NCBI RefSeq assembly: GCF_028009165.1
Contig: NC_079244.1
Location: forward strand, 4,650,001-4,714,000
Length of the DNA stretch: 64,000 nt
Source: Akanthomyces muscarius
Taxonomy: Eukaryota; Ascomycota; Sordariomycetes; Hypocreales; Cordycipitaceae
Direction: 5' to 3'
Below are positions 1-64,000 of this stretch, piece by piece. Both the position numbers and the translations under genes were made by a program. Below the pieces are notes generated by a model. That model saw only the letters and a program-made list of their open reading frames with translations, searched no databases and had not been told where the DNA came from. The number at the start of each line of letters is the position of its first letter. Within the stretch, counting starts at the first letter, position 1.

Positions 1-54
1 TCCATCGTCTGTACCCCGGATGCTGCTGCAGACGCACTGCTTGCTGCGCTGTAA
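1..54 (+). CDS. possible 3' end of a gene entering from the left edge
   Basis: Frame 1 is open from the first base to a TAA at 52-54 and would encode a 17-residue tail rich in Ala, Asp and Leu. The codons look coding-like, with GC-rich third positions, but the piece is too short to identify. It could equally be a chance open frame; sequence left of the window would settle it. Confidence 0.25.
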   Translation, partial: SIVCTPDAAADALLAAL

Positions 55-444
55 CGGCGGGCACGTTGTAGCGGCCGGGCCGTTGCAGTCGCCCTGCCCA
101 CGGACGAAAAGAAAGCTGAGGGGTGCCGATCGAGTAAATCTACCTCGTGCAAAGATGACGGTGACGACAAATAGCTCTCAGCGGCGCAAAATGTAAAAAG
201 TCTTTGCAAATTATCACAGCCACCGCGGGGCGTCTAGCAGCCCGCCCGACAGCTGAGAGACCAAGGCTAAAGTCAACGCCCCGACGCCCCAGAAGCCCAA
301 ATAGGGCAGCCACCGATCACGAACTAGAGAAATCGCAACTCTTGGCCAGGTGGTGACTGTTGGTATTAATATCGCTTTCTGGATCCTTTCTTATTATCAC
401 CACGTCCTTCTCTCCTTTACATCACATCACATCACATCACAAAC
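55..444. other. intergenic, 5' region of the 445-1278 gene
   Basis: No gene seen. The last 24 bases before the ATG at 445 hold a perfect pentanucleotide array, ATCAC x4 at 421-440, lying in the presumed 5' UTR. Confidence 0.5.
421..440 (+). repeat. (ATCAC)4 microsatellite next to a start codon
   Basis: Four exact copies of ATCAC end four bases before the ATG at 445. The array lies in the presumed 5' UTR and could vary in length between strains. Confidence 0.85.
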
Positions 445-1278
445 ATGACAGACACCAAGACGGCGCCGCCAACAGCGGCCTCTAGCACAGCACCCCCACC
501 AGCCTACGACGCGACTGTTGGCTCCTCCTCCTCGTCTGCCGCCACACCCTTCCAGACCAGCTTCGCCTCGCTGTCGCTGCACATGAGCGACCGCCTGCGG
601 CTCGTGCAGTTTCCCGCCGACGACGTGTCCGCCGTGCGCGACGTCCTCCGCGGCGTCTGGCGCGACGGCATCCAGGCGGAGCGGCCCTACTCCGTCTCGC
701 ACGAGTTCAAGCTGCGCGGGCGGCCCTGGTCCGGCAGCGGCACGGGCAGCTACGCCGTGCCCGCCATGGTGCTCATGCGCGAGGTCTTTGCGCGGCTCTA
801 CGCCCGCGGCTGGGTCCTCACGGCCTCGACGGACATTTCGCGCAAGGAGTACGACAAGGACACGCTCATCTTCCGGCGGCAGGGCGGCGATGGCGTGCTG
901 CCGCCGGCGTCGTGGATGGCCGTCAGCTTCAAGCAGGGGGACAAGATTCGGCTGCTGGGCGCGCCGCCGGACCTGGTCGAGGCCATGGCGGCCATGCTCG
1001 CGCAGATGCGGCTGCTGCAGGCGCAGACGGTCAAGCCGCAGCAGCACGAGTTCAAGCTCCATGGGTATCCGTGGAGCGCGTCGGGCGAGGCGACGATGCA
1101 CGCGCGGTTGTTGATTCTGAGAATGGTAGAAGTGCTGGAGAGGCATGGCTGGAGTCTGTATGCAAGCATTGATCAGAACAACGGACCGGGTGGTGATAGT
1201 AGCTATAGCGAGACGGACTGCTGGTATTGCGTAAAGTCGTCGGACTGGACACCGGGAAGCATTATTCTTCATCGGTAG
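445..1278 (+). CDS. conserved fungal protein of unknown function with internal duplication
   Basis: A single-exon 277-residue protein. I do not recognise a named family. Residues 1-45 are a Thr/Ala/Ser/Pro-rich, probably disordered leader. The rest is an internal duplication: unit 1 runs from about residue 47 to 160 and unit 2 from about 164 to 277. Each unit opens with a hydrophobic strand plus helix (DRLRLVQFPADDV and DKIRLLGAPPDLV). Each then has a near-identical HEFKL-G-PW block at 86-95 and 201-210, a helix rich in Met/Arg/Val, and a GW-L-AS-D strand (122-130 and 235-243). No signal peptide or membrane segment is visible. The ATG follows an ATCAC array, and no in-frame upstream ATG was favoured. 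The two-unit architecture is seen directly; the function is unknown. Confidence 0.8.
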   Translation: MTDTKTAPPTAASSTAPPPAYDATVGSSSSSAATPFQTSFASLSLHMSDRLRLVQFPADDVSAVRDVLRGVWRDGIQAERPYSVSHEFKLRGRPWSGSGTGSYAVPAMVLMREVFARLYARGWVLTASTDISRKEYDKDTLIFRRQGGDGVLPPASWMAVSFKQGDKIRLLGAPPDLVEAMAAMLAQMRLLQAQTVKPQQHEFKLHGYPWSASGEATMHARLLILRMVEVLERHGWSLYASIDQNNGPGGDSSYSETDCWYCVKSSDWTPGSIILHR

Positions 1279-1675
1279 ACGATGGTGCTGTGGAGGATTG
1301 TGGTGTAGAATGAGGAGCATGGGAAGGGATGCTCATAGAGTGGTGTTGTACGATTTAGCTGGTTTGGTGTAAATTACATTAAATTCCAGGAGTGATCGCA
1401 CATGGAGAGACCGAAATAAATACAGGTCAAGGCTTTGAATCTTTATTAACGTGGCGGTTGTTGAACGTTGCTGTAGTCGAGCAGCACCAACAAGATCCAT
1501 CAGCCGCGCAGCAAAGTCAACCCCCACGTCGGTTTGCACCTCCATCAACCAACTACTTTCTGCACCACACACGCTCAAGCTCATGCCACCGCTGCACAGT
1601 CTCGAATCCATTCCATCTTCGAGGGCAAGCTTCCACTAAATATACAGCCTGAATGCCCGTCAGCTTACAACAGCC
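1279..1675. other. intergenic
   Basis: Holds the 3' UTR of the upstream gene and the 5' region of the 1676 gene. Short open frames exist on both strands but none has a recognisable domain. Confidence 0.5.
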
Positions 1676-2371
1676 ATGGCCGACGACGGCGCCCAGCGTC
1701 TCGTCCTCGCGCCGTCCACGCCCGCCGCCTTTCTCTCACACCTCTTGAACCAGCGCCGCCATCCCACCACGGCGCTCATCTGCGCCACCAAGCACGACTT
1801 CCTCCACGCCGCCGTCTCCGAGCTCCAAGACGCCCCTCCGTCCTCACCGTCCTCCCGCCCCGACGACCAGCAAGCCCCCTCCAAGCACGCCATACTCAAA
1901 GCCACCCTCGCGCACATTGCCACCTCGCGCCACATACAAACCGCCTTCGTCCCCAGCGTCGCCCACCTCCGCGCCTACCTCTCCGTCTTCCCCTCCGCCA
2001 CCACCACCGTCCCCGCGCCACCAGAGCCGCAGCAGCAGCAGCAGGAGCGGCAGCAGCCCGCGCTGCTCGTCTACGGCTTCCTGGACGTGCACCGCGACGG
2101 CGGCGAGTGGTCCGCGCAGGGCATCGGCTGCTCGGCGGCGTGCGTCGTCGAGGCGGCGGCGCGCGCGGGGCTGGCGGCGGCGCTGATGGAGCCCCAGGGC
2201 TGGGGCGCCGAGCAGGACGAAACCGGGAGTTGGGCGGCGGTGTATGAGGAGCAGATTCCGCTGCTGAGCTCGACGGCAGAGGTGCGCGAGGACGGGACGT
2301 GGGCTGTGCCGTGCACGTCTGCGCGGACGATTCTCCGACGATGGTTTACGTTGGACTATTCACAAACATGA
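1676..2371 (+). CDS. conserved hypothetical protein
   Basis: An intronless 231-residue protein starting at an ATG in good context (agccATGG). Not recognised with confidence. The order of elements is as follows: an N-terminal RLVLAPSTPAAFLSHLL segment; an LLN-RR-TTALICAT strand (residues 24-40); a low-complexity Ser/Pro/Asp linker near 55-65; a second hydrophobic block; a Pro/Gln linker with a QQQQQ run near 120-128; a buried ALLVYGFLDVH strand that resembles a Walker-B-like position; and a C-terminal SARTILRRWF helix. The alternation of short strands with a terminal arginine-rich helix is loosely reminiscent of degenerate RecA-fold subunits lacking a P-loop, such as Shu or Elongator accessory subunits, but this is only a guess. 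No signal peptide or membrane segment is seen. Confidence 0.6.
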   Translation: MADDGAQRLVLAPSTPAAFLSHLLNQRRHPTTALICATKHDFLHAAVSELQDAPPSSPSSRPDDQQAPSKHAILKATLAHIATSRHIQTAFVPSVAHLRAYLSVFPSATTTVPAPPEPQQQQQERQQPALLVYGFLDVHRDGGEWSAQGIGCSAACVVEAAARAGLAAALMEPQGWGAEQDETGSWAAVYEEQIPLLSSTAEVREDGTWAVPCTSARTILRRWFTLDYSQT

Positions 2372-2532
2372 AAGCGGACTGGAAGAAAAAAAGGCATAAT
2401 TCTATAAATTCCATCATATTCAAAAGGGTATTCCTTCCAACGCCCGCTCCAATGCCCAATCCATCAAGTTCGTACGCCGCATAAAAGTGCAAGAATCGCC
2501 AAAAACACATATGAAGCATGTAAAAAACAAGC

Positions 2533-3924
2533 TCATTGCAGAATGGCCTGCTCCATCTCCGTCATGTACAGCTTCACATGCGACTCCATCTTCAGGTACT
2601 CGTCATGCGCCGCGTGCACCTCCTTCTCAATCGCCTCCTTGAGATCCAGCATCTCCTTTTCCTTCTGCTCAATCCGCACGCGCCGAATCGCCATCTCCTT
2701 GCTCTGGTCGCCCTGCTCCTGCGTCAGCGTCGCGTGCACGCCGCGCAGCTCGTGCACGCGGTCGCGCGCCTCGGCCGCCTTGTGCGCCGCCTGCTCGCGC
2801 AGCCGCGCCGTGCGGTCGTGCCACTTGTCCAGCTGCCGCTTCAGCATCGTCTCGGTGCGATCCACCTCGCGCGCGTTGTTGCCGCGCTCCGTCAGCAGCT
2901 CCTTTTGCTTTGTGTGCCGCGCCAGCTCCTCTTCCTCCTTCGCCAGCTCCGCCGCAATCTCCTCAAGGATCCGGATGCACGCCTCCACGTCGGCGGCCAC
3001 GGCGCCAAACGAGTCCGACGACGTCTGCAGCGCGCGGGCGCGCCGGTCCAGCGCGTCAATGTGCGCCTTGTCGTTGTTGAGAATGTCGCGCAGCTCGGCG
3101 AGGTGGTCCTGCAGCGAGGCGGGGCTCTGGAGCACGTACGGCCGCAGCTTGGCGCTCTCGTGGCGCAGGGTCAGCTTTTCCTGCGTCTTTTGCTCCAGCA
3201 CGCCCGTCAGCTCTGTTTTCCGCTGCTTTGCCTCGTCGAGGCGCGCCGCCACGCGCTCCTGGTTGCGCCGCAGCTCGAGCAGGCGCTGCTTGAGCTCTTC
3301 GTTGCGCGCCGTCTTCTCGGCGACCTGCGCCTCCATGGCCCTGCGGTTGTGGCGCATGTCCTCGAGACGACCCTCGTTCTCCTGATTATCCGCGTAGAGC
3401 GCCTCGATGCGCGTCTTGATTCCCTCGGACTTGTTGTAGTGCTCGTCGACCACGGGCGTCTGCGATTCCCGGAAGCGCACAAAGTTGATGAGGTAGCTGA
3501 AGATCTTGACCAGCCGGTCGTACGTCGGCTTATAGAGGTCGTTGAAGGACAGATCGGTGATGCCGCACTCGAGCAGCAGCTGCCGCAGTGAGACGTAGAA
3601 GCCCATGAGGTTGCGTGTGTCCGGGGGGATCACGTCGGCAAACTCGCCGCAGACGTCCTGGGCGGCGGCACGCATGGCTGGGTCGACGGTCTCGCGCGTC
3701 GCGTTGAGGAGCAGCTCGGCGAACCACTCGAAAATCTGCTGCACGTGCGCCGGGTTCGGCTTCTGCAGGTCGGCAATGGTAAAGTTGATGCCGATTTCTG
3801 TGATGCAGCCGACGATTTCGCTGTCGGGCAGGCGCATAAACGCGTCGGCTTCGTCCTCTTTTTTGCGCGAGCGCGACTGCTGCTGTTGCTGCTGGGGGAT
3901 GATGCTCATCCTGTTGTACGCCAT
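2533..3924 (-). CDS. nuf2: kinetochore protein Nuf2 (NDC80 complex subunit)
   Basis: Single-exon protein of 463 residues, close to the length of yeast Nuf2. After a Gln/Arg-rich leader (poly-Q at residues 11-16) comes the calponin-homology-like Nuf2 head. It opens with [18 protein letters not shown], which is diagnostic of the family, and runs to about residue 150. From about 165 to the end the sequence is almost continuous heptad coiled coil rich in Glu, Lys, Arg and Leu. Nuf2 pairs with Ndc80 through this coil to form the microtubule-binding arm of the outer kinetochore and is essential for chromosome segregation. The start ATG lies just before the Gln run. The gene is separated from the thioredoxin gene by about 500 bases and is read in the same direction. 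Confidence 0.93.
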
Positions 3925-4424
3925 ATTGTCGGATTATCCGGTATGCTCTGCTTCGGGGCAGAGATGCCTCGGTCGTTTTTTTTTTTTCTTGCTGTCGGTC
4001 GACGTTGTAGTGTCGAGATTGATGGTTCCATGATAAACACGTTGAGTGGTGTTGCTGTGGAAACTAAAAAATGGGCCGCCGACGACTCGCGTTGAGTGCC
4101 CCACGCCAAGTGCGTCTCCGGATAGATTTCGACGAGAATAGATCTAACGGCTATTGAATGCTGTACCGAAATGCGATTATGATTAAAATACAACGGGTGA
4201 GATGTATGCACACAAAATCACTCCACACGAATTGGTTGCCACGTTATGATTGAATCGTTCCATTGTGTTTGATCTTTCTACATTAGTCTATCTGGCTGCC
4301 AGCGGATAAGTCGGCCAGCTATAAAACCCAATCCAAAACGCCTCTATCCCAAGATCAATGTCTAATGCAATGTGCATCCTTTTTGTGTTTGAATGTCTTA
4401 TTTTTCGGGTGTATGATTCACAGC
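3925..4424. other. intergenic between nuf2 and the thioredoxin gene
   Basis: Nuf2 upstream region plus thioredoxin 3' UTR. A T-rich homopolymer tract lies near 3976-3990. Nothing else is seen. Confidence 0.5.
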
Positions 4425-5038
4425 TTAGGCAGAGTGCGTCTTGAGCAGGCGCTGGAGCTCGGCGGGGTTGGCGCCGACAAAGTTGTCGACCTGCTCGCCG
4501 TCCTTGAAGAAGAAGAAGGCGGGGATGGAGCTGACACGGAGCTGCTGGGCGATTTCGGGAACGTTGTCGACGTCAAACTTGACAAAGTGCACCTTGTCCT
4601 TGAATTCTTCCGAGTTGGAGTGCCTGAGGAAGATGAGTCGTCAGTACTGCACGCTCGAGGTTGGGGCATTTGGCGAAGTTATGTGAGAGCTTACTTTTCC
4701 AGAATGGGAGCAATGGCCTTGCAAGGAGGGCACCAGTCGGCGTAGGAGTCGACAATGACAACCTTGTTGTTTGCGACGGCCTGGCGGAACTCGTCGGCAC
4801 TGCGGGGAACAAAGTGTTAGCGAAGCTGATATATGAATGCGCCGAGACTCAATTGGCTTGGTTGATTGCCACTGATGAAGTCAAAGGGGTGTTGTACGTA
4901 CGTTTTGACAACGTGGACAGTCATGGCTGGACGAGTTGCGTGGAAGAGTCGGTTCTGGGTGGGCGCAAAGGTAGCTGGGCGAGCGATGGAGGCGATGTGG
5001 GAAGTGTTGGAGCGGAGGATGCGTGATGCTGGAAACAT
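4425..5038 (-). CDS. thioredoxin with mitochondrial-type presequence and WCPPC active site
   Basis: Three exons: 5038-4902, 4799-4695 and 4623-4425 (introns 4901-4800 and 4694-4624, both GT-AG with frame preserved), giving 146 residues. Residues 1-38 are Arg/Ser/Ala-rich without acidic residues and contain RLFHATRP, typical of a fungal mitochondrial targeting peptide. The thioredoxin fold follows: VVIVDSYADWCPPCKAIAP holds the redox dithiol, SSIPAF holds the cis-proline, and FFFKDGE is the next strand. The active site reads WCPPC rather than the usual WCGPC of fungal thioredoxins. The protein would reduce disulfides in mitochondrial client proteins together with a thioredoxin reductase; the location is inferred from the presequence only. 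Confidence 0.92.
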
Positions 5039-5078
5039 TTTGAAAAGGGGATTCGACAGGAAGCGGGCGGCGAGTTGG

Positions 5079-5085
5079 TTTTATA
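5079..5085 (-). promoter_or_regulatory. TATA-like box upstream of the thioredoxin gene
   Basis: TATAAAA on the minus strand, about 40 bases before the thioredoxin ATG at 5038. A short leader would result. Position and sequence fit a TATA element, but no transcription start is known. Confidence 0.35.
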
Positions 5086-5290
5086 GATGACGAGCACGGT
5101 GGTGGTGGAGGCCGGAACGATCGTGGTGGGATGATGTGATGGCGATTAGCGTTTGAGAAGATGTTGGGATGCGGTTGCGCAAGAGCAAGGCTTTGTCATG
5201 AATGGTCCTTTCTGGAGAGGGAGAGGGAGCAGTGCTGAGGTAAAAGCCGAATTGGCCCGACAGTGCATTTTTGCTGAGCAAAGGGGCGCT

Positions 5291-5334
5291 TTAGCGGGCG
5301 TTTTAGTGGGCGTCTTAGCGGGCGTTAGTGGACG
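5291..5334 (+). repeat. degenerate tandem repeat, TTAGYGGGCG units
   Basis: Four consecutive units, TTAGCGGGCGTT, TTAGTGGGCGTC, TTAGCGGGCG and TTAGTGGACG, differ mainly by C/T and by spacing of 10 or 12 bases. It is non-coding and lies about 250 bases upstream of the thioredoxin ATG. Confidence 0.7.
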
Positions 5335-5686
5335 GGGGTGGGTGGCCACTGTAAATGGCGATTTGTCAGGCACAGACATACTGGACTGGCACGGCCAATG
5401 CAAATGCAGATGACGCAATAAGTCTGCTGAGCGCGGTAATTGTAATGGCAAGCAGCTAATAATAAATCAAGTCGTTGCATAATTCCACATCAATCCAGCC
5501 GCTCAGCTTTACTTTCACTTGGCCTGTGTACTCAGTTGTGTGCAGGTTGATTCCAGTGTTTGGTTTTGTCTAGACATTATCAAGCGGGCGCATCTCTGTA
5601 ACGCAGCAGCCTCTCCCGATTCCATCTATTCTTCTGGCCCATTGAAGAATACTCCTTTAGAAAAGATATGCTGTCAACCTACATGT

Positions 5687-6472
5687 CTAGTCGCTTCCAT
5701 CCCGGCCCAAGATTCGCAACACAAACTCAACGTAGCGCTGCACGTCATCCGCCTCTATGAACAACACCTCGTCGCCTATTTGCTTTGCCAGCGCCGCCTT
5801 GACTAATCCCATCCTATCGTCTCGATCTGGCACCGCATCGTCGTCCTGAATCTGCTGCATCGCCCACTCTCCTCCCGCTACTTTACTCACTAGCTGCCGT
5901 GTTACCGCATACATCCACGCGCGGCTCGCATTCAGCACCGCATAGTGCCTCGGGGCATCGCGCGCGGCCCACCCAAGCTCCTCGCGGAGCTGGGCCATGA
6001 CGCGTTTTGCCGCCACGGCGCCAAAGACATCCAACCTGCTCTTCGCTGGAGACTGGGCTAGATTCCTGCCCTTTGCTCTGCACACAGCCAAATGAAGCAA
6101 TAAGTCCGGGTCGCCTTCGCCGCCGCGCCCATCGACAATCTTGCTGTCCGATGATGCCGTCGTCATGTGCAGCTCAAACGCCGGCGCGGACGTATTCGGA
6201 TTCGCAGCCACTGCTTCCGTGACGATGCTCATCTCAAGTCCGGCTGCTGGGCATGGCAGCGCTTCTTCGCTCAGTGTCGTGGCCACTGCCGCTCTTTGCG
6301 CCTCTATCATTGGACTCGGCACCACGACGAGCACGTCGAGGTCGCTGCGGCCGGCCTCGTATCCGCCCAGGACGGCAGAACCATGGAGATAGATTCCGGT
6401 CAAGTTCCCATCCAGCACCAGTGAAACTCGGTCGTTCAGTTTCTGTAGATATTCTTCTGAAGCAGCGTCCAT
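5687..6472 (-). CDS. AadA-like aminoglycoside nucleotidyltransferase family protein
   Basis: Intronless, 261 residues from the ATG at 6472; the frame is open upstream only from a TTG, so the ATG is preferred. The N-terminal half is a polymerase-beta-type nucleotidyltransferase domain: GIYLHGSAVLGG followed by RSDLDVLVVV gives the GS...DxD signature that holds the two metal-binding aspartates. The C-terminal half matches the AadA-specific helical domain (DUF4111): DPDLLLHLAVCRAKG, then LNASRAWMYAVTRQLVSKVAGGEWA. Length and architecture are those of bacterial ANT(3'')/ANT(9) enzymes, which transfer AMP to streptomycin or spectinomycin. In a fungus the real substrate is unknown. The lack of introns and the bacterial-like size suggest, but do not prove, ancient horizontal transfer. 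Confidence 0.85.
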   Translation of the reverse strand: MDAASEEYLQKLNDRVSLVLDGNLTGIYLHGSAVLGGYEAGRSDLDVLVVVPSPMIEAQRAAVATTLSEEALPCPAAGLEMSIVTEAVAANPNTSAPAFELHMTTASSDSKIVDGRGGEGDPDLLLHLAVCRAKGRNLAQSPAKSRLDVFGAVAAKRVMAQLREELGWAARDAPRHYAVLNASRAWMYAVTRQLVSKVAGGEWAMQQIQDDDAVPDRDDRMGLVKAALAKQIGDEVLFIEADDVQRYVEFVLRILGRDGSD

Positions 6473-7421
6473 TGTGGCGTGCTCGGGTGTTGTGCATGCG
6501 CGCTGTATGTAGAAACCCACGGCACACAACCCCGCCTATCGTGGACTCGCGTGGTGGAACGAGTTTCGTGGCGCTGCGAGGCTGTGCATGCATGTACACT
6601 TACATGCACTAACCCGTTGGTTGGCAGCCTTGATATTTTACTATTTTGCTCAGCAATAATCCAGCACAGATTTGGCCGTAATCTATCGAGACGAACATGA
6701 CGCTACATGGTGAGTCAACTGCTGCCGTGGGATATAAACAGATAAGAGGCCGTAGCGATTCAAAAGCTTTGATGTTGCTGGGCTCGGAGTCTAATGTGAC
6801 GCATGTGTGGAAGCATAGAGAGTTGCACCAAACCCTCATATAGAAGCAAAGAATCTTGTCACCGAAAACCCACTCTTATACTTTTTCTTAGTTATTTTCA
6901 ACTTCAACATGATCCAGCTTCAACATGAGGCACCAGGGTCAAAGTCAACATGGTAAAGGCAATATTGTATTGTCATCAGAGTATTTCACTATGGCCATCG
7001 AGTTACCAGAGCTACTTGTGATTCAGTCTCGTTCATGTGAGGCCGAAGCTGCACAGACTCTGCTAGTCGCCCACAGTCTCACAAAGAATCAACGCGAATC
7101 ATAAAATATGAGGAACGACAGAAATGGCTTTTTTCTTTGCGAAAATCGCATTAAGCTTATTCGAACTTCTTTCTGCACATACGCTATATTCTGTTCACCG
7201 CTTGGACAAACCCGTGGGGCCAGTCATTTACAGATACGACAGACTTGTCATACACTGAGTCCCCAACCGCATTTGGGAAGCTTGCACTGCTGAAGTTCGC
7301 CCCAAAAATATCTAGACTGGATGACTCTCCTCGTCTGAGTGGTGTCGAGTGGCTTATATTCGCATGTCTCAAACTGGGCCGTAACAATTGGCCAGTCTGC
7401 GGTTACGCCCATCTCGCGCCG

Positions 7422-7543
7422 CAAGCACCAATGTAAACATCCATGGACTACACTACAGTGGACGCAACTTAAATCCGCAAGCACCAATATAAACAGCCAT
7501 GGACTACACTGCAGTAGACGCAACTTAAATCCGCAAGCCAACC
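7422..7543 (+). repeat. 56-bp tandem duplication with partial third copy
   Basis: Unit 1 starts at 7422, unit 2 at 7478 and a partial third at 7534, so the period is exactly 56. Units 1 and 2 share CAAGCACCAAT at the start, CCATGGACTACACT in the middle and GACGCAACTTAAATCCG at the end, and differ at a few bases, mostly transitions. The third copy breaks off after CAAGC. Confidence 0.85.
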
Positions 7544-7594
7544 AATTTTTTTTTACTTTTTGCCAGTTCAATCTCTCACAATGCTTAGCTGTCT

Positions 7595-7775
7595 TGCCTC
7601 CACACAGAACCCACCCAAGAGGTAAGCCACGACCAAAACCCACAGCGAAAACGGGGACAACCCCAGCACTTGGCAGCAAAAGTAATCAAATCAAATGGCA
7701 AGAAATTGCAAAAAGAAAACATGCAACAGCCGGTGTTCGCTGGTCGTCACCGACCCAACTACTAATCTGCCGGTC
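7595..7775 (+). repeat. diverged dispersed repeat, copy A
   Basis: Aligns in direct orientation with 8165-8345. The best core is GAAAACGGGGACAACCCC here against GAAAACTGGGACAACCCT in the other copy, followed in both by GCAGCAAA and an A-rich stretch. Reading the minus strand, both copies encode a similar GVVPVF/RVVPVF peptide, suggesting a decayed coding element. No terminal repeats were identified. Confidence 0.5.
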
Positions 7776-8164
7776 AATAGCTTAACTTCAGCGGAGCGAA
7801 CGGGACGCGGTGTATTCTACTGCCTGTGGTCGCATGTACTAGCAAAGCAGCAGAATTGAACTATGTTGTATCCCCGTCCACCACCTCGATGCCAATTTTC
7901 GATCTCTCGGGCCGGGCTATACAGCTAGTACTTAAAACTACTCAACGTCATCTCGCGAAGAATTTCACAACTTATGTATTTTATGTAGCATCCAAGTATG
8001 GCGTTTCTGGGACGTACCGCACCTTTCCGTAACTAGGCCACGTAAATGCTACGAGAATGGCTGGCTGGTAGAGGGCGCCGCTTTCTCGCCTGAGATAAGA
8101 TTGAGTAGCTCAACATTTCGCCAGGCTCGACTTGATTAGGGAATCCATCATCTCACAGCACTCA

Positions 8165-8345
8165 TCTCTCACAAATGAACCCCACATGGAACAGCTTGAA
8201 GAGGTACTTCCACAGCCAAACCTAGGAACGAAAACTGGGACAACCCTGGCACTCAGCAGCAAAGACGAATTGCCAGAAAATGCGAAATGGAAACACACAA
8301 CGTTGTGTTTGTGAGCTAATAACCTGCTAGTTGATGGCTAAACTA
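8165..8345 (+). repeat. diverged dispersed repeat, copy B
   Basis: Second copy of the element described for 7595-7775, with several substitutions and small indels. It ends with CTAATAACCTGCTAGTTGATGGCTAAAC, which parallels the end of copy A (CTAATCTGCCGGTCAATAGCTTAAC). The family and class are unknown. Confidence 0.5.
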
Positions 8346-8479
8346 TAGGCGAGGGATAAAGTAGACGCCCACATACGCAGCAAATGGTATGCGCCTTCGC
8401 TCGATCTTTAGCCAGTGATTATGAGCACTAGAAAGCAGGCTCAGGTGACTGACTATGCGCGCAGCGCAAGCAGCTGAAC

Positions 8480-9586
8480 TCAAGAGCCAATGTTGCCGCC
8501 ATAGCCCGGACCGCCGACAAGCATATAACTGTTCCATGGCGCTCCAGCATTATAATGCGCCTCCAGATCATAATTGTAGGGGTCGGTGATTATGTCCTGC
8601 AAGTTGGCCTCGTAGTTGTAGGTGGTCCCGTCGTTGGCGCTTGTGTACACCATGTTGCGAATGTAAGCCGCCTTGTCTTTTCCTGCAGAGGGGAATTCGC
8701 CGGAACCCATGTCGGAGGTGGTTTGCGACTTGTCGCTGTACATTTCGCCGTAAAACGTAATCTTGTCGGCTCCCGTGGCGAGGCTCGTCGAGCTCGTAAC
8801 GTTTTGCGTGAACAGCGATGCTGGGTAATAGCCAATGTCGCGGCCGCCGACGGACAGCCACCATTTTCCATCCGTGAGGTGATACTCGAGGTTGATGTCG
8901 TTCTGAGCGCCGCCGTCCACCGAAAAGGGCCGAAACTCGTGGCCAGGGTAAATGTCCGTGTCGACCTGCGTCCAGCCCGCGACTTCTCTGTTGTATCCGC
9001 CTTGGTAGTCGCCCACCGAGTGGTACCCAGTGGCGGTGTAGAAGCAGAAAAAGTGAGCGGTAGGAGGGTTGAGCAAGGGGTATTTTTGCCAGCCGGCTTC
9101 GACAGTCTGCTGAATTTTGCCAAAGTACGAGTTTTGAACGAAGTTGCTGCTGATGGCGGTCTGGATCAAGGACATGTCAGACGTGCTTTCCAGGTAGGGA
9201 TCGTAAAGACTAAAGGTCGCTCCGCCGCCGAGATTGGCCACGCTCTGTCCGGTGAGCGCGTATTTGTGACCGTCGGGAATAGTCGCCCTCTTGGCAGTCC
9301 CCTGCGGAGGCGACTTCTTTTCGACCCCGTTGGAAGGTGTACTCTGTCGGAGGTATGGTACAGCTCCCTTGGGGCCGTTGAGCGGCGTGAACAAGCCTTT
9401 CAAAAGATCGGGCTTGTCCGAAGGAGGTGCAACCTCATCCTGCATCACCCAGTCCAGAACGTGACCATTAGACAAGGTGGTGGTCTCAACAATAGGCTTC
9501 CCATCGATTGTACCCGCTGTTGCGCGCGAAGTCACAATTGGCAAGGCCGCGAATGCAGCGAGAAGCATCTTTATGGAGTGATGCAT
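8480..9586 (-). CDS. secreted neprosin-domain protein (putative glutamic peptidase)
   Basis: Intronless, 368 residues. Residues 1-24 form a signal peptide (basic start, hydrophobic LLAAFAALPIV core, Ala-rich cleavage region). Residues about 25-110 resemble a propeptide that ends near the basic KKSPPQGTAKRA stretch, a possible processing site. The neprosin (DUF239) domain fills the C-terminal half: HFFCFYTATGYHSVGDYQGG, GWTQVDTDIYPG, DGKWWLSVGGRDIGYYPASLF and FYGEMYSD. The GKWWL...GYYPASLF block is the most diagnostic. The plant founder, from pitcher-plant fluid, is a prolyl endopeptidase using two glutamates; I did not verify their alignment here. Probably an extracellular protease; any role in host or substrate degradation is inference. 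Confidence 0.85.
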   Translation of the reverse strand: MHHSIKMLLAAFAALPIVTSRATAGTIDGKPIVETTTLSNGHVLDWVMQDEVAPPSDKPDLLKGLFTPLNGPKGAVPYLRQSTPSNGVEKKSPPQGTAKRATIPDGHKYALTGQSVANLGGGATFSLYDPYLESTSDMSLIQTAISSNFVQNSYFGKIQQTVEAGWQKYPLLNPPTAHFFCFYTATGYHSVGDYQGGYNREVAGWTQVDTDIYPGHEFRPFSVDGGAQNDINLEYHLTDGKWWLSVGGRDIGYYPASLFTQNVTSSTSLATGADKITFYGEMYSDKSQTTSDMGSGEFPSAGKDKAAYIRNMVYTSANDGTTYNYEANLQDIITDPYNYDLEAHYNAGAPWNSYMLVGGPGYGGNIGS

Positions 9587-10673
9587 CTTGATTGTCGTGC
9601 TAACTGTGCGGAAAGCTCTCCGCCGAGTTCAGTATAACATTACGATTGACACAGCAATCTCTGGAGTCTTGAAACACTCTTCATATATTATTTCAGAGAG
9701 TGGACTGATACTCTAACTTGCCCTGTTTTCTCTTTTGCCCCGTACCATCAACTGTCCTTCCACAAAGGGCAGGCAGGTACTTGCTACCGATAAATCAGTT
9801 TCTCTCTGCCTATTCAGAAAGATTTACATAATGAAGTGCATCAGTTGTGAGCCCGTCTAGAAGTTGTGTTGCTGAATCCATCCTGTCTAAACTGCCGCGC
9901 GACCGGTTCACCTTCCTTCTGCGGCGCCGAAAACGGCTCCCAGGGTCCGGTCCTAGGGAGGGTGCTCCGTATTCGCGCCAAGCGGACAGTCGCCATTTTC
10001 CTCCTTCCTGTTCGAGCAATACCCGCGAAGGTCGACCCTAGCTGTCGATCATATCACCAGAATATGCTCAGAAATTACTTCTGGAAGCTGTCGTAAATGT
10101 ATCCGTCAAGGTAATTGTACCAAACTCAAGGAGAGCAAACTCAATTGCCGGCAGCAATTTCCAGCAATTCGGTCGGCGGTTGCTTCGCGGACTGGGCTTG
10201 GCTGACTCCTGCCGGTAGATTGCAGGGGAGCTTTATTTCGATGCTCAAATTTCAGTCGTGGCTTTCGGTTCGTCGGCGTCGCGATGATTTGCACTTGTGG
10301 CCAAAGCACTGGGTGCTCGACGTCGACACAGCACATTAGGACCACTTTTGGCACTTGAGCACGCCTGTTATGAAGATGTTAAACGGGAGCTGCCTAACAG
10401 AGCCTAGATGGCCTTTTCTTTCTCTTCTGTAGCCACTCAGTTAATTTTAAAAAAAAAGTCGAGGCTATCAACAGCATTATTGGGGTGTCGCGATACCACC
10501 CACTTGCACTTACAATGGTCTTGGCCTCATCCGCGGAACTCTCCCCTCTGATGGGCCCAAACATGGCACCTGGTATCGATTACTATCTTTAATATCTTGT
10601 GCATATCTTCCTTTATTCATTCCCTGGCTTTTTACATCTTATTATTTCTTACTCTGCGTCTTTTTCTAGGACC
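9587..10673. other. intergenic
   Basis: Neprosin promoter side and 3' side of the DUF4246 gene. Short open frames only; no conserved motif, tRNA or repeat was recognised. Confidence 0.5.
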
Positions 10674-12908
10674 CTAGCGTAGGAACTTGCGTCCGATTGC
10701 GGCATGTTGTCCAAACATGTACGCCGCAACTTCTTCATCAAACACTTGCTGCTGCTTCCTCCTCCGCTCCTCCTGGAGCTCTTCCCGCCTCTTCTCAACC
10801 TCGATCGCATTCGGAGGCACGTCTCCCACCATCGTCTGGATTGACTGCACAAGCTCCATCGGCATGCGGCGCGCACGCCAGTCGACGCGTTCCCAGCCCG
10901 CCTCGGACCACCAGCCGGGCTGCTGCGGCGGCGTGTTACGCGTCGAGCATAGGCGGTAGTGCGGATCGACGAGATGCAGCTTCAAGAACCGTCTGCGGCC
11001 GGGCTTGGAGGCGTCCAGCAGACGAAACGCCTCCACGCGGTGCTGCATCACGTTTGGGAACGCGAGTAGACGGCCGTCGGGCGTGGCAACGGTCCCCAGC
11101 TCCTGCAAGGCCGGTGCGCCGGGCAGCGTCTCGTCGTCGCTGGCGTCGTTGCTCAGGTCGAGGTGGGAGTCGAGCCCGTAAATGTCGGCCAGCGGCGCGA
11201 GGGCATGATGCGGGCTGGAGCCCGTGCCGTTGCCCCAGACGTGCTCAATGGGATCGAGGTCCGCCTCGACGCGAAATGAGACGGCTCCCGAGTCGTGCGT
11301 GACGTTTTCGGTTGCAAAGTACACGAGCGTGGTGGCCACAATGTGGTCGCCAAGCAAGCCCGTGAGCTGCCACCCTGTCGCTTCCCTGGTGGGCTGCGCC
11401 GGTGTCAGCTCAACCGCGCCAATCTCCACGACGACCTGCAGGCCCTGCTGTGCAAAGTCGGACTCCAGCGACACGGTGTAGAAGGCGTGGTCCTCCTTGG
11501 GAGGCAGGTCCGTCAGCTTGCGCCAGTGCAGCATGCGACCCGGCACAACGGCGCGGTTGTTTCTGCCCGCTTTCCACTCGTCGTAGGTGAAGGCAGCGCC
11601 GGGCTCCGGGTGCAGCCACTTCTTGCAGCGGCGGTACTTCAGCTTGAGCGCGGCCGACGGCGAGTACGTGGCTGCCCAGTCTGCTTGGATCAGCGGATAC
11701 TGCCATGATGGAGGCGGCGCCCGTGGGTTATCTGGCTGCGCGAGAAACTCGTGCAACCACGCCTTGGTGGCTTGGTGCAGCTCGCCCTGCCCAGATTGCA
11801 TAATCTCGTCCAGCTCTTCCAGATCGACGGCTGTTGGCTCTTGTGGGCTCCACTGGACACCATAGGTTCGAATCCTTTCCGGAGTCCTTCCCTTCCCTGG
11901 TCGGACCAAGATCTCATTCCAGGGCTGGATGGATGCCTCAATAATCCTTTCGATGGATCTGTATAGAGAGAAGTTCTGGCGCGGGTGTAAATTGTTAATG
12001 TACGACGTCAGTCTTGCATCCCTGGTCCTGTTGCCCGCTGGTCCAAAGCAGACTTCTGAAGGCAGCCACTGGTACCGCCGAGAAAACATGAACGCACGCC
12101 CCTGCCAGGATTTTTCTGGTGAGCTGCCGACATGCCTGCATACATGACACTGCTCCCTTCCTCTTGGTACTCCTCGCATGCCTCTTGTCGGATTGCCGTC
12201 GCAGCGACCCCAAAGAGAACGCGAGCACGCCCAGCTTTGCTCCTGGGACCGGCTGCCTTGTCCAAATCGGTCCGCCGCGTTGATTGTGCCAGTGACACCG
12301 CCGTCGCTGAGAACACAAGTTTCTCCAAACATAAGCGAGAACAAATCTGGATCAACCATGTGTACTTGCGTGTCGTCTTCTGAGCGACCATGATGCAAAC
12401 CGGTATTGTGATACAAGATATCCGGTGCCTTGGTCAGCGCCTCAACTTCGGCAGCCAACCCTTTGAGCAGGTCAGCTGATATGAGTCGATCTGACTTGCA
12501 GATACGCGATGCCGAGTCAAACACATGCGTCAGGTTGAACATGCCATGATACAGCGCCTTGTCGCGCAGCTCTGCCACACACCAACTCCATGCAGCTGGG
12601 CTGATCAGCTCTGACGATGACAATTCGCTCGCCCAATGCGCAATCACCGTTGACTCATAAATCTCCACGCTCCAGTTTGGCCGGTCTGTGACAATGTTCA
12701 TCAGCTGCAGCATGGCGATTTCCCTGGCTGTGAGCCGCCTCTGACGCCAGTCGCCAAAGCCACTGGCGAAGCGCTCCTCGACCTCGATCGGCACACGCAT
12801 GGCGCCAAACCCAGGCACAAGAAGCGAACGCCTGCCAGTATTGTCAAAATCAACGCTAGTATCTCCATGTTTCTCGCAACGGGCTTTCTTTGGGAATCGC
12901 TGGGCCAT
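10674..12908 (-). CDS. DUF4246 family protein, diverged
   Basis: 744 residues from the ATG at 12908 (upstream in-frame codons lack an ATG). It belongs to the fungal DUF4246 family: LPGFG-like VPGFGAMRVP near the N-terminus, LTAREIAMLQLMNIVTDRPNW, ITSYINNLHP-like LTSYINNLHP, and the C-terminal LLAFPNVMQHRVEAFRLL plus FLKLHLVDPHYR. From my knowledge of the family, the centre normally reads WHVEG...NE.I.AT..YY...NIT, probably the metal site of an oxygenase-like fold. Here residues 513-517 read WQLTG, so the His and Glu are replaced, while the following HIVATTLVYFATENVT is kept. Residues about 210-285 fit the family poorly and could be an unrecognised intron or frameshifted segment. The C-terminus ends in a charged, Gln/Arg-rich helix. 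The enzyme may be inactive. Confidence 0.75.
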   Translation of the reverse strand: MAQRFPKKARCEKHGDTSVDFDNTGRRSLLVPGFGAMRVPIEVEERFASGFGDWRQRRLTAREIAMLQLMNIVTDRPNWSVEIYESTVIAHWASELSSSELISPAAWSWCVAELRDKALYHGMFNLTHVFDSASRICKSDRLISADLLKGLAAEVEALTKAPDILYHNTGLHHGRSEDDTQVHMVDPDLFSLMFGETCVLSDGGVTGTINAADRFGQGSRSQEQSWACSRSLWGRCDGNPTRGMRGVPRGREQCHVCRHVGSSPEKSWQGRAFMFSRRYQWLPSEVCFGPAGNRTRDARLTSYINNLHPRQNFSLYRSIERIIEASIQPWNEILVRPGKGRTPERIRTYGVQWSPQEPTAVDLEELDEIMQSGQGELHQATKAWLHEFLAQPDNPRAPPPSWQYPLIQADWAATYSPSAALKLKYRRCKKWLHPEPGAAFTYDEWKAGRNNRAVVPGRMLHWRKLTDLPPKEDHAFYTVSLESDFAQQGLQVVVEIGAVELTPAQPTREATGWQLTGLLGDHIVATTLVYFATENVTHDSGAVSFRVEADLDPIEHVWGNGTGSSPHHALAPLADIYGLDSHLDLSNDASDDETLPGAPALQELGTVATPDGRLLAFPNVMQHRVEAFRLLDASKPGRRRFLKLHLVDPHYRLCSTRNTPPQQPGWWSEAGWERVDWRARRMPMELVQSIQTMVGDVPPNAIEVEKRREELQEERRRKQQQVFDEEVAAYMFGQHAAIGRKFLR

Positions 12909-13504
12909 GTCGTTCAGTGCAGGTCCGTGAAGCGGATAGTGTTTAGAGTCTTCGGACCTGGACAGATATTGCCGATTGCGGTGTGTCAGAGCCTTCAAAA
13001 TTCCACGGACGTTGGGAGCATGTTAACAATAGATTTTCTGAGGAAAAGGGAAAGTAGTTCGCAAGAAACAATCGTCGTGATTGAGGGACAATCATCATTG
13101 CTCTGAGACCTGGCGTTCACGGTAGTGGGACTGCTGCCTATCACACAATCGCGGCAGTTGTGTTAGGTAGTAATAAGTACAACTTGGAGAGAATTTGTTA
13201 AGGTTTTCGTCCCTTTTGATGATACCATTTGTCTATTTTAGTTTATTACCATTGACTACTTAATTAGTAGTCTCGGCAGCCTCCCGGGCTCCATAGTCTT
13301 CCACGGCTTTTAAGGTTCTGTGGCTGATTCAAATATTTAATATTTGCGCCAGCATGCACCTTGCAGGCGTAGGCACTCCTACAGAGTTACGGCTGTAAAA
13401 CTACTCGCCTGCAGGGTACATTACCACAAGAGACGATCCTATTCACAAAATTGTATCTTCTACACCAGACTGCCAGCTTTCAGACCTAGTTGCCCAGCAT
13501 CAGC
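12909..13504. other. divergent intergenic region
   Basis: Between the DUF4246 gene (minus) and the decaying gene (plus). AT-rich in the middle (13185-13275). No motif recognised. Confidence 0.5.
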
Positions 13505-14587
13505 ATGAGCCTTCAAAGCCACATCGATCGAGACAGCAACCCGCCTGTGGGTGAGGTCAATGCGCCTTCGAAAGAAGATATCCTCCATCATCTCCGTGGC
13601 CTGCAAGAAGATACACACTTTAGAGAATTGTTCCTCTACAACGGATGGTATGGCGCGCAGTTCCCGAAAATTGAGAAGCTATTCGACCTAGACAGCCTGA
13701 CCGGCATGTGGATCGAAAGCGCCAACCACGTCTGCAACGGCACTGCGCCCGTCTTCCTCGTGCCAGATTCTTGGCAGCACTGGCTCACCTCGGCCATCTT
13801 CCTCGAGGAGCTTCTGCTCTACACACACAAGCGCTGGTTTCGCCCCTACGAGAGCGACATTGACAGAGGTCAGTTCCTCACCAAGGTCTGCAGCCTGCCA
13901 CAGTCGCCGGCCTCGCCCACCGAGGCCTGCTCACAGGAGATGGCCGACTACATAACGATGTAGAGTGCCAACCTGTGCGCGAGGGTTGCGTTGGCGCAGT
14001 CAAACGAGCTTGATCGCGAGGAGCGGAGGGCAGGAAAGCGCCTCTATCAAATGCGGCCCCTCTTCCGGGCCGTGGCCGTGGCCATCCGCTACACCTCCTT
14101 CAGCGTCACGGTGACGGACATTTCCACAATCCCCGTCCTCATCGTCCGCACCGGCGTGGAAGACGGCCTGAGCGCACCGGTCGACGTCGAACAGGTGCCC
14201 GAAAGCGACAGGCGGGCCGTCGTGGCTGATTCGCAAGGGCGCCTGTCCGCGTGGAAGCGACCCTGGACGTTGCCATCACGTTCCTGATGGCCCTTGAGCA
14301 GCGCGAGGAGACAGACGGCCCCGTTACCAAGGCTGCGATCCAAGGCACGCGCGTCATGGATCCAATGTTCGACATGTCGGCAAGCCGCAGGGAGAAGCTT
14401 GGGTGGGACGAGGAGCAGATGGGTAGACGCCACGAAGCGACCTGCATGGTCTGGCAAGGGACATGAAACGGTCCAGGACTATCGGGAGATGTGTGCGCAA
14501 CGTCGCGAGGATGCCAAGCCGATTATGCGCGAAATGCAAGATGCGGAGAGCTGGAGGAGGTATATGCGAGAAACAAGCAGCCGATAA
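13505..14587 (+). pseudogene. decaying gene with a stop codon and frameshifts, family unknown
   Basis: An ATG at 13505 opens a coding-like frame (NGWYGAQFPKIEKLFDLD, SWQHWLTSAIFLEELLLY) that stops at TAG 13961-13963. The same frame continues at once with equally coding-like sequence (SANLCARVALAQSNELDREE, RPLFRAVAVAIRY) to 14287. The likely continuation then shifts to the +1 frame near 14240-14255 (VEATLDVAITFLMALEQREE, to TGA at 14464-14466) and back near 14455 (HETVQDYREMCAQRREDAKP, to 14587). Neither shift has convincing splice sites. The TAG follows ATG and precedes AGT, so a single C-to-T change of CAG would explain it. I do not recognise the family. A sequencing error would also produce such a pattern. 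Confidence 0.6.
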
Positions 14588-15101
14588 GACGAACTGGAAG
14601 AGCGAACTGGAAGAGAAGGGCCCGGAGGTGTTGGGCTACAATAAGTACAACTCAGATATAATTAAAACTTGTACAAGAAAACGGGAAAGAAGAAAAACAA
14701 CAAAAATAACAAAAATAACAAAAATAACGCCACTTTAAAGTTACGTATTTTATATATATAAAGGACATTTATCCGGCTGGCTAAACTTGCCGGAGTTGAT
14801 TGCTGTGTATCATCACAGCCCCGTGGCAGTCAACTTAAAGCAGCTAGGATTAACGGATTAGAAGTACTGAACTCGAAAGAATTGACTTTATTTCCGTGCT
14901 GCAATTACTCAGCCTTGGGAAAAGCAACAGCTTCATGGGAGATGTGCCAAAATGGAGATGTGTGTGCCTACTTTTGCGTAGGTTTTCTTCGTTAATATTT
15001 TCGTCTTTGCTAATATCCAGTCATCTAAATGGTCCGTCGTGTCTTTGTTTTGATACCCTCCACCGTTTCTTGTTCTACTTTCCAGAGGCCTCAGCCCATC
15101 T
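14588..15101. other. intergenic
   Basis: AT-rich, with an (AAAAAT/AACAAAAAT)-like stretch at 14695-14730 and TATATATATA near 14750. Nothing else seen. Confidence 0.5.
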
Positions 15102-16278
15102 TTACTCCTTGCCGCCGAGATATCTGTAGACGACGGAAAAGTCACGCCCCTTGCAGTCGTCGCGCTCCGCCGCCTCCTCGTACACCTTGAACGCCGCGTC
15201 GGCGAGCTTCATGTCCGCGCCGGCCTCCTTGGCCGCGACCATGGCCAGCCTCAGGTCCTTCTTCATCAGGGCGATCCCGAACCCGCCGCTGTAGTCCCGC
15301 CCCGCGGGCGCCGTCTCGACCACGCCCCTGACCGGGTTGTTGACCTCGCTGGGCCAGCAGCGGCCGGTGCTCACGTTGAGCACGCCCGCCAGCTTCTTGG
15401 GGTCGAGCCCCCAGCGCATGCCCAGGTTCATGGCCTCGGCGGTGGCAATGTTGTTGAGCGCGAGCAGGTAGTTGTTGGCGAGCTTGGCCGAGAGGCCGGC
15501 GCCCTGGTCGCCGCAGTGGAGCACCTTGCGGCCCATGGTGAGGAGGACGGGCTCGAGGCGCGGGAGGAGGGCGGTCGGCGCGCCGAGCATAAAGGTGAGG
15601 GTGCCGGCGGTGGCGCCGACGACGCCGCCCGACATGGGCGCGTCGACAAAGGAGCCCTGCCGGGCGGACGCGACGGACGAGGCGACGGCGCGGGACGTCG
15701 ACGGGTCAATGGTCGAGCAGTCGATGAAGACGCGGTCGCGCTGCGGGAGGGCCGCGGTGAGGATGGACTTGTACACGCCCTGGACGTGCTGCGGCTCCGG
15801 GAGGACGGTGATGACGGTGTCCTGGGAGGTGTGTCAGTGCGTGTGGTGCGTGCGGTGCGTGAGCGGGTGTGAGGAGCATCGGACGTACGGCTTCCTTGGC
15901 AGCGTCGTGGGCGCTGGCGGCGAGCTCGACAGCGGCGCCGCCGGACGCGCTCTTCATCTCGGTCTGCAGGCTCTCCATGGCGCCGCCGTTGATGTCGTAG
16001 AGCGAGATCCTGTCGGTGGGCTGCAGCTTGGACTGGAGGTTCTTGGCCATTTGGTAGCCCTGGGTTCGGAAGCCATGTTAGCGAAGCCGCGGGGTGTGCG
16101 TACGCCTTTGGCCAAGTCACAGCGACAAGACTTTGCTCTATATTAAAGTACATTCGCGACGCGGACTCACCATCTGGCCGAGGCCGACAAAAGCATAGTT
16201 GTCGAGCCGTCTCGGCGTCGTCGCGAAGCCCCTCCGCTGGGCCGCGCCGCGGAGCATCTGAGCCGCAACCAAACGCAT
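15102..16278 (-). CDS. 3-hydroxyisobutyrate dehydrogenase, mitochondrial type
   Basis: Three exons: 16278-16171, 16059-15889 and 15821-15102, with introns 16170-16060 and 15888-15822 both in phase 0, giving 332 residues. The N-terminus is Arg/Ala-rich (MRLVAAQMLRGAAQRRGFAT), a typical mitochondrial presequence. The Rossmann motif YAFVGLGQMGYQMAKNL spans the first exon junction. DAPMSGGVVGATAGT is the substrate-binding motif of the beta-hydroxyacid dehydrogenase family, and GLSAKLANNYLLALN carries the catalytic Lys and Asn. The enzyme oxidises 3-hydroxyisobutyrate to methylmalonate semialdehyde with NAD+ in valine catabolism. The length is normal and all motifs are intact. Confidence 0.93.
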
Positions 16279-17319
16279 CGTGTGTGTTTACGTATGAGGC
16301 GCTGCAGGTGGTGACGGAGCAAAAAACAACACGGCGGTATATCAGAACAATCAATAGACAGGCCAGCGGGGGCTTTTCGATCAACACAAGTCTCCGGCAA
16401 AATAAAAGTAAGAAGAAAAAAAAGACAATGCAGATGGACGGTCTCGTCTGACGTGGGGAAGAGAGACGCACGCCGTTTGTGGTTGTTCCGCCAAAGCCGT
16501 CCATTGCCGGCACCAGCCATGGGACAGAGAAGCGGCGCTAAGCGTGGAGCTGGTGCAGGCTCGGAGCTCGGAGAGTGGTCATGGCGTGCGGAGAAAACAC
16601 GGGGTAATAGTTGCTACCCTAGACATTATGTAGGAGCGATGTGCTCGGATTGCGCGAACAATTTACATCAGATAAATTATTTTGAACCTTGATATCGTTG
16701 TTGGCCAATAGGCGAAGCATTGGGGAGACGCGTACTGAATTTGCTCGTATGCGTGGTGTCTTGCTGGGTGTTCCAGTGTCGTCAGAATTGCCTCTTTCAG
16801 TCGCCATTCACCTCACAGAGCATAACCATGTTATGTCGCCAGCTCGCGAGAGTAACGTCAGCGTTGCACATCTATCACTAGAAAGCGGTCCATCGACTCA
16901 TTCGAAAATCTCCAACATAAAAACCATCAATGGGGAACCAAGCTCCATAATAAGGGGGGGTATTTTTCTTTCATCTCGCTCTGGGAACATCCTCAATAAA
17001 GCCAAAACCGGAATAACCACGATACACACAAAAAGAAGGTTGGGCAAAGGGGGGGTAATAAACATGAACAAAAAGAAAACCGAAAAAAATAAACAGGCGG
17101 AAGAGAAGCAGAAAAAAACGACCAGCCACAAACACCGGAAACGCAGCCACCTAATGACATGAACAATAATGGGCCACGTCCCCAGGTTTCCTTTTCCTCC
17201 TATCCCCAATATTCACATTATTTCCAAATTGGATCGCCATCCACTGGAATAAACCAAGGTCCAATTTTTCCATTCTTTCCTTCTCCTTTCTCCTTTGAGT
17301 TTCATACATGTTGATCTGA
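16279..17319. other. intergenic, 1 kb
   Basis: Promoter of the dehydrogenase gene and 3' region of the Bqt4-like gene. The 16975-17125 stretch is purine/A-rich on the plus strand. No gene seen. Confidence 0.5.
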
Positions 17320-18707
17320 CTACAAAAGGTTGACCAGCCAAGGGACGATGGCGCTGTGTGCGTGTTAGCGATTCTGCAATTCAAGGTCATGGCCGTCCCG
17401 TTTCAACTTACCCAACAGCAACCGTGGCACCAATTCCAATAAAGGCTCTGTTTCTAACCCTGTCCTTGCGCACCTCGGCGTCCGTCTTGGCCTTCTTCGA
17501 GCGTGGTTGCAGCTCTTTCGAGTCGGCCGTATCCTTCTTATCGGCGCCCTGCTCGACTGGGGTGATGTCGCTGGCCTTGCGCTTGCCCTTCTTCGACTCG
17601 GTCTTGGTGCCCGACTTTGCGGCCGCAGCCTTGTCGGCCTCCTTGGCGGACTCGACCTGCTCCTTGGCCGTCGCCATCATGGCGGCAATCTCTTCTGCGG
17701 TCGGGGGTTGGCCGGCCGTGGGCAGCGGAACCTCGATCTCGGTAACGGTCTGCTTCTTGTCGCTGCCCTTGGCGCCCTTGACAGGCTCCTCGACAATGTG
17801 GAGCTTGGCGGTGTCGTCCTCGGACTTGACGGGTTGCAGAACGACGGTAGGCTCGAAATCGGCGGCCTTGGGAACGCCAGATTCAGAATCACCGTCAACG
17901 GCAGCGGCAGCCTCCTTCTCAGCGGCAGCCTTGGCGGCCTTGGAGCTTCGCTTGCGGGGCGAGGCCGGAGCCTTCCTGCCGCTCGACTTGGCGGGGCTAA
18001 CGGAGCGTCGCGAGCGTCTCGAGGCACTGCCGGTGGCAGAAGCGGCGGGGGTCAGCAGAGGCTGGGTGGTCTTGCTCACGTCAAACCTGGGAGGAGCCGA
18101 GATCTTGCGGGTGGGAGACGAAGTCGAGTCGTTGTTCTGCGTGATGGTAATGTTGGCGGGGTCGAGCAGAGCGCGGATCCAGGGAGCAATCTGGTACTCC
18201 TCAGCGAGGGCCAGGGCTTGCTCCGGAGGGATCCAGATGTTGCCAGCCGTCTCCTCAGGGCTGGTGGTCGGCAGGGACTTGATGTACTTGCGCTCGGCCT
18301 CCTCGTCGGCGGCCTCGGCGTACGGGAAGGTGGCCTTGAACATGCCGGTGGCGGACACGTAGCCGTCGAAGCTGCGACGCATGAGGAAGTAGCTGGTGGG
18401 GCTCGACTTGAAGATGCCCGAGACGATGCCTTTTTGCATGGGAGCGCGAAGGTGGGCGTAGTCGAATGCACCGACGGTGGTGGGCTCGGCCTCGTCATCA
18501 TCGTCAGCCATCTTGGGCGTGAGCTTAGTCTGTCCGAGACGACGACGGGAGACGAGCTCGGTGTCTAGCAGTGGGTGGACGGTTAGCAATTGCGCGATCC
18601 AGGAGCTGTGGTCACCGGGGGAGGCGCCTGGACAGCGACCAACATTCGGGGATGTCCTCCATCATAAGCGGGTTGCGCTTGGCAGGAAGAGTTCGGGAAG
18701 AAGCCAT
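17320..18707 (-). CDS. bqt4: Bqt4-like inner nuclear membrane protein with APSES/KilA-N domain
   Basis: Three exons: 18707-18644, 18564-17412 and 17353-17320, giving 416 residues. Exon 1 gives [20 protein letters not shown], joined to [15 protein letters not shown]. An APSES/KilA-N DNA-binding-like domain covers about 55-165 ([54 protein letters not shown]). A long Lys/Ala/Ser/Glu-rich disordered linker follows (about 180-385). The short last exon completes a C-terminal hydrophobic segment, [20 protein letters not shown], ending at the stop: a tail anchor. This combination is that of fission yeast Bqt4, which sits in the inner nuclear membrane and ties telomeres and other partners to the envelope. 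The tail anchor depends on splicing the 58-base last intron (17411-17354). Confidence 0.88.
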
Positions 18708-21078
18708 GGCGAGAGAGCTGTCTTGCGACGAGATTCGATCGTGGGGATTCTTAGGGTCGCAGAAGCGATGATGATGGACAGCAAAGCTGGGTGCCTGCGG
18801 ACGAAACGACGAGAGGAACGGATTAGTCGCAATGCTCGGTGGATGGGCGCGTGCGCGTTTCGCAACGGCAACGGCAACGGCAACGTGGCAAACGATGTAG
18901 CGAGCGTATAGCTTGCCACGTTGAAGCCGAGGGAGAAAGCTTGGGTTTGTTGGCGTACAAGAGATGGTAGTTGTGGCGGCGGCGGCGGAGAGCAGAGGAA
19001 GGAAGACGAAAAAGCCAGCCGAGCTTCAACGCGATTTAACCGGGGCGCGAAGAGAACAAAGCAATAAGATGCTGCGCGTAATGGAGAATGAGAAAGACGA
19101 ATGGAAAAGAAGAGCTCAGAAAGCAATTCTCCAATGGCCCAAGTAAGAAGAAAGGGGGGGGGGCGGAGAGATGGAAAAAAAGAAGCAAAGCGGCCGAACG
19201 CGGGAGATGGGGGATGCGACGCCGTCGACGGGGTGCAGACGAAGAAACACTGAAGGAGAAGTCAGGAAAAAGATTCGCGATGGGCGGGCGGTTCGGGGGG
19301 GGCAGGCGAACCAGAGAGTCCAGGGCGGGCCTGGCGTGGGAGTGGGCGTGGGAGTGGGCGACAGAGAGAGGAGCGAGAGAGAGAAAGAGAGCAGCGAACG
19401 AGGAGAGAGAATGGGAGAGTGGGAGTGGGACACGACGACGTGGTACCTCTTCTACTGCGGCAGATTGTATGCGAGTAAAAGTACCCTGTGTCGAGGGCAG
19501 GCGAGCCGGCGCCGCGAGTGGCAGACGGCGGGTACCTGAGGCTGGCTCCTGGCTGGCTCCTGGCTGGCTCCTGGCTGGCACCAGGCTGGCACCAGGCTGG
19601 CTGCCACGCTGCCCAAGGCGACCACACTGACTTTGTTAGCGGCCAGGCCAGCCAAAATCAAGTGGTAATATCAATCGAGGTGGGCTGATGGAGGGAGCAT
19701 TTGCGGGTCGCTTCCAAAAGGGACTAGTGCACACTGGCAGCAAAGCCACAGTGACTGTTAGGCAGCGGGCTACTGGGATAAACCCCGACTCCCGCAGTGC
19801 TGGGAAACGCCTGGAGAGAGCTTTTACAGCTGTCCACCGCCAGCTTCCCTACTGGGCAATGAAAGCAAGGGCCAGCTGGCCGCAATTACACTGGAGTGGG
19901 ACCCCTGGCCTTGGTGGGCTTACCGATTCCTCCTCTTGCTGCTCCTCTTGTCCCCTGTTCGTTGATTTGATGGGTTCGGTACCGTGCACCGCGGCACGGC
20001 TGGTCATTTCCATTCTTGCCTGGCCTTCTTCGCCTTTCCTCACGCCGAGTCATGTTAGCAGACGACACTCTCACACCGCCTCCCGCTGCCCTTTTCGACA
20101 CGTACCTCTCTAATAATCGATACCGCCCATCCACACCACCACTCAGCCGGCGCTCCCCAACATCTCATCTCCCCACCGGTCGAGTCCTCCTTTTTCTTTT
20201 TTTTTCTTTTTTTTTTTACTAGTACTGGTGCATGGCACGTGTACCAGTAGCCGTCCCTCGCCCCCAGTCCTGTCAAAACGATGCCATACCATACCATGTT
20301 CGCCAACCCGACGGCTTCTCATGGCCCGCTCCCAAGCGCTAATACGCCTGCATCTATATTCAATCTGGTTCCTTTGCTATACCACATATATATTAAACCT
20401 CTAATAAACATTACTACGGCGTGCTTGTCCCTGCGTTTGCTTTACTCTACCGTGTACACCGCGAAGTGTTAGCAGTAGGGGTGCTCAAGAAATGTTGATG
20501 CAAGTCTATAATTTAGACTTGAGGATGTATTCAACTTGATAAATTTCGGCAGTAAATATTTCCAAGCACGGTGAACGGTCCTGAGTACTTTCACTCCATC
20601 AGGCACCTCGCTAGTAGCTGCCGTATCATCTGCGCCTTGCTGAAGCCAAGTAAGGAAATCTTGCTAGACTCAGGTACTACGATGAAACAATTGGCATTGG
20701 CCAAATTTTTTTGGGATTTTTTTTTAAAATCAAAATCAAAAAAAAAAAAAAATTTGTTGCCGACGGTCCTCAAGTCCGCGCGACGGCCGCACAGAATTTG
20801 GCGCGGTGCAACCACTCGTCAACTAACAGCAAAGTGCTCCAGTCCACTGAGAATCAAAGCTTGCTCTAATTTGCCAAAAGTCGCGCCGAAACCATACGAC
20901 CGAGGCGTTCGTTTACATGCGCTGTTCTAATTTTTTTTATTTTTATAATAATTATTGAATCGTTCTAGTCTAAATAATTTATAGTCTAATAGTATCCATC
21001 TTGCCAGAGTTGAGGCGAAACCTCACCGACCGAAACGTCGTCTATATTGCGCTATACCGAAAAATTCGAGCAAATGAT
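18708..21078. other. 2.4-kb non-coding boundary before the metabolite cluster
   Basis: Bqt4 promoter side, then an 11-bp tandem repeat (19540-19605), a pyrimidine run near 20190-20218, and an AT-rich tract with long A and T runs (about 20700-20755 and 20930-20990) just before BAHD1. Several long open frames around 19030-19630 run on both strands through GC-rich and purine-rich sequence and look accidental. The left edge of the cluster lies here. Confidence 0.5.
19540..19605 (+). repeat. 11-bp tandem repeat, six units
   Basis: Three exact GGCTGGCTCCT units (19540-19572), two GGCTGGCACCA units (19573-19594) and a diverged GGCTGGCTGCC (19595-19605). Non-coding. Confidence 0.9.
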
Positions 21079-22611
21079 TTACAATTCCAATTCGTCTAGA
21101 GCCTCGTAGATCAACTCCCAGGCTCGGGCAGGCAGCTCTCCAAACACCCAGCACGCGTTTCCATTATAGCTCCCCAGAGTGGTGACCCGCATCATGCCGT
21201 ACGAGTTTCCCGGAAGCGTCAGGAAGCACAGATCCGCCGTCCCGAGCCCGTTCCTCCTCGTCTGCGACTTTTCGCCCTGGCGCACGACGGCGGCGCTGAG
21301 GTCGACATCGATGTAGTTCGACAGCCGCACGAGGTTGTTGACGAGGATCGAGTCCTCCTCGTCGCCGTTGTCGGTCAGCGCCGTAATGTCCATGTCTGCC
21401 TTGATGGCGCTCAGGACCGTCCACAGCGACCTTGCAATGTTCTGCGGCACCGCAGCCTGCGCAAAGTTGTCGCGCTGCGCGAGCGCGATGGGCGCGATCG
21501 GTCCCGTGGCCGTCTCGTGAGACAGCGGCAAGGGCGACGGCAGGACCAGGTTCTGGCTGTAGATCCCCTCCGCGCCGCCCAGCTGCGGGACGAGCAGCCG
21601 CGCGTTGTAAATGTTCATCAGCTGCAGGGCCCGCGGCGCAGGCTGCGCCCGGGCAATCTGCCGCACAATCAGCCCCAGGAAGAGCTCGTCGAGCTGGTAC
21701 GTGGTCAAGGCGTCTTGGTCCTCGTCTGGGTTCTCCCGCGCGACCAGGTCCCGCATGCGCTCAAAGATGTGCAGCGGAACCCGAATGATGCGCTCCTCCA
21801 GGGCGGCCTTTGGCACGCGAGGCTCCTTGGCTGCTTTTGCCTGCCCCGGGAGGGTCACCAGCCCAAGGTCCAGGCACGAGTCGTCCTGCTGTGCCACCAT
21901 CTCGGAGAGGACATCCGTACGGGCGCCGAGCATGGGCAGCACCTCGTCTTCTCTCCCGTCCAGCACAAGCTCGAGAGATTTCATGAATCCCTGCAGGCCG
22001 GAGATGTCCCACGTGGAATGCGAAAACGTCACGGCCAGCACCGTCGCGTCGGTGAAGCCAATGACTTTAAACGATAATTGCGGCGCGTCCTTGTCTACTA
22101 GGTCCGCCATGGTGGTGGGAAACCCTGGGCCGAGGCCGCAGAGACGAAGGTCGTTCAGAGGCGGGCTGAGCGCAACTCCGTCATCTGACGTTTGGGGAAG
22201 CTGCTGTCCGAGTACGTGGTCGAAGATGCTCAGGTCGTGCGCTTCATGTGCAAACTGAATGGCGGGGCGCTCGGCCGTGAACTCATTGGGGACATGAATC
22301 TCGAGTGTTTTGCCAGCAAGGCTGCTTTCATTGCCATCCCCGCATAGGGCAGCACCTTTGTCCCCTTTGATTCTGAATCGGCCGCCTAGCTTTCGCCAGT
22401 CGTCGATTTCCAGCAGCTTGACGAGAGATGTTCTTATCTTCTCAGCATCGAGAATGTCGTTGAATCGTATGAAGAGGGTCAGGATGCAGTGCTGGTACTT
22501 GGCACCATCCAATGTATGCACAGGATAGATGCGGTCGTCCGCCTCGCCACGACTGAAAGACCGCCCATCGTCGCTTGGAGTTGGCTCAGGTGAGTACGTC
22601 GCGGTGGGCAT
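21079..22611 (-). CDS. BAHD-type acyltransferase, cluster gene 1
   Basis: Intronless, 510 residues. It belongs to the PF02458 transferase family of acyl-CoA-dependent acyltransferases. The N-terminal block VHTLDGAKYQHCILTLFIRF...SLVKLLEIDDWRKLGGRF is typical of the fungal branch. The catalytic HxxxD reads HSTWD at residues 198-202 and is intact. The second BAHD signature, DFGWG, is absent; the corresponding region reads LGSYNGNACWVFGELP near residue 490. The family transfers an acyl group from CoA (sometimes ACP) to a hydroxyl or amine. The gene is divergent from the PKS across 1.4 kb, so co-regulation is likely. A paralogue with the same N-terminal pattern lies at 35738-37312. Substrates are unknown. 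Confidence 0.88.
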   Translation of the reverse strand: MPTATYSPEPTPSDDGRSFSRGEADDRIYPVHTLDGAKYQHCILTLFIRFNDILDAEKIRTSLVKLLEIDDWRKLGGRFRIKGDKGAALCGDGNESSLAGKTLEIHVPNEFTAERPAIQFAHEAHDLSIFDHVLGQQLPQTSDDGVALSPPLNDLRLCGLGPGFPTTMADLVDKDAPQLSFKVIGFTDATVLAVTFSHSTWDISGLQGFMKSLELVLDGREDEVLPMLGARTDVLSEMVAQQDDSCLDLGLVTLPGQAKAAKEPRVPKAALEERIIRVPLHIFERMRDLVARENPDEDQDALTTYQLDELFLGLIVRQIARAQPAPRALQLMNIYNARLLVPQLGGAEGIYSQNLVLPSPLPLSHETATGPIAPIALAQRDNFAQAAVPQNIARSLWTVLSAIKADMDITALTDNGDEEDSILVNNLVRLSNYIDVDLSAAVVRQGEKSQTRRNGLGTADLCFLTLPGNSYGMMRVTTLGSYNGNACWVFGELPARAWELIYEALDELEL

Positions 22612-23991
22612 AATGGCGTAGAGTGGTGGGGATAATTATGTTATTTTTCTTTGCAGAGAAATAGCGTGTAGGTCAAAGAGTGATGATACTTGGTACTCAT
22701 CAAATATGTATGCATCAAAGCTTTGATAAAGACGACCTGGACAAGTGGAGTGGTAGAACAAAAGCAGGCACGGTCATGCTCGATAGTGACGTTTTCGCAG
22801 CCCAGAATGGGTTTCCAAGATCGAGATGAAAATGGCACATCTCGCGACCTATTGTTGGGACAGATCTCCAGCGGATGCACCGTTTCCGGCTGGCATCGCA
22901 AAAATATCCTCTCCGACGAACCTTTGCGCTAAACAATCTGAAGCCGCTGTCACGAAAACGTTAATCATCAGACGAAAACGGCTAAAACAAAAAAAGAGTT
23001 CACGCGCAGCAGCTGAATAACGCCGTCTTGGGAAACAATCGCCCTGTACGAACAATGCCGCATTCCTTCAACAAGTTAGTTTTGATTGGTCATTGTCGGA
23101 CTGCACAAGTACCTTGTACATGGCTGCTGAGCCTCAGGAACCCTTGTCTTAGCGCAATCTCGCCGCGTATACACTGCCGTTACCGCGGCTGTAGAAGTAC
23201 CCCCTAACCTTAATACCCTGATCTTGAGTGAGACCCCCGCCATGGCCCAGGCTAGTCAAGACTGGTACACACATATCTTGAATGCTGACAGTTATGCTTG
23301 TGGCGCTTTGCCCCAGTTCCGCTCGACGCTCGAAACACTTGTTCCAGCAGCACACCACGGTCGCCGAAGAATCTGAAAAAATCGAAAGAGTAGAGAAAGC
23401 TTCAATGATATGTCCCAAACCAGTAGACTAATGCTATACGAGGTGAAAACGCTTTCAAAGGCCCATAAAACGCACCAGTAGAGCAAGTTGCCCCGAAAAC
23501 CCCCGGCGGACAGTCGTGCGGCATACTTTGCACATGGCTGAATTGAGTAGCTGGTAAACTTTTGCTCTGGAATTTGGAATCTTGATTGAGCCACTGATCT
23601 GGTCTCATCGCGCAAACTTATTCCGCAATTGGCGAAGCGGATGAGCTGCAACCGGAAAATGTAGCACCTTTTGGGCACGACTGTACCTGAGCGACACCTG
23701 TTTCAGTCGTGAAATTTTCGCATTCTGCTGTCTACAGACGCGCTAGCCGCAGTTCGTTACAATGAATAGAGTTACGAGCATTACTTAAGTCGCCCCGGGA
23801 ATTCCCATACTTCATTGTTCTATTCTCGAAGAACGTCGGTGTGAACTGAGTGCCTCTTTGTGTCATTATTCTCCTTCCTGGGCTGAAAATTTCTTTTAAT
23901 CCGATCATTCTCACATAAATCACTGAGACACACATCTCTTAATACTTGATCCTTCCAATTCGGATACTTTGCTTCATCATTGCAGTTCAGC
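22612..23991. other. divergent promoter region of BAHD1 and the PKS
   Basis: 1.4 kb between two divergent cluster genes. No TATA box or recognisable palindromic operator was found by eye. Small open frames only. Confidence 0.5.
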
Positions 23992-26900
23992 ATGACTTCT
24001 GGGGACATTGCCATTGTTGGCATGGCATGCCGGTTCGCCGGCGATGCGAAATCGCCAGAAGAGTTCCACGAAATGTTGCAAAAAGGCAAGGACGCTTGGA
24101 GCAAAATACCGCCCGGCCGATTCAAGGCTGAAAACTTCAACCACCCATCCAAGGATCTCAGTGGAACCATGGTAAGGAATACCCATCCCTGGCCCAGATT
24201 CTGACCCCTGAGCTGACAATTGATTTCTAGGTCTGTGAGGGCGGCTACTACCTGGAGCAAGATGTATCTCAATGGGATGCACCTTTTTTTACCTGCTCAG
24301 CGTCCGAAGCGCGCTCCTACGACCCTCAGCAGCGTCTACTCCTCGAGGCGGCATATGAGAGTTTGGAAAACGCCGGCATTCCAATCGAAAGCATCGCCAA
24401 CACGGACGCCGCCTGTTTTGTGGGCGCATTTTCTGAAGATTACAAATCGATCGTGTCAAGAGACATACATGCCGCGCCGAAATACGCCAAGACGGGCACC
24501 GCTCTCTCGATTCTTTCCAACCGCATCAGCTGGTTCTAGTGAGTAAAGCGGCTGCAACAGCAATCCCGCAAACACTACTGACATCGGATAGCAACCTGCG
24601 CGGTCCGTCGGTCACCTGCGACACGGCATGCTCCAGCTCCATGGCCGCTTTGCATCTCGCCTGCGAGACGATACGATCAGACACCAATCCGACTCGTTGT
24701 GCGCTGGTCGGAGGCGCGAACCTCATCCTAGATCCAGATGACCAATGCGGGCTAAACGCACTTGGTTTCTTTAGCCCGGATAGTCGCTGCTTTTCTTTGG
24801 ATTCGCGAGCGAACGGCTATGCGCGTGGAGAAGGTCTAGGGATGCTTGTGCTGAAGCACATTGACGACGCGATTCGTGATCGCGATCCCATCCGGGCTGT
24901 CATTCGTGGCACCGGTCTTAACTCAGACGGCAGGGTAAGGCCCAGTATGACGCTACCTAAAATATTGGAAAAATACTAATGACGTGCTCTCTTTCTGTTT
25001 AGACCGCCGGAATCACTCTGCCGAGCGCAGAAGCGCAGGCGAGGCTGATAGTCAACACTTACAAGATGGCCAATCTAGACCCAGCCGACACCCAGTACGT
25101 TGAGCTCCATGGTACTGGCACAAAAGCCGGAGATAATGCAGAGGTTCGTGCGATATCCAATACTATCGCTGCGAACAGAAAGCAGCCCCTTTATTGCGGC
25201 TCGGTCAAGTCGAGGGTCGGGCACACAGAAGCAGCTGCTGGCATGGCGGCCATCATCAAGTCCGTCCTCTGCCTGGAAAAGGGTGTCATAACGCCCAATC
25301 TCAATTTCGCCACTGCAAATCCACGCCTCGGGCTTGATTCTTCCGGCATCATAGTGCCCACTTCCACCATCCCGTGGCCTGAATGCGAAGCGAGGAGGTG
25401 CTCGATCAACAACTTTGGCTTTGGCGGCACAAACGCACACGCAGTCATTGACGACGCGTTCAACTATCTGAGATTGCGAGGCAAGCTCCAGCAAGCCGAA
25501 GAGACCGAATCCGTTCAGCAGCCTCGTGTATTTGCGCTTTCGGCCCCGGAACAAGCGGCTACAACGCGGCAGCGCCATGCGCACGCAAACTACATTGAGT
25601 CCCGCGGTGATGATGCCAAGCTACGCAACATTGCTAGAACACTTGGCGAAAAGCGCTCGGTCTTCCAATGGAGACACGCCGTTGTGGCGGCGACGTCTCA
25701 GGAATTGCTGGCCTCATGGAGGGACGACACAATCAAGCCGGTGAAAGCCGGCAACTCTCCGAAGATTGCATTCGTCTTCACGGGACAGGGAGCCCAGTGG
25801 TATAAAATGGGCCGTGAGCTATTATGCTTCCCGGAATTTATGCGCTCGATCCGTCTGTCCGCAGAGCATCTGGCCGGCCTGGGCTGTGCATGGGATGCTT
25901 GGACAGAGCTCACACAGACCACGTCCGAACATGATTCAAAGGTCAATCAAGCAGAGTACTCGCAACCACTTTGCCTCGTACTTCAAATTGCGCTTGTTGA
26001 TCTTCTGGCCCATTGGGGGATCACACCCATGAGTGTAATCGGGCACTCCTCAGGCGAGATTGCGGCAGCCTATGCTGCTGGAGCTCTCTCAAGAGATGAC
26101 TGCCTGAGGATTGCGTATCACCGCGGCATCGTGTCTAAGCTAGCACAGATGCGAAAGCCTGGTGGATGCATGATGGCCGTGGGTAAGTCAGCAGAGGCCG
26201 TTGGCGCCTTTCTCGCGGCAAGTGGTGGTGCAGTTGTTGTTGCATGCATCAACAGCCCAGAAAGTGTCACCCTTGCAGGTGACAAACCGGCCCTGGAAAA
26301 GCTAAAGGTTGTCTTCGATGCGGAAAAGATCTTTTGCCGTCTTCTGCAAGTCGAGAATGCATACCACAGCCCGCAGATGCAGAGCGTCAGCGGCGACTAC
26401 CTGGAGGCCATCAAGAGCATTTCCCCCCTTGTTGCAACAACTTCTGTCGCGTTCTACTCCACAGTCCGCGGCCAGAGACTGCCACTTTCTGAGCTCACAG
26501 CTGAATACTGGGTTGAGAATCTGTGTTCCCCTGTCAGGTTCGTAGATGCTCTGGATGACATGATCTACGCGACTGGTACAGACAAGCAGCGCAAGGCCAA
26601 AGCTGACGCACCGAGCATGCTGTTTGAGATTGGGCCCCATTCTGCGCTCGCAGGTCCCATCAAGCAGTTCAAAGCAAGCCGTCATGCGCTGGAAAATTTA
26701 GCATATACATCTATGCTTGTGCGTGACAAGGACGCCTCGGTCACCGCGGTCAGTGCTGCGGCTAACTTGTGGACGAGCGGAGTGGCCGTGAAGCTGGACA
26801 AGGTGAGAGAACGAAACGCGTGCAATCGGCGAACTTTATGCTAATATGGTACATCAAAAAGGTAAATAATGTCAGTGCGGCTGTCGAGACTTTGACAGAA

Positions 26901-29900
26901 CTGCCAACTTATCCTTGGAATCACTCAACGTCCTACTGGCACGAAACCCGGCAGTCAAAGAACCACCGCCAACCTGGGTTCGCCAGACACGATCTGATTG
27001 GCGCAAGAATCGACTCCTACAATCCCATCGAGCCTGTGTGGAAGAATTATCTAAAGCTTTCCAATTTACCTTGGCTTCGTGATCACCAGATCCAGGGCGA
27101 CATTGTTTTTCCAGCGGCGGGCATGATTTGCTCCGCTGTCGAAGCTGCACGACAAATTGCTGCCACCGAGAGCTCTGGTGAAGCTATTTTGGGGTTTGAA
27201 CTACGCGAACTCTCGGTCGCAAGAGCTTTGGTCATTCCTGACAACGAAATGGGAATAGAAGTCTACGTCAACCTGAAGCGCCGAAAGACGGGAATGGGCA
27301 GTGGCGTCGGAGCCTGGTTCGAGTTTTCTTACTATTCCTGCCAAGATAACGACACCTTTGTCGAACACGCTGCGGGCTTACTGCAGATCCAATATCGCAA
27401 AAAGGAAACCGAGATCGACCAAGGGAAAGAAACGAGAGAAGAAACCCTGGCTCACAATAGACGATGGGAGTCGAAGAGGGCGCTGTGCCTTGACAAGGTC
27501 GCCAGGTCAAGCCACTACAACTTCTGCAAGGAGCAGGGTCTTCAATTTGGTAACTAAGAACTCCCCAATATTATTTGCCAGACACTAATTTCGAGATATT
27601 AGGCAAAACTTTCCAAGGCTTGCGCGGTGCCCACCAGAACGGATTGACAGTTGCTTTCGATATCGGCATTGTGGATACACGTGCATGCATGCCTGCGTAT
27701 CATGAAAGTGACTACCTCATGCACCCTGCCACACTTGACGCTGTCTTTCAAGCTATGATGATTGCAGTTCCCATGGCCGAGGACGTTGAGAAACAAGTTT
27801 GGGTCCCTACAGGTGCTGCGTCCATGTTCATATCGAACGAAATAAATCGAAGTCATGGAGCAACATTGCAGGGACTGGCTGAATCATCGCAGACAGGCGT
27901 CCGAGAAATGATGGCATCTGTGCTTGTAAAAGACACACAAGACCAAGACTCTGCTCCTGCTGTCATCATTGAAGATTTCAGATTCACGGGCTTGGGGTCA
28001 ACCCAGAAATCCACGCAATCGTCCGACGCACTGGCCTCGAAGCTATACTCTGCTCCTGTCTGGAAGCCAGACGTGGATCTAATTGACGCCCAGACCCTCC
28101 GAAGCATGAGTGGTGTCATGGATGATGCCAATGGCATGGTGAGGTACTGTTCAATGGCCAACAGCCTCCTCAAAGAAATTTGCAAAGCTTCGCTTGCGCA
28201 TCTCGCGCCGATTATCAATGCTTCGTCGCCTCCTCACCTTCTCAAGCTAGCAGACTGGATGCACAGACAATGCAGCCACAATGAGACGGGTATCGTCACT
28301 CCAGTGGACAGCCCTGACAGCTGCGATGAGCGGACGAAGTTGCTCGACCTGCCAAACTTGCCTGGTATTCACAGCTTCATCGAGCACTATCCCATCGACG
28401 GTCAGCTTGCTCTGCATGTCTATCGTGCGCTAGGTGCAATCTACGCAGAGGAAACAACTCCAATTGCCACTCTACGACAGGATGATCTGCTCAACAAAGC
28501 ATACCAAGAGGTATACGGCCTGCAGACTCACGTCGAGCTCATGAAAACATGGTTTGAGCTCAAAGCGCATAAGCAGCCAGCACTTCGAGTTCTTGAAATC
28601 GGTGCTGGTACAGCGTCTACCACCCTACCGGTTCTGCAGCAGCTGAGCCAGACAGGGAGCGACACGCCAATGTTCTCTTCATGGACTTTCACCGACATAT
28701 CAGCGGGTTGGTTTGAGAACGCGAAGGGCCTGCTGGCAGACTGGAAAGGTCGAGTTGAATACAAGGTATTGGACATAGACACTGACCCTGTCGAGCAAGG
28801 CTTTGATGCTGGTTCATACGATGTTGTATTGGCAGTCAATGTATGTACAAATACCAACATAGCGCGACTAATGACACCGGACACATGCTTACTTCAATAG
28901 GTACTTCATGCAACAAAGAACATTGGCACAACGCTTCAGCACTGTAATACGTTGCTCAAGCCTGGTGGCAAGCTTGTTCTAGGTGAATACACCAACCCGA
29001 ATGACTTGGCCAACTTTGTATTCGGAATCATGCCTGGATGGTGGGCTGCTGAAGACGACCGCAAGACCGGTCCTTTACTGCTTCAGTCTCAGTGGCACGA
29101 GTCACTCTTGTCTGCTGGCTTCTCCGGTGCCGACATGTCGATTGCCGACAATGACGACCCGATTGCTCACAGAATGTCCACAATCATCAGCACAAAGCCT
29201 CGCGAGGAGTCCTCCAAGAATATGGTTGTCGTTATCCCCCAAATCTGCAGCGATTCGACCAAGAAGCTTGCAACCAAGATCTGTCGCCAGCTCCAGCAGC
29301 ATGGCCATGGAGGAATCGTGATGAGCCTCGCGGCTGCGGCACTCAAAGCAAAGGACAAGTCAATCGTGTCTCTCTTGGACTATGAGTCCCCGTTCTTTGC
29401 AGATGCCTCAAAGACGGAGTTTGAAGACGTTCAATCTCTTCTCCTGCACAGTGACGAGCTTTTGTGGGTTACGAGATCTGGACTGCAAGAGACGCCCAGT
29501 CACCCAATGAAGCGCATGATATCCGGCCTGATGCGTTGCATCAAAATGGAAGACTCATCGCGCTCACTGTACGAGCTCCACTTGTCACGTCATTTGGATG
29601 AGGATGTGGAATCGACGAGCACCACTGTTTGCAAGAGGCTGCAGACGATTTGGGAGGCCGCTGGCGATGAAGCTGTCGAGGAAATGGAGACTGAAGAGAA
29701 GAACGGCCGCTTTTACATTCCACGTCACATGCCTTGCAAAGCCATGAATGACAGCCTGGCTCGCGCAACTCAGGCTGTTGCACCGACGGCGGAGCTTGGT
29801 GCTCTTGTGCAAGAGAATCGGCCCTTGAAACTCACCATTGCCCATCCAGGCATGCTCGACACACTTAGATTCGTCGATGACGACCGCGCGCTGAAACCTC

Positions 29901-32233
29901 TTGGAGAGTTTGAAGTCGAGATTGAAGTCAGAGCTTGCGCACTGAACTTTCTGTAAGTACAGCAACACGAATACAGTGGTTTGACTCAACTGACCACTAG
30001 TTAGCGACATCATGATTGCAATGGGCCAGATCCAGCGTCAGGTGTTGGGTCACGAAGCATGCGGAACAGTGAACCGAGTAGGCTCAAAGGTCTCCGAAGT
30101 AAGCTGTGGCGACCGTGTGGTCTTTGTTGGACCTGGATCTATGAGAACTCATATTCGAGCCCACGAATCTGTCGTTCAGAAACTGCCCGACAGCCTGACA
30201 TTTTCTGAAGCCGTCTCCGTACCGATTGCCTATGCCACTGCGTATCGATCTCTTGTAGAGGTCGCTCGATTGGAAAAGGGCGAATCCGTTCTTATTCACG
30301 CCGCAGCCGGAGGTAAGACTTCCAACCCTTTTCAATACGCAGCCTTACTAATCCGACTTTTTTAATGCAGGCTTGGGTCAGGCGCTCATCCAGATTGCCA
30401 AAATGCTAGAAGCAGAGATATACTGCACGGTCGGCTCTAGCGAGAAGAAGGCGACAGTTGTCTCCTTAGGCGTTGACCCAGACCGAGTTTTCAGTTCCCG
30501 TGACCTCTCGTTTGCCAAAGGCGTAAAGCGCATGACAGACGGTCGGGGCGTCGACGTCGTTGTCAACTCTTTGGCTGGCGAGGCTCTCCGCCAGAGTTGG
30601 AACTGCCTTGCGCCTTATGGTCGCTTCATCGAAGTTGGCAAGAAAGATATTCTTGGCAATAGCGGCCTCGAGATGCAGCAATTCATCCACAACACTGTGT
30701 TTGCGGGTGTTAACCTTGAGGCCATGATGATTGAACAACCTGTACGGTGCCGCAAAGTTGTGGCCAAGGTGTTCAAGCTCTTCGAAGACGGACTGATTGA
30801 CTCCATAAAGCCCATCGTGGTGCGTGATTTCACGGATGTGGAGAGCACATTCCGTGACATGCAACGTGGAGCTCATATCGGAAAACTTGTTCTCGAGGTA
30901 ACGCCCTCATCACAAGTACCCATTCTTCCAAGAGTGGAGGTGCCTTTTACTCTTGATGCAGACGCAACATACTTGCTCGTCGGAGGTCTTGGCGGACTCG
31001 GTCGAGCTCAGGCAGTCTTTCTGGCGGACAATGGGGCTCGACACATTGCATTCATCTCCCGATCAGGAGACGCAAAGCCAGAGGCCAAAAAGTTGCTCAG
31101 CACTCTTAATGCGTCGGGGGTTGAGGCCAAATCATACGCTGGTGATGCGGCCAACGCACATGAGATGAAGCTCATAATTGATGACATCTCGCGCAGTATG
31201 CCACCCATCCGCGGCGTTATCCAAGGCGCCATGGTGCTTGCAGATAGCCTGTTCCACAGAATGAGCCATGAGCAGTGGGAGGCTGCAACGAGGCCGAAAG
31301 TGCAAGGTACATTGCTCTGCAAATTGAACTTGAACAGAATATGGCATTAACACAAAGTCTAGGTACCTGGAATCTTCACGAACTGTTGCCCAAAGATCTC
31401 GATTTCTTCATAGTTCTCTCATCCCTTGCTGGTATCATTGGCTCCGTGTCGCAAGGAAACTATGCAGCCGGAAATACTTTCCAAGATGCACTTGTGCATT
31501 ACAGAAGAAGCAAGGGTCTTGCTGCTCAAAGTCTTGACATTGGTGTTATGACGGGCATTGGCTATGTCGAAGAGCACGACGACGCTCGCGCAAGAACGAG
31601 CCAGCTGCGAGTGGTGCGTATTAAATCCCGCTGACATGGTTATTTGCGAGTGACTAACAGAACGATAAACAGACAAGCCTCGGAGAAAAGCAGTTCATGC
31701 ATGCTCTGCGGAGTACTCTAGCTGGTAGCGTTGACGGCGACAAGGCGCCCATGCCGCAGATTCTTGTCGGCGCAGGCAGCGGAGGAATCCAGCAGCTGGT
31801 CAAAGAAAAAGATGCAAGTGCCGACTTTTACTGGCTGCGGTCGCTGGCTGCATTCTCCTATCTTCAGCAGATGGATGTCCAGAGCCAAGATCTGGAAAGT
31901 ACCGAAGGCCAGGACGAGGCAAGCAAGCTGGTGTCGGAGCTGAGGCTCTCCAAGACCATGGATGAGGCAAACGATGTGGCGCAGCGGCTTTTGGTCTCCA
32001 GAATCGCGAAGCACATATCCATCCTTGCCGGCGACATCAGCACGAGCAAGCCGATACACGCATACGGTATTGACAGTTTGGTGGCGGTAGAGCTGCGCAA
32101 CTGGCTGTCGATGGAGCTGAAGAGCGAGCTGACAATCTTTGACTTGACTGGCAGCGATCCGATAAGTGAAGTGAGCAAAAAGATTGCCAGCAGATCAAAG
32201 CTCGTCACCACAGATGCTAAGACGTCTGGCTGA
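23992..32233 (+). CDS. highly reducing polyketide synthase (KS-AT-DH-cMeT-ER-KR-ACP)
   Basis: Eleven exons: 23992-24171, 24231-24538, 24592-24934, 25003-26802, 26862-27549, 27603-28840, 28901-29952, 30005-30312, 30371-31306, 31363-31613, 31673-32233; about 2554 residues. KS: DTACSSS (Cys176), ELHGTGT (His313), VGHTEAAAG (His351). AT: GHSSGE (Ser626). [13 protein letters not shown] (His952) and [10 protein letters not shown] (Asp1152). cMeT: EIGAGTAS at 1438-1445, where the usual motif has GTGG. ER from about 1834, with HAAAGGLGQA for NADPH binding. KR: GGLGGLG near 2175, catalytic NYAAGN (Tyr2318). ACP: YGIDSL (Ser2503). All catalytic residues except the altered methyltransferase motif look intact. 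No thioesterase, reductase or carnitine-acyltransferase domain follows the ACP, so release must be in trans. The product would be a mostly saturated, possibly methylated chain; its length is not predictable. Confidence 0.93.
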
Positions 32234-32802
32234 GGTCACTTGTATATGTTTCTCATTTTCTTATGCTTTTGGGACAGCTATTTGTGGAGGAGCAGCCCAG
32301 GCTGGTCAGGGATTCATTGCGTTGGGCTTGTATTCGTTGCGTCGCGCGGCTGCTAATTATGTTTTTATTCTATATTTGATAAGGCAAACAAGTTCTATTT
32401 ATCTTCTTACTTTTTGTTCTATTGTTCCAAGTTGCTTGCCCCCGCCACTCTTTGTTGGAGGCTCCCTGAGCAGAATGTCATGACAACAACTAGCTGACAG
32501 TTGCGCAGCCCTGCAAGACAAAAGTAGAGCTTCTTACCGTGATGTGGCATTGCTTCACTGTCTTGTGGTGTTAATCACCTGAAGATCGAATGATTCACGG
32601 GCTTCACTGTTGGCAAGGGATGCTTTCGTAGTCTTTGCACAAAATTATTTATTGGAACTGAGTTTAACAGATCTTGTAGAAAGCTCTTGATTGCGTTTTC
32701 GATTCCTAGTGGCAGTGTTGGCAGTGCCAACCATATAACGCGCTGTTTTTATAATTGCGAATGGGCTGTTTGCGCTATGTCAGGGGACATGGCCAGCAGA
32801 AG
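32234..32802. other. convergent 3' region between PKS and acyl-CoA ligase
   Basis: AT-rich 3' UTR sequence of two convergent genes. Nothing else seen. Confidence 0.5.
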
Positions 32803-34802
32803 TTATTGCATCTTCGACAAAAACGCCATATACTCCTCGATCGCAGGCCGTAACCGACGATAGTCAATCTTGCCACCCTGTGTCAGCGGCCACTTTTGAA
32901 ACCCAACTGCTCCGAGGCTGGCAGCGCCCTCAATGCGATGTGCCCAGCCAAGTTTTCGGGCAACACAGTCTTGAATATCGGCAGGTGAGGTGGAAAGAAT
33001 CTCGTCTTCAAAAATCGCAAATATTCCCGCATCGCCGCGGCTTGAAGTAATATTCACAACCGCAGTCTATGGGTCAGAACAGAATGTATGTCAGCGCATG
33101 TTTTAGTCTGCGAAGCGACCAGCTTAGGAGAATCATTATAACATACCGAGGCTCCATGGTATTCAGTCTCCAGAAAATTTTCAACAGTGCAAGGGACGAC
33201 GATCTCGTTATCCCGCCTGAGCGTGTACTCACTCCGGCCGAGCACATGCAAAAAACCCTCTTCACTAATTACGGCGTCGTCGCCAGACACAAACCAGCGA
33301 CGGCCGTCCTCGCCCTCATAAAAGCAGCCGGGCCTGTCACCGGCGCCCAGGTAGTTCTCGATGACTGAGTTCCCACGGATGTGCAGGGAGCCAACCTCGC
33401 CGCGAACCACGGGCCGCCTGCCATCTGCACCGATGACCTTGAGCGCCGCGCCGGGGGCCACGACGCCAGAGGCGGCGATTCCGCGCCACGCGTGCATCTT
33501 GTCGATCGTCGGTGGCCGGTACCAGGCGGTCCATATCGCGACACCCGCGGCCTCGGTCATGGCAAAGGTGGGCAGCACCCGGGCCGAGGGAAACGTCTGC
33601 TGCGCGACGCGGAGAATCGCCATGGTGACCGTCGACCCGGTCAAGTTGACAAAGCGGACCGACTTGATGGCGTCGGGCGAGTAGTTGGGCGCGCGGGCAA
33701 TCGACTTGACCGCCGTGACAAGAAGCGAGAGCGACACGGGGCGGCACGTCCGCAGCGTCTCGAGGATCGTCTCGGCGCTCGACTCGCCGGCGTCCATGAC
33801 GGCGGCGTTGCCCGTCGCCCACGAAAAGATGGTCAGCGCCTGGCAGCGCGACTGGCTGCTGACCCCGGAGACGACTGCGACTGGAGCCGGCAGGAGCGGC
33901 GTGTGTTGCTTCGACAGGAAGTCGAGCGCGGACAGCACGTAGCCCGCCGACATTGGGCAGCCCTTTGGCTTGCCGGTCGAGCCGCTGGTGCACACCACAA
34001 AGGCGGCGCGCTTGGGATGCTCGCGCTCGTCTGGCATGGCCGCGATGGCCTCCATGTAGTCTGGACCCTGCGACGCCGTCTCTGCTGCAATGTCTGCCAT
34101 GCTAATCCAGCCGCTTGGCGGGTCCGCCGTGAACTTTTCCAGGCTGATGCCGACGGCGATGTTCGTGTACACACTGCCGGCCACGTGCCGCGCCTCCGCC
34201 TCGGTGGTGACGACAATGACGGACGGGACCAGCGCCTCGATCTGGGCCTGCAGAAGCTTGTTCCCTGCCTTTAGGGCGTCGTTGGGGAGTGTCACGGCGG
34301 TATAGCGGTTCAGCGCCGACGCGGAGAGGAGCAGCGCCCACTCCGCCGACACACCGCTGAAGAAGACGGCCGTCGCGCCGGGCTGCACGCCGCGCCGGCA
34401 CCGCAGGAACGCGCAAAGCCGGATGGTCGCTCGCTGTAGCTCCGCAAATGACCATAGGAGGTAGGATGCTTCGGCGGCAGGCGCGGGTATGGGTAGGATC
34501 CATGACAGCAGGTAGTTGAGGATGCAAGCCGGTGAGGTGAGTTTGCGAATGGTGCGTGTCTCACGACCATCGCCAATAGCATTGGTGGTGTTGTTTCTGC
34601 TGCTACAGTCATCGTTTTGGCCCTTTCTCGTCGGCCAAGGCCGAACCAGCTCCTCGAGCAAGTTCGCTGGCTGGCCTGGGGATAGAATCGCAGGGCGGTC
34701 CGGGTCTATGCTGGCGCGCTGGTTCAACGCCTCCCAGAGTGATTTGAACGTAGGATTCGGTGCCGGCTTGCCTTCGACGAAAGCAAGCATGTCGGCCGGC
34801 AT
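32803..34802 (-). CDS. AMP-dependent acyl-CoA synthetase/ligase, cluster gene 3
   Basis: Two exons, 34802-33147 and 33066-32803, with an 80-base phase-0 intron joining GAS to TAVVNITS; 639 residues. ANL-superfamily adenylation motifs in order: VCTSGSTGKPKG (residues 270-281, phosphate loop), FAMTEAAG (A5), GRRWFVSGDDAV (A7, GDD instead of the usual TGD), GRSEYTLRRDNEI (A8 hinge, diverged from the usual GR-KD-IK form) and LTQGGKIDYRRL with the C-terminal catalytic lysine. Residues about 52-112 form a poorly conserved insert with a hydrophobic CILNYLLSWILPI segment. The enzyme would activate a carboxylic acid as acyl-AMP and then acyl-CoA. In fungal clusters lacking a PKS release domain such ligases usually hand a polyketide acid to an acyltransferase or NRPS. 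Divergent from BAHD2. Confidence 0.88.
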
Positions 34803-35737
34803 TTTCTAACTCGCAAGTCTCGAACTTGCAGCCTCACGATGCGTTGGGCAGGTCCTCCCGGGAGCTAGTCGTGAGTATAACGGTGCAGGTCTTTGTACTC
34901 GGCGAGGTCATTGTTTTAGCTTTTCTCATTGTGTGTATCAGTTGGGCCATCGATGGCTCACTGTCGTTTAATGGCAGGCTCTATCTAGCCAGAAGTGGCA
35001 GCATGGAGAGATTTACCTTAACGACGATCAAAGTCCAGAGAGAGTTTACGACGAATACAGCAAACCCACCTGTCATCTAAATTGCGATATGCACCCGGCC
35101 AATTTGATGACTTGAACAAAGATTAAACCTTGAGATGTGTGGATTAAGTCCTATCTACACATACTGGAACGTAGATCTTACCCGCAACTACGTTAAGTTA
35201 TAGTTTGCAACCGTGGAAACTAAACATTGGATGAAAACGGCCAAAATTCCCCCCACACAAAGAATGGCTGAAAACTCTGCACCCTTTATTTGGCCATCAG
35301 GGAATGAAAGCAATTGTCAAGTGCTATGGAAGTACTGATATGAGAGGTTTCGAAGACTGATCAACTTCCTTCGCTGCTGTGGCTCCGGCGCCTTAATCCT
35401 CAGTGTCTCAGTGCGAAGTGTGGCTCACTGTAAAACTCATAATGAGACAATTGCCAGTGGCGACCTGATGGAATGGAGAAAAAAAGGCTAGCATGTTTTC
35501 GTTCATGCTTTGCATTTTTTTCTCGATAGGAAACAAAAGATGCAGTCGCGATAAATTAAGCTTTCCGAAGACTTACATGCCAATGCCAATCCGCAAGCGT
35601 CCTCCAGTTACCGACATTTAATACTGTACAGCCCAAACACAAAACTCGCATCATAATGTCTGTGTCTCTGATAATATTGCTGCAATTTTCTCAGACCATT
35701 TTTTCTTTTACTCGTTTGCGATATCCGCTTGTTCGAG
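34803..35737. other. divergent promoter region of acyl-CoA ligase and BAHD2
   Basis: 935 bases, AT-rich toward the BAHD2 side. No motif recognised. Confidence 0.5.
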
Positions 35738-37312
35738 ATGAAAGCTGTACGGCAGTGGCTTTTCGCCGCTGAGGCTGTCAACGACAAAAAGTCTATAGTG
35801 GATGAGCCCGATGTGTATCCTGTGCATTCGCTCGATCGCATGGCAGAATACCAAAAGTTCGTGGCAACAGTCATGTATTTCAACGACGCGCTTGACGCCG
35901 ACATGCTCAACGCGTCTTTGGTGAAGCTACTTGAGACTGGCGACTGGAAAAAATTAGGAGGCCGGCTGAAGAAAGACGTAAGTACTCAGACATGACAGGC
36001 TCAGTAGACGAGTGCTCATCCCCTCCAGGTCAACGGTCGGCTGCAGTTACATGTGCCGCCTAGGTTTTCTGCTGAGCAGCCAGCAGTTGCATACACCCAC
36101 GAATGCCTGACGGAAATGAAAATCAGCGACCACCCCGTAGCAAAATCGTTACCGACTCACACGCACGTCCCTTCTTTGCAGCCCTTGCCAGAGCGTGGTG
36201 CGCTCCGGACGTTGCAAGTTCGCCCAGATTTTCCTGCGTCATTGGACGACTTGATGGCAGAGGACCTGCCTCCGCTCTCATTACACGTCCATACATTTCA
36301 AGATGCAACGGTCGTCGGCCTTTCTTGGCCACACCTTCTGATGGACGGCGTGGGGCGGTCGGCGTTGATGAAGAGTTGGTCGCTTGTCATGGCTGGCCAG
36401 GAAGACAAGGTGCCTCCTGTAGCAGGCGCCCACCACGATGTTCTTTCTGGCTTGCCTGCTGGCGCCAGTGACCAGGACGAGTTCTTTGCCAACAAGGGCC
36501 TTTTGCGCGGCGTGCGGCTAGCCAAGGTCCTCCTATACTGGGGATGGGCGAAGCTGGCCGGCCCTGGTAAGGTCATTCGAAGCATGTACTTGCCAAAAGA
36601 AATATATGATATGCTGGTGGGCGGTATTAAAGAACAAGTTTCTCAGGTTCAGGGACAAACTGGCACAAAGCGCTACATAAGCGAATCCGACGCCATCACG
36701 GCTTGGGTTACGCGGCAGGTAGCTTTGTCGGAACCCCGACCGAGGCCCGTGACTATTATGAGCCTCTTCAACGGACGATATGCGCTAAAGCAGCATCTTA
36801 ACCCGGATGCTGTGTACCTGCAGAACATGGTCCTGATCAACTATACAACGTTGTCTGCAGAAGAAGCTCGCGACGCCGTCGCCCCGCTCGCCCTCGCCTG
36901 CAAAGCTCAGCTCAGCGAGCAAACTAGCGAGTCCAGAGCTCTCGGTTTTATACAATGGATCAGCAAGCGAGTCGACAAGACCAAGCACACGGTACCTTTA
37001 TGCGGCGGCGAAGATTCTGTTCTGCTCTGCTGCAACTCATTGATCAGGGCCGACCTCATCAGAGAGACGCGCTTCGCTCCTGCGGTGCTGCGTGCCGGAG
37101 AGGCTGCGGAAACGAGACGCAACCCTGCTGGCTCAATGATAAATTTCTTTTATGGCCTTCCAAATGAGCCGACGCAATTTATCAATGGATTCAATATACT
37201 TGGCAAAGATCACAGCGGCGGAACTTGGTTCGCAGGCAATCTAGCGCCGCAGGTATGGGAGGCTCTAGAATACGAAGTGAAGCAATTGGGAGAAGGGAAA
37301 AGCAGCTCATAG
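35738..37312 (+). CDS. BAHD-type acyltransferase, cluster gene 4
   Basis: Two exons, 35738-35977 and 36029-37312, with a 51-base phase-0 intron; 507 residues. The ATG at 35738 is the first in frame. Same family as the 21079-22611 gene: YPVHSLDRMAEYQKFV, FNDALDADMLNASLVKLLE and GDWKKLGGRL closely parallel that protein. The catalytic HxxxD is HLLMD at residues 182-186, inside SWPHLLMDGVG. DFGWG is missing; the region near 485 reads HSGGTWFAGNLAPQVWEAL. The C-terminus is short and polar. The similarity of the two cluster acyltransferases suggests duplication followed by specialisation for different donors or acceptors; this is inference. Immediately followed by the ICMT-like gene in the same direction. 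Confidence 0.9.
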
Positions 37313-37910
37313 GTATTGAGTCGTCGTGTTTTTGATGTAGCTATCATACTGTTGTTGCCCTTGTCTACAGGACCTAATCGAGGCAATGGTGTCCTGCTGT
37401 ATAGTTTCTCCCGGTCTAAATAGCGCACATGTGTCCACCAGTACCTCTGCCAAGAGCGGTACAATAGGAAGTTGTTAAACTCAAACCTACTCGTGGACTT
37501 GGTGGGCCTTTTAAAAACTTGCATTCCTGTTGGCTGTCACCAATGAGGCCTTTGTCTGCGTTACGTCCGTCTACTTGCAGGGCGGTGTGTCTTGCCAAGT
37601 TGCTCGCTCCAACATGAAAATAAACATTATAGAAGAATCTTTTGAAAACAGTCTAAGCTTTTGAATACTAAACTCAATCGCACAGCAAGTTCCACGGAAC
37701 AATGTCCTACAGAATAGCACCTTCAGCCTGTCGCCGGATTTGGCACCATGCTACAGACACTCTCAAAACGTATCGACGCACCGCATGCGGCACGTCATTC
37801 CTCACAGAGACGAAGTGAATAAAAGCATCAAACTTCGTCTGTCTCTTCACTTACCTCGTGCATCTCATTTTATTCAAAGGCCATTGTGCAAGTTTGCCCC
37901 TAGTGAAGCA
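37313..37910. other. intergenic between BAHD2 and the ICMT-like gene
   Basis: Same-strand spacer of about 600 bases. The ICMT-like frame is open through much of its right part; an earlier in-frame ATG at 37785 could extend that protein by 42 residues. Confidence 0.5.
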
Positions 37911-38621
37911 ATGCAAGAATACTCTATCATCAGCCGGCTCACCTTTTCCGCGGCGGTCCTCACCTCGGGCCTTCTCACCGCGCGCGCCCTAATCCCACCC
38001 AACCGCATATCAGCAGGTCGTGCCTGGGGCAAGGACTATCTAAAGGCCTCGAACGCCACGTCTTCTGTTCTGCGCAACGTCGTTCTCGTCTCTGGCCTGG
38101 CGGTGTACTATGCCGCGCTCGCCGTGAGCCCGCCGGCGGTGGTCGCCGCCCTCTGTCCCGCCGAGGGGACCGGACAGCGCAACCCGTCGCTGTTCGCTTG
38201 GAATGCCGTCACGGGGCTCTCGCTCTTGTTCATTCTCGCCGGCGCACTGCTGCGCAGGATGGCGTACAGCCACCTCGGCCGGAATTTCACTTTTGGGCTG
38301 GCCAAGCCGCATGGGCTGGTCACGAGCGGCATCTACAAGTACATGCAGCACCCGAGCTACACAGGACTCGCGCTGATAGGGGCGGCTTATTATCTTGTTT
38401 TCTTCAGGTTTGACGGTGCTGTGGCTTGTTTTGTGTCGTCGCGATACTGGCCGCTCGTGCAGGGCTGGAGCGCGGTGGTGTATGCCGTCACTGGGCTGTG
38501 GCTGACAATACTGCTGGGTGTGAGGGTGGTGCAGGAAGAGACGATGCTCAAGGAGTTGTTTGGCAAAGAGTGGGAGGAGTGGCATGCAAAGACAAAGAGG
38601 TTCATTCCTGGTATTATTTGA
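37911..38621 (+). CDS. ICMT-like membrane methyltransferase, cluster gene 5
   Basis: Intronless, 236 residues from the ATG at 37911, chosen because it starts just before the first hydrophobic segment (ISRLTFSAAVLTSGLLTA). Four or more membrane segments can be seen: about 8-25, 53-80, 100-120 and 155-210. The conserved cofactor-binding C-terminus of the isoprenylcysteine carboxyl methyltransferase/PEMT group is clear: LVTSGIYKYMQHPSYTG and, near the end, EETMLKELFGKEWEEWHAKTKRFIPGI. Such enzymes methylate a carboxylate or amine at the ER membrane using S-adenosylmethionine. The gene sits at the right edge of the cluster in the direction of BAHD2. A tailoring role is plausible, but it might be a neighbour with its own job. 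Confidence 0.85.
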   Translation: MQEYSIISRLTFSAAVLTSGLLTARALIPPNRISAGRAWGKDYLKASNATSSVLRNVVLVSGLAVYYAALAVSPPAVVAALCPAEGTGQRNPSLFAWNAVTGLSLLFILAGALLRRMAYSHLGRNFTFGLAKPHGLVTSGIYKYMQHPSYTGLALIGAAYYLVFFRFDGAVACFVSSRYWPLVQGWSAVVYAVTGLWLTILLGVRVVQEETMLKELFGKEWEEWHAKTKRFIPGII

Positions 38622-39513
38622 TGACGACGGGAGAGTACAGAATAGTTGTGGAGTACCACGATATATGACGGGACAAAAAAAGTTATACGTAAAAGTTTTT
38701 TTCCTTTCACTAAAATGTACACTTGATGTAAGTCTACTTTAGTTGTGTTGAATTTCAAATAGAAATAATCATTAAAGTAAGTTACAACCCGTTCTCTTAT
38801 TGTAATTATCACTACATGAATTAACCAAACTAGTTGGTAATGATAACAAGAGGTATTCGAAGGAGGAATATAGTACTTTGCTTGGTACCGAATATATAGA
38901 CCAGATGATGTCTGTCATAGTAAATGTACAGGCCTTCTGGTGGCACAGACACTCAGCTGTGCTGCTTTGTTGCCCTTGTTGTTCCTCCATCTACGTACAC
39001 CTTTGACAGTTCGCGTTTCACCGCATTCTACGAGCCTGTTCCCCGCAGCCAACCAGTGTAAGCGCCCAAACAAAATCTGCCACTATAATATTAGCCTACT
39101 CTCGGGCCATCTGTATGTAACAAAGGCACTCAAGCGTCCTTGCGCCAACGGATACTCCGCTCCTTTGATTGGAACAAACACTGGCCCAAATAAAAGGAAA
39201 TTTCATGACCAATTAACCAAGCTTCATCTGTCATAACAGAGCTTCCCCAGTTGTGTCGTATCCCCTTGCTCGGCGCCACGCCGCTCTCCGGCCTGTCCAA
39301 TCAAGCGCCCGTGCCAATCAACACTCCCCCACCACGTCTCATGCGCCAAAGCCCCTCCATCGTCACCGACTCGTCGCAGAGCTGCCACTTCTTTCTCCTT
39401 TTCTTTTCCTTCTCTGCCATCTTTAGATTGGGTTTGAAAGCAGTTCTTCTGCCACTCTTTTTGCCTTTTTTGCTTGCTCCCAGACACCTCGATACCCCCC
39501 CCCCCCCGGCACC
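38622..39513. other. intergenic, right boundary of the cluster
   Basis: AT-rich near the ICMT-like 3' end (38680-38900), then the pyrimidine-rich RhoGDI promoter with a run of 14 C at about 39495-39508 just before the ATG. Confidence 0.5.
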
Positions 39514-40420
39514 ATGGCTTCCCACGACGACGACACCATGCCCGAGGAGACGCAGGGCTACAAGCTCTCCCAGCCAAAGCAGTCCCTCGCCGAGTACGAA
39601 AAGATGGGTAAGTGATACAAGCGACGTGCTGCAGTAGCCGCAACTGCATTTTACATTTTACGCTCAGAGACAAGCTGTAGGCGCATGATGCGCTCCTCAA
39701 TTGACTTTCTCGAGCTTTCCCCGCAATGCCCCTCCTCCTCCTCCTCCTGCTGCATTCCCGGCTAACAAAAAAACCTCCCAGATGCTGGCGACGAGTCCCT
39801 CCAGCGCTACAAGCAATCCCTCGGCCTCGGCGGCGGCAAGGACCTCTCCGACCCCTCGGACTCCCGCGTCTGCATCATCCTCTCCCTGACCATGGATTCG
39901 CCCGGCCGCGCGCCCGTCACCATCGACCTCTCCCAGCCCGGCAGCGAGACCTCGCTCAAGGACAAGCCCTTCAAGATCAAGGAGGGTGCCAAATTCACCA
40001 TGAGCGCCCAGTTCAAGGTCCAGCACGAGATCCTCAGCGGCCTCCACTACGTCCAGGTCGTCAAGCGCAAGGGCATCCGCGTCTCCAAGGACTCGGAGAT
40101 GATTGTACGCGGCGGCCTCATCCCCCTTCTCCCTTTTTGCGAGATGCGTTGGACACCTGCTAACTTGCCACACAGGGCAGCTATGCTCCCAACACCCAAA
40201 ACCAATCTACCTACACCAAGAAATGTACGCCGGAAAATACCACGCACGTGCTTCTGTTGCCGCAAGCCACTAACACACCTCTCGTGCAGTCCAAGAAGAG
40301 GAGGCTCCCTCCGGCATGCTCGCGCGCGGTCACTACAACGCCGTCTCCAGCTTCGTCGATGACGACAAAAAGACTCATCTCCATTTCGAGTGGAGCTTCG
40401 ACATTAGCAAGGACTGGTAG
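39514..40420 (+). CDS. rdi1: Rho GDP-dissociation inhibitor
   Basis: Four exons: 39514-39607, 39782-40104, 40176-40224 and 40290-40420; 198 residues. The N-terminal arm contains [17 protein letters not shown] and the [12 protein letters not shown] segment that binds Rho switch regions. The immunoglobulin-like domain follows: [64 protein letters not shown], then the ending [14 protein letters not shown]. It extracts prenylated Rho, Rac and Cdc42 GTPases from membranes and holds them in the GDP state. All four introns junctions keep frame, with the micro-exon of 49 bases coding [17 protein letters not shown] conserved housekeeping gene that marks the right side of the metabolite cluster. Confidence 0.95.
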
Positions 40421-40741
40421 AGGGAACACAAAAGCTGCGATGTATGTGAAAAAAGAAAGGAAAACAGAGGAAATGGTCAGGCTAGCATGTTGCTGTTCTT
40501 GTTTTAATGATTCCACGACACCACATTCTGGCATTCCTATAGCACGACAATTCTATTATACACTAAAAATAAAATTCTAGGCGTAAATGTCATGGAAAGA
40601 TGGGCTACATGGATTGTAGCTCTCCGGCACAGGATACATAGTCTCAAATGCAATCGGGTGAGGTGACACGGGGCAAAAAAGTGACGATGATTCTGAATAC
40701 GATACACGCCAAGTCCAAGCTTACACGACTCATTGCAGCCT
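40421..40741. other. convergent 3' region, RhoGDI and Ppg1
   Basis: About 320 bases of AT-rich 3' UTR sequence shared by two convergent genes. Confidence 0.5.
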
Positions 40742-41892
40742 TTAAAGGAAATAGTCTGGCAATGCATTCCCGTCACCAGTCTTATCCAGGCCGGGCTGCA
40801 TGTCTTTGACCTGGTCATTCTCCGGCGCCGCCGAAAAAACGTTGAAGAAGCGGTCGCCGTTGACGTTGACCTCGAGCACGCTCGCCATGTTACCGCAGCG
40901 ATAGCAGTAGTTGGGCGCGCTCCAGACCGTGCTCAGACGGTCCTCGTATAGCACCTGGAAGCCTTCTTGGCACAGCTGGTGCGCACGCAGGATATGCGAC
41001 ATGTTGTTGACGGCCAGGAATTTCTTGACTACCTGGGCGCCAAAGGTGTAGCCCGCACCGCGAGGGGATAGCGAAAACTCGTCTCGTTCGGGGTCGGGGT
41101 CGGACCATACCAGGTCCGCCATGGGGCCCTCGTGAGGAATCTCGCGGAAGCGGTCAATGATTTTTATCTGGTCAATCGAGTGTATCGACGGAGATAGCCC
41201 TGCCATCATGTCAGCTCTGGGCTGAAATCGTCAGCTCCTGTCGTGCTCATACCTCCGTGGACACAGAATATTTGATTATCAATCACCACGCTCAACGTCA
41301 TAAAGTCAAACATGTCGGTAAAGTAGTGCCACACGTTGGCATTGCCGTATTTTCGAGAACATTCGGTATAAAATCCATATGACTGAGTGACGCCTCGTGA
41401 TTCGTGGTTGCCGCGGATCAGGTGGACGCGCTCGGGGTATCGCAACTTTAAGCAAACAAGCAGGGAAATGGTTTCGACGCTAAACATGCCACGGTCGACA
41501 TAGTCTCCTGCAACGTCATGGTCAGTCCTGGGTGTGCTAGACGCACAGGTAGAGTTGGGGAAATCGTACCTAGAAAAAGATAATTTGTGTCTGGGCAGTA
41601 GCCGCCTATGCGAAAGATTTCGATGAGGTCGTAAAACTGGCCGTGAATGTCGCCGACAACCGTCACGGGGGCCTGAACGTGGACGACATTGCTCTCGCGC
41701 ATGAGCAGCTCCTTTGTCTTGGCGCATATCGCTTCAATGACCGATTCGGCCAGGAGCTCCTTCTTATAGAGGCGCGAGATGCACTCGTCCAAATCGACCG
41801 AGGCTGTCCGAGGGCGTTGTTAGATCCAGCTGCTGCGGAAGCAGGCCGAGGGGTGGGTGGTGGGTGGGCTGCTCACTCGGTAGGCCAGGCAT
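40742..41892 (-). CDS. ppg1: PP2A-like Ser/Thr phosphatase Ppg1
   Basis: Four exons: a 16-base first exon (41892-41877, MPGLP plus one base), 41803-41570, 41507-41253 and 41199-40742; 320 residues. Motifs of the PPP family are complete: GDIHGQF, GDYVDRG (across an exon junction), RGNHESR, and the later HGGLSPS and YRCGN. The form [15 protein letters not shown], the RGAGYTFG block and the [23 protein letters not shown] stretch place it with Ppg1 rather than PP2A, PP4 or Sit4. The C-terminus ends in DYFL, the tail that is methylated in PP2A relatives. It shares a 1.4-kb divergent region with the CCHC gene. Confidence 0.93.
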
Positions 41893-43293
41893 AGTAATCA
41901 GCGCCTCGCGTCGTGGCGGTCACGGCTCGCTGTAGTGTCGACGGCAAACAAGATTCGATCCCAGAGCAAGTCGATTTAGATGTTGGAGTTATAAGCCTGT
42001 CAAACAGCTGTAGCGCAAGGGGGTAGGTAGCTTCGTCGAGGTCGGGCGTGGCGAGATCGGCTCCAGGCAAAGGTCGTGACTGGAGGGGCGCTTTCAGAAA
42101 TAGCCAACATGTTCGGGCGGGCGGGTGCTGGGGATAGCAAAAGGAAGCGGCGGAAGAGAAGCTATCAAGTCGAAGAAGGCATTGTGCCAGCGCAGCGGGC
42201 GTTTCCGGTAAATATGGCACGTAAGCTGCCGTCGACAGGCGCAGAGGATGTTTGGCGGAGCTGTGGCGGGCAACTTTCTGGCGCTGGCTGAGAAATCATC
42301 ACCACGACGGAGTGGGCCCCTAGGTTGAGCTCAGGAAGAGCAGCCAACCGCTGCGCTGCGGCAGCTGTGTTGACCCCGAGCTATTGAGAAGTAGATGATG
42401 GAACAGATACGGATTTAATTATGGGGGATAGAAAGCATGCTTGTACAAGGTTCACACAGGGAAGATGGTAGTTACCTATGCTTTGCTCAATTATAGACAG
42501 CTGTTTAGCGCTCCTCCACACTCCATTTGCCGCTACAGATGGTGAGCCAGCGTTTGTGATTCACCAATTCTCCGATGCACAAACCCAAGCACCGCATAAA
42601 GTGGAAGACTCGCACATGGACTGCGGATATGGGACATGAGACAAAAATAATATACCGACATATATCACGACTTTCAAGTCGACCTGGCCCTGCCTGCTTG
42701 CGCTGCTCCTTGTTGGGTACCTATGAATAAGCTGTCTGCAAGATCGCAAGCCAAACTCAGTACGTGCATGGCCCGTGCGTCAGCACCTCACGTGGGTGGT
42801 CCAACGTCTCATGCACCGAGGCGCTGCTGAGCCAAGCGCCGGCACTCATCAACACCAAACAGGTCACCGCGCCTCGTCTTTCCTGCGCGGTTTTGTGTCG
42901 TTAAGCCCCTCTCCCGCTTGCGAAACTCGCTTGGGGAGGGGTATACTGTGAGATCTGCCGGTGCTTTCGCCGCAGCGCCGGTCAAGGCAACTGCCCGCTT
43001 CCCTGGGCCCGCTCGTGAGTGACACTCATCCAGTCATTACAGGCATCCAACGCTGCTCGCTAACACGATTGCGCTCTTTCAGATTTCAACCAATCCCAAT
43101 CTTCTTTGAACTCCAGCTCGATATACAACCTAAAGACTTGGACTTGTACCTCTTACTTTATCGTTAACAACATCTTTAACGCGAGACACGCCATTGATCC
43201 TCATGGCGACGCCCTAATACGCGGCGTACACAGTCACAACTTTGAGACGGCTTTTATAAAGCGGATTTGCTGAAACACTCTAGTCTTGCCAAA
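41893..43293. other. divergent promoter region, Ppg1 and CCHC gene
   Basis: 1.4 kb without a recognisable gene. Several short open frames on both strands lack conserved motifs. The CCHC side has pyrimidine-rich stretches near 43070-43160. Confidence 0.5.
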
Positions 43294-45188
43294 ATGACCC
43301 ATCAAGTCGCGACCCAGTCCAGTCGCCCCGAGGAGCCGCAGTGTTATAACTGCGGTGGCATGGGACACTGGGCTGTCGCCTGTCCAGAGCCAACACGCGA
43401 GACACCAGCGTAAGACGGTTTCCACTTGGCTCTAGTCCATATACTAATGTCTCTCACAGCGGACTTGCGGCTTGGAGAACTGCCTCTGCGACGCGACCCG
43501 GAAGCGGCCGCGCGCAACAGAGTGACGGTAGAAAGTCTAAAGGGCCCATCATCACCAAGTACGGTCCTCCACCACCTCCCGCAGGCTATGGTGCGCATTA
43601 TCCGCCGCCTCCAGGATATCCTCCACCGCCTCATTCTTACCCTGCGCCGCCGCCGCAACCTCCTCCGTATCCTCCGCAATACCATTATCCTCCAGGCCAA
43701 GGGCAACCACCGCCACCCGTTCCACCCAACCATGGACAGCATCACTACCCGCCTCCGTCTTACCCTCCGCCTTCTGAATCTTATCCTGCGCAGCATCCAC
43801 GGCCGTCATATCCAAGGCCGTCGCAAGAATATGGCACAGCGACGGGAGTGCCGCAAAGCTACGGCGGTTATCCGTACCCGGCACAAGACAGCCAGCAGTT
43901 TGTTGCACCACGGCCAGCTTACAGCGGATCATACGCACAAGGGTCTGCCAACGGCCAGAAACGCCATCCTCAGCGACCACAGCCGCTTCACAGAAGCTCT
44001 GCTTCATCGCCGCCCAAGCCTCAAGCTCCCAAGGTGGCGTCTTCTCCGCCAAAGCCAGCCGCGTCCTCTCCTCCTGCGCCCATCACTCATGCGCTACCAC
44101 CAAAACCGCCAAAGAGTGTGCATGAGATTGACCACGGGCGCGATCAAAGAAATAACAAACGAAAGCACGACCAGCAAAACAGACCCAAGGACATAAAGGA
44201 GCACCATCCTGGGCGACATCATGGAAGCCCCAAAGCTATACCGGTCATCCATAACCACAATCAGGGCAATACAAATGGTCAACATCAGCAAGGGGCTCAA
44301 AATCGGCAAGGAAAACAAGGCAGTAATAGGAGACGCTCTTCTGCGGGTAACCAGGGGTCGAATCAACCCCCGATGCAACGGCAACTGTCAAAGGATTCGC
44401 TCAATGAGCGTACGCCAAGCGCACAACGGTCACCCCACGCCAATGCCGAGGGTCGCAGAAGAAGCAGCAATAGCGAGCAAACCCATGGACGCGCCAACCA
44501 TAGTAAACCCGGCGATGGAATCAGACGAGACTCTCATACGCCAAAAGCAGTTGAGAAGACTCCCACACTCCTTCAAAGTATCCCGTCGCTGCCGCCAAAG
44601 CCCGTCACAGTAGTGGAAGCACATGTTCTGAAACCAACAGACGAACATGCCACCTCTGCCTTTTCCAATTCCTCAAAACTATCTGAGAGGAACGTCCGTA
44701 GCATCAACGGACACAAGGATCGGGACAATGACGACAGAAGCTCCACCGCGAGGAACAGAACGAAATCCGAGTCATCGGTGCAAGACGATGTTGAGGGTGA
44801 TGGCCGGCCACCCAAGAGATTCCGACGCAGCAGTCGAGACCGATCGCGGAGCACCAGCAGAAATCGAGACATTGACGATCTGCCGCCTCTAGATCGACGA
44901 AGGTCGCGCTCACTGCAGCGACGTTCTAGCCCTTCTCGTTCGCCCCGATCAAGAACCTCATCAGTCTCAAGCCGGTCCTCAGATCTCAACTCACTTGAAG
45001 CAGAGCTGCTTGGAGTTTCGGCCCGCAGGCCTTCGACAGACTCGGAGGCGCGGCGCCGGCCAGAGAGAATTGCTCCCCCCAAGGCGAAGCGTCGCAAGCC
45101 TACCAATTCGGCCTTTAGGTAAGCCTCTACTATTTATTATGGCCCAACCCTATCAGCCAGCTAATGCAACTATAGTCGCCGATGGTAA
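43294..45188 (+). CDS. zinc-knuckle (CCHC) protein with Pro-rich and RS-like regions
   Basis: Three exons: 43294-43409, 43460-45118 and a 13-base last exon 45176-45188; 595 residues. One zinc knuckle, CYNCGGMGHWAVAC, sits at residues 17-30. Then comes a Pro/Tyr/Gly/His-rich region (about 65-190, many PPP and YPPP units), a basic Gln/Asn/His-rich middle, and an Arg/Ser-rich part (RRSSRDRSRSTSRNRD, RRRSRSLQRRSSPSRSPRSR). The composition suggests an RNA-binding or splicing-associated nuclear protein. Without the last intron the frame would end at a TAA three codons earlier. The 57-base intron (45119-45175, with a CTAAT branch) gives a SRRW ending, which I recall as common in orthologues. No domain beyond the knuckle is recognised. 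Confidence 0.8.
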
Positions 45189-45677
45189 ACAGCCTCGGAC
45201 TACATGTGGGCCGTTTGTCCAGACACAGCTTCCTCCGTTGATACCCAGGCACTTTTACTTTTCTTTTTGTGGGAAAGGCTATTTGATATCGATATTCAGA
45301 CCCGCTCCTGGTGGCGAATATTGGGGAATTTTCAAAGCAACTTTGCACCATTTCCATTCCCCTTGTCTTGCATGTTTTTAATGGTTCCTGCAATTCTGGT
45401 ATAAAGATTCTGGCGTTGATGGCTGTCAAATACCGCGATACACTTTAGCATAACAATGAAATCTTTCTGTGTTGAAGCCGGGGTCGCAAAGATGGTGAAG
45501 ACACATGTTGAAGGAATAAGTTTGTGGATTGACTAAGCAAAAGGGAAAAAAAACTACTTGACAAATAGCTAACGACTCAAGGAAAATTACAGTATATGCG
45601 GCAAATCATGTTGCTTCTCACAGCGAAGCTCTATTACTCAAAAGGTTGACAAGGTCCAATGGTTGGGGGCCCAAATT
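45189..45677. other. convergent 3' region
   Basis: 3' UTR sequence between the CCHC and Egh16-like genes. Nothing else seen. Confidence 0.5.
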
Positions 45678-46816
45678 TTACTGCTGCTGCTGCTGCTGCT
45701 CCAGGAGCTCGTCGTCATCCTCCTCCTCCTCGTCGGCCTGGGCGTAGTCGGGCTCGGGGACGGCCTCGCGGACAATCTCCATGCGCTTCTTGAGGCGGTA
45801 GGCGATGGCGCGCTTGCGGGCGGTGGCGTTTTGGGTAAAGGCAGCCGAGCCGCCAAAGGGGCCGGCGCCGGCGCCGTTGCGGACGCGGACGATGCAGACG
45901 TTCTTGGCGTCGCCGACGGTGCCCTCGCAGGTCATGCCGGCGGGCATCTTGACCTGCAGGGGGAAGTCGGTGTTTGTGGCGAGGGAGAGGCCCTGGATGC
46001 CGAGGCCGGGGACGTCCTGGACGACGTCGGCCTTTTGGAAGGCGCTGGCGTCCTTGCCGCCCGAGGTGCCGTCGACGTCGGCCGTCAGGGGGCCGGCGCC
46101 GTCCTGGTTGATCTGGCGGTAGACCATGCTGACGACGCCGTTGCTGTCCGAGGTGGGCAGGCCCTGCGAGGTGCCCATGCCGGCCGTGTCGGCGACCATG
46201 CTCTCGGCCTTGAGGTTGCTCTTGGTGCCGCCGCCGCCGCCGGCACCGCCGAGGAGGCCGCCGAGGCCGCCGGCTGCACCGCCTTTCTTGGCACCGCCGG
46301 CTGCACCACCAGCGCCGCCGGCAGCACCGCCGGCACCGCCGAGGAGGCCGCCAAAGAGCTGGCTGAGCTGGCGCTTGCGTTCCTCGTGGCGCTTGGCCGC
46401 GCCGGCGGGGAGGCCGCTGAGGTCGTCCTCCTGGCCGACGGCGCCCGAGGCGCCGTTGTTCTTGGGCGAGGTGTTGCTGGCGCCCATGAAGCGGGCAATG
46501 TTGACGGCGGGGTCGACGGGGCCGGTGCCCTGGGTCTTGCCCAGAGGGCTCTTTTGCATGTCGCGGTTGCGGATGATGGAGGTGTCGGCCTGCGAGCCGC
46601 AGCCGTTGGAGGAGCAATCGCGAGGAGTGCCGTCAGTGACTGGTGGAATGTGGTTAGCAGGGCTTCTTGTGGGATTGAGACGAGCTGTGGGTGTGGGAGT
46701 AGGTACGTACTGCTCAGACCGGGCATCATGACGCCGTTGTCACCCTTGATCATGGTGACGACCCCGTGGGCCGAAGCCACGGAGACGAGGGCAGCGTAGG
46801 CAAAGGCGTAGCGCAT
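45678..46816 (-). CDS. Egh16/Gas1/Mas3-like secreted protein
   Basis: Two exons, 46816-46711 and 46639-45678 (GTACGT donor), 355 residues. The signal peptide MRYAFAYAALVSVASA is followed directly by His17-Gly, so the mature protein would start with histidine. The Egh16-like family (GEgh16, Magnaporthe Gas1/Mas3, appressorium-associated) is recognised from HGVVTMIKGDNGVMMPGL, PRDCSSNGCGSQADTSIIR and the later SDSNGVVSMVYRQINQDGAG and MTCEGTVGDAKNVCIVRVRN blocks. An inserted Gly/Ala-rich low-complexity stretch covers about residues 132-172, after basic KRHEERKR. The C-terminal tail is acidic (DEEEEDDDELLE) and ends in six Gln coded by a CAG array. Family members are secreted during host or surface contact. 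Strong GC bias in the repeat region. Confidence 0.88.
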
Positions 46817-47036
46817 TTTGAATTGTGGAGGAAGGGGGTGGGTATATTGTGTTTTTAAGAAGAGAGAAAAGACTGTGTCAAGGAAAAAAAAAAGATTGTT
46901 TAGTAAGACAGAAGAATACCAGAGCCACCAGGGCTAATTCGAAGAATGTAGAGAAGAAGAGAGGAGGAAGAGGCTGTGAGCTGTGAGTCTGAATGAGCAA
47001 GAAAGAGAATGTTGACAACGTGGAAGAATCCATTGA

Positions 47037-47044
47037 TTTATATA
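47037..47044 (-). promoter_or_regulatory. TATA box of the Egh16-like gene
   Basis: TATATAAA on the minus strand, about 220 bases before the ATG at 46816. Suits a strongly induced gene; the transcription start is not known. Confidence 0.45.
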
Positions 47045-48581
47045 GAGCCGGCCCCGTTGGGCTCGATTAGATGAGAGATAGGGGCGGTGGCCTGTGAAGC
47101 AAAACATGTCGAGGCCAAGACGGGAAGCATCTCCGGCTCCGGGCGACGATGAGGGGGGAGGCAACCCGTTGCCGATGCAGGCTGCAAAGGGGAGACTTTT
47201 TCTGCGACGAGTTTCGAAGGTGGGTGTTGATGTTTTCACGGAGCGGTTCTGGCTCAGGGAAGCCTTGGTGTGGTTACAGCAAGTGGTATTCTTCGTCTTC
47301 TTCTCCTTTGGGGTTCGTTTCGAGACGCAGAGTGGGGCACCGGGCAGCGTGGGTACACGATAGTTACCCACACTGGCCCGGCGACGCAGGGCAGGGCTGT
47401 GTGAACGATGGAAATCGATGTGTGTAGGAAGTCTTCTGCCCTGAAACTGGAGAATTGGATCTGACAGGTTGATGTGGCGCCCGAGTCATGCTTCTTTTGG
47501 CATGACGGATGCACACTCTCCCGGGGAACCTGGGCCTTGGTTGTGCATCACCGTGAACCGCCGACGAATTGGGCCTTGCACCAGCGGTTACTATCCGAAT
47601 CTATGCGCAAGTGAACCTGATTTTCCTTGGATTTTTTTTTCCCCTCTTCTTATCTTGTCTTGTAGCCGAGCAGAAGGAAGCCGGTGCTGTTCTGCGGTGG
47701 GTATGGGAGCGAGGAGGAGGGGGTGTTGCCAAATCTGGGGTTTCGTTTTGAAGCCTGTGATGAAACCTGCACTAGGGGGTTTGGTGATACTGCTGCAGGG
47801 AACAAAACAGAAACGACGGTGAAGAAAAAGTGGCGAGAGACTGTAAATACAAGATTCCATTCAAGCTTCTAGCATTGATCATTGGATTGCAGCTGGCCAT
47901 TGTAGATTTGAGCCTGCAGGATGATAGGCCCTCATGTTTAATTGCACGGGGAGATGAGCTAGGGTGGCATGCAGATGGTGGCACGAGCAAGGAAACAAGG
48001 TGATACTGTTGCATTGTCCCATTTCTGCAGCGCAGTAGTCTTGTAGCGAGGGATACATGCTACGTGTGACAGGTAGAATGGTGGAATAAAGCCGCGGTAA
48101 ATTTAGAAAAGGGCGTCATTAGCTGCATGAGCCTTGTCGAGAGCACTAGATTAGTGTCGATGCATTTTCTCCGAGAAACTTACATGCGCGTTACTAGACA
48201 GATGCACTAACTAGTCTGTACCACCAAAGCACCTACACTGACGGAGTGTCTATTGATTGATTTTCCAAAAATTTATAATCAATGACTTGAATGGTGGCCA
48301 AAACTTTCATGTTAAAACTACCGTCGTTGTAGAGGCTTGGCTTTTTATAAATCACCCTGCATTCGTGTAAGCGCGCCCACCCAGCGATGCAGGCAACTTT
48401 TCGGCGAACCCGCCAAACACACCAAGCGAATATGAAATGATGTGCAGCCATGTGTTCGACCTACAGAACAAATCCTATCAAATTATGCGTTTTGCATGAC
48501 ATGGTTCCCTGTCACGGAAAAAGAAGCCCAAAATAGCGCCGACGCAGAGAATGGTTCCAGGCGGGCAGGCAGAGCTGGGCT

Positions 48582-48599
48582 GGGGGGGGGGGGGGGGGG
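48582..48599 (+). repeat. homopolymer run G18
   Basis: Eighteen consecutive G in non-coding DNA; length is prone to sequencing error and strain variation. Confidence 0.85.
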
Positions 48600-49587
48600 T
48601 CTGAAACGCCAACCTGTCGCGGTCGCTGTTTCTGCTTTCCAAGCTTCACGTATAACACGGGGTCGTTCTGCCTCACCTGCGCCGATCGTTTTTTTTTTTT
48701 CGCTTCTTCACAGCGGAACAGATTTTCATGGCATAGAGCACATCAGTGATTTGTTTCTCCTTGGAATCATTGCAAAAATAAAATTACAATGCAAGACCGT
48801 GCCTGGAATTGACTGGATCTTTCGTCGTCTACATCTTCCTCCGAGTGCCGGCTGTGGGGCACGGAGCTCGTCTTGATTCCACCGGCTCCGTGACAAGGGA
48901 GAGTTTCCAACCACCACCTCGGAACGGAACAGAACAAACCCCCAAGGGGAACACGGGAACGAGTAAAGGGTTCCAGCAAGATTGCCGTCGCCTGCGGAAC
49001 CTTTATTTTTAGAGCGCTGCAATCCCTCCCCCCCGTTTAGGCCGGCCGTGTCTCGAACATGATTCGCAACGCGCATATAAACAAGGAGCGGCGCTTATTA
49101 CCCACCCATGGCTATATAGCACCGCCCGCATAGCGCTGCCCGGGCTGAAGCTGGAGCGTGGTTTTCCCTTTTTATTCCCAGCTCCAGTTTTGGCATTTCT
49201 GTTGCCCTCAGAAATAGCCATGAAACACGTCTCGCAGCCTGTCCTTTTCTCTTTCCTTGAATATCGGAGAATTGCTTCTGTCCGAATATCCCCCCGCCCC
49301 CCGCCCTCCCGTAACAGGCGCGTGCAATTCGCTGCGTCAATGTTCAGATCATGCAGACTTGGGGAAAAAATAATGCGAGGGAATGAAAAAACAAAGCAGT
49401 GAAAAATTCGTATGGATGCGGTAGAATGACATTACACTACAGACGATTTCCAGTTCCGTCCCTCTATCCAATCTCGCCCCATTACATCATCCTCCGGTCC
49501 TTTCTATAAATCAAAAAGCCAAACGCCATACTAAAAAGAGGCGAGGAAAAGAAAAAGACAAAATATCCCAGTCCCAACTTTTCCGAT

Positions 49588-51363
49588 TTATACAATCAGG
49601 TTCTCAAATCCCATTTCCTTCAGCCCTTGCAGCCAATTAACATCCTCATCTTCTGGCCGCGTGTCCTGCATCTGCCAAGTCGCCTTGAGCATCTCAATAG
49701 CACCAAAAACATAGCCCCAGGGACACACTTTCCAAATCTCCATCAATCGAGTCAGTGTCCACATCCGTTTCTCCGTATCTCGCGTTTCGGCGCCCGCGAT
49801 AAACGTCGGCCAAGACGACGCTTTAAAGTACGGGTCCTGCTCGCTAATCTGCGACAGGTGACTCAGAATGTCGTCGACCAGAAAGTACTTGTTCACGGCC
49901 CCTACGGCCCGAGCCAGCGGTACTGCCTGCAAGATGTAGAGACAGACGGCAGAGCGATGCGCCGACGCCACGTGGATGCGACTTTCGATGTCCGTCACGT
50001 TGGAAGCCTGCTGAAGCTGCATCGCCCACGCTGTAATATCAAAATCGAGCGCTTCGTCAATCAGCTTGAGCGCCTGGTCCGCAACACCGAGGGTCCAGTC
50101 TGTACATGGCGGCTCATAAGAGAGCTGCGAGGCCGATAATATAATTTGCAAGATTTCTGACGGGCACGACAGGTAGCTGTTGACCTCGGTCCTCTTCAAC
50201 ACCGGCAAGAGTTCAAAGGCGTAGTGAGTAATTTGGGCCGCCCAAGGTCCAGTGGCCAGTGTCGAGCCCAATATGTGGTAGCTGTTGCAAATTAGCCTCA
50301 ATGTGTATAATAAGCCCTTCCGTTAACTACTTACATGAAGCAGTCCGCCACAACACAGTCCCGGAGCTTCCGACTAGTTGCATCCCTCGGCTTCGTCGCG
50401 GTCAGGAGAGCCAGCACGTTGCTGGCGCCAGCCAGATGCGCCTTCCAGCTCTTTGCATCTCCTCGCTCAAGATCAATCAAGTCAAATTTGACGAAAAAGT
50501 GCATCGCTGCCAGAGTCACTTCGCTTCCTGCCGGGTCCAGTGTGTCAAGGACCCCGCGAAGGTGGCCCATGGCCTTTTGTTTGGCCGTAAGAGCATCAAT
50601 CACGGCTGAGCGAGACACTAAATCCCTAGAGCGAAGCTGAGCCAGGTAGCCACCGGGGTCAGATATGCCAGTTGAGAGCGGCGTATTGGGGCTGAAGCTG
50701 TTGGCCCAGTGCAGAGCCGACGTAGCAACAATGATATTCAGCAACAGAGGATTTTTCCGGGTCAGCGGAATGAGCTCTCGGAACGGGTTGGTCCCTGGTC
50801 CGTCGCGAGCAACCAGGTCCTGGCAGACTCTGTTGGCAACTGTTCGCAGTGTTAGTGTCGGTTGAATCGCGAGCTCAAGGCAACTCAAGCTTACAATGAG
50901 CAAGGTAGCCCCTCGAGTTTCGATCCAGATCTTGAAAAATGGGATCAGTCAACTGACTCGGCGCAAGGTACGCGCCATGGCTTCCCGGTTGCTGCTGATT
51001 ACTGCTCGGCGGAGACGGCATTGCAGCGTCGACATCGTGCTGGGCACCTGTACCCGTGGTTATAGCGCGCTGGCGGTCTGGAACGGCGCCCATGTCCGCT
51101 GGCGCCAACTGCGGTGGACCGCTGTGGAGGACCAGGCTGGGGTGCCCCGCAACACCATGATTTTCGCCCTGGGCCGTCCGCCTGGCTCCTGGCGATGGCT
51201 TCACCTTGCCCTGCGCATCAATGCCTTCGGTCCACACATAGACCTTTCCGTAGCCTAGGCATTCCTGCCCAGTAATGGTGCACTTGTTGCATGTTGGCCA
51301 CGAGCGGTCACAGCGAAGACGCCGGCGACGACAATTGTGGCAGGGTTTGTTGTTTTGCGGCAT
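49588..51363 (-). CDS. Zn(II)2Cys6 transcription factor with fungal_trans_2 domain
   Basis: Three exons: 51363-50895, 50839-50335 and 50281-49588; 555 residues. The binuclear zinc cluster is at residues 8-35: CHNCRRRRLRCD, then CNKC and a final Cys with CX2CX6CX6CX2CX6C spacing. It is followed by LGYGKVYVW, a signature of the ARCA-like subgroup. A Pro/Gln/Ser linker separates it from the middle-homology region (YLAHFANRVCQDLVARDG, LLLNIIVATSALHWAN, TLAAMHFFVKFDL) that matches the fungal-specific domain PF11951. The C-terminal half is helical. It binds DNA in the nucleus and regulates unknown genes. It lies more than 10 kb beyond the cluster edge, so a link to the PKS is not supported. Introns of 55 and 53 bases carry GTAAG donors. 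Confidence 0.92.
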
Positions 51364-52955
51364 AGACCAGGGAGTTTAGCGCCTCGTGGCGACGCGCAGG
51401 CTGATCAAACAGCGACGCCAAGGGGCCCCAGGAATCTCGTGAGCGGGAGGGTTTGAGGCTGGCTTTGCCGGTCGGGGAGGGTGGGATAGAGCACGAGCAG
51501 GAGCACGGTCGCGAGAGGGACAGCGGCGGTTGCTGTGTTGGACGCGCTCAACAGTGCATGAACAGCATGGCTGTCGGGCTTCGAGGAGTCGGTTGTTACA
51601 CGTCTGTCTTCTGTCGATGGCCCAACGGCGCGGCGGATGACGGCACTTGGTTGCGTCAGGGTTGCGTCGATGGAAGGAGCAGGAAAGTTGACGGGCCAAG
51701 GAGGGAACCTGGGTGGTGAGGAGCAAAAGGACCGGTGCCACTTGGTAGCTCAAAATGGAGCCGCGAGCGCCCAAACGCTTGCGAAAGAAAGATGAGGCTT
51801 GACTAAGTGAGGCGGCAGTAAAATTGAGGAAGTTGACAAAATGAGCTCGGTAGCTCGACCGGGGCTGCTTGGACAAATTAAACAGGCACTGGGTGGCGGG
51901 TGGCTGCCCGGTGGCAAGGTGCGCTTCCGAGAGGGGGACTGGTGAGAGTCGGCGATACGACAAACAGAAGAAAAAAAGTTGCTCCCTCCAACTCCAAACA
52001 TCTTTTTCCCATCTTAAATATCCCCTCTTCACTGTCCAGCCTCCGTATCTCACTATTGCGTCTTCCGTCCGCGTACAAATACTCGCTGCCTTGTCCGTTC
52101 TTTACGCTGACCCTCTCCCCATCCCGCACAATGTCACGATGCGCAAGGACTGGTCCACGAACATGTTTGCTCCGAAGTCCTAGGTCTGTCTTGTTGCATT
52201 CCCCACTTGGCACCTGCTGACACTTCCATCTATAATGTGACCTAGGTATGCGGGCATGAACCGGCTGCTTTTTCGTCCTCAGCTCGTCGCCACAAGCTCA
52301 TTCATTCCAAGGGTGCACAGCCTGTGGTGGGACCTTGGTGCTAATTGGACCCCGAACTGGCCGAAAAGCTTGTCCGGCCTGGAACGCTCCATCCAGAGGC
52401 CACACCGTCTCCAAAAGAGGAAATCAACTGTGCACTGGCGTCGACGCCAACGTTTTGTTCCATGCGACAATGGCGACTGCGACTTTTTTTTTTTTTTTTT
52501 TTTTGCGTGATTGCACAATGCCGCGGTCGACGGGACATTCTACAGAATCGCACACCAGCATTCGAAGCCCCGAGAAGCCATCCGCAGAGCTATAGCCGTC
52601 GCGTCGGTTGCTACCCGCACGTCTTACCCTGAACAAACTCTAAGAGATGCGTATACAGTACTCAGCACTGTATCACCAACCTGCACCACAACCCGACTCG
52701 TTCCCGCCGTGGCTGTCCAGACAAGCTGAGATGGCGCGCATCTATTCGAGCCGCCACTCACAGCCTTTGATTAGTGTTTCTTCAGCTACCGTATTCTCCG
52801 CAGCCCTTCTTCTGTTGTCCGCTGTCGGATCCTTAAATTGCGCGGCCCACTTGATATGTGTTGGGGTGCGCCGTGTGGTGCGTTCGGAGGTGCGGTGAAG
52901 CCCTGAGCGCCACATAAACCGAAATAATGTCGCCGAATGACATCCAGTCCAACAA
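51364..52955. other. intergenic, 1.6 kb
   Basis: Promoter of the Zn2Cys6 gene, then gene-poor DNA with a T21 run (52484-52504) up to the tRNA. Open frames here lack motifs. Confidence 0.5.
52484..52504 (+). repeat. homopolymer run T21
   Basis: Twenty-one consecutive T in non-coding DNA. Confidence 0.8.
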
Positions 52956-53040
52956 GCCCGGTTGGCTAAGTGGTATAGCGTCTCACTAGTATTTATACGG
53001 TGAAATGAGAAGATCATGCGTTCGATTCGCATACTGGGCA
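52956..53040 (+). tRNA. tRNA-Thr(AGT) with a 13-base intron
   Basis: The acceptor stem GCCCGGT pairs with ACTGGGC (one G-T pair), followed by discriminator A at 53040. The D arm is GCTAAGTGGTATAGC. The anticodon stem TCTCA pairs with TGAGA. The T arm ATGCG-TTCGATT-CGCAT contains the B box. The 20-base sequence between the anticodon stem halves fits a 7-base loop CTAGTAA with anticodon AGT and a 13-base intron (TTTATACGGTGAA) after position 37, the normal place for a nuclear tRNA intron. The CCA end is not encoded, as usual in eukaryotes. A T run follows for RNA polymerase III termination. Confidence 0.92.
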
Positions 53041-53042
53041 GG

Positions 53043-53049
53043 TTTTTTT
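53043..53049 (+). terminator. RNA polymerase III terminator of tRNA-Thr
   Basis: Seven T residues start three bases after the discriminator base, the usual Pol III stop signal. Confidence 0.8.
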
Positions 53050-53399
53050 GCCATGTGCGCGGGTAAATCTCCTTGCGCGCTGGCTACCGCTTTTTGCTGT
53101 GCCATCACGTCCTTCAAGGTTCACGCAGCGTGGAGGGGCCGAGACCATCCACATAAATAAGCACCCAGTAATAAGGCTCGCCTTTTCCCTCTTATAATGT
53201 GCACTAGCCAGGCGAATCACAACGGGCCTCTAGCGAGATAACAGAGCGGACAGCATCACGAACACAACAGACTTCGAGACACACAAATTCACAATTGCAT
53301 TTCGAAACATTGCTATATAGTCGTTTTTATTCATCATCACTCATGAAATAGTGCACCGCCCGACGGTAGCCAAAGCCGTCATGCAGCCGGCAACACCGT
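53050..53399. other. intergenic
   Basis: Between tRNA-Thr and the 3' end of the NCS1 gene. Nothing recognised. Confidence 0.5.
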
Positions 53400-55197
53400 C
53401 TATGCCATCGTTTTTGAGTTCTTGGACTCCAGTTCCGCGACGCCAACGTCCATTTCCTCGTCTGGCATCTTCTCGTCGTGGTATTGCGGTCGAAAGTCTT
53501 CGTCCTCGACACCAATTTCCATCCAGACTTTGCTTGTCGCAGGCACAGGGAACAACTTGCAGAGCGCATAGTAGATGCCCACCGAAACACCAAACCCGGT
53601 GAAGAAGTTGACCTGAAAAATGTACATTGCGCCCTGAGGTACAGTGGCGCCGACCGCGCCAGCAAAGCCGACTACATTGATGAGGATACCGCAAATGTAT
53701 GCAGCGTATGCACGCCAGTTGACGCCATACGTGTAATAGTACGGACCTGTCTTCCGAGCATTGTACAAGTCGTTGACGCAGAGGAAACCTTTGCGCACAA
53801 AGTAATAGTCTGCCACAATGACACCAGTGATGGAGCTGAGGAACACGCTGTATGCCGACAGATAGGTAGTGAACTTGCTCGAGGAGCCAACAAAGTTGTA
53901 GGGACATATTGCCAGGCCAACAATGGCGCAAATGTAGCTACCGCGTCGAATATCGATGTAGCGGGGGACAAGAGCTGCCAAGCTGGTGCCCGTAGAGACA
54001 GAATTCGCGGAAACGTTGGTACCCAACTGCGCGAATGCCAGCGTAAACGCAATCACAAAGACACCGAACCGGTCTGCAGAGCTGCCGTCGTCGATGAACT
54101 TGCCAAGTAGAAGGACAGGATTCCAAACATATTCCCCGTAAATAACCGCAGATGACGACGAGACCAGAATGCCGTAGAGAGATGTGATGGCGAACGAGGT
54201 CGGAATGATGACTAGCTGTGGCCAAGCAGCGTGGGCAGGCTTGCGAGCAAAGCGGGTAAAGTCGCTGGCGTTGGCAATGAGCGTCGCGAAGTTGCCAATC
54301 GATGACATGATGCCCTTGACAATTTCCCAAGCCAGGTCGGAGCCTTGAAGAGTGGTTGGCTGACTGATGATCGGGCCGGCCCCCTTGGCGCGAACGAGTG
54401 CCCAGACGAGAAACGCCGTGGCGCCGGCTGGAGCAATGAATGCCTTGGCCGTGAACAAGTGTCGGAGCTTGTGCACCGGAAACCAGAGCACAGGCAGAGA
54501 CAGCAGCCAAAAGATGATGAACGAGACGTATTCGGGGGTGTTTGTCGCCGAGGTGCCAAACGCACCTGGCATCTTGGTGGCATCCCACGACGTCCAGATT
54601 GAGCGGATCATGACGTACACACACTGGCCACCGATGTACGCGACGACTCCATACCAAACACACGCTGCGCACGAGTTAGTGTACGTGGGCAGTCGAGCTG
54701 GAAGTGCGCAACTTACACATTGCGGCACGATTGAATATCGGCCATGCGCTGCCCCAGACACCAAAAGAAGCGCGGCTCAGAGCAGGGAAGCTGAGATGGT
54801 AGATGGCGCCGATGCGACCGCTGATGACGATGAAGACGGCGGAGATGGCGTAGCCTATCCAGACGCACAGCCACGCCTGCCACCACGAGAGGCCACCGGC
54901 AATCATGGAAGAGGAAATCATCCATGTGCCGATGTTGACACTATCGGCGATCCAGAAGCCGACATAGTTCCAGGCGCCCCAAAGCCGGCGCTCCTTCTCG
55001 ACCGGTTTCAGATCGAGATTGTAGAGCTGTAGCCAGAGAAGCAAATTAGTGAAGATTCAACGAATGCAATCGATTCGAATGCATTGTTCACGCGTGGTAA
55101 GGGCGGTCCGCACCATGAGCTGGGCCGAGGTCAGGCCAGGCTCCGTCTCAACGGCCAGCTTATCAGCCCAATACTTGGCATGTCCCACGACCGACAT
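53400..55197 (-). CDS. NCS1 family nucleobase/allantoin-type permease
   Basis: Three exons: 55197-55114, 55026-54717 and 54664-53400 (introns of 87 and 52 bases), 552 residues. It starts in the cytosol with a short leader and LYNLDLKPVEKERRLWGAWNYVGFWI, the hallmark entry into helix 1 of nucleobase:cation symporter-1 proteins. About twelve membrane segments follow, including the SVNIGTWMISSSMIAGGLSW helix 1-2 region, ARKPAHAAWPQ and LGTNVSANSVSTGTSLAALV. The C-tail is acidic and polar. Fungal NCS1 members import uracil, allantoin, uridine, cytosine/purines or thiamine with protons at the plasma membrane; I cannot assign the substrate. The last exon begins with CVWYGVVAYIGGQ. A TATA element lies about 85 bases upstream of the ATG. 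Confidence 0.92.
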
Positions 55198-57580
55198 GAT
55201 TGCGGTAGTCGAAGATGCGAAGCGGAAAAAAAGAGGAGGAGAATTCAAGAATTGGCAAGGACGGGAATGTGATTTTCTATATTTATAAAAAGGTAAAACA
55301 GAAGGATTGGGGGGGATTGTCGTGGATGACGACTGGAGAACTAGAACTGGGTATATTCTGGGGCCGGCAGCGGGAAAGCTTCCATTGACGTTGGAGGAGG
55401 TATTCTGGGCTACCTTGAGAAAAGAAGAAGCAGGCAATGTGCCGAGATAAGAACATGGGTAGAGGGGGATGGCGCTGTCTATTTATCTACACGACTTGTC
55501 AAGGGACGGAGACATGGAGCGAGCACGGTTTGTTTTGGGTGTCATGCGACGGACCGGCAGGCTGGCTTGGACACGGCGGCCAGGTCCGATGGGTGGCGTC
55601 GTCAGCCACTGGGGGGTGCAATAGCGCCCTGAACGGAATCAACTAACTTATTAGTGCAGTATGGGGGGGGGGGGGGTTGGACTAGGACGTGCAGGAAGAG
55701 AGAGATCTGGGAGTTGTGGCGACTCCAACGAGGCCCTGTCGGGAGAGGGCGTCACTACGTGGTTCGAATAGAGGATGAGTGAGTGTTGACGAGATAGGCA
55801 GGGAGATGGTGAGAAGTGATCGGGAAGATTGAAGAAGAAGAAAATGTGTTTTGAGAAGAGGAAGACGGGAGCAACTCACGATTGCGATGAGCAGAGTGAT
55901 GGCCTGAATGTGGAAACAAAAGAGAAAGATTGACATGGCGAGTGGGCTCTGGCCGACCTCGGAATAGGGAATCTTGTGAGGCCCAGTCGGCCAGGAAGGA
56001 TGCGATTTACTTTCCCCGCATTTTTCTGTGCGCGCCTTGGCAAAAGCCCTTGCGATAGATAGCGAGATATGAGCGGCGCGCGCTGGTTTTTGAAAAGATA
56101 GGGAAATTTGAGAAGCCGAGTCGAGCAAGCAGCGGCGTTGCTATCGGTTCATTTAAGCTTTCAATGCATCCGTCGTATAAAACAAAAATCTGGTCCATCA
56201 GACTTTTCCCTGGTCATGATGCATGTTTTTATGCATCGCATGTAGCACACCTGGTCTCGACATTTACCGAGAGCGTGGCGCCTGTCATCTCTGGGGGATT
56301 GGGGGGGCGTCTTGGCTCGATTTTCCATTACTCGATAGAATCGAGCAATTCCGGGTGTTTAGGGTGGCGGGATGGCGTAGGGCGCCGCCAGCATTTGGCT
56401 TGGTGGCTTTCTGGTGTGAGACAGGCAGCAGGGAAAACGCGGGGTACAGTACAGAAACGGAGCCGGTTCATCATTTGCCGTGCAGAGAGGCATTGGAGAC
56501 TGCCATGAGGAGAGAAAAAAGGAATTTGGAATACCACAGATTGTTGGAGTTCTCGTGAGGGGAATTGTAGACTACTGGGGTAGTTACTGTGCGGAAATGG
56601 CCGAACTGCGTTGTTGCATGTGATGGTATTAGTGTGCTGTTGGTGATGGCTGGTGAGTAAGAAAATGCCTATGAGGCGTCTCCGAGGTGTACTATCAGTG
56701 CAGGCAAACTCCACTGTGTAAGAGAGACAGCGATAATTTGCTTCATTAGACTTCACTTTTCGTCCATTGGTGAGTGTAAAACAATATTTTGTTTCATACT
56801 GCTAGAGTTTTATACAACGGTCTATTGTATTGTGTTTTTCCTCGAGTCTCACTCGTGCCGCTAATTATCCGTCGACTGTGCATGCAATGATGCGAGCGGT
56901 AATGCAATGCGTCGCATCTCGCCCATCTCCTCAAATTAGTCGTGCTTGCTAAGTTCCAGTTAAAACCCGTCGTGAAAGCGCGTTCACCGACGTGCTACAG
57001 CCTTGATGGTTGCTGGCATGAGGTGAGGCGTTTGCACACCAAGAGCTGGCAGCTTCCCAGTCAACCAGTGCTTCCCTAGGGTAGCAGTTTGGCAGCTGGC
57101 AGATGGCAACAGTGACCCCGCCATAAGCCGGCCTCGCGAGCTCTCTTGCCCCGCCAACTCGCGCCCGCCAAAGCCCTCCGCCTATTGTACCTACCTTGCT
57201 ACCTAACTTAGTTAACTATGTACCTAGCGAAGGTGACCCCTGTTGCCCTGTAGCTAGCTAGCCAACTCTGCGCCTCCTTCCACTTTATCACCGCCATTCA
57301 CGCGTCTACACAAAAACATTCCCGCTTTTTTTTCTCAACTCAACTTCTTCATGTTGCCATATCCCGGGGACTAGCCAGCTATCCTGCATCAGACAACGGG
57401 ATCATTTGTGTCTGTTTGACTTTATCTTTCTATCATTGCCTGCACAGTCTCATCTTTCCCCAAGTCTCGTTCGATAGACTTGTTTCGCATGCGATAAATA
57501 CCCCTCCATTTCTCTCTAGTCTTTTTTTTCCCTTACCGCATCCCCCCCCGCCTACACCCCGCCACCCGCCAGCATCAGCC
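55198..57580. other. divergent intergenic region, 2.4 kb
   Basis: Between the NCS1 gene (minus) and kap114 (plus). Contains a G-rich run near 55663-55676 and, before kap114, pyrimidine-rich tracts at 57520-57560 typical of a fungal core promoter. No gene recognised. Confidence 0.5.
55280..55287 (-). promoter_or_regulatory. TATA box of the NCS1 permease gene
   Basis: TATAAATA on the minus strand, 83-90 bases before the ATG at 55197. Confidence 0.45.
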
Positions 57581-60500
57581 ATGGAGGACCAGCTACTCCA
57601 GCTGCTTGCGGCTACCGCACAGGCCGACCAGAATCAGCGTATCAGTGCCGAGATAGAGCTCAAGAGAGCCCAGACGAACCCGGCATACTCGGTGTCCCTG
57701 GCCAAGATTGCCTCCCACACCTCAGTCGACATTGCCACGCGCCAGCTGGCCCTCAGCACTTTGCGTCTTTTCATTGAGAACAACTGGTCGAGTGATGATC
57801 CTGGCTCCGAGCCTCCCATTCCCATTGCCGAAGATACCAGACAGCTCGTTCGGCAGGCTCTCCTGGACCTGGCCCTCAGCGCCGAAGATGATCGCAAAGT
57901 CAAGATTGCTGCTAGGTATGCCACGGGACTCGGCCTTCACACCCTCTAGCTTTTATTTCATGTCCTACTAATGCTGACCTTACTCTACAGTTACGCCGTC
58001 GGAAAAATTGCGATTCACGACTTCCCCGAAGAGTGGCCTGCCCTCCTCCCCACCGTTCTGGCCGTCTTCCCCAACGGCAACGACTCTCAGCTACATGGTG
58101 CTCTCCGAGTCCTCGGCGACCTCGTCGAAGAGAGCTTGAGCGAAGATCAGTTCTTTACCATGGCAAGAGATATTGCCAGCACCCTTACTCAGGTTGCCAT
58201 AAGCCAGGACCGCAAGCCTCTCATCAGATCTCTGGCCATCTCTGTCTTCCGGGGCTGTTTCGACCTGATGAACATGGTCAAGGAGGACCATGCTACTGAA
58301 GTTAACGCCTTTGCCGAAGAGCTTCTTAAGGATTGGAACCCCTTCTTCCTCAATGTTCTCAAGAGCCCACTTCCCGAAGCGGATGCTAGCACTGGCGCCC
58401 AGCCCACGGAGTGGAATAGCGTCATCTCCCTCAAGCTTCAAGTTGTCAAGACGTTGCTCCGCATCCGCCGAGTCTTTCCAAACCTCTTGCTCCCTCAGAG
58501 CGCTACTCTCTTCACCGCTGTTTGGGAAGAACTCATCACCTTGCTGCCCAGCTACGAATGTCTCTACATTGACAATGATGCCCAGGGCCGCCTCGAAGAT
58601 GTCGACAATCTTCCATACACTCTGGACTTCTTGGTCCTTGAAGAGCTCGACTTCTTGAATCAGTGCTTCCGTGCTCCTCCCGTCCAAGCAGAGCTTGATG
58701 GACAGCTCAAGGCTCACCCAAATGCCCATGAAGTACCTTGGATGGTGGATATCATGAAGCTCCTCGTAGGCTACTCGCGTGTTATCCATGAAGAAGAGGA
58801 ACTCTGGGATATCGACTGCTCTCTCTACCTGGCAGAAGAGACGTCGGTTACCGCCAACTACACTGCGCGAACTGCGGCTGGAGATCTGCTCATCAAGATG
58901 GGGGAATGGTTTAATGAAAAGACCATCGACGGGCTGTTTGGCTACACCAAGGCCTTGTTTCCCAGCGGGGGCTGGAGAAGCCAGGAAGCCGCCCTGTATC
59001 TCTTTGTCATGCTGGCAGGAGACTTCCAGGACGTGGATAAAGAGATCCCCGAGGTTGTGGCTCACGCATATCTCGAGCTTGTTGACTATGCCATTAACCG
59101 AGCTGAAGAGCCACTCCTCCGTGCTCGTGGCTACCTCCTTGCCGGAATTCTTGGTCGCTCCTACGACCCTCCCACCGCTCTTCTCGACCGAGTCATCAAC
59201 TCCATCAACGCCGAGGAGTCGGAAGTCGTCAAAGTTGCTTGCGTCAAGGCAATCAACGATCTCATCGACGCAGGCAAGGTTCCTGAGGACCGTCAGCTCT
59301 CCATCATCAATGCCGTCCAGACATACATGAACGGTAGGGATCCCGAGGAGATGGAGGAGGCTGATGAGTTACTTGTGACATTGACTGGCGCCGTTCGCGC
59401 TGCCATTAGCCTCGACCACCAAATTGCCCTGTCGGCCGAGGTCCGCGCTGTCGATCTTCTCTTCCTGCTCGCCAAACTTGGATCGAGTAACTTTCAGGTC
59501 TCCATTCTCGTCAGCGAGGCTTTTGAGGAACTTGTCATTAGCCTGTCCGACCATGATTCCTTCTCCCGCCTCTCTGCCATTGTTATTCCGACCCTCACTG
59601 CAGCATTCGATGTTGGCGACGTCACTTCTGATAGCCCCCTCGTCTCAATCGCCGCTGAGTTGCTCGCTGTCGTGGCCGAGAATGCCCCCAGCCCGCTGCC
59701 CGAGGGCTTTATTGCTGCTACCTTGCCAAAACTCAGCACGTTGTTGATGCAATCCAACGAGGGTGACATCCTTAGGTCTGGGTCTCGCACCGTCAAGTTT
59801 CTGCTTATGCATGACCATCAACAAGTTCTAAGCTGGCAGGATGCTAGCGGTCGGTCTGGTCTTGAAGTCTGTCTTCACATTATCGATCGCCTACTCGGCC
59901 CCGCCGTCGAAGACAACTCTGCCTCTGAGGTCGGTGGTCTAGCGGCCGAGCTTGTGGAGAAGGCCGGCCAAGAACGCCTGGGACCTTTCCTTCCGCAGTT
60001 ACTCCAGGCTGTCGCGAACCGTTTGGCCGTCGCCCAAGCGGCTGCCATTATTCAATCCCTAATCCTTGTCTTCGCACGCCTCTCTCTTAACGGCGCTCAG
60101 GATGTTGTTGAGTTCTTGAGTCAGATCCAGATCAACTCCGAAGAAAGTGGTCTGCAAATCGTCATGTCAAAATGGCTAGAAAACTCTGTCAGCTTTGCTG
60201 GCTATGATGAAATTCGCCAAAAGTAAGTGACATTGCAAATTCCGTGTCGCTGTACTTTCTGACCAACATTTTCCAGTGTCATCGCGCTGTCTAAGCTATT
60301 TGCATTGAATGATAATCGTCTTGCAGAGATCCCTGTCAAAGGTGATTTGATTGTAGATGATGACGGGATGATTAAGACACGCTCGCGCGCTAAGCAACGT
60401 ATGTGCATCTTGAATCTGTCAACTTGAGCGGCCGCTGACCTCACTTCTAGACCCTGACGAGTATTCAATTATCCCTGCCCAGCTCAAAATCATCAAAGTT

Positions 60501-60839
60501 CTGATTGAGGAGCTGTTGTCTGCCTCTGGAAGCCGCGCTACTGCCAATCTCGCCTCGGCAGCTGTGGCTAACGATGCGCTACTCGGTGAAGACGACGGTG
60601 AAGACGGCTGGGAAGACGACGAGACGCTTGACTTGACACTCAACTCCGTTAAGGGTGACCTGATGTCGTTTATGGAGAATGGCGGCCAGCGCCAGCGTGA
60701 TGACCAGACCCAGGCCTACCTCGCAGATTTCTTTATCCGCGCTGCTCAGGAAGACATTGGCCAGTTCAACCAGTGGTACCCCAAACTCTCGGAGGAGGAA
60801 CGCCAGAAGCTGCATGAACTGGCAAACACGGCACAGTAG
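57581..60839 (+). CDS. kap114: importin-beta family karyopherin Kap114/importin-9
   Basis: Four exons: 57581-57915, 57991-60222, 60277-60398 and 60451-60839; 1025 residues. The N-terminus has the importin-beta N-terminal (Ran-binding) repeat: MEDQLLQLLAATAQADQNQR, ELKRAQTNPAY and IATRQLALSTLRLFIENNW. It is followed by YAVGKIAIHDFPEEWPALLP, the conserved second-repeat motif. The rest is HEAT-repeat solenoid. Near the C-terminus an acidic loop (GEDDGEDGWEDDETLDL) and the RSRAKQHPDEYSIIPAQLKI block match Kap114/importin-9. Kap114 imports TBP and histones H2A-H2B into the nucleus. All four exon junctions keep frame. The start ATG is preceded by a pyrimidine-rich leader; length is normal for the family. 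Confidence 0.95.
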
Positions 60840-61415
60840 AGTGAGTGCCCAGACAAGAAAACTGCTGCCCGGGCGGAAATCCCGTTTATCCCCGAATACA
60901 ACTGTTCCATAAGATCCAAGGCCTTGCGCTCCGCCAGGAGATACGACCGCTCCTCTCTCATTTAGTGATAGTGAGGCAAAAGAAGATCAGAGTCATTGAG
61001 GACCTGGCAACGGAACGAGGAAGTATACATGGGAGCGAAACATTCTTTCTTTTGCATTATACCGTATGTCATAATGGCATGGATGTGTCAACACGACATA
61101 AAAAATGGTGGAATAGCGTCATTTGTTAGACCATTGCTAGATTAAAAAATCGAAGTTGAATTAACAAGCTTATTGGTAGACGCACAGCGAACAGGCGTAT
61201 ACTTTTGAGTTGATTTCCATTTGCGAGCTATTTGCAGACTTTAGATCAGCGTACAAGCACCCTCCGCCCTTGGGTTCCAACATGGTTAATTCACCACTGC
61301 CTAAAATTTCATAAGTCGTTTTCGTCGTCATTTAAAAGGAAGCCCTTGCCATTGGCGTTTCGAAAAACCCTACTCGTACAATCTTGTCTTTGACTCCTCT
61401 CTCTTCTTTCCTTGC
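60840..61415. other. convergent 3' region, kap114 and PI31
   Basis: 3' UTR sequence, AT-rich at 61080-61170. Nothing else seen. Confidence 0.5.
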
Positions 61416-62703
61416 TTAGATGATGCCACCGCCACCAAACGGGTGGCCACCCTGTCCACTACCAGGTCCCGGGAAGCGAGGGCCGCCGCCAGGACCGAGG
61501 GGATCATATCGTGCTCCAGGTGGAACTTGGGGGTCAAACTCGCCACCGCTACCCTGGCCTGGACCGGTGCGTCCTCCCTGACCAGCAAAGAGGGGATCGT
61601 CAAAGGTCGGGTGCATGCCGCCTCCGCTGCCAAAGCCACCGCTGCCACCTAGGCCGCTCGGTAGCCCGGATCCGCGGAAGGGGTCGTTGGGACCAAGCCC
61701 GGGTGGGTGCAGGTCGTCGTGGCCAATGTTGAACGGCGAGCGGCCGCTGCCGGGCATGACGAGGCCGCCGTGGCCACCCATACCAGCGGGCGGACGGTTA
61801 ATGTCGTACTCGTCCTCGAAGCCGGGCGGCATAAACTCGCCGCTGGGCGCGCCGGGACGGGGCCGCGCCGACTCGGGCAGCTCGCCGGGTCGCGGTACGA
61901 GCATGTCGGCCGGCGAGGGCTGCTGCGCGCGGCCGGCCAGCGGATGGTTGGGGTCCTGGCGCTCCTGCTGGAAGCGCTCCTCGCGCAGCCTGCGCTCCTC
62001 GGCGGCGCTGTCGGCGCGGGCCTCGACCTGCGCGGCGGCAGCGCCGCTTCCCAGCAGGTTCTGGACGATCTTGGTGCGGACGTCCTGCAGGAGCGTGGCG
62101 ACGGCGGTGCTGGAGACGAAGACGCGGTGCAGCTTGTCGACGAGGTCCTGGCGATCGCTGGTGTCGTTGCCGTCGGCGTCGAGGATGATGCGCACGGGCA
62201 GGTTGCTGGACTGGACAACGTCGCGGATGGCCACGTCGAAGCGGTGTATGCCGTTGGTATCGGAGGAGGAGGAGGAGGGGGAAGAGCGTGTGCCGCGGAT
62301 CTCGACCCGGGCGCCCATCTTGTCGACGCGGAAGATGTAGGTCGTCGGCTTGGTGTCTTGCTGCTGGTCGCCGTGGGTGTAGACGAAGCCGAGGGAGCCG
62401 AAGCCGGCGTTCCAGCAGGCGGGGAGGCGGGGAGCGAGAGATTCACACTCGGCTGGTTGGGAGAATTTCTGTGTAAGTTTCGAGAAAGAGAGAGAGAGAT
62501 GTGGAAGAGGGGAAGAGCGTACCTAGTGGTCTGTCCTCGTGGAAGCCGACGAGCTTGAAGCCCAGCGCTGTGAGGTACGAGTGGACGAGCAGGCCGACGG
62601 CCTCGTATGAGCTGGCCAGGTCGGACGAGTCGTCGCCTTGCGTGTGCGTGGGCAGGGCCTTGGCCATGCCCTCGAGGACGGCCGTCGTGCTGAGCGCCGA
62701 CAT
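61416..62703 (-). CDS. fub1: PI31-type proteasome regulator (Fub1)
   Basis: Two exons, 62703-62523 and 62452-61416, with a 70-base intron; 405 residues. The N-terminal PI31/FP domain spans about 15-185: LLVHSYLTALGFKLVGFHED, ACWNAGFGSLGFVYTHGDQ and TTYIFRVDKMGARVEIRG. The C-terminal half is Pro/Gly-rich, with the PI31 motif PFNIGHDDLHPPGLGP near 285 and a long glycine-rich tail ending in GGGGII. PI31 binds the open ends of the 20S proteasome core and restrains it, and also aids proteasome assembly and transport. The tail differs from HbYX-type ends, so the mode of entry into the core is not obvious from sequence. Confidence 0.92.
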
Positions 62704-63345
62704 CTTTTTTGAGCGGAGATGTGATGAACTGTGGCGGGGGTTGGAGGAAAGAAGGAGGGGTAAAATCCAGATGGGTCGAGGAGCGCACTGTGAAGTATCG
62801 GGAATTGAAAATGCGTTCGTGATCGGGACTAGTGTCGATGGAAGATGGAGGCTTGATGGAGAAGAAACGAGGTGGCGAACCGTTGGCCCTTATAGATGGA
62901 GAGACGGAGAGGGAGAGAGAAGGGGGATGGATGCTGATGCTAAGTAGAGCTTCGTCATGGCTTTTGCTGCCTTCTGCCCGCCTCAGCCCTATATGTGGAG
63001 TCGATGCCCGGCCAGACGCGGGGCAGAAGGGCCGCTAACAGGCTTCATGTAGGTATTTAGGCAGCCGGTGTTGGCGTGACGGCCTCGGCTCGGAGTATTT
63101 CTCTTCTTTTATTTCACATCATCTAATGCAACTCTATCTACAATTGGCCTGGCGGCAGCATTTCGGAAAGACTGACCATATAGCGCGCTAGCCTTGTCCT
63201 GCTCATACAGCTCTGCCTCGTGAACCCCGTCCTGCATGTACTCTTGTGGGTACGGTGAGCGGTGCAAGTATGACCCCGCCGTCTGCCACCATGTTGAGTA
63301 TATGGACTCTGATCTAGCATCAATTGGTCTGTTGGCCTCAGTGCC
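62704..63345. other. intergenic
   Basis: PI31 promoter side, with GAGAGA-rich DNA near 62895-62925 and a TATAAGG-like element near 62889-62895 (minus), and the 3' side of the APH gene. No gene seen. Confidence 0.5.
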
Positions 63346-64000
63346 TCAGTAACCCCAGTGCTCCAAGTAGGCTTCGATCCGCTTCCGCGACTTGGCCACC
63401 CATCCCTGGATCTGCTCCGCGGACTGGCCCTCGTAGAACCGCGGCAGCAGCCAGTGGAACGTCATCAGCTCCTGCGCGAACCACCACACGTTTGAGACGT
63501 CGTCGGCTCCCTCCACGCTGCAGGGTCGCCGGGCGCCTTGCGCGGCCAGGGCGTCATTCCACGCTTTGCCAATCGCAAACCGCGCATCCACTGGGCGAGG
63601 GCCGACGAAGCCGTTGAGCACCAGGTCGCGCAGACCGTCCTCGGGCTCCGCGACGCCGAGCAGAATACCCTGAAATTCGGGAAACGAGTAGAGAAACTCG
63701 GTGATGGTGCTGCCGACGTGGCCAAAGTCAAAGTCCACGACGGCGACGAGGCGGTTTGAGGGCCAGTCGAAGAGAAGATTGGGCAGAGCTTGCTTTGTTA
63801 GTCCTACCGGTGGTCTTGTTTGGGGCATGGAATCAACACACTCAAATCGCCGTGAACTAGCGTCGGCTTGTGTTCAGGCACGTTGGACAGGATCTTGCCA
63901 AGCCCGTTTGCGACAAACGCATCGATTCGCTCTCGAAGGCCAGGCGTGTCCCTCCAGCCGTTGAGGGCTGCGACACTTTCGCTCTGCGCCAGCTGCCACT
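63346..64000 (-). CDS. APH-family phosphotransferase, 5' part cut by the window edge
   Basis: The last two visible exons are 64000-63842 and 63788-63346; the gene continues beyond 64000. The aminoglycoside phosphotransferase/choline kinase-like catalytic core is intact: PTLVHGDL, then across a 53-base intron LPNLLFDW, giving the spaced HGDLxxxNLLxD catalytic loop, followed by VAVVDFDFGHVGSTITEF with the metal-binding aspartates. The splice choice (intron 63841-63789) is supported because it restores exactly the family's spacing. The tail is helical and ends in AYLEHWGY. Fungal members phosphorylate small molecules or hydroxylated substrates; the substrate is not known. Confidence 0.88.

What the first reader, a model, noticed from the sequence alone, without database searches (positions are those of the whole stretch)
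21079..38621. Compact five-gene HR-PKS cluster between housekeeping genes
Seen: a complete highly reducing PKS, two BAHD-type acyltransferases, an AMP-dependent acyl ligase and an ICMT-like methyltransferase, with Bqt4 on the left and RhoGDI on the right. No NRPS, P450, MFS pump or regulator lies inside. Known: PKS + ligase + acyltransferase sets (for example in emericellamide and beauveriolide pathways) hand a polyketide acid to an NRPS. Inference: here, without an NRPS, two acyltransferases may esterify or amidate a small acceptor, making this a candidate undescribed lipid- or ester-type pathway.
Basis: partly seen in the sequence, partly recalled or inferred. Interest (0 to 1): 0.78.

Follow-up and report, generated by a model that had tools for sequence, protein, structure and literature searches.

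The report
Uncharacterised fungal polyketide gene cluster
A fungus carries five neighbouring genes that probably build a reduced, methylated carbon chain and attach it to another small molecule; the chain-maker and one attaching enzyme also occur together in some other moulds, but the product is unknown.

Summary
At 21079-38621 of a fungal genome (closest named kin Akanthomyces lecanii) lie an intact 2554-aa highly reducing PKS (11 exons; KS-AT-DH-MT-ER-KR-ACP, no thioesterase), two divergent BAHD-type acyltransferases (HxxxD kept, PF02458 below cut-off), an AMP-dependent ligase and an ICMT-like methyltransferase; no NRPS, P450, MFS pump or regulator was found between them. By contig-length matching, PKS and BAHD1 share a contig in five named genera (5 of the 8 nearest PKSs; consecutive locus tags in two); ligase and BAHD1 share three unnamed contigs; BAHD2 and ICMT linkage is untested. 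Best reading: BAHD1 lifts the chain from the PKS onto an alcohol or amine; the divergent pair ligase-BAHD2 adds a further CoA-activated acyl group. Every reaction, the acceptor, product and expression are unproven. HR-PKS release by esterification without an NRPS is already published (treconorin, luteodienoside), so this is an orphan member of a known kind of pathway. In the PKS tree three Aspergillus rows nest among Hypocreales rows, which would fit transfer between orders; the BAHD1 tree does not settle it.

The parts
21079..22611 (-). BAHD1: BAHD-fold acyltransferase, 510 aa, single exon, HSTWD at residues 198-202
   Evidence: H and D invariant in 27 of 27 aligned sequences
22612..23991 (.). 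Intergenic region shared by divergent BAHD1 and PKS
   Evidence: no shared 10-mers above chance with the other divergent region
23992..32233 (+). Highly reducing PKS, 2554 aa, exons 23992-24171, 24231-24538, 24592-24934, 25003-26802, 26862-27549, 27603-28840, 28901-29952, 30005-30312, 30371-31306, 31363-31613, 31673-32233
32803..34802 (-). AMP-dependent acyl ligase, 639 aa, exons 34802-33147 and 33066-32803; TSGSTGKPKG, MTEA, SGDD, GRSE and GGKID motifs present
34803..35737 (.). Intergenic region shared by divergent ligase and BAHD2
35738..37312 (+). BAHD2: second BAHD-like acyltransferase, 507 aa, exons 35738-35977 and 36029-37312, HLLMD at residues 182-186
37911..38621 (+). ICMT-like methyltransferase, 236 aa from Met 37911 (frame open from 37665); membership in the pathway untested
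17408..18589 (-).
39766..40359 (+). Right flank: RhoGDI exon

Best explanation
An orphan fungal secondary-metabolite cluster made of two divergent gene pairs. Module 1 (PKS + BAHD1): the HR-PKS builds a reduced, C-methylated chain held on its ACP; it has no thioesterase and is emptied by BAHD1, which passes the chain to a hydroxyl or amine of a small acceptor. Module 2 (ligase + BAHD2): the ligase turns a free carboxylic acid into its CoA ester and BAHD2 transfers that acyl group to the same product. The ICMT-like enzyme may methyl-esterify a carboxyl or may be only a neighbour. Shown by sequence: intact catalytic motifs, BAHD fold of the BAHD1 model, contig linkage of PKS with BAHD1 in five named genera and of ligase with BAHD1 on three contigs. 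Inferred: every reaction, the pairing of ligase with BAHD2, the acceptor and the product.
Against: No expression, metabolite or enzyme data. BAHD2 and ICMT co-conservation untested: the two-row BAHD search listed no BAHD2 of A. lecanii, so it seems to have drawn on BAHD1 alone. No ligase hit shares a contig with the Aspergillus PKS or BAHD1, so the ligase may not be needed everywhere. Contig matches are 5 of the 120 PKS hits listed; among the 8 nearest, A. parasiticus, A. pseudonomiae and Hirsutella rhossiliensis have none (90% clustering could hide the two Aspergillus cases). No PKS named for A. lecanii was listed although its ligase is 99% identical; unexplained. Two ICMT paralogs (54%, 49%) elsewhere in the genome make that gene less specific. 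No shared promoter words above chance. DFGWG is absent from both BAHD proteins, and both fall below the PF02458 cut-off.
Confidence: 0.45

Rival explanations
1. Only PKS + BAHD1 form the pathway; ligase, BAHD2 and ICMT are independent neighbours or a lineage-specific add-on.
For: PKS+BAHD1 recur in five named genera while close ligase hits are few (11) and 8 of them show no shared contig with BAHD1; ICMT has two close paralogs; a 67% ligase paralog on C3 has no KS hit near it and no long PKS frame in the 40 kb listed.
Against: Ligase stays with BAHD1 on 3 contigs, one at 56%/66% identity; BAHD2 is a homologue of BAHD1, 32%.
Confidence: 0.22
2. Emericellamide/beauveriolide-like shuttle: ligase and acyltransferase hand the chain to an NRPS encoded elsewhere in the genome.
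For: Same PKS domain order plus ligase plus acyltransferase as in the emericellamide, beauveriolide and scopularide clusters (passages of PMC7471007 and PMC4515620); in scopularide the PKS lies 19 kb from the NRPS.
Against: No NRPS found within the five-gene interval; two acyltransferases instead of one; none of the names shown for the 120 listed PKS hits points to these pathways (names are sparse). NRPS genes elsewhere were not tested.
Confidence: 0.13
3. BAHD1 is not a transferase but a structural or programming partner of the PKS, as plant CER2/GL2 BAHD-fold proteins are for ketoacyl-CoA synthases (role recalled).
Against: Catalytic H and D invariant in 27 of 27 aligned sequences; matches to active transferases are as good or better.
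Confidence: 0.07
4. The BAHD enzymes only decorate (for example acetylate) a product that the PKS releases by itself as lactone or acid.
For: The only PDB sequence matches of the BAHD1 profile are three trichothecene 3-O-acetyltransferase sequences (E 7e-7).
Against: PKS-BAHD1 adjacency without P450 or oxidase to create sites for decoration.
Confidence: 0.13

Closest known systems
Emericellamide, beauveriolide and scopularide clusters
   Same: HR-PKS KS-AT-DH-MT-ER-KR-ACP + CoA ligase + acyltransferase (passages seen)
   Different: They include an NRPS that receives the chain; one acyltransferase, not two; no ICMT-like gene in the passages seen
Treconorin (tre) cluster
   Same: HR-PKS emptied by a separate enzyme that esterifies the chain to a small acceptor, no NRPS (passages seen)
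   Different: TreC is an alpha/beta hydrolase; has P450s and a glucosidase; acceptor is trehalose
Luteodienoside A (ltb) cluster
   Same: HR-PKS chain released as an ester of glucinol (passages seen)
   Different: Uses a carnitine acyltransferase domain fused to the PKS, not a free BAHD enzyme
PapA5 (polyketide synthase associated protein 5) of Mycobacterium tuberculosis
   Different: Bacterial, 10% identity in the aligned part, different PKS partner
Mannosylerythritol-lipid acyltransferases Mac1/Mac2
   Same: Two fungal acyltransferases placing acyl chains on one small acceptor; Mac2 has a solved BAHD fold, Mac1 keeps HxxxD (passages of PMC10619693)
   Different: Fatty-acid donors instead of a PKS chain; no PKS in the system (recalled)

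Membership tests
Fungal highly reducing PKS | KS, AT, DH, (MT), ER, KR, ACP in one chain with catalytic residues | tested here: met
   all domains and motifs present; MT motif I reads GAGTAS, as in 6 of the 8 nearest relatives
Fungal highly reducing PKS | Enzymatic activity and product | not testable with these tools
   sequence only
BAHD acyltransferases | BAHD two-domain fold | tested here: met
   BAHD1 only, by predicted model; BAHD2 only by 32% identity to BAHD1
BAHD acyltransferases | HxxxD catalytic motif | tested here: met
   H198/D202 and H182/D186; invariant in 27 of 27 for BAHD1
BAHD acyltransferases | DFGWG motif (recalled) | tested here: not met
   absent from both proteins
BAHD acyltransferases | PF02458 above curated cut-off | tested here: not met
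   18.8 and 18.7 bits against 22.7: divergent
AMP-dependent acyl ligase | PF00501 above cut-off and C-terminal Lys motif | tested here: met
   PF00501 114.5 bits for window exon 1, 115 for the RCEF 1005 protein, cut-off 29.9; GGKID at residue 616 (motif role recalled)
ICMT (protein-S-isoprenylcysteine O-methyltransferase) | NCBIfam equivalog cut-off | tested here: not met
   58.4 bits against 160; PF04140 is above its own cut-off, 42.8 against 24
Emericellamide/beauveriolide-type cluster | NRPS in the cluster | tested here: not met
   none found inside 21079-38621, and the gaps (1380 bp at most) are too short for one
Emericellamide/beauveriolide-type cluster | Orthology of PKS, ligase, acyltransferase to Eas/Bes proteins | not tested
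   reference sequences were not on hand
Conserved five-gene cluster | All five genes co-occur in other genomes | tested here: inconclusive
   PKS+BAHD1 and ligase+BAHD1 yes on some contigs; BAHD2 and ICMT untested

The most novel reading that the evidence does not exclude
BAHD1 is a dedicated trans-acting partner of this HR-PKS lineage: either a free-standing BAHD enzyme that offloads a fungal HR-PKS (possibly the first shown), or a programming subunit that sets chain length or methylation, as CER2-like BAHD proteins do for ketoacyl-CoA synthases; and the pair has crossed between fungal orders as one unit.
Probability: 0.2. Interest if true: 0.65.

Novelty: new member of a known kind. Interest (0 to 1): 0.36.

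Why it matters
If right, it gives a small set of genes in which to ask how a fungal HR-PKS without a thioesterase is emptied, and a searchable signature (HR-PKS next to a divergent BAHD gene, whose relatives are sometimes deposited as 'LysR family regulatory protein' or 'transcriptional regulator') that annotation can hide. The patchy spread over several ascomycete genera makes it a test case for transfer of biosynthetic gene pairs between orders.

Tried and rejected
Pseudogene or frameshift in the KS region: the stop inside the KS match is explained by introns; the junctions align with relatives. Truncated ligase C-terminus (the ORF stops at 33054): explained by an 80-nt intron, as in the deposited A. 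lecanii protein. Common regulatory words: 4 shared 10-mers between the two divergent promoters, mean 4.0 in random pairs, 143 of 288 random pairs reach it: nothing. Literature: locus tags of relatives (0 papers), gene combination (3 papers, 36 papers, 25 listed), Akanthomyces PKS clusters, ICMT-like methyltransferases in clusters (360 papers, 15 listed, none holding the ICMT term), sordarin acyltransferase (12 papers, 5 listed, sdnR in none). No description of this cluster was seen in these listings, but I opened only five papers (passages each), and the library holds open-licence papers only. None of the 25 papers listed holds both 'BAHD' and 'highly reducing polyketide'. BAHD1 alone against PDB sequences gave nothing; the 27-row profile gave TRI101. 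In the fold comparison, families not listed are not excluded. NRPS genes elsewhere in the genome were not pursued. Metagenome, viral and prokaryote collections were not scanned.

Full report
What is there. The window is bases 4650001-4714000 of contig C4 (4856708 bases) of a 36.19-Mb, 12-contig genome. The ligase is 99% identical to a protein named for Akanthomyces lecanii RCEF 1005, so the host is A. lecanii or a near relative (Cordycipitaceae, Hypocreales). Gene models give five genes between 21079 and 38621: BAHD1 (minus), HR-PKS (plus, 11 exons), ligase (minus, 2 exons), BAHD2 (plus, 2 exons) and an ICMT-like methyltransferase (plus). They form two divergent pairs, BAHD1/PKS and ligase/BAHD2; PKS and ligase meet tail to tail.

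Conserved linkage. No other fungal genome could be opened here, so I compared the 'longest contig' lengths printed for hits of three separate searches: ligase, BAHD and PKS. Equal lengths are taken to mean the same contig. A check: the window's own BAHD1 (P0024) shows the length of C4. PKS and BAHD1 share a length in Aspergillus bombycis, Lecanicillium saksenae, Purpureocillium takamizusanense, Mariannaea sp. and Talaromyces proteolyticus: 5 of the 120 PKS hits listed, all 5 among the 8 nearest. In the first two the locus tags are consecutive. The other three of the 8 are A. parasiticus, A. pseudonomiae and Hirsutella rhossiliensis; the database shows one contig per 90% cluster, which may hide the Aspergillus cases. 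Ligase and BAHD1 share a length for 3 of the 11 close ligase hits (P0001-P0011; 4 of these bear a name, all fungi). The ligases of Nannizzia gypsea (55%) and L. saksenae (47%, on a 4750-base contig) were not linked. BAHD2 could not be judged: the search with the two-row alignment listed no close BAHD2 kin (best 42%, P0040), not even one of A. lecanii, so its words seem to have come from BAHD1. ICMT was not searched for.

Evolution. In the PKS trees the window's PKS is sister to that of L. saksenae (support 100), and the three Aspergillus PKSs sit in a set with Mariannaea, inside Purpureocillium, with Talaromyces outside. Holding the four Hypocreales rows (order of the relatives recalled) together is rejected (lnL 274 lower, p-AU 7e-74), but I named that group after seeing the tree and used LG+G4. 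The BAHD1 tree (6 of 16 inner branches firm) neither confirms nor denies it. Transfer between orders, or old duplication with losses, would both fit.

How it likely works. The recurrent PKS-BAHD1 partnership, a PKS without a thioesterase and a BAHD fold with invariant catalytic residues point to BAHD1 as the enzyme that moves the finished chain from the ACP to a hydroxyl or amine. The ligase, head to head with BAHD2, would make a CoA ester for BAHD2 to use. Both steps are inferred. The strongest rival is that only PKS and BAHD1 belong together. An NRPS encoded elsewhere remains possible, as in lipopeptide pathways where ligase and acyltransferase are proposed to shuttle the chain.

Comparison with what is known. 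Treconorin (TreC, an alpha/beta hydrolase, esterifies the HR-PKS chain to trehalose; passages) and luteodienoside (a fused carnitine acyltransferase domain uses glucinol; passages) show that HR-PKS release by esterification without an NRPS is established. Fungal BAHD-type enzymes acylating one small acceptor twice are known from mannosylerythritol lipids (passages). From memory, azaphilone pathways also use acyltransferases that take HR-PKS chains; I did not check their family. So the cluster is an uncharacterised member of a known kind; a free BAHD enzyme as HR-PKS offloader would be the new element if shown.

Limits. Three protein searches were allowed; each scored about 8000 candidates and one search listed 120 of 1087 hits. 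No PKS named for A. lecanii was listed there, which is unexplained (a split gene model is possible). The promoter comparison was negative. Nothing here shows expression, product or activity.

Noticed in passing
G000:C3:1775026-1777030 (L010, L025, L026): A 67% paralog of the ligase; about 160 bases downstream lies a relic reading as the end of a carrier domain followed by the start of a KS domain. In RCEF 1005 both are part of one annotated 715-aa protein, P0004. Looks like a ligase left behind after loss of a PKS or hybrid synthase.
   Followed up: partly
PKS trees: Aspergillus PKSs nest among Hypocreales PKSs, which would fit transfer of the PKS+BAHD1 pair between orders.
   Followed up: partly
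one search hits P0029, P0040: Relatives of these divergent BAHD proteins are deposited as 'LysR family regulatory protein' (P0029) or 'transcriptional regulator sdnM' (P0040), a misleading annotation.
   Followed up: no
No PKS named for A. lecanii RCEF 1005 among the 120 listed, although its ligase is 99% identical to the window's.
   Followed up: no
window 45678-46559 minus: Egh16-like family gene.
   Followed up: no
window 49588-50903 minus: Pieces of a Fungal_trans_2 transcription factor about 11 kb right of the cluster, beyond RhoGDI and a calcineurin-like phosphoesterase.
   Followed up: no
window 5687-6529 minus: Nucleotidyltransferase-like ORF with an AadA C-terminal domain match.
   Followed up: no
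window 10674-12998 minus; 2533-3924 minus; 57971-60226 plus: DUF4246 protein, Nuf2 and importin-9-like protein: ordinary flanking genes.
   Followed up: no
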